Below the pieces are notes generated by a model. The model saw only the letters and a list, made by a program, of their open reading frames with translations. It had not been told where the DNA came from and ran no database searches. The translations under genes and the position numbers were made by a program. A DNA stretch of 13,784 nt from Holophagaceae bacterium UBA706 (GTDB lineage: Bacteria > Acidobacteriota > Holophagae > Holophagales > Holophagaceae): positions 1,457-15,240 of the forward strand of contig DBME01000315.1 of assembly GCA_002298155.1 (NCBI GenBank). The letters are read 5' to 3'. Within the stretch, counting starts at the first letter, position 1. Every line of letters starts with the position of its first letter. This document shows positions 1 to 13,784 of this stretch, in pieces.

Positions 1-1124
1 ATCTCGTCCGGGTCGGACAGGTCCAGGGGCCTCCCGATCATGCGGCACCAGAACATGGAGCCGTCCCCGCGGCGGAGCTGCCAGGTGATGTCCGTGAAGT
101 CGCCGCCCTGCATGGCGGGGTAGGCCGCGCGGCCCATCTCCTCGAAGGAGGCGTCGTCGGGGTAGGCGATGCGCATGGATGCGCCCAGGATCTGGTCCAT
201 GGGCCGGCCCATGATCTCCCCCAGACGGGAATTCGCCCACTCGAAGACCCGCTTGCGCACGTAGGCGATGCCCAGGGACGAGTGCTCGAGGATCAGGTTC
301 TTGATGGCGTGGGCCTTGATGAGCTCCAGGTCGGCCTGGAGGCGTTCGGTGACGTCCCGGGCCACGATCACGGCCATTTCGGGGGAGCCCCCGCCCACCC
401 GTGCCGCCCGGCATTCGAAGTGCCGCCAGCTGCCGTTCCGGTGGCGCATGCGGAACTGGGTCGTGGCTTCCTTGCCGCTCTGGAAGAGCTCCTCCAGCTC
501 CCCGCGGATCCGCTCGCGGTCCCCGGGGTGGAGCAGGGCGCCCGCGTGGATCCCCGAAAGATCCTCCAGGGTGTAGCCCAGGGCCCGGGCATAGGCGTGG
601 TTCTGATAGACGCGCCGGCCGTCCCGGGTGGTGACGGAGACCAGGTCGCCGGCGTACTCGGAGATGAGGCGGAACATCTCCTGGTTCTCCCGCAGGCCCT
701 GCTCCGTGCGCAGGAGGGCGCACTGCCAGGCCCGCCGTTCCATGGCGTGGCGCGCGGCCCGCTCCAGGAGGGGCCCATCCAGGGAACCTTTGGCGAGCAC
801 GTCCTGGGCCCCGGCCCGCAGGGCCTGGAGGGCCATGGCCTCGTCGGCGTCCCCGGCGAGGATGATGACGGCGGGACCCTCCGCGGCCCCGCAGATCCCC
901 TCCAGGGCCTCCAGGCTATGGCTTCCCGGAAGATCGGCATCCAGAAGCACCAGGTCCATGCCGCCCAGGGCGATGCGCTCCAGCCCCGAATCCAGCGAAC
1001 CCGCGGCGTGCAGGGAGGCACCGGGCATCCCGGGGGCCAGCATCCCCTGGAGCACGGCCACGAACCCGGGGTCGTCCCCGAGGATCAGGATGCGTCTGGG
1101 CGTGGCAGGTGAGGCTTCGCTCAT
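1..1124 (-). CDS. Response regulator receiver with two PAS domains (C-terminus beyond window)
   Basis: The reading frame is open from an ATG at 1124-1122 to the left edge, giving about 374 codons; the C-terminus is missing. It opens with a receiver-like domain (about residues 10-130): RILILGDDPG supplies the acidic pocket, LVLLDADLPG the phospho-acceptor Asp62, and VLAKGSL the conserved Lys. The usual Thr/Ser switch position is Ala (IILAGDADE), which may alter phospho-signalling. A PAS/PAC module follows (ISEYAGDLVSVTTRDGRRVY ... RDVTERLQADLE). A second PAS starts at LILEHSSLGIAYVRKRVFEW and is still running at the edge (DGSMFWCRMIGRPLDLSDPD). It is probably a cytoplasmic sensor, as no membrane segment is visible. 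The output domain (kinase, GGDEF or other) lies outside the window, so the exact class is open. It is divergent from the receiver-HDOD gene with 101 bp between the starts. GGATAGG lies upstream of the ATG as a plausible ribosome site. Confidence 0.82.
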   Translation of the reverse strand, partial: MSEASPATPRRILILGDDPGFVAVLQGMLAPGMPGASLHAAGSLDSGLERIALGGMDLVLLDADLPGSHSLEALEGICGAAEGPAVIILAGDADEAMALQALRAGAQDVLAKGSLDGPLLERAARHAMERRAWQCALLRTEQGLRENQEMFRLISEYAGDLVSVTTRDGRRVYQNHAYARALGYTLEDLSGIHAGALLHPGDRERIRGELEELFQSGKEATTQFRMRHRNGSWRHFECRAARVGGGSPEMAVIVARDVTERLQADLELIKAHAIKNLILEHSSLGIAYVRKRVFEWANSRLGEIMGRPMDQILGASMRIAYPDDASFEEMGRAAYPAMQGGDFTDITWQLRRGDGSMFWCRMIGRPLDLSDPDE

Positions 1125-1144
1125 GAAGTACGACCTATCCAGGT

Positions 1145-1173
1145 GTATCGTCCATCCCGGCTCGGGGTTGAAA
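1145..1173 (-). promoter_or_regulatory. Possible sigma-70-like promoter for the receiver/PAS gene
   Basis: On the minus strand TTTCAA (1173-1168) is separated by 17 nt from CGATAC (1150-1145), about 20 nt upstream of the ATG at 1124. Spacing is ideal but both hexamers are imperfect, so this is a candidate only. The 1125-1225 gap must also hold the promoter of the divergent receiver-HDOD gene; CATATA and TAGATA words there could serve, but no clear pair was found. Confidence 0.22.
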
Positions 1174-1225
1174 TTCATGCCCATATACCAGCCTACGCTA
1201 GATACAGTAGACGCCAGGGAGCGCC

Positions 1226-2431
1226 ATGGCCGCGAAAACCCGGATTCTCTTCGTCGACGATGAACCATTGGTTCTCCAGGGCTTCCAGCGGCTCCTGCGG
1301 AACATGCGGAGCGTCTGGGACATGGTTTTCGTGGACAGCGCCTTCAAGGGCCTGGAGGCCCTGGCCGAGGCCCCCTTCGACGTGGTGGTCGCCGACATGC
1401 GCATGCCGGGCATGGACGGGGCGGAATTCCTGAATCGCGTCATGCGGGAGCATCCCACCACCATCCGCATCGTCCTGTCGGGCCAGGCCGACTCCGACCT
1501 CCTCCTCAAGGTCGAGGGCGCCGCCCACCAGTTCCTTTCCAAACCCTGCGACCCGGAGATCCTGCGTTCGGTGATCCTCGCCGCCACGGACATCGGGGGC
1601 CGCATCCGCAGCGACGAGGTCCGCAAGGTCCTGGGCGGCATCGCGCATCTGCCGGTGATTCCCGCCGTCTACCAGGAGCTGGTGGTCATGGTGGAGGCGG
1701 AGGCGACCACCGTGGAGGACCTTGGCCGCGTGGTGCAGCGGGATCCGGGCATGACCGCCAATATCCTGAAGCTCGTCAATTCCGCCTATTTCGGCCTCCG
1801 GCAGCGCGTGTCGGACCCCTCCGAGGCCGTTTCCTTCCTGGGGGTGGAGACCCTCAAGTCCCTGGCCCTGGTCCACGGGATCTTCCAGCAGGTGGCGGGA
1901 TTCCCCACCTGGTTCAACGGCGGCCACCTGTGGCGGCACAGCCTGGAGACCGCCACCGTGGCGCGGGATATCGCCCGTTCCGAGGGGCTGGGCCCCGCGG
2001 TGGAGGCGGACTGCTTCACCGGGGGCCTCCTGCACGACGTGGGCCTGCTGATCCTGGCCTCGGGGCTCCGGGAGGACTACCGCCAGGTGTACGAAACGCT
2101 CCGTGCCGATCCCGGGGACGTGCCCGAGGCCGAACTGCGGATCCTGGGCGTGCACCACGGGGAGGTGGGCGCGCATGTCCTGGGCCTGTGGGGCCTCCCG
2201 GTCTCCGTGGTGGAATCCGTGGCCCGCCACCACCATCCGCCCGCCGACGCGGGCCTGTGCCCCGCACTGGTGGTCTATGCGGCGGAGTTCCTCTCGTCGG
2301 TGCAGGGGGACCGGAAGGTCTTCGGGCTGTCCCGGGAGGAGGAAGTGACGATACCGCCGGTCCTGGCACCCTGGGCGGGGCGTTGGGGACGGATCATGGA
2401 GAAGGTGCAGGATGCGGGCGGACCCAGTTAG
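1226..2431 (+). CDS. Response regulator with HDOD output domain
   Basis: This is a 401-residue two-domain signalling protein. The N-terminal receiver has Asp11/Asp12 (ILFVDDEP), phospho-acceptor Asp57 (VVVADMRMPGMDG), Ser85 (VLSG) and Lys106 (LSKPCDP). From about residue 138 an HDOD domain follows, recognised by the HLPVIPAVYQEL entry, the DPGMTANILKLVNSAYFG helix pair, SFLGVETLKSLAL, GLLHDVGLLIL, and the late HHGEVGAHVLGLWGLPVSV ... HHHPP block. HDOD domains are HD-related helical domains, usually without proven phosphohydrolase activity, and often act in signalling or regulation; the target cannot be inferred here. The ATG at 1226 has AGGGA a few bases upstream. The stop overlaps the convergent response-regulator gene by 4 nt. 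No membrane segment is seen, so it should be cytoplasmic. Confidence 0.93.
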   Translation: MAAKTRILFVDDEPLVLQGFQRLLRNMRSVWDMVFVDSAFKGLEALAEAPFDVVVADMRMPGMDGAEFLNRVMREHPTTIRIVLSGQADSDLLLKVEGAAHQFLSKPCDPEILRSVILAATDIGGRIRSDEVRKVLGGIAHLPVIPAVYQELVVMVEAEATTVEDLGRVVQRDPGMTANILKLVNSAYFGLRQRVSDPSEAVSFLGVETLKSLALVHGIFQQVAGFPTWFNGGHLWRHSLETATVARDIARSEGLGPAVEADCFTGGLLHDVGLLILASGLREDYRQVYETLRADPGDVPEAELRILGVHHGEVGAHVLGLWGLPVSVVESVARHHHPPADAGLCPALVVYAAEFLSSVQGDRKVFGLSREEEVTIPPVLAPWAGRWGRIMEKVQDAGGPS

Positions 2432-3069
2432 CTAGGCAGCTTGACACGAAACCACCAGCTTCTGGAGGTGCTCGGCCGAAGCCAGGATGTGCTTCCAGGG
2501 GGAGGGGTCCGCGGGCTCCATGGCAAGCGCATCTCCGCCTGGAGGAGGATGCCGCCGATGGGGTTCTTGAGGTCATGGAGGAGGAAGGCCTCGAGCTTCT
2601 CCCGCATTTCACGCGTCCGCAGGATGAGTTCGTTCTGGGCCTGGACGGTGGCTACGCTCACCTGCAGGTCGGCCACGAGGCCCCGGATGCGGATGAGGGC
2701 CTTGACCCGGAGCAGGAGTTCCTCCGTGCGAACCGGCTTGGTGAGGAAATCGTCGGCCCCGCATTCCATGGCTCGCGCGTAGAGTTCGCCCTCCTGCGAA
2801 CCCGTCAGGATGAGCACCGGCGTCTTGGCCCAGCCCGGCAGGGCCTGGAGCCTGCGGCACGTTTCAAGTCCGTCCATGCCTGGCATCACCAGGTCCAGGA
2901 TCACGAGGTCCGCGGTGCTGTCCGCGGCGAAGGACAGAGCGGCCGGGCCGTCGTTCACGCAGTGGGCCAGGTAGCCGGCGTGCTCCAGCTGGCGTTTCAG
3001 CGACAGGCACACAGCGCGGTCATCATCCACGATGAGGACGGTTTCCCTAGAACCCCATTCGGTCGACAT
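2428..3069 (-). CDS. Response regulator fused to a frameshifted, truncated HisKA stub
   Basis: The frame as it stands gives 213 residues. The receiver (about 10-128) is intact: VLIVDDD acidic pocket, Asp59 (VILDLVMPGMDG), Thr89 (ILTG) and Lys111 (LTKPV). A coiled-coil-like linker (about 130-160) leads into a histidine-kinase dimerisation helix with His165 (FLLHDLKNPIGGILLQAEMR). After residue 182 (near 2523) the frame turns into Pro/Ser/Arg/Trp-rich residues. A one-base shift instead restores sensible protein, MEPADPSPWKHILASAEHLQ then KLVVSCQAA and a TAG at 2434-2432, which looks like the second HisKA helix. Even so the protein ends there, with no HATPase domain. The gene may be a decayed receiver-kinase, a sequencing error on a natural short form, or a working receiver with a dead tail. 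The ATG at 3069 has AAAGGA upstream. It is convergent with the HDOD gene and divergent from the Gcr-family gene. Confidence 0.8.
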   Translation of the reverse strand: MSTEWGSRETVLIVDDDRAVCLSLKRQLEHAGYLAHCVNDGPAALSFAADSTADLVILDLVMPGMDGLETCRRLQALPGWAKTPVLILTGSQEGELYARAMECGADDFLTKPVRTEELLLRVKALIRIRGLVADLQVSVATVQAQNELILRTREMREKLEAFLLHDLKNPIGGILLQAEMRLPWSPRTPPPGSTSWLRPSTSRSWWFRVKLPS

Positions 3070-3151
3070 GGCTGTCCTTTGGTTTTCCCAACATCATGGC
3101 ATGACTGGACCGGCGATGTTTCCATGCCATCCTGTCGGCCACGGAGGGCGC

Positions 3152-5011
3152 ATGGGTTCCATCCTGCTGAACAAGGTCCTCGCCGCCGAGGCGCCCGACG
3201 AGGCCTGGTTCGAGGGAGTGCTCCGGTGGGTCCTGGATGCCGATCCCGAGGGAGGCGCCCACGCTCCCCGGTGCCGGCACCTGCAGGAGCTGGAGGAACA
3301 GCTCCAGGTCCATCCCCGGGGCCCGGAATGGCGGGCCCGGATCCAGGCCGTGTGGCGCCACACCAGCGCCGTGGGCCTCCTTGCCGACGCGGGCCTGCCC
3401 CGGCACGGGGCCTTCCTCCGCGAAGCGCTGGAACTCCTCGTGGACCGTATCGTCCCCAGCCTCGATGCCGAGAACGACCTTTCGGCCCTCCTCCACCGCC
3501 TGGAACTGACGGAGCGGGATGCCGACTGGCTGGAGAGCCTCCCCTGCGCCACCTCCCTGTGGGAGGAGCTGCTGGCCATCCCCGCCGAGGCGAGGTGGGA
3601 CGCCGTGCAGCTGCTGGCGCACCGCGCCGCGGGGCTGGGCCTCGCCCAGGACATCCTGGCCGTCGGCTCCCGGCACCGGGAACTGGATTCACCCTTCGCG
3701 CGGTTGCCTGAAGCCGTGGCGGCCCTCCGCCAGGGCGAGGATCCCGGATGGGACGGCCTGCTGGAGGCCTGCGCGCAAAGGCTCGCCGCCGCCCTGGATC
3801 ACCTGGAGATCCACGGCATCAGCACCGAGCTGGTCTACCGCCTCGACCTCCTGGAGGCCCACCTGGCCCGCATGTCCCGGCTCGTGGACGTGGAGCGGGG
3901 CAGGGTGGATGGCCGGACCTTCGCCGCCGAAGTCGTGCGTAGCAAGGCCCGGGCCCGCAGCCTGGGGGTTCTGGTGAAGGGTAGCGTCCGCCTCATGGCC
4001 CGCAAGGTCGTGGAGCATACCGGGGCCACCGGCGAGCACTACGTGGCCATGACGCGCGAGGAATGGTCGAGCACCTTCCGCTCCGGAGCCGGGGGCGGCG
4101 CCCTGACCGCCTTCACGGCCCTGCTGAAGTACGCCATCGCCGGCGCCGCCCTGGCCCCCCTCATGGCCGGGTCCGCCTTCGCGGCCAACTACACCCTCAG
4201 CTTCCTGGCCATGCAGTTCGCGGGTTTCACCCTGTCCTCGAAGCAGCCCGCCATGACCGCCGCCAGCCTCGCCGGGGCCCTGGAGGACCGCCATTCCCGC
4301 ACCCGGCTCAAGGAGCTGGTGGCGGGCATCGCCCGGAGCCAGGCCATGGCCACCGCCGGCAACGTCCTGGTGACCCTCCCGGCTACCCTCGCCCTGGCGC
4401 TGCTCTGGCGCTGGCTCGTCGGGCGCCCCTTCGTGGACCCCGCCACCGCCGCCCACAGCCTGCATGGCATGCATCCCTTTCGTTCCTGGACCGTTGTCTT
4501 CGCCATCCTCACCGGTGCCATGCTCTGGTTGGCCAGCCTCGCCGCTGGGTGGGCCGCCAACTGGAGCGCCTTCCGCCGTCTTCCGGAAGCCGTGGCCGCG
4601 CACCGCCGTCTGCGCTACTTCCTGGGCGCCGACGGCGCCGCGTGGCTGGGCGCGCAGGTGGGCCGCCATTTCAGTGGGGCCGTGGGCTATGTGGCCCTGG
4701 GCTTCCTCCTGGGTTTCGTGCCCGTGGCCTTCACCTTCGCGGGCCTGAACGTGGAAGTGCGCCACGTGACCCTCAACGCGGCCTCCCTGGCCCTCTGCGC
4801 CGTCCAGGACGCCCCCCGCTGGGCGGACATCGCCTGGGGTCTGGCAGGGATCCTCGTCATCGGCGCCTGCAATTTCAGCGTCTCGTTCTACCTGTCCCTC
4901 CGGACGGCGATGCGTGCCCGGGGAATCACGGGAAAGGAGCATCTCCTGGTCTGGCTATGGAAGGAATTCCTGCGGGAACCCATGACCTTCCTGGGGCCGC
5001 CGGCGCGATGA
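3152..5011 (+). CDS. Gcr/SpecificRecomb family membrane protein (annotated as site-specific recombinase)
   Basis: This 619-residue protein matches the family called 'site-specific recombinase' after gonococcal Gcr (Pfam SpecificRecomb). The N-terminal half (about 1-290) is soluble and helical with many Leu/Ala/Glu/Arg. The recognisable family core starts near residue 296 (GEHYVAMTREEWSSTFRSGA GGG) and runs through paired membrane helices (about 316-357) into GFTLSSKQPAMTAASLAG. Further hydrophobic segments lie near 403-428, 446-470, 508-530 and 560-585, so the C-terminal half is a multi-pass inner-membrane domain. No catalytic Tyr or Ser recombinase motif is visible, and the recombinase label is historical; the true function is unknown. 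The ATG at 3152 is chosen because GGAGGG lies just upstream. The frame extends 40 codons further, but that stretch overlaps the divergent response-regulator start and does not look coding. Confidence 0.82.
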   Translation: MGSILLNKVLAAEAPDEAWFEGVLRWVLDADPEGGAHAPRCRHLQELEEQLQVHPRGPEWRARIQAVWRHTSAVGLLADAGLPRHGAFLREALELLVDRIVPSLDAENDLSALLHRLELTERDADWLESLPCATSLWEELLAIPAEARWDAVQLLAHRAAGLGLAQDILAVGSRHRELDSPFARLPEAVAALRQGEDPGWDGLLEACAQRLAAALDHLEIHGISTELVYRLDLLEAHLARMSRLVDVERGRVDGRTFAAEVVRSKARARSLGVLVKGSVRLMARKVVEHTGATGEHYVAMTREEWSSTFRSGAGGGALTAFTALLKYAIAGAALAPLMAGSAFAANYTLSFLAMQFAGFTLSSKQPAMTAASLAGALEDRHSRTRLKELVAGIARSQAMATAGNVLVTLPATLALALLWRWLVGRPFVDPATAAHSLHGMHPFRSWTVVFAILTGAMLWLASLAAGWAANWSAFRRLPEAVAAHRRLRYFLGADGAAWLGAQVGRHFSGAVGYVALGFLLGFVPVAFTFAGLNVEVRHVTLNAASLALCAVQDAPRWADIAWGLAGILVIGACNFSVSFYLSLRTAMRARGITGKEHLLVWLWKEFLREPMTFLGPPAR

Positions 5012-5611
5012 AAGGGAAGCTTTCAGGAAATAAGACGATAACGGCATCTGGTATCATCGAGGATGAATTTAGAATTAATTCATTCATTCAGCATCAGATT
5101 ATGCAATCAATTCAGGGTAATACGTGAAAGCTAAGCCACTCGAACAAGCAACCGGTTTCCTCCAACGCCTCGTCTACATTCATTTATTCCTATCTTTTAT
5201 CTTTTCTCAGCGATCTCAGCGCCTCCGCTTTCTCAGCGATTAATTTTTTTTGTTGGTTGTTGTGGCGCCAGTAATTCTTGCGCCGACACACAAATGCAAA
5301 TAATGACTTATCGCGGAGAAGGCTGAGGCGCTGAGGACGCTGAGAAAAGATAACTGAATGATTGAATTCCAATGCGCATCATCCACCCTGAAAGGGTTCT
5401 TGATCTTGAATCTTAAGCAACCAGAAGGTCTTTTATATGTATATAAATAAGAACAAAATTAATATTTTTTAATAAATTCTTACACCCTGATTGAAAATTT
5501 TGATCCCTAGTTTGAAAAACAACTGAAAATTCTGCTTGTTACAACGCCTATTCCCTAGGTCCCTTCCACCCCCCGGGCTAGCATCGACCCGCCCCCTGGA
5601 GGTGGGCATTC
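5012..5611. other. AT-rich intergenic island of 600 bp
   Basis: This gap is conspicuously AT-rich against GC-rich flanks; for example 5461-5520 has 14 G/C in 60 bases. It contains the large inverted repeat described separately, a short palindrome TTATAT-GT-ATAATA-like element (perfect 6-bp arms at 5433-5438 and 5441-5446), and a 5-bp ACCCT/AGGGT hairpin near 5382-5394. No frame in it looks coding: the one 60-codon minus-strand frame simply reads through the inverted repeat. The final part must hold the promoter of the secreted-protein gene, but no convincing -35/-10 pair was found. Confidence 0.7.
5197..5353. repeat. Large imperfect inverted repeat with CTCAGCG-like words
   Basis: The left arm is 5197-5240 and the right arm 5310-5353, each 44 nt, separated by 69 nt. 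By hand alignment 39 of 44 positions pair: a perfect outer 16 bp (ttatcttttctcagcg), two mismatches, a perfect 11 bp (ctcagcgcctc), then 12 of 15. Within an arm CTCAGCG or variants (CTCCGCT, CTCCGCG) recur about every 9-10 nt. The transcript of either strand could fold into a long stem. The 60-codon open frame across it has no family features. From memory, similar CTC(A/T)GCG-rich interspersed repeats occur in many bacterial genomes; copy number in this genome is unknown. Confidence 0.85.
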
Positions 5612-6454
5612 ATGAACCTTCGCTTCCGCATTGCCGCTCTTTCCTGCCTTGGCCTGGTTTTCGCCCCCGCCCTGCTCGCCCAGTCCGGCGCCATGGCCCC
5701 GCCCCCGCTCATGCTGTTCGTGCGCGAGGAGGTGAAGCCGGGCCGGGGCGCCGCCCATGAAGCCACCGAGGCCGCCTGGACCCAGGCGCTCATCAAAGGC
5801 AAATCCGCTGATCACTACCTGGGCATGTCCTCCATGACCGGTCCCTCGGAAGCCTGGTTCATCATGGGCTACCGCAACTACGCCGAGTGGGAGTCCCGCC
5901 AGAACGAGTTCGACAAGAGCCCCATGCTCAAGAAGGAAGTCCAGAAGATCGCCCAGCAGGACGGCGACCTCCTCTCGGGCACCCGCACCTTCCTGGGGGC
6001 CTACCGCCAGGACCTGAGCTTCGGCCCCGACGTGGAGATCGGCAAGATGCGCTACTTCCGCATCCGCATCTTCCGCATCAAGCCCGGCCAGAACAAGGCA
6101 TTCGAAGACGGCGTGAAGGTGGCGCTGGACGCCTACAAGAAGAGCGGCTACCCCGCCTCCTTCGCCTTCTACGAAGTGAGCGCGGGCATGGGGTCGCCCA
6201 GCTTCGTGGTGCTCCGGCCCATGAAGTCCCTGGCGGACATGGACGTGCTGGACACGGCGGACAAGGCCTTCCAGGAGGCCCTGGGCGAGGAGGGGCGCAA
6301 GACCATGCAGAAGGTCTTCGCCGAAACGGTCAACATGGTGGAGAACCAGCTCTTCGCCATCAATCCCAAGCTGAGCTTCCCGGGGCCGGCGACCATCGCC
6401 AGCGATCCGGCCTTCTGGACGCCCAAGCCGGTGAAGGAACCCGCCGCCAAGTGA
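5612..6454 (+). CDS. Secreted protein with two similar ferredoxin-fold-like modules, function unknown
   Basis: This 280-residue protein starts at an ATG with GGAGGTG about 8 nt upstream. Residues 1-23 form a Sec-type signal peptide: basic NLRFR, a hydrophobic core, and likely cleavage after ALLA before QSG. The mature part shows two comparable halves. About 33-100 reads LMLFVREEVKPGRGAAHEA ... GPSEAWFIMGYRNYAEWES, and about 147-215 reads YFRIRIFRIKPGQNKAFEDG ... GSPSFVVLRPMKSLADMD. Each has a beta strand, a KPG turn, a helix carrying an acidic residue, then a Gly-Ser/Pro turn and a strand. This is the pattern of dimeric alpha-beta barrel (ABM-like) proteins, so an internal duplication of that fold is likely. 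No catalytic residues were identified. It stands alone after the AT-rich island and converges with the hydrogenase operon, 6 nt apart, so it need not be related to it. Confidence 0.8.
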   Translation: MNLRFRIAALSCLGLVFAPALLAQSGAMAPPPLMLFVREEVKPGRGAAHEATEAAWTQALIKGKSADHYLGMSSMTGPSEAWFIMGYRNYAEWESRQNEFDKSPMLKKEVQKIAQQDGDLLSGTRTFLGAYRQDLSFGPDVEIGKMRYFRIRIFRIKPGQNKAFEDGVKVALDAYKKSGYPASFAFYEVSAGMGSPSFVVLRPMKSLADMDVLDTADKAFQEALGEEGRKTMQKVFAETVNMVENQLFAINPKLSFPGPATIASDPAFWTPKPVKEPAAK

Positions 6455-6461
6455 GGCGGGT
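6439..6461. terminator. GC-rich hairpin at the convergent gene junction
   Basis: The sequence acccgcc (6439-6445), a 9-nt loop, then ggcgggt (6455-6461) can form a perfect 7-bp stem covering both stop codons of the converging genes. There is no T-tract on either side, so it is at best a weak or factor-assisted bidirectional terminator. Confidence 0.3.
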
Positions 6462-6922
6462 CAACCTGGAAGCTCCTCCATCAGAATGGTATAGGCCGCC
6501 AGCGGCGCGGCCACGGCCAGGGCGGGGCTGAGTTCGGTGGTCATGTCCTGGGGCAGGGCGATGGACAGGGTGTAGAGCACCATGTCCGGGGGTTCCTGCC
6601 CCAGGAGGTAGAAGCTGTCCAGGAGGTCCTTCAGGCCGATGTCGTGGGCCGCGAGGCTGGAGGGGAAGTCGCTGGCGTACTTCGGGACGATGCGCTGGAG
6701 GGTGCCGGGGGGGTTCCCGTCGGCGGTGGCGTCCACCAGGATGATCCGCCGGGCCTCCTGCATGGGTTCCAGCAGCACGAGGCTGCCGGTTCCGCCGTCA
6801 AGGTACTGCACGCCGGGAGGGGCCGGGGATTCCATGAGGGCCCGCACCACATGGACCCCCACCCCCTCGTCGCCCAGGAGCGTATTGCCGATGCCGAGGA
6901 CCAGGATGTCAGGACGGGTCAC
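6461..6922 (-). CDS. hyaD: [NiFe]-hydrogenase maturation endopeptidase
   Basis: This 153-residue protein of the HyaD/HybD/HoxM family removes the C-terminal extension of the hydrogenase large subunit after nickel insertion. The signature GIGNTLLGDEGVG lies at residues 10-22. The three residues equivalent to the nickel-sensing ligands of HybD are present as Glu19, Asp64 (IILVDATADG) and His93 (AAHDIGLKDL). Length is normal for the family. The start is a GTG at 6922-6920, supported by AAGGAG about 7 nt upstream inside the preceding gene; it overlaps the cytochrome b gene by 14 nt, indicating translational coupling as the last gene of the operon. Its substrate is almost certainly the large subunit at 7609-9327, which still carries a 15-residue cleavable tail. 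The symbol follows E. coli naming. Confidence 0.93.
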   Translation of the reverse strand: MTRPDILVLGIGNTLLGDEGVGVHVVRALMESPAPPGVQYLDGGTGSLVLLEPMQEARRIILVDATADGNPPGTLQRIVPKYASDFPSSLAAHDIGLKDLLDSFYLLGQEPPDMVLYTLSIALPQDMTTELSPALAVAAPLAAYTILMEELPG

Positions 6923-7595
6923 GCTTCTCCTTCTCGAACTTCCACCCGCCCACCATGGATGAGGTGGTGCCGCGGCCTTCGATGTAGTCGTGGTAGAAGA
7001 CCAGGTACACGTGGATCAGCGTGAAGACGATGTAGAACCACAGCATCGCATGGTGCCACTGGCGAACGGCCTGATCGCTGCCCATGAGGGGCACCACCCA
7101 CGCGAAGGCCTTGCCGACGAACGAGGAGCTCATGGGGCCGTAGAGGGCGAACCCCGTGGCCACCTGGAAGAGGAAGACGAAGAAGGTGCCGAAGTAGATG
7201 GTGCCCGCCAGGCGGTTGTGCCCCACGTGGATGTGGCCCTTGAGGCGCGTCTGGAAGATGTCGACCTTGAGGACCTCGATGATCTCCTTCAGGGCGTCGC
7301 CCGACGTGGGGATGAACTGCTTCCAGGAGGCGTAGATGTTGCCCACGAAGCCCCAGTAGATGCGGGCCAGGAAGTTGATGAGGAAGATCCACGCCGCGAG
7401 GAAGTGGATGAACCGTACGGTGCCGAACCAGTACTGGAAGGACGCTTCCTGGGCGAACCCCACGTGGATGGGATTGCCGATGATGTAGCCGGTGATGGCC
7501 AGGGCGGTGACGGTGAGGCCGTTGATCCAGTGGAAGGCCCGCACCGGCAGTTCCCAGACGTACACCCGCTTGTAGGTCGCGTTGGTGGCGTGCAT
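6909..7595 (-). CDS. hyaC: Ni/Fe-hydrogenase b-type cytochrome subunit
   Basis: This 228-residue integral membrane protein anchors the hydrogenase and passes electrons from the small subunit to quinone. The N-terminal motif YVWELPVRAFHWIN is characteristic of HyaC/HoxZ. Four hydrophobic segments are seen at about 23-40, 62-84, 129-152 and 183-203. Candidate heme ligands are His22, His64, the His181/His182 pair, His195 and His202. The cytoplasmic-like loop before TM3 carries HIHVGHNRLAG, also a family feature. The ATG at 7595 has GGGAGG upstream and lies 13 nt after the large-subunit stop. The 3' end overlaps the protease gene. Length matches the family and nothing looks broken. Confidence 0.95.
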   Translation of the reverse strand: MHATNATYKRVYVWELPVRAFHWINGLTVTALAITGYIIGNPIHVGFAQEASFQYWFGTVRFIHFLAAWIFLINFLARIYWGFVGNIYASWKQFIPTSGDALKEIIEVLKVDIFQTRLKGHIHVGHNRLAGTIYFGTFFVFLFQVATGFALYGPMSSSFVGKAFAWVVPLMGSDQAVRQWHHAMLWFYIVFTLIHVYLVFYHDYIEGRGTTSSMVGGWKFEKEKRDPS

Positions 7596-7608
7596 GTCCG
7601 CCTCCCGC

Positions 7609-9327
7609 TCAGTTGAACTGGACCTGGTGGATCTGCTTGCCGTCCGGGTCGTAGAGGTGGACGGCGCAGGCCAGGCAGGGATCGAAGGAGTGGATGGTCC
7701 GGAGGATCTCCACCGGCTGGTCCACGTTGGCCACGGGGGTGCCGATCAGGGCGCTCTCGTACGAGGAGCGCTGGCCCTTGGTGTCGCGGGGGGAGGCGTT
7801 CCAGGTGCTGGGGACCACCAGCTGGTAGTTGTCGATGAGGCGGTCCTTGATCCTGATCCAGTGGGCCAGGGCGCCCCGGGGGGCCTCGGTCATGCCCACG
7901 CCTTCGGCTTCGGCGGGCCAGGTCTCCGGGTCCCAGTGGTAGCGGGTGTGGGTGCGGGTCTCGCCGTTCTTGATGTTGGCGATGAGGTCGTCGAAGAACC
8001 CCTTCATCCAGTGCGCCACCACCTGGGTCTCCACGCCCCGGGCGGCGGTGCGGCCCAGGGTCGAGAAGAGGGCGGTGACGGGGACGTCGAGCTTCTTCAG
8101 CACCCCGCCCACCAGCTCCTTCACGTCGGTGTTGCCCTTGGCGTAGGCCACCAGCATGCGGGCCAGGGGGCCCACCTCCATGGGGTGCTCCTTCCAGCGC
8201 GGCGTCTTGAGCCAGGAGTACTTGCCGTCCACGTCCAGCTGCTCGTAGGGGGGCTTGGGCCCGGTGTAGTTGAACTCGGTCTCGCCCTTGAAGGGATGGA
8301 GGCCCGTGCCGTCCCCGGCGCCGTACTTGTACCAGGAGTGCGAGATGTATTCCTTGATCTCCTGCTCGTCCTTGCCGTTGACCTCGTGGACCTCGTTGAG
8401 GTTGCGGCCCAGGATGGCGCCCCGGGGCAGCAGGAACGAGGCCGTGTCCCGGTAGCCGCGAGTGGGCAGGTCGCCGTAGGCCAGGTAGTTCTCCAGGCCG
8501 CCGCCGATGGCCGCCCAGTCCTTGTAGAAGCCCGCCACCGCGAGGAGGTCGGGCACGTAGACCTGCTCCACGAAGGTGATGGCGTCCTTGATGAGGCTGG
8601 CCACGTGGTTGAGGCGCTCGGTGTTGATGGCGTTCACTTCCTCGGTGTTGAACGAGCAGGGCACCCCGCCGACGAGGTAATTGGGGTGGGGATTCTTGCC
8701 GCCGAAGATGGCGTGGATCTTGACGATGTCCTTCTGCCATTCCAGCGCGTCGAGGTAGTGCGACACGGCGATGAGGTTCACTTCGGGCGGGAGCTTGTAG
8801 GCCTTGTGGCCCCAGTAGCCGTTGGCGAAGATCCCCAGCTGGCCGCTCTCCACGTACTTCTTGAGGCGCTGCTGCACGGCCGCGAAGTGGCCGGGGTTGG
8901 ACTTGGGCCAGGGCGAGAGGGACTGGGCGATCTTAGAGGCTTCCACGGGGTTGGCCTTGAGCATGCTCACCACGTCCACCCAGTCCAGGGCGTGGAGGTG
9001 GTAGAAGTGCACGACGTGGTCCTGGACGTACTGGGCGCAGAACATGAGGTTGCGCACCAGGTCGGCGTTCCTGGGCACCTCGATGCCCAGGGCGTCCTCC
9101 ACGCTGCGGCAGCTGGCCAGGGCGTGGACGGTGGTGCAGACGCCGCAGACGCGCTCGGTGAAGGCCCAGGCGTCCCGGGGGTCGCGGCCCTTGAGGATCT
9201 TCTCGATGCCGCGGACCATGGTGCCGGCGCTGAAGGCGTCCTTCACCACACCGTTCTCCACGACGGCTTCGATGCGGAGGTGGCCCTCGATGCGGGTGAC
9301 GGGGTCGATGACGATGCGCTTGTTCAT
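7609..9327 (-). CDS. hyaB: [NiFe]-hydrogenase large (catalytic) subunit precursor, group 1
   Basis: This 572-residue subunit holds the Ni-Fe active site that oxidises H2, probably on the periplasmic face. Both nickel-ligand motifs are intact: ERVCGVCTTVHALAS (Cys61, Cys64, His68) and DPCLACAVH (Cys551, Cys554, His557). Exactly 15 residues follow His557 (LYDPDGKQIHQVQFN), the extension expected to be cut off by the maturation protease encoded in the same operon. Other family marks are the N-terminal RIVIDPVTRIEGHLRIE and FGGKNPHPNYLVGGVPC. The ATG at 9327-9325 is chosen over the GTG one codon earlier because it forms a TGATG stop-start overlap with the small subunit. The gene looks fully intact, in contrast to its partner. 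Export would normally rely on the Tat signal of the small subunit, which is missing here. Confidence 0.97.
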   Translation of the reverse strand: MNKRIVIDPVTRIEGHLRIEAVVENGVVKDAFSAGTMVRGIEKILKGRDPRDAWAFTERVCGVCTTVHALASCRSVEDALGIEVPRNADLVRNLMFCAQYVQDHVVHFYHLHALDWVDVVSMLKANPVEASKIAQSLSPWPKSNPGHFAAVQQRLKKYVESGQLGIFANGYWGHKAYKLPPEVNLIAVSHYLDALEWQKDIVKIHAIFGGKNPHPNYLVGGVPCSFNTEEVNAINTERLNHVASLIKDAITFVEQVYVPDLLAVAGFYKDWAAIGGGLENYLAYGDLPTRGYRDTASFLLPRGAILGRNLNEVHEVNGKDEQEIKEYISHSWYKYGAGDGTGLHPFKGETEFNYTGPKPPYEQLDVDGKYSWLKTPRWKEHPMEVGPLARMLVAYAKGNTDVKELVGGVLKKLDVPVTALFSTLGRTAARGVETQVVAHWMKGFFDDLIANIKNGETRTHTRYHWDPETWPAEAEGVGMTEAPRGALAHWIRIKDRLIDNYQLVVPSTWNASPRDTKGQRSSYESALIGTPVANVDQPVEILRTIHSFDPCLACAVHLYDPDGKQIHQVQFN

Positions 9328-10211
9328 CACTGGGCCTCTTCGTCTTCAGTCTGGCCTGCGGGCGAGGATTCCTTCACGGTCTCCGCGATCAGGGGACGCT
9401 TGCGTATGTTGGTGGTGACCGCGTGGGCCGCGACCCCCACCGCCACGCCGATGCCCAGCGCCGCGCCGACCGTGTCGGCCGTGGACTCGATGCCGAAGCC
9501 CGGGAAGGAGGGCAGGTGGCGGTAGAAGGGCCCGTTGTCCCAGAAGCCGTTCTCCGAGCATCCGATGCAGCCGTGGCCCGACTGGATTGGATAGCTGGTG
9601 GACTGGTTCCACTTGGTCACCGAGCAGGCGTTGTAGGTCACGGGACCCCGGCAGCCCATGCGGAACAGGCAGTAGCCCTTGCGCGCGCCGTCGTCGTCCC
9701 AGGCATCCACGAAGAGCCCGGCGTCGTAGTAGGGGCGGCGGTAGCAGGTGTCGTGGACGCGCCGGCCATAGAATTCACGGGGACGGCCCTGGGCGTCCAG
9801 CTCGGGCCCGCGGCCGAACATGAGCAGGTGGACCACCACGGCGGCCATGACGTCGGCGATGGGCGGGCAGCCCGGGACGTTGATGACCGGCTTGCCGATG
9901 AGCTTGCTGATGGGGGTGGCGTGGGTGGGGTTGGGCTTGGCGGCCTGCACGCAACCAAAGGACGCGCAGTTGCCCCAGGCGATGACCGCCGCGGCGCCCT
10001 TGGCGGCCTCCTTGAGGATGTCCAGGGCGCTGCGCCCGCCGATGCAGCAGTAGACGCCGTCCTCGCCCGTGGGCACCGAGCCCTCCACCAGGAGGATGTA
10101 CTTGCCGGCGTAGTTCTTCATGGTGTCGTCGCGGCACTTCTCGGCGGCGGCGCCGGCGGCGGCGGGAAGGAGCAGGAGGGCGGCGAGGAGGGCGAGTCCG
10201 GTGGTCTTCAC
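9327..10211 (-). CDS. hyaA: [NiFe]-hydrogenase small subunit with replaced N-terminus (truncated or chimeric)
   Basis: From Glu24 on this is a normal HyaA-type small subunit: KNYAGKYILLVEG, then C82ASFGC87VQAAKPNPT and VPGC115PP for the proximal cluster, His153/Cys156/Cys181/Cys187 for the distal cluster, and Cys196/Cys215/Cys218 (GHGCIGC) for the medial cluster. Cys87 matches the extra cysteine of oxygen-tolerant group 1d enzymes. The C-terminus has the membrane helix (TADTVGAALGIGVAVGVAAH) and a polar tail. The usual first 90 or so residues (twin-arginine signal and the Cys-x-x-Cys half of the proximal site) are absent. Instead the frame reads MKTTGLALLAALLLLPAAAG, a Sec-type signal peptide, from a GTG at 10211. 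The frame stays open upstream to 10460 but looks non-coding. As written the protein should not bind the proximal cluster. It is either a chimeric assembly or a recombined, inactive gene. Confidence 0.85.
   Translation of the reverse strand: MKTTGLALLAALLLLPAAAGAAAEKCRDDTMKNYAGKYILLVEGSVPTGEDGVYCCIGGRSALDILKEAAKGAAAVIAWGNCASFGCVQAAKPNPTHATPISKLIGKPVINVPGCPPIADVMAAVVVHLLMFGRGPELDAQGRPREFYGRRVHDTCYRRPYYDAGLFVDAWDDDGARKGYCLFRMGCRGPVTYNACSVTKWNQSTSYPIQSGHGCIGCSENGFWDNGPFYRHLPSFPGFGIESTADTVGAALGIGVAVGVAAHAVTTNIRKRPLIAETVKESSPAGQTEDEEAQ
10140..10166. other. GCC-repeat junction between signal peptide and small-subunit body
   Basis: On the minus strand the codons for P-A-A-A-G-A-A-A-E form an almost pure GCC run (three GCC, GGC, three GCC) flanked by CCC and GAG. 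To its left the sequence is hydrogenase small subunit; to its right it encodes a signal-peptide hydrophobic core. AAAG-A-A-A-E-K-C is also what a normal small subunit has at this point, so the run can be shared by both parents, a typical place for a microhomology or misassembly join. Confidence 0.55.
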
Positions 10212-10671
10212 GTGGGGTCTCCGTGGCCGGGCGCGACGCTGGGTCCGTCCTGGCGCGCGGAATCTGCCAGATGGACCCGGGGCGGACAAGGCTCCCGCGC
10301 CCTCCGGCGGCGCAGCCGCGCCGTGTCCTGCTCCCCACGGTCCGGGCATCCCACCCGCGCCCACTGTTCCAGGCGGGGCGGGACGCTTGCTCTCGATCAA
10401 GCGGACGCCGCAACACCCCGTCCATCCTGGCCGCTCCGTTTCACGCGCCCGCGACACCACCGCTGGCGGCGCGTTGCCCCGGGAAGCGCATGTCCATCGT
10501 CTGCCACCGCCTCGCCTACGGGGAGACCACCATCCCGGAGCAGGTCCTCGACACCACCATCACCACGGTGCTGGTGAACTGGGTCTTCGCCGAAGGTCTC
10601 CCGGCGAGCGGGCGCGGCTGGCCCGGGCCTTCGCCGGGACCGGGGACCGGCCGGGATCCCAGGCGGGCCCG
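10212..10671. other. Gap of 460 bp between small-subunit start and glgA stop, mostly non-coding
   Basis: Between the GTG of the small-subunit frame and the glgA stop the DNA is very GC-rich. Frames through 10212-10480 give Pro/Arg/Gly-rich translations without family features. GGAG lies about 8 nt upstream of the GTG at 10211. No convincing sigma-70 or sigma-54 promoter or T-tract terminator was found, although TTGATC near 10395 (minus strand) is a weak -35 candidate. The right part contains a possible small plus-strand ORF, listed separately. Confidence 0.5.
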
Positions 10672-10693
10672 CTACCCCGCCAGCCGCTGGTAG
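10490..10693 (+). CDS. Possible small ORF, unknown (67 codons)
   Basis: An ATG at 10490 preceded by GGGAAG opens a 67-codon frame. The first 40 or so codons have nearly all G/C at the third position with mixed second positions, as in real genes of this background, and read MSIVCHRLAYGETTIPEQVL followed by DTTITTVLVNWVFAEGLP. The last 25 residues are Pro/Arg/Gly-rich and look non-coding, and the 3' end overlaps glgA by 22 nt in convergent orientation. It could be a small gene, the 5' remnant of a longer one, or chance. No family is recognised. A minus-strand frame here also has high GC3 but is broken by a stop. Confidence 0.25.
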   Translation: MSIVCHRLAYGETTIPEQVLDTTITTVLVNWVFAEGLPASGRGWPGPSPGPGTGRDPRRARYPASRW

Positions 10694-12108
10694 AGCGCCT
10701 CGTAGCTGCGGGCGCTCCGGTCCCAGCTGAAGTCCTGCGCCATGCCGCGGTCCACGATCCCGCGCCACGCTGCCTTGTCCCGGAAGGCGGCCAGGGCCCG
10801 GGAGACGGCGCCCCAGAGCGCCACCTCGGTGTACTCGCGGAACTTGAAGCCGGTCCCCTCGCCCGGGGCGCCGCTGTCCTCGACCGTGTCCTCCAGGCCG
10901 CCCACCGCCCGCACCACCGGCACCGTGCCGTAGCGGAGCGAGTAGAGCTGGTTCAGGCCGCAGGGCTCGAAGCGGGAGGGGACGATGACGAAGTCGGAGC
11001 CGGCGTAGAGCCGGTGGGCCAGCGCGTTGTCGAAGTGGAGGAAGGCCTTGAACCGCTCCGGGTGGCGCTGGGCCAGCGAGGCGAAGTGGCGCTCCAGCTC
11101 CTTGTCGCCGGAGGCGAGCAGGATGACCTGGAGGTGCCAGTCGAGCGCCCGCTCCAGCGCGCCGGCCAGCACGTCGAAGCCCTTCTGATCCACCAGCCGC
11201 CCGATGGCGCAGAAGAGCGGGACGCCGGGGTCGGCCGGGAGGCCGGCCTCGCGCTGGAGCGCCAGCTTGACCGCCTGCTTGCCGGCGTCGTCGCCGGGGC
11301 CGAAGCGCTGCGGCAGGAGCGCGTCGGTGGCCGGGTTCCACTCGTCCTCGTCGATCCCGTTCAGGATGCCGAAGAGGTCGCCGGCGCGCGAGCGCAGCTC
11401 GCCGTCCAGCCCGCAGCCGAGCTCGCCGCCCTGGATCTCGCGGGCGTACGTGGGGCTGACGGTGGAGAGGACGTTGGAGTGGCGGATGGCCGCCTTCATG
11501 AGGTTGAGCGAGCCGAAGTGCTCGAACTCGCCGGGGTGGTAGTGCTCCGGCCCGAGCCCGGTGATGAACAGGGCGCCGCCGTCGGTGACCCCCTGGTACA
11601 TCAGGTTGTGGATGGTGTAGACGGTCGCCGCCCCGTGCAGCGGCTGGCCCCACTCCACCGTGTTCACGTAGACCGGCACCAGCGCCGTCTGCCAGTCGTT
11701 GGCGTGGATGGCGTCGGGGATGAAGTTGAGCCGCTTGCAGAGCTGGAGCGCGCCGCGGGAGAGGAAGGTGAACCGCTCCAGGTTGTCGGCGTAGCCGTCC
11801 TCGGGCGGGCCGTAGAGGTACCTGCGGTCGAAGTACTGGTTGTACTCTAGGAGGTAGACCGGCACGTCGGACCGCGGCAGGCGGCCGAGCCGCACCGCCC
11901 CGCGGGCGGTGCCCCACCACATGGGCACGTCCAGCGCCCCGTCCAGCTTCTCCAGCGCCTCCCAGTCGATGCCGGCGTAGAGCGGCATCACCACCCGCAC
12001 GTCGTGCCCGCGCTTCCGCAGGGCCTTGGGCAGCGCCCCCGCCACGTCGGCCAGGCCGCCGCTCTTCGCGAACGGCGCCACCTCCGAGGAGACGATCAGG
12101 ATCTTCAT
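10672..12108 (-). CDS. glgA: Glycogen synthase (ADP-glucose, GT5)
   Basis: This 478-residue protein has the normal length for bacterial GlgA, which adds glucose from ADP-glucose to growing alpha-1,4-glucan in the cytoplasm. The glucosyl-donor loop KSGGLADVAGALP has Lys15. HANDWQ (about 135-140) and TIHNLMYQG (His167) mark the N-terminal Rossmann domain. GRLVDQKGFDVL (Arg304, Lys309) and SRFEPCGLNQLYSLRYGT (Glu381) mark the C-terminal GT-B domain. It starts at an ATG one base after the TGA of the GH57 gene, so the two are probably translated together. The DNA is richer in GC than the hydrogenase genes. The gene looks complete and functional. Confidence 0.97.
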   Translation of the reverse strand: MKILIVSSEVAPFAKSGGLADVAGALPKALRKRGHDVRVVMPLYAGIDWEALEKLDGALDVPMWWGTARGAVRLGRLPRSDVPVYLLEYNQYFDRRYLYGPPEDGYADNLERFTFLSRGALQLCKRLNFIPDAIHANDWQTALVPVYVNTVEWGQPLHGAATVYTIHNLMYQGVTDGGALFITGLGPEHYHPGEFEHFGSLNLMKAAIRHSNVLSTVSPTYAREIQGGELGCGLDGELRSRAGDLFGILNGIDEDEWNPATDALLPQRFGPGDDAGKQAVKLALQREAGLPADPGVPLFCAIGRLVDQKGFDVLAGALERALDWHLQVILLASGDKELERHFASLAQRHPERFKAFLHFDNALAHRLYAGSDFVIVPSRFEPCGLNQLYSLRYGTVPVVRAVGGLEDTVEDSGAPGEGTGFKFREYTEVALWGAVSRALAAFRDKAAWRGIVDRGMAQDFSWDRSARSYEALYQRLAG

Positions 12109-12109
12109 C

Positions 12110-13693
12110 TCAGGTCGCGTAGAGCCGGTAGTCGACGTGCGGGAAGATGTTGTCCTTCGCCTCGAGGTCGGCCAGGTGGTCCTCGTCGATCCGGCCCGCC
12201 TTGATCTCGTCGTAGAGGCGGTTGAAGCGGACCGTGTGCTCGTTGAAGCGGCGGGTGGCGTAGGGGACCGTCGAGCCGGTGGTCATGATGAAGGGCCAGT
12301 CGGACGACTGGGCCAGCATCAGCTCCCGGGCGGCCTGGTTGAGCGCCCGGCGGGCGACCCCGTCGGCGTCCGGGCGGCTGCGGGCCAGCTCCACCATCCG
12401 CTCGCCGGCCACGTGGACGTGGCGCCAGGTCCAGGCGTTGGTCTCGTTGCACCAGTAGGCGCCGTACCCCTTGGCGCCCCAGGACGAGAGGCTGGGGGTG
12501 GCCACCTGGTTGGTCGGGTGGCGGTCCAGGTAGTCGCCGGGGGTGATGGTCTCCACGGTCTGCTGGTCGAAGTGGAGCTGCCGCAGCACGTCGTTGATGA
12601 AGAGCGGCCCCTCGAACCACCAGTGGCCGAACAGCTCGGCGTCGTAGGGGGCGATCAGGATGGGCGGCCGATCCATGCCGGCGGCCAGGGCCTGGGCCTG
12701 CTTCTCCCGGTTGCCGCGGAAGTGGCTGGCGTGCATGCCGACCCGGGCGCGCGCGGCGTCGGGGTCGTAGGGCCACTTGTCGTGCAGCTTGTCGTGGGTG
12801 ATGGCGTGGTACTTGATGCCCGTGTACATCCGGAAGCCCTCCGGGTGCACGTACGGGCCGATGTAGTCCATCGGCAGGTCGAAGCCGATGTCCCGGTAGA
12901 AGTCGCGGTAGAGCGGATCGCCCGGGTAGCCCTCCTTGGCGCTCCAGACCTGCTCCGAAGACTCCGGGTCGCGGCCGAAGGCGGCCACGCCGGTGGGGCA
13001 GTAGAGCGGGGCGTAGACGCCGCGGACGGCCGGCCGGTCGGCGTTCTGCAGCGCGTGGGTGTCGGCCAGGAAGTAGCGGATGCCGGCCTCGCGCAGCAGC
13101 TCGTCGCAGCCGGGCGCGTAGCCGCACTCGGCCAGCCACATGCCGCGCGGCCGCCGCCCGAAGTGCTCCTCGTACTGGTCGGCGGCGGTGTGGACCTGGG
13201 CCCGCATGGCGGCCCAGTTCCGGTCCATCAGCGGGAAGAAGGCGTGGGTGGCGTTGGAGGTGATCACCTCCACCCGCCCGGCCTCCTGCAGCCCGCGGAA
13301 GGCGTGGACCAGGTTCCCCTCGTGGCAGCGCCAGGTGTGGCGCAGCGACTGGAACCGGTCCCAGTACATCCGCGCCAGCTTGTGGTAGTGCGGCTCCGGC
13401 TGCGTCCGGTCCAGCTCCTTGCCCGACAGCTCGATCAGCTCGTCCAGGTGGCGGGCGTACCGCTCCTTGAGCAGGTCGTCCGTCAGCATGGCGATGAGCG
13501 GGGCCGAGAGCGAGACGGTGATCCGGTACGGGATCCCGTCGGACACCAGCCCCTCCAGCACCTGCACCAGCGGCAGGTAGGTGCCGGTGATGGCCTCGAA
13601 GAGCCACCGCTCCTCCATCACCGTCGGGTCCTCCGGGTGACGGACGAAGGGGAGGTGTGCGTGGAGCACCAGCGAGAGGTACCCGGTGGCCAT
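12110..13693 (-). CDS. GH57 family alpha-glucan branching enzyme-like protein
   Basis: This 527-residue protein carries the GH57 motifs in order: LVLHAHLPFVRHP (about 8-20), SNATHAFFPLMD (about 146-157), GMWLAECGYAPG with the likely nucleophile Glu189, and IAPYDAELFGHWWFEGP with the likely acid Asp351. The C-terminal part (about 420-510) is helical, as in the GH57 branching enzymes TK1436 and TT1467, which cut an alpha-1,4 chain and rejoin it as alpha-1,6. Placement directly before glgA supports a branching role in glycogen synthesis; 4-alpha-glucanotransferase is the main alternative. The start is taken at the ATG 13693-13691 because a GGGGGGGAA tract lies 6 nt upstream; a GTG two codons earlier abuts that tract. 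It follows the upstream gene's stop by 2 nt. Confidence 0.92.
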   Translation of the reverse strand: MATGYLSLVLHAHLPFVRHPEDPTVMEERWLFEAITGTYLPLVQVLEGLVSDGIPYRITVSLSAPLIAMLTDDLLKERYARHLDELIELSGKELDRTQPEPHYHKLARMYWDRFQSLRHTWRCHEGNLVHAFRGLQEAGRVEVITSNATHAFFPLMDRNWAAMRAQVHTAADQYEEHFGRRPRGMWLAECGYAPGCDELLREAGIRYFLADTHALQNADRPAVRGVYAPLYCPTGVAAFGRDPESSEQVWSAKEGYPGDPLYRDFYRDIGFDLPMDYIGPYVHPEGFRMYTGIKYHAITHDKLHDKWPYDPDAARARVGMHASHFRGNREKQAQALAAGMDRPPILIAPYDAELFGHWWFEGPLFINDVLRQLHFDQQTVETITPGDYLDRHPTNQVATPSLSSWGAKGYGAYWCNETNAWTWRHVHVAGERMVELARSRPDADGVARRALNQAARELMLAQSSDWPFIMTTGSTVPYATRRFNEHTVRFNRLYDEIKAGRIDEDHLADLEAKDNIFPHVDYRLYAT

Positions 13694-13695
13694 GG

Positions 13696-13784
13696 TCACT
13701 TCCCCCCCAGCCTGGGCTCGCTGCCGCCCAGCCGGCGCTCGCTCGCCCCGCCCAGCCGCTGCTCGCTGGCACCCGCCAGCCGCC
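13696..13784 (-). CDS. C-terminal tail of an unknown gene with RLGGASE repeats (partial)
   Basis: The frame is open from the right edge to a TGA at 13698-13696 and encodes 28 residues in repeated units: RLAGASEQ, RLGGASER, RLGGSEP, RLGGK. The stop lies 2 nt before the GH57 ATG, and the end of the frame forms that gene's ribosome site, so the three genes are likely one operon. The DNA unit varies at synonymous and non-synonymous positions while the protein pattern is kept, which favours this frame as the coding one. The main domain is outside the window. A short basic/acidic Gly-Ala-Ser repeat tail suggests a disordered C-terminus. Confidence 0.6.
   Translation of the reverse strand, partial: RLAGASEQRLGGASERRLGGSEPRLGGK
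13699..13782 (-). repeat. Imperfect 24-nt tandem repeat
   Basis: Read on the minus strand, units begin with (C/A)GGCTGG at 13782, 13758, 13734 and 13713, with lengths 24, 24, 21 and 15 nt. The third unit has lost one codon. It lies inside the tail of the partial gene and may continue beyond the window edge. Confidence 0.75.

What the first reader, a model, noticed from the sequence alone, without database searches (positions are those of the whole stretch)
9327..10211. Hydrogenase small subunit with its N-terminal region replaced by a generic signal peptide
The large subunit, cytochrome and protease look intact, and the small subunit is normal from AAAEKC onward. However, it lacks the twin-arginine signal and the N-terminal Cys-x-x-Cys of the proximal cluster. 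In their place is a well-formed Sec-type signal peptide starting at a GTG with a GGAG upstream. Small subunits of this family need both missing elements for co-export with the large subunit and for electron transfer. The protein as encoded should therefore be inactive, or the sequence is a chimera.
Basis: partly seen in the sequence, partly recalled or inferred. Interest (0 to 1): 0.7.

Follow-up and report, generated by a model that had tools for sequence, protein, structure and literature searches.

The report
Chimeric contig cuts a hydrogenase gene
The odd start of this hydrogenase gene is almost certainly an assembly error that glued DNA of another bacterium onto an ordinary Geothrix hydrogenase gene, so it is not a new kind of protein.

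Summary
In detail: from 10163 down to 9327 (minus strand) lies a normal [NiFe]-hydrogenase small subunit without its Tat signal and first proximal-cluster cysteines, and a Sec-like signal peptide (GTG at 10211) precedes it in frame. The cause is almost certainly a chimeric contig. Window 20-10163 is collinear, in three blocks, with a Geothrix genome, and similarity stops at 10163/10164. Protein P0001, from a different contig, is identical over all 278 residues below the join and carries the expected 95-residue Tat/CTCC N-terminus, as do 8 of 8 relatives. The missing part was not found in the incomplete bin. The other arm (signal peptide, glgA, GH57 branching enzyme) is foreign: GH57 is absent from 5 of 5 other genomes of the genus, and the named protein relatives are Anaeromyxobacteraceae or deltaproteobacterial. 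Its glgA looks like a mosaic too, suggesting a second join. The junction is a GC-rich 24-base alanine-coding stretch. No reads were available, so a real recombinant is not formally excluded.

The parts
9327..10163 (-). Genuine 3' part (278 codons + stop) of a Geothrix [NiFe]-hydrogenase small subunit gene, Hyd-1/HoxK-like; first 95 codons missing
10140..10163 (-). Junction stretch GCCGCCGCCGGCGCCGCCGCCGAG (Ala/Gly-coding); homology to Geothrix ends at its upstream edge, 10163/10164
10164..10211 (-). Foreign start of an exported protein: GTG start and Sec-like hydrophobic stretch VKTTGLALLAALLLLP, fused in frame
   Evidence: Sec assignment by eye, no predictor was run
10672..12108 (-). Foreign glycogen synthase gene glgA; residues 1 to about 380 resemble one Anaeromyxobacteraceae-type glgA lineage, residues from about 391 another
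10906..10977 (-). Probable second join inside glgA, in the conserved block coding for SRFEPCGLNQLYSLRYGTVPVVRA (residues 378-401; the exact point is not resolved)
12110..13699 (-). Foreign GH57 1,4-alpha-glucan branching enzyme gene, absent from 5 of 5 other genomes of the genus
7609..9330 (-). Hydrogenase large subunit gene, normal
6909..7595 (-). Hydrogenase b-type cytochrome subunit gene, normal
6461..6922 (-). Hydrogenase maturation protease gene, normal

Best explanation
The contig is a metagenomic assembly chimera. An ordinary Geothrix hydrogenase operon (small subunit, large subunit, cytochrome b, protease) is joined, inside the small subunit gene, to DNA of an unrelated bacterium, probably a relative of Anaeromyxobacteraceae. 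The join lies in a GC-rich alanine-coding stretch (10140-10163) that reads as the end of a Sec signal peptide (PAAAGAAAE) on one side and as the AAAGAAAEKC segment of the hydrogenase on the other. The frame happens to stay open, so the contig seems to encode a Sec-targeted, N-terminally truncated hydrogenase. In the real organism the gene should have 373 codons with a Tat signal and the ECTCC cluster motif. Shown: the abrupt loss of homology, the identical intact homologue on another contig, the foreign affinity of the arm. Inferred: that the assembler, and not a recombination in a cell, made the join, and that the shared stretch was the cause.
For: (1) Homology to relatives ends sharply at 10163: below it 71-81 of 90 bases match in five relatives, above it only 26-31 of 80. 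(2) P0001, on a 12,398-bp contig of source 'jgi', is identical over 278 of 278 residues and has SRREF...ECTCCSESF upstream. (3) Residues 1-95 of P0001 are matched in 8 of 8 relatives' loci (68-88%) and only at chance level in contig C336. Of the best 120 relatives listed (7,323 passed E 0.001), 118 carry RRx[FY] and C[TS]CC[ST]E; the two without (P0033, P0040) are N-terminally short, from contigs of at most 1,597 and 922 bp; none of the 120 holds LPAAAG or KTTGLAL of the window's signal peptide. (4) Window 20-10163 is collinear with G004 (Geothrix sp. 21YS21S-2, judged by equal contig length) in the pieces 20-2325, 2454-5002 and 5576-10163. (5) In the other five genomes of the genus the right arm has only glgA-core DNA matches (65-75% over 169-760 bp) and shorter ones, and its GH57 protein has no match in 5 of 5. 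The bin has another glgA-like stretch, on C373 (68%). (6) Organism-named rows: GH57 3 of 120 (2 Anaeromyxobacter or Anaeromyxobacteraceae, 1 Deltaproteobacteria); glgA 7 of 119 besides the window's own (6 and 1). (7) GC3 is 0.99 in both right-arm genes against 0.83-0.97 in nine left-part genes. (8) glgA is itself mosaic: residues 1-380 are 67-86% identical to 119 listed relatives but residues 391-478 only 41-56%, while Anaeromyxobacter soli and terrae glgA show 50% and then 66-67%. (9) The right arm runs to the contig end, so no second flank shows an insertion.
Against: No reads or coverage were available. Tetranucleotide correlation does not separate the right arm from Geothrix: 0.61-0.70 with five sets from Geothrix and its family, 0.43-0.66 with three Anaeromyxobacter loci, 0.57 with the Nitrospirae locus. 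The donor is not pinned down: among four genomes searched the best DNA match was a Nitrospirae-labelled MAG (77% GH57, 70% glgA), above three Anaeromyxobacter genomes (66-69%). No donor copy of the signal-peptide gene was found, so the overlap on the donor side is not measured. An exact 18-mer from the junction occurs in no locus other than copies of this contig (6 of 169 loci, all of C336), and the 24-mer once in the window. The missing N-terminus was not found on another contig of the bin. The members of the P0001 cluster (7) were not seen one by one.
Confidence: 0.95

Rival explanations
1. A real recombination in this Geothrix population: foreign DNA with glgA and GH57 inserted into the small subunit gene, leaving a truncated, probably inactive hydrogenase gene.
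For: The frame is open, the join is seamless, and no intact copy of the N-terminus was found in the bin. Tetranucleotide composition of the arm does not stand out as foreign.
Against: An identical protein with the normal N-terminus exists on another contig; the arm runs off the contig end with no second flank; the arm shows a second lineage switch within glgA; the 278 residues below the join are identical to P0001, with no sign of decay.
Confidence: 0.03
2. A functional new variant: a Sec-exported small subunit without the first proximal-cluster cysteines, adapted to another role.
For: Open frame with a plausible start and a GGAG motif.
Against: None of the 120 listed relatives holds the signal peptide's two test substrings, and 118 of 120 keep the RRx[FY] and C[TS]CC[ST]E motifs. 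Small subunits of this kind are co-exported folded with the large subunit through Tat (established knowledge, recalled).
Confidence: 0.01
3. The join is correct but a frameshift or wrong start hides the normal N-terminus in another frame just upstream.
For: Sequencing errors and wrong starts are common (general knowledge).
Against: Residues 1-95 of P0001 have only two chance-level matches (E 7.3 and 7.5) in six frames of the whole contig, and the upstream DNA has no homology to the Geothrix upstream DNA.
Confidence: 0.005

Closest known systems
Geothrix group-1 [NiFe]-hydrogenase small subunit (TIGR00391; E. coli Hyd-1 HyaA / Cupriavidus HoxK type)
   Same: 278 of 278 residues identical to P0001. 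P0001 matches HoxK 5mdj (residues 2-307 of 328) and Hyd-1 3uqy (1-325 of 335); the printed alignment with 5mdj shows ECTCCSESF and WG-x-CAS-x-GC.
   Different: The first 95 residues are missing from this contig.
Chimeric contigs of short-read metagenome assembly
   Same: Two unrelated genomes joined at a short GC-rich stretch, in an assembly of 469 contigs. A review says that assembly graphs linked by shared k-mers, chiefly of related species but also through sequencing errors, can yield chimeric contigs (PMC7299287, passages seen).
   Different: Here the partners look unrelated, not close species; reads to prove the join false were not available, and the assembler is unknown.
Anaeromyxobacteraceae glgA and GH57 branching enzyme genes
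   Same: GH57 is 93% identical to unnamed P0121 and 86% to an Anaeromyxobacter sp. MAG protein, P0124.
   Different: The glgA is mosaic and the donor species is not identified.

Membership tests
[NiFe]-hydrogenase small subunit, group 1, as encoded on this contig | Twin-arginine (RRx[FY]) signal at the N-terminus | tested here: not met
   The ORF starts VKTTGLALLAALLLLP and the N-terminus of P0001 is not on contig C336; present in 118 of 120 listed relatives
[NiFe]-hydrogenase small subunit, group 1, as encoded on this contig | N-terminal proximal-cluster cysteines (ECTCC) | tested here: not met
   C63, C65 and C66 of P0001 lie in the missing part
[NiFe]-hydrogenase small subunit, group 1, as encoded on this contig | Remaining body and C-terminal cluster domain | tested here: met
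   PF01058 profile 36-128 of 128, PF14720 1-79 of 80, TIGR00391 92-358 of 365
Hyd-1/HoxK-type O2-tolerant small subunit (inferred intact gene, P0001) | Two extra cysteines, at the positions of C19 and C120 | tested here: met
   P0001 aligned to HoxK 5mdj shows ECTCCSESF and WGNCASFGC; the roles of C19 and C120 in C. necator MBH are from passages of PMC10583674. O2 tolerance itself was not tested
Assembly chimera | Abrupt switch of affinity at one point | tested here: met
   tetranucleotide composition did not show it
Assembly chimera | Intact, identical version of the gene on another contig | tested here: met
   at the protein level
Assembly chimera | Shared sequence at the join in both parents | tested here: inconclusive
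   P0001 keeps the same peptide AAAGAAAEKC; the donor's copy was not found
Assembly chimera | Read depth or read pairs break at the join | not testable with these tools
   No reads available

The most novel reading that the evidence does not exclude
A real in-frame fusion in one Geothrix strain put a Sec signal peptide on a hydrogenase small subunit without its first cluster cysteines, and the product is made and exported.
Probability: 0.02. Interest if true: 0.5.

Novelty: not a real feature. Interest (0 to 1): 0.06.

Why it matters
It shows that an apparently new protein architecture can come from a contig join in an assembly with an estimated contamination of only 0.98%. The GH57 gene and this glgA should not be credited to this Geothrix genome, nor should a defective hydrogenase. 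If the fusion were real it would challenge the need for Tat export and for the proximal cluster.

Tried and rejected
Tetranucleotide correlation to assign the right arm: not decisive at 3.6 kb. One search was mis-aimed: its query was an inner part of the small subunit gene and not the N-terminus; searches replaced it. A search for the donor of the signal peptide and for the 67-residue plus-strand stretch beside it found nothing convincing outside the window's own contig. In one search a 24-base junction pattern with up to 3 mismatches matched 14 times in 6 of 7 genomes, one of them the window itself; the reversed control pattern matched 4 times. The two matches in Anaeromyxobacter genomes (3 mismatches each) were not followed up. 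GC3 values printed came from longest ORFs that by their look were wrong frames, so they were not used. One search printed a long tblastx table that was cut; only its blastn rows and the printed DNA were used. A hidden normal start in another frame was rejected. One search printed canonical N-termini for 7 of 8 relatives (L010 lacked the marker peptides used to pick ORFs); one search then showed them for 8 of 8. No terminator or sigma-70 promoter was found in 10100-10700, and no Rfam family in the window. Paper searches: 3 papers, listing seen, none read; 30 papers, 10 listed, one seen in passages; 8 listed, one seen in passages. No structure prediction was run because the sequence evidence was enough.

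Full report
What is in the sequence. On the minus strand the ORF 10211..9327 begins with GTG, with GGAG 7 nt upstream, and encodes the 16 residues VKTTGLALLAALLLLP followed by 278 residues, from AAAGAAAEKC on, of a [NiFe]-hydrogenase small subunit. TIGR00391 matches only from profile position 92 and PF01058 only from position 36; PF14720, the C-terminal domain, is matched at 1-79 of 80. The large subunit, b-type cytochrome and maturation protease genes that follow match their families. The small correction is that the missing motif is Cys-x-Cys-Cys.

Where the window comes from. It is bases 1457-15240 of contig C336 (15,240 bp) in an assembly of 469 contigs, 81.53% complete with 0.98% contamination. 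One same-genus genome, G004, has a contig of 5,248,135 bp.

The left part is ordinary Geothrix. Window 7609-10139 matches 3 of the 5 other genomes of the genus over its full length at 88-89% DNA identity; G003 and G005 give only short matches. Window 20-10163 runs collinear with G004 in three blocks, 20-2325, 2454-5002 and 5576-10163, the last at 84.5%. Similarity stops at 10163 in G001, G002, G004 and G009 alike and in the locus of G019 (L009). In the more distant L007, L008 and L010 the DNA alignment stops a little below it. In five relatives 71-81 of the 90 bases below the join match, against 26-31 of the 80 bases above it.

The intact gene exists. P0001 (373 aa, longest contig 12,398 bp, source 'jgi') is identical to the window over all 278 residues below the join, and has a 95-residue N-terminus with SRREF and ECTCCSES in place of the window's 16 residues. 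Residues 1-95 of P0001 are found in 8 of 8 relatives' loci (68-88% identity), and in contig C336 only as two chance-level matches. Of the 120 best relatives listed, out of 7,323 that passed, 118 carry RRx[FY] and C[TS]CC[ST]E. The two that do not are short proteins of 296 and 264 aa from contigs of at most 1,597 and 922 bp, and none of the 120 holds either of two substrings of the window's signal peptide. A search of the genus with P0001 gave near-full-length matches in G001, G002 and G004, none in G003 and G005, and in G000 only residues 93-373, on C336. DNA searches of the bin with the upstream stretches of G004 and G002 did not find the missing N-terminus: none of 36 matches fell in that part, and one of 7, a 31-bp match on C291 at E 0.0098, taken as chance. 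The bin is incomplete, so the true start may lie on a contig that was not binned.

The right part is foreign. Bases 10164-13784 carry glgA and a GH57 branching enzyme gene. In the other five genomes of the genus their DNA finds only the conserved core of glgA (65-75% over 169-760 bp) and shorter pieces, and the bin itself has another such glgA stretch on C373. The GH57 protein has no match in 5 of 5 other genomes of the genus. Its best database relative is 93% identical and unnamed. Of the 120 GH57 rows 3 bear an organism name (2 Anaeromyxobacter or Anaeromyxobacteraceae, 1 Deltaproteobacteria), and of the 119 glgA rows besides the window's own 7 do (6 and 1). Several GH57 and glgA rows share the same longest contig length (8,887, 11,521 and 15,523, for example), which suggests that the pair is adjacent in those relatives (inference). 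GC3 is 0.99 in both genes against 0.83-0.97 in nine left-part genes. Against this, tetranucleotide correlations do not separate the arm from Geothrix, and among four genomes searched directly a Nitrospirae-labelled MAG matched the arm better (77% and 70%) than three Anaeromyxobacter genomes (66-69%). In all four of these genomes the glgA and GH57 matches lie on different contigs. The donor is therefore a non-Geothrix bacterium, probably related to Anaeromyxobacteraceae, but not identified.

A second join is likely. Residues 1-380 of the glgA product are 67-86% identical (median 70) to the 119 listed relatives, but residues 391-478 only 41-56% (median 49). Anaeromyxobacter soli and terrae glgA show the reverse: 50% and then 66-67% (40-residue bins). 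The 119 were picked as best whole-length matches, which favours the longer part, but the two lineages' distinct tails are plain in the alignment. The switch lies in the conserved SRFEPCGLNQLYSLRYGTVPVVRA block, window 10906-10977. Gene conversion between two glgA genes in one cell could also give this, so it is support and not proof. GH57 shows no such switch (84-100% to P0121 in all nine bins).

How the join probably arose. The stretch 10140-10163 is a GC-rich Ala/Gly-coding repeat that can serve both as the end of a signal peptide and as the AAAGAAAE of the hydrogenase; P0001 has the same peptide there. A review states that assembly graphs linked by shared k-mers can produce chimeric contigs, mainly with related species but also through sequencing errors (PMC7299287, passages seen). 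A shared stretch of about 24 bases would suffice for small k-mers (general knowledge). Near-matches to a 24-base pattern over the junction (3 mismatches) occur in 6 of 7 genomes searched, 14 in all with the window's own exact one, against 4 for the reversed control. No donor copy was identified, and an exact 18-mer of the junction was found only in copies of C336 among 169 loci. The overlap on the donor side is therefore inferred.

What the real enzyme is. The intact P0001 matches the Cupriavidus HoxK and E. coli Hyd-1 small subunits over nearly their whole solved length, with cysteines at the places of the six-cysteine proximal cluster described for C. necator MBH (PMC10583674, passages seen). 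By sequence it is an ordinary uptake hydrogenase of the O2-tolerant type; its activity is untested. A paper search for Geothrix with hydrogenase and small subunit listed 3 papers, which were not read.

Verdict. The feature is an assembly chimera with 95% confidence. A real recombinant is possible at a few per cent because no reads could be examined.

Noticed in passing
window 5197-5353: A long AT-flanked palindrome (55-nt arms, 82% complementary, RNA fold z-score -11.65) with related copies in several other contigs of the bin (C278, C253, C29, C6, C125, C124, C58). No Rfam match in the window. It may be a dispersed palindromic repeat or miniature mobile element of this Geothrix genome.
   Followed up: partly
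window 10672-12108 (-): The glgA gene is a mosaic of two glgA lineages with a switch between residues 378 and 401: a probable second assembly join, or else gene conversion.
   Followed up: partly
window 10490-10690 (+): A 67-residue stretch of a plus-strand ORF (MSIVCHRLAYGETTIPEQVLD...) has no match in 7 of 8 genomes searched; the only match is the window's own contig. It may be a non-coding frame.
   Followed up: partly
L034 and G044 (Nitrospirae bacterium CG2_30_70_394): This MAG carries glgA and GH57 genes closer to the foreign arm (70% and 77% DNA) than those of three Anaeromyxobacter genomes, which suggests transfer or a mixed bin.
   Followed up: no
window 3032-5011 (+): Protein of the PF10136 'Site-specific recombinase' family; its gene has DNA matches of 71-78% in 5 of 5 other genomes of the genus.
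   Followed up: no
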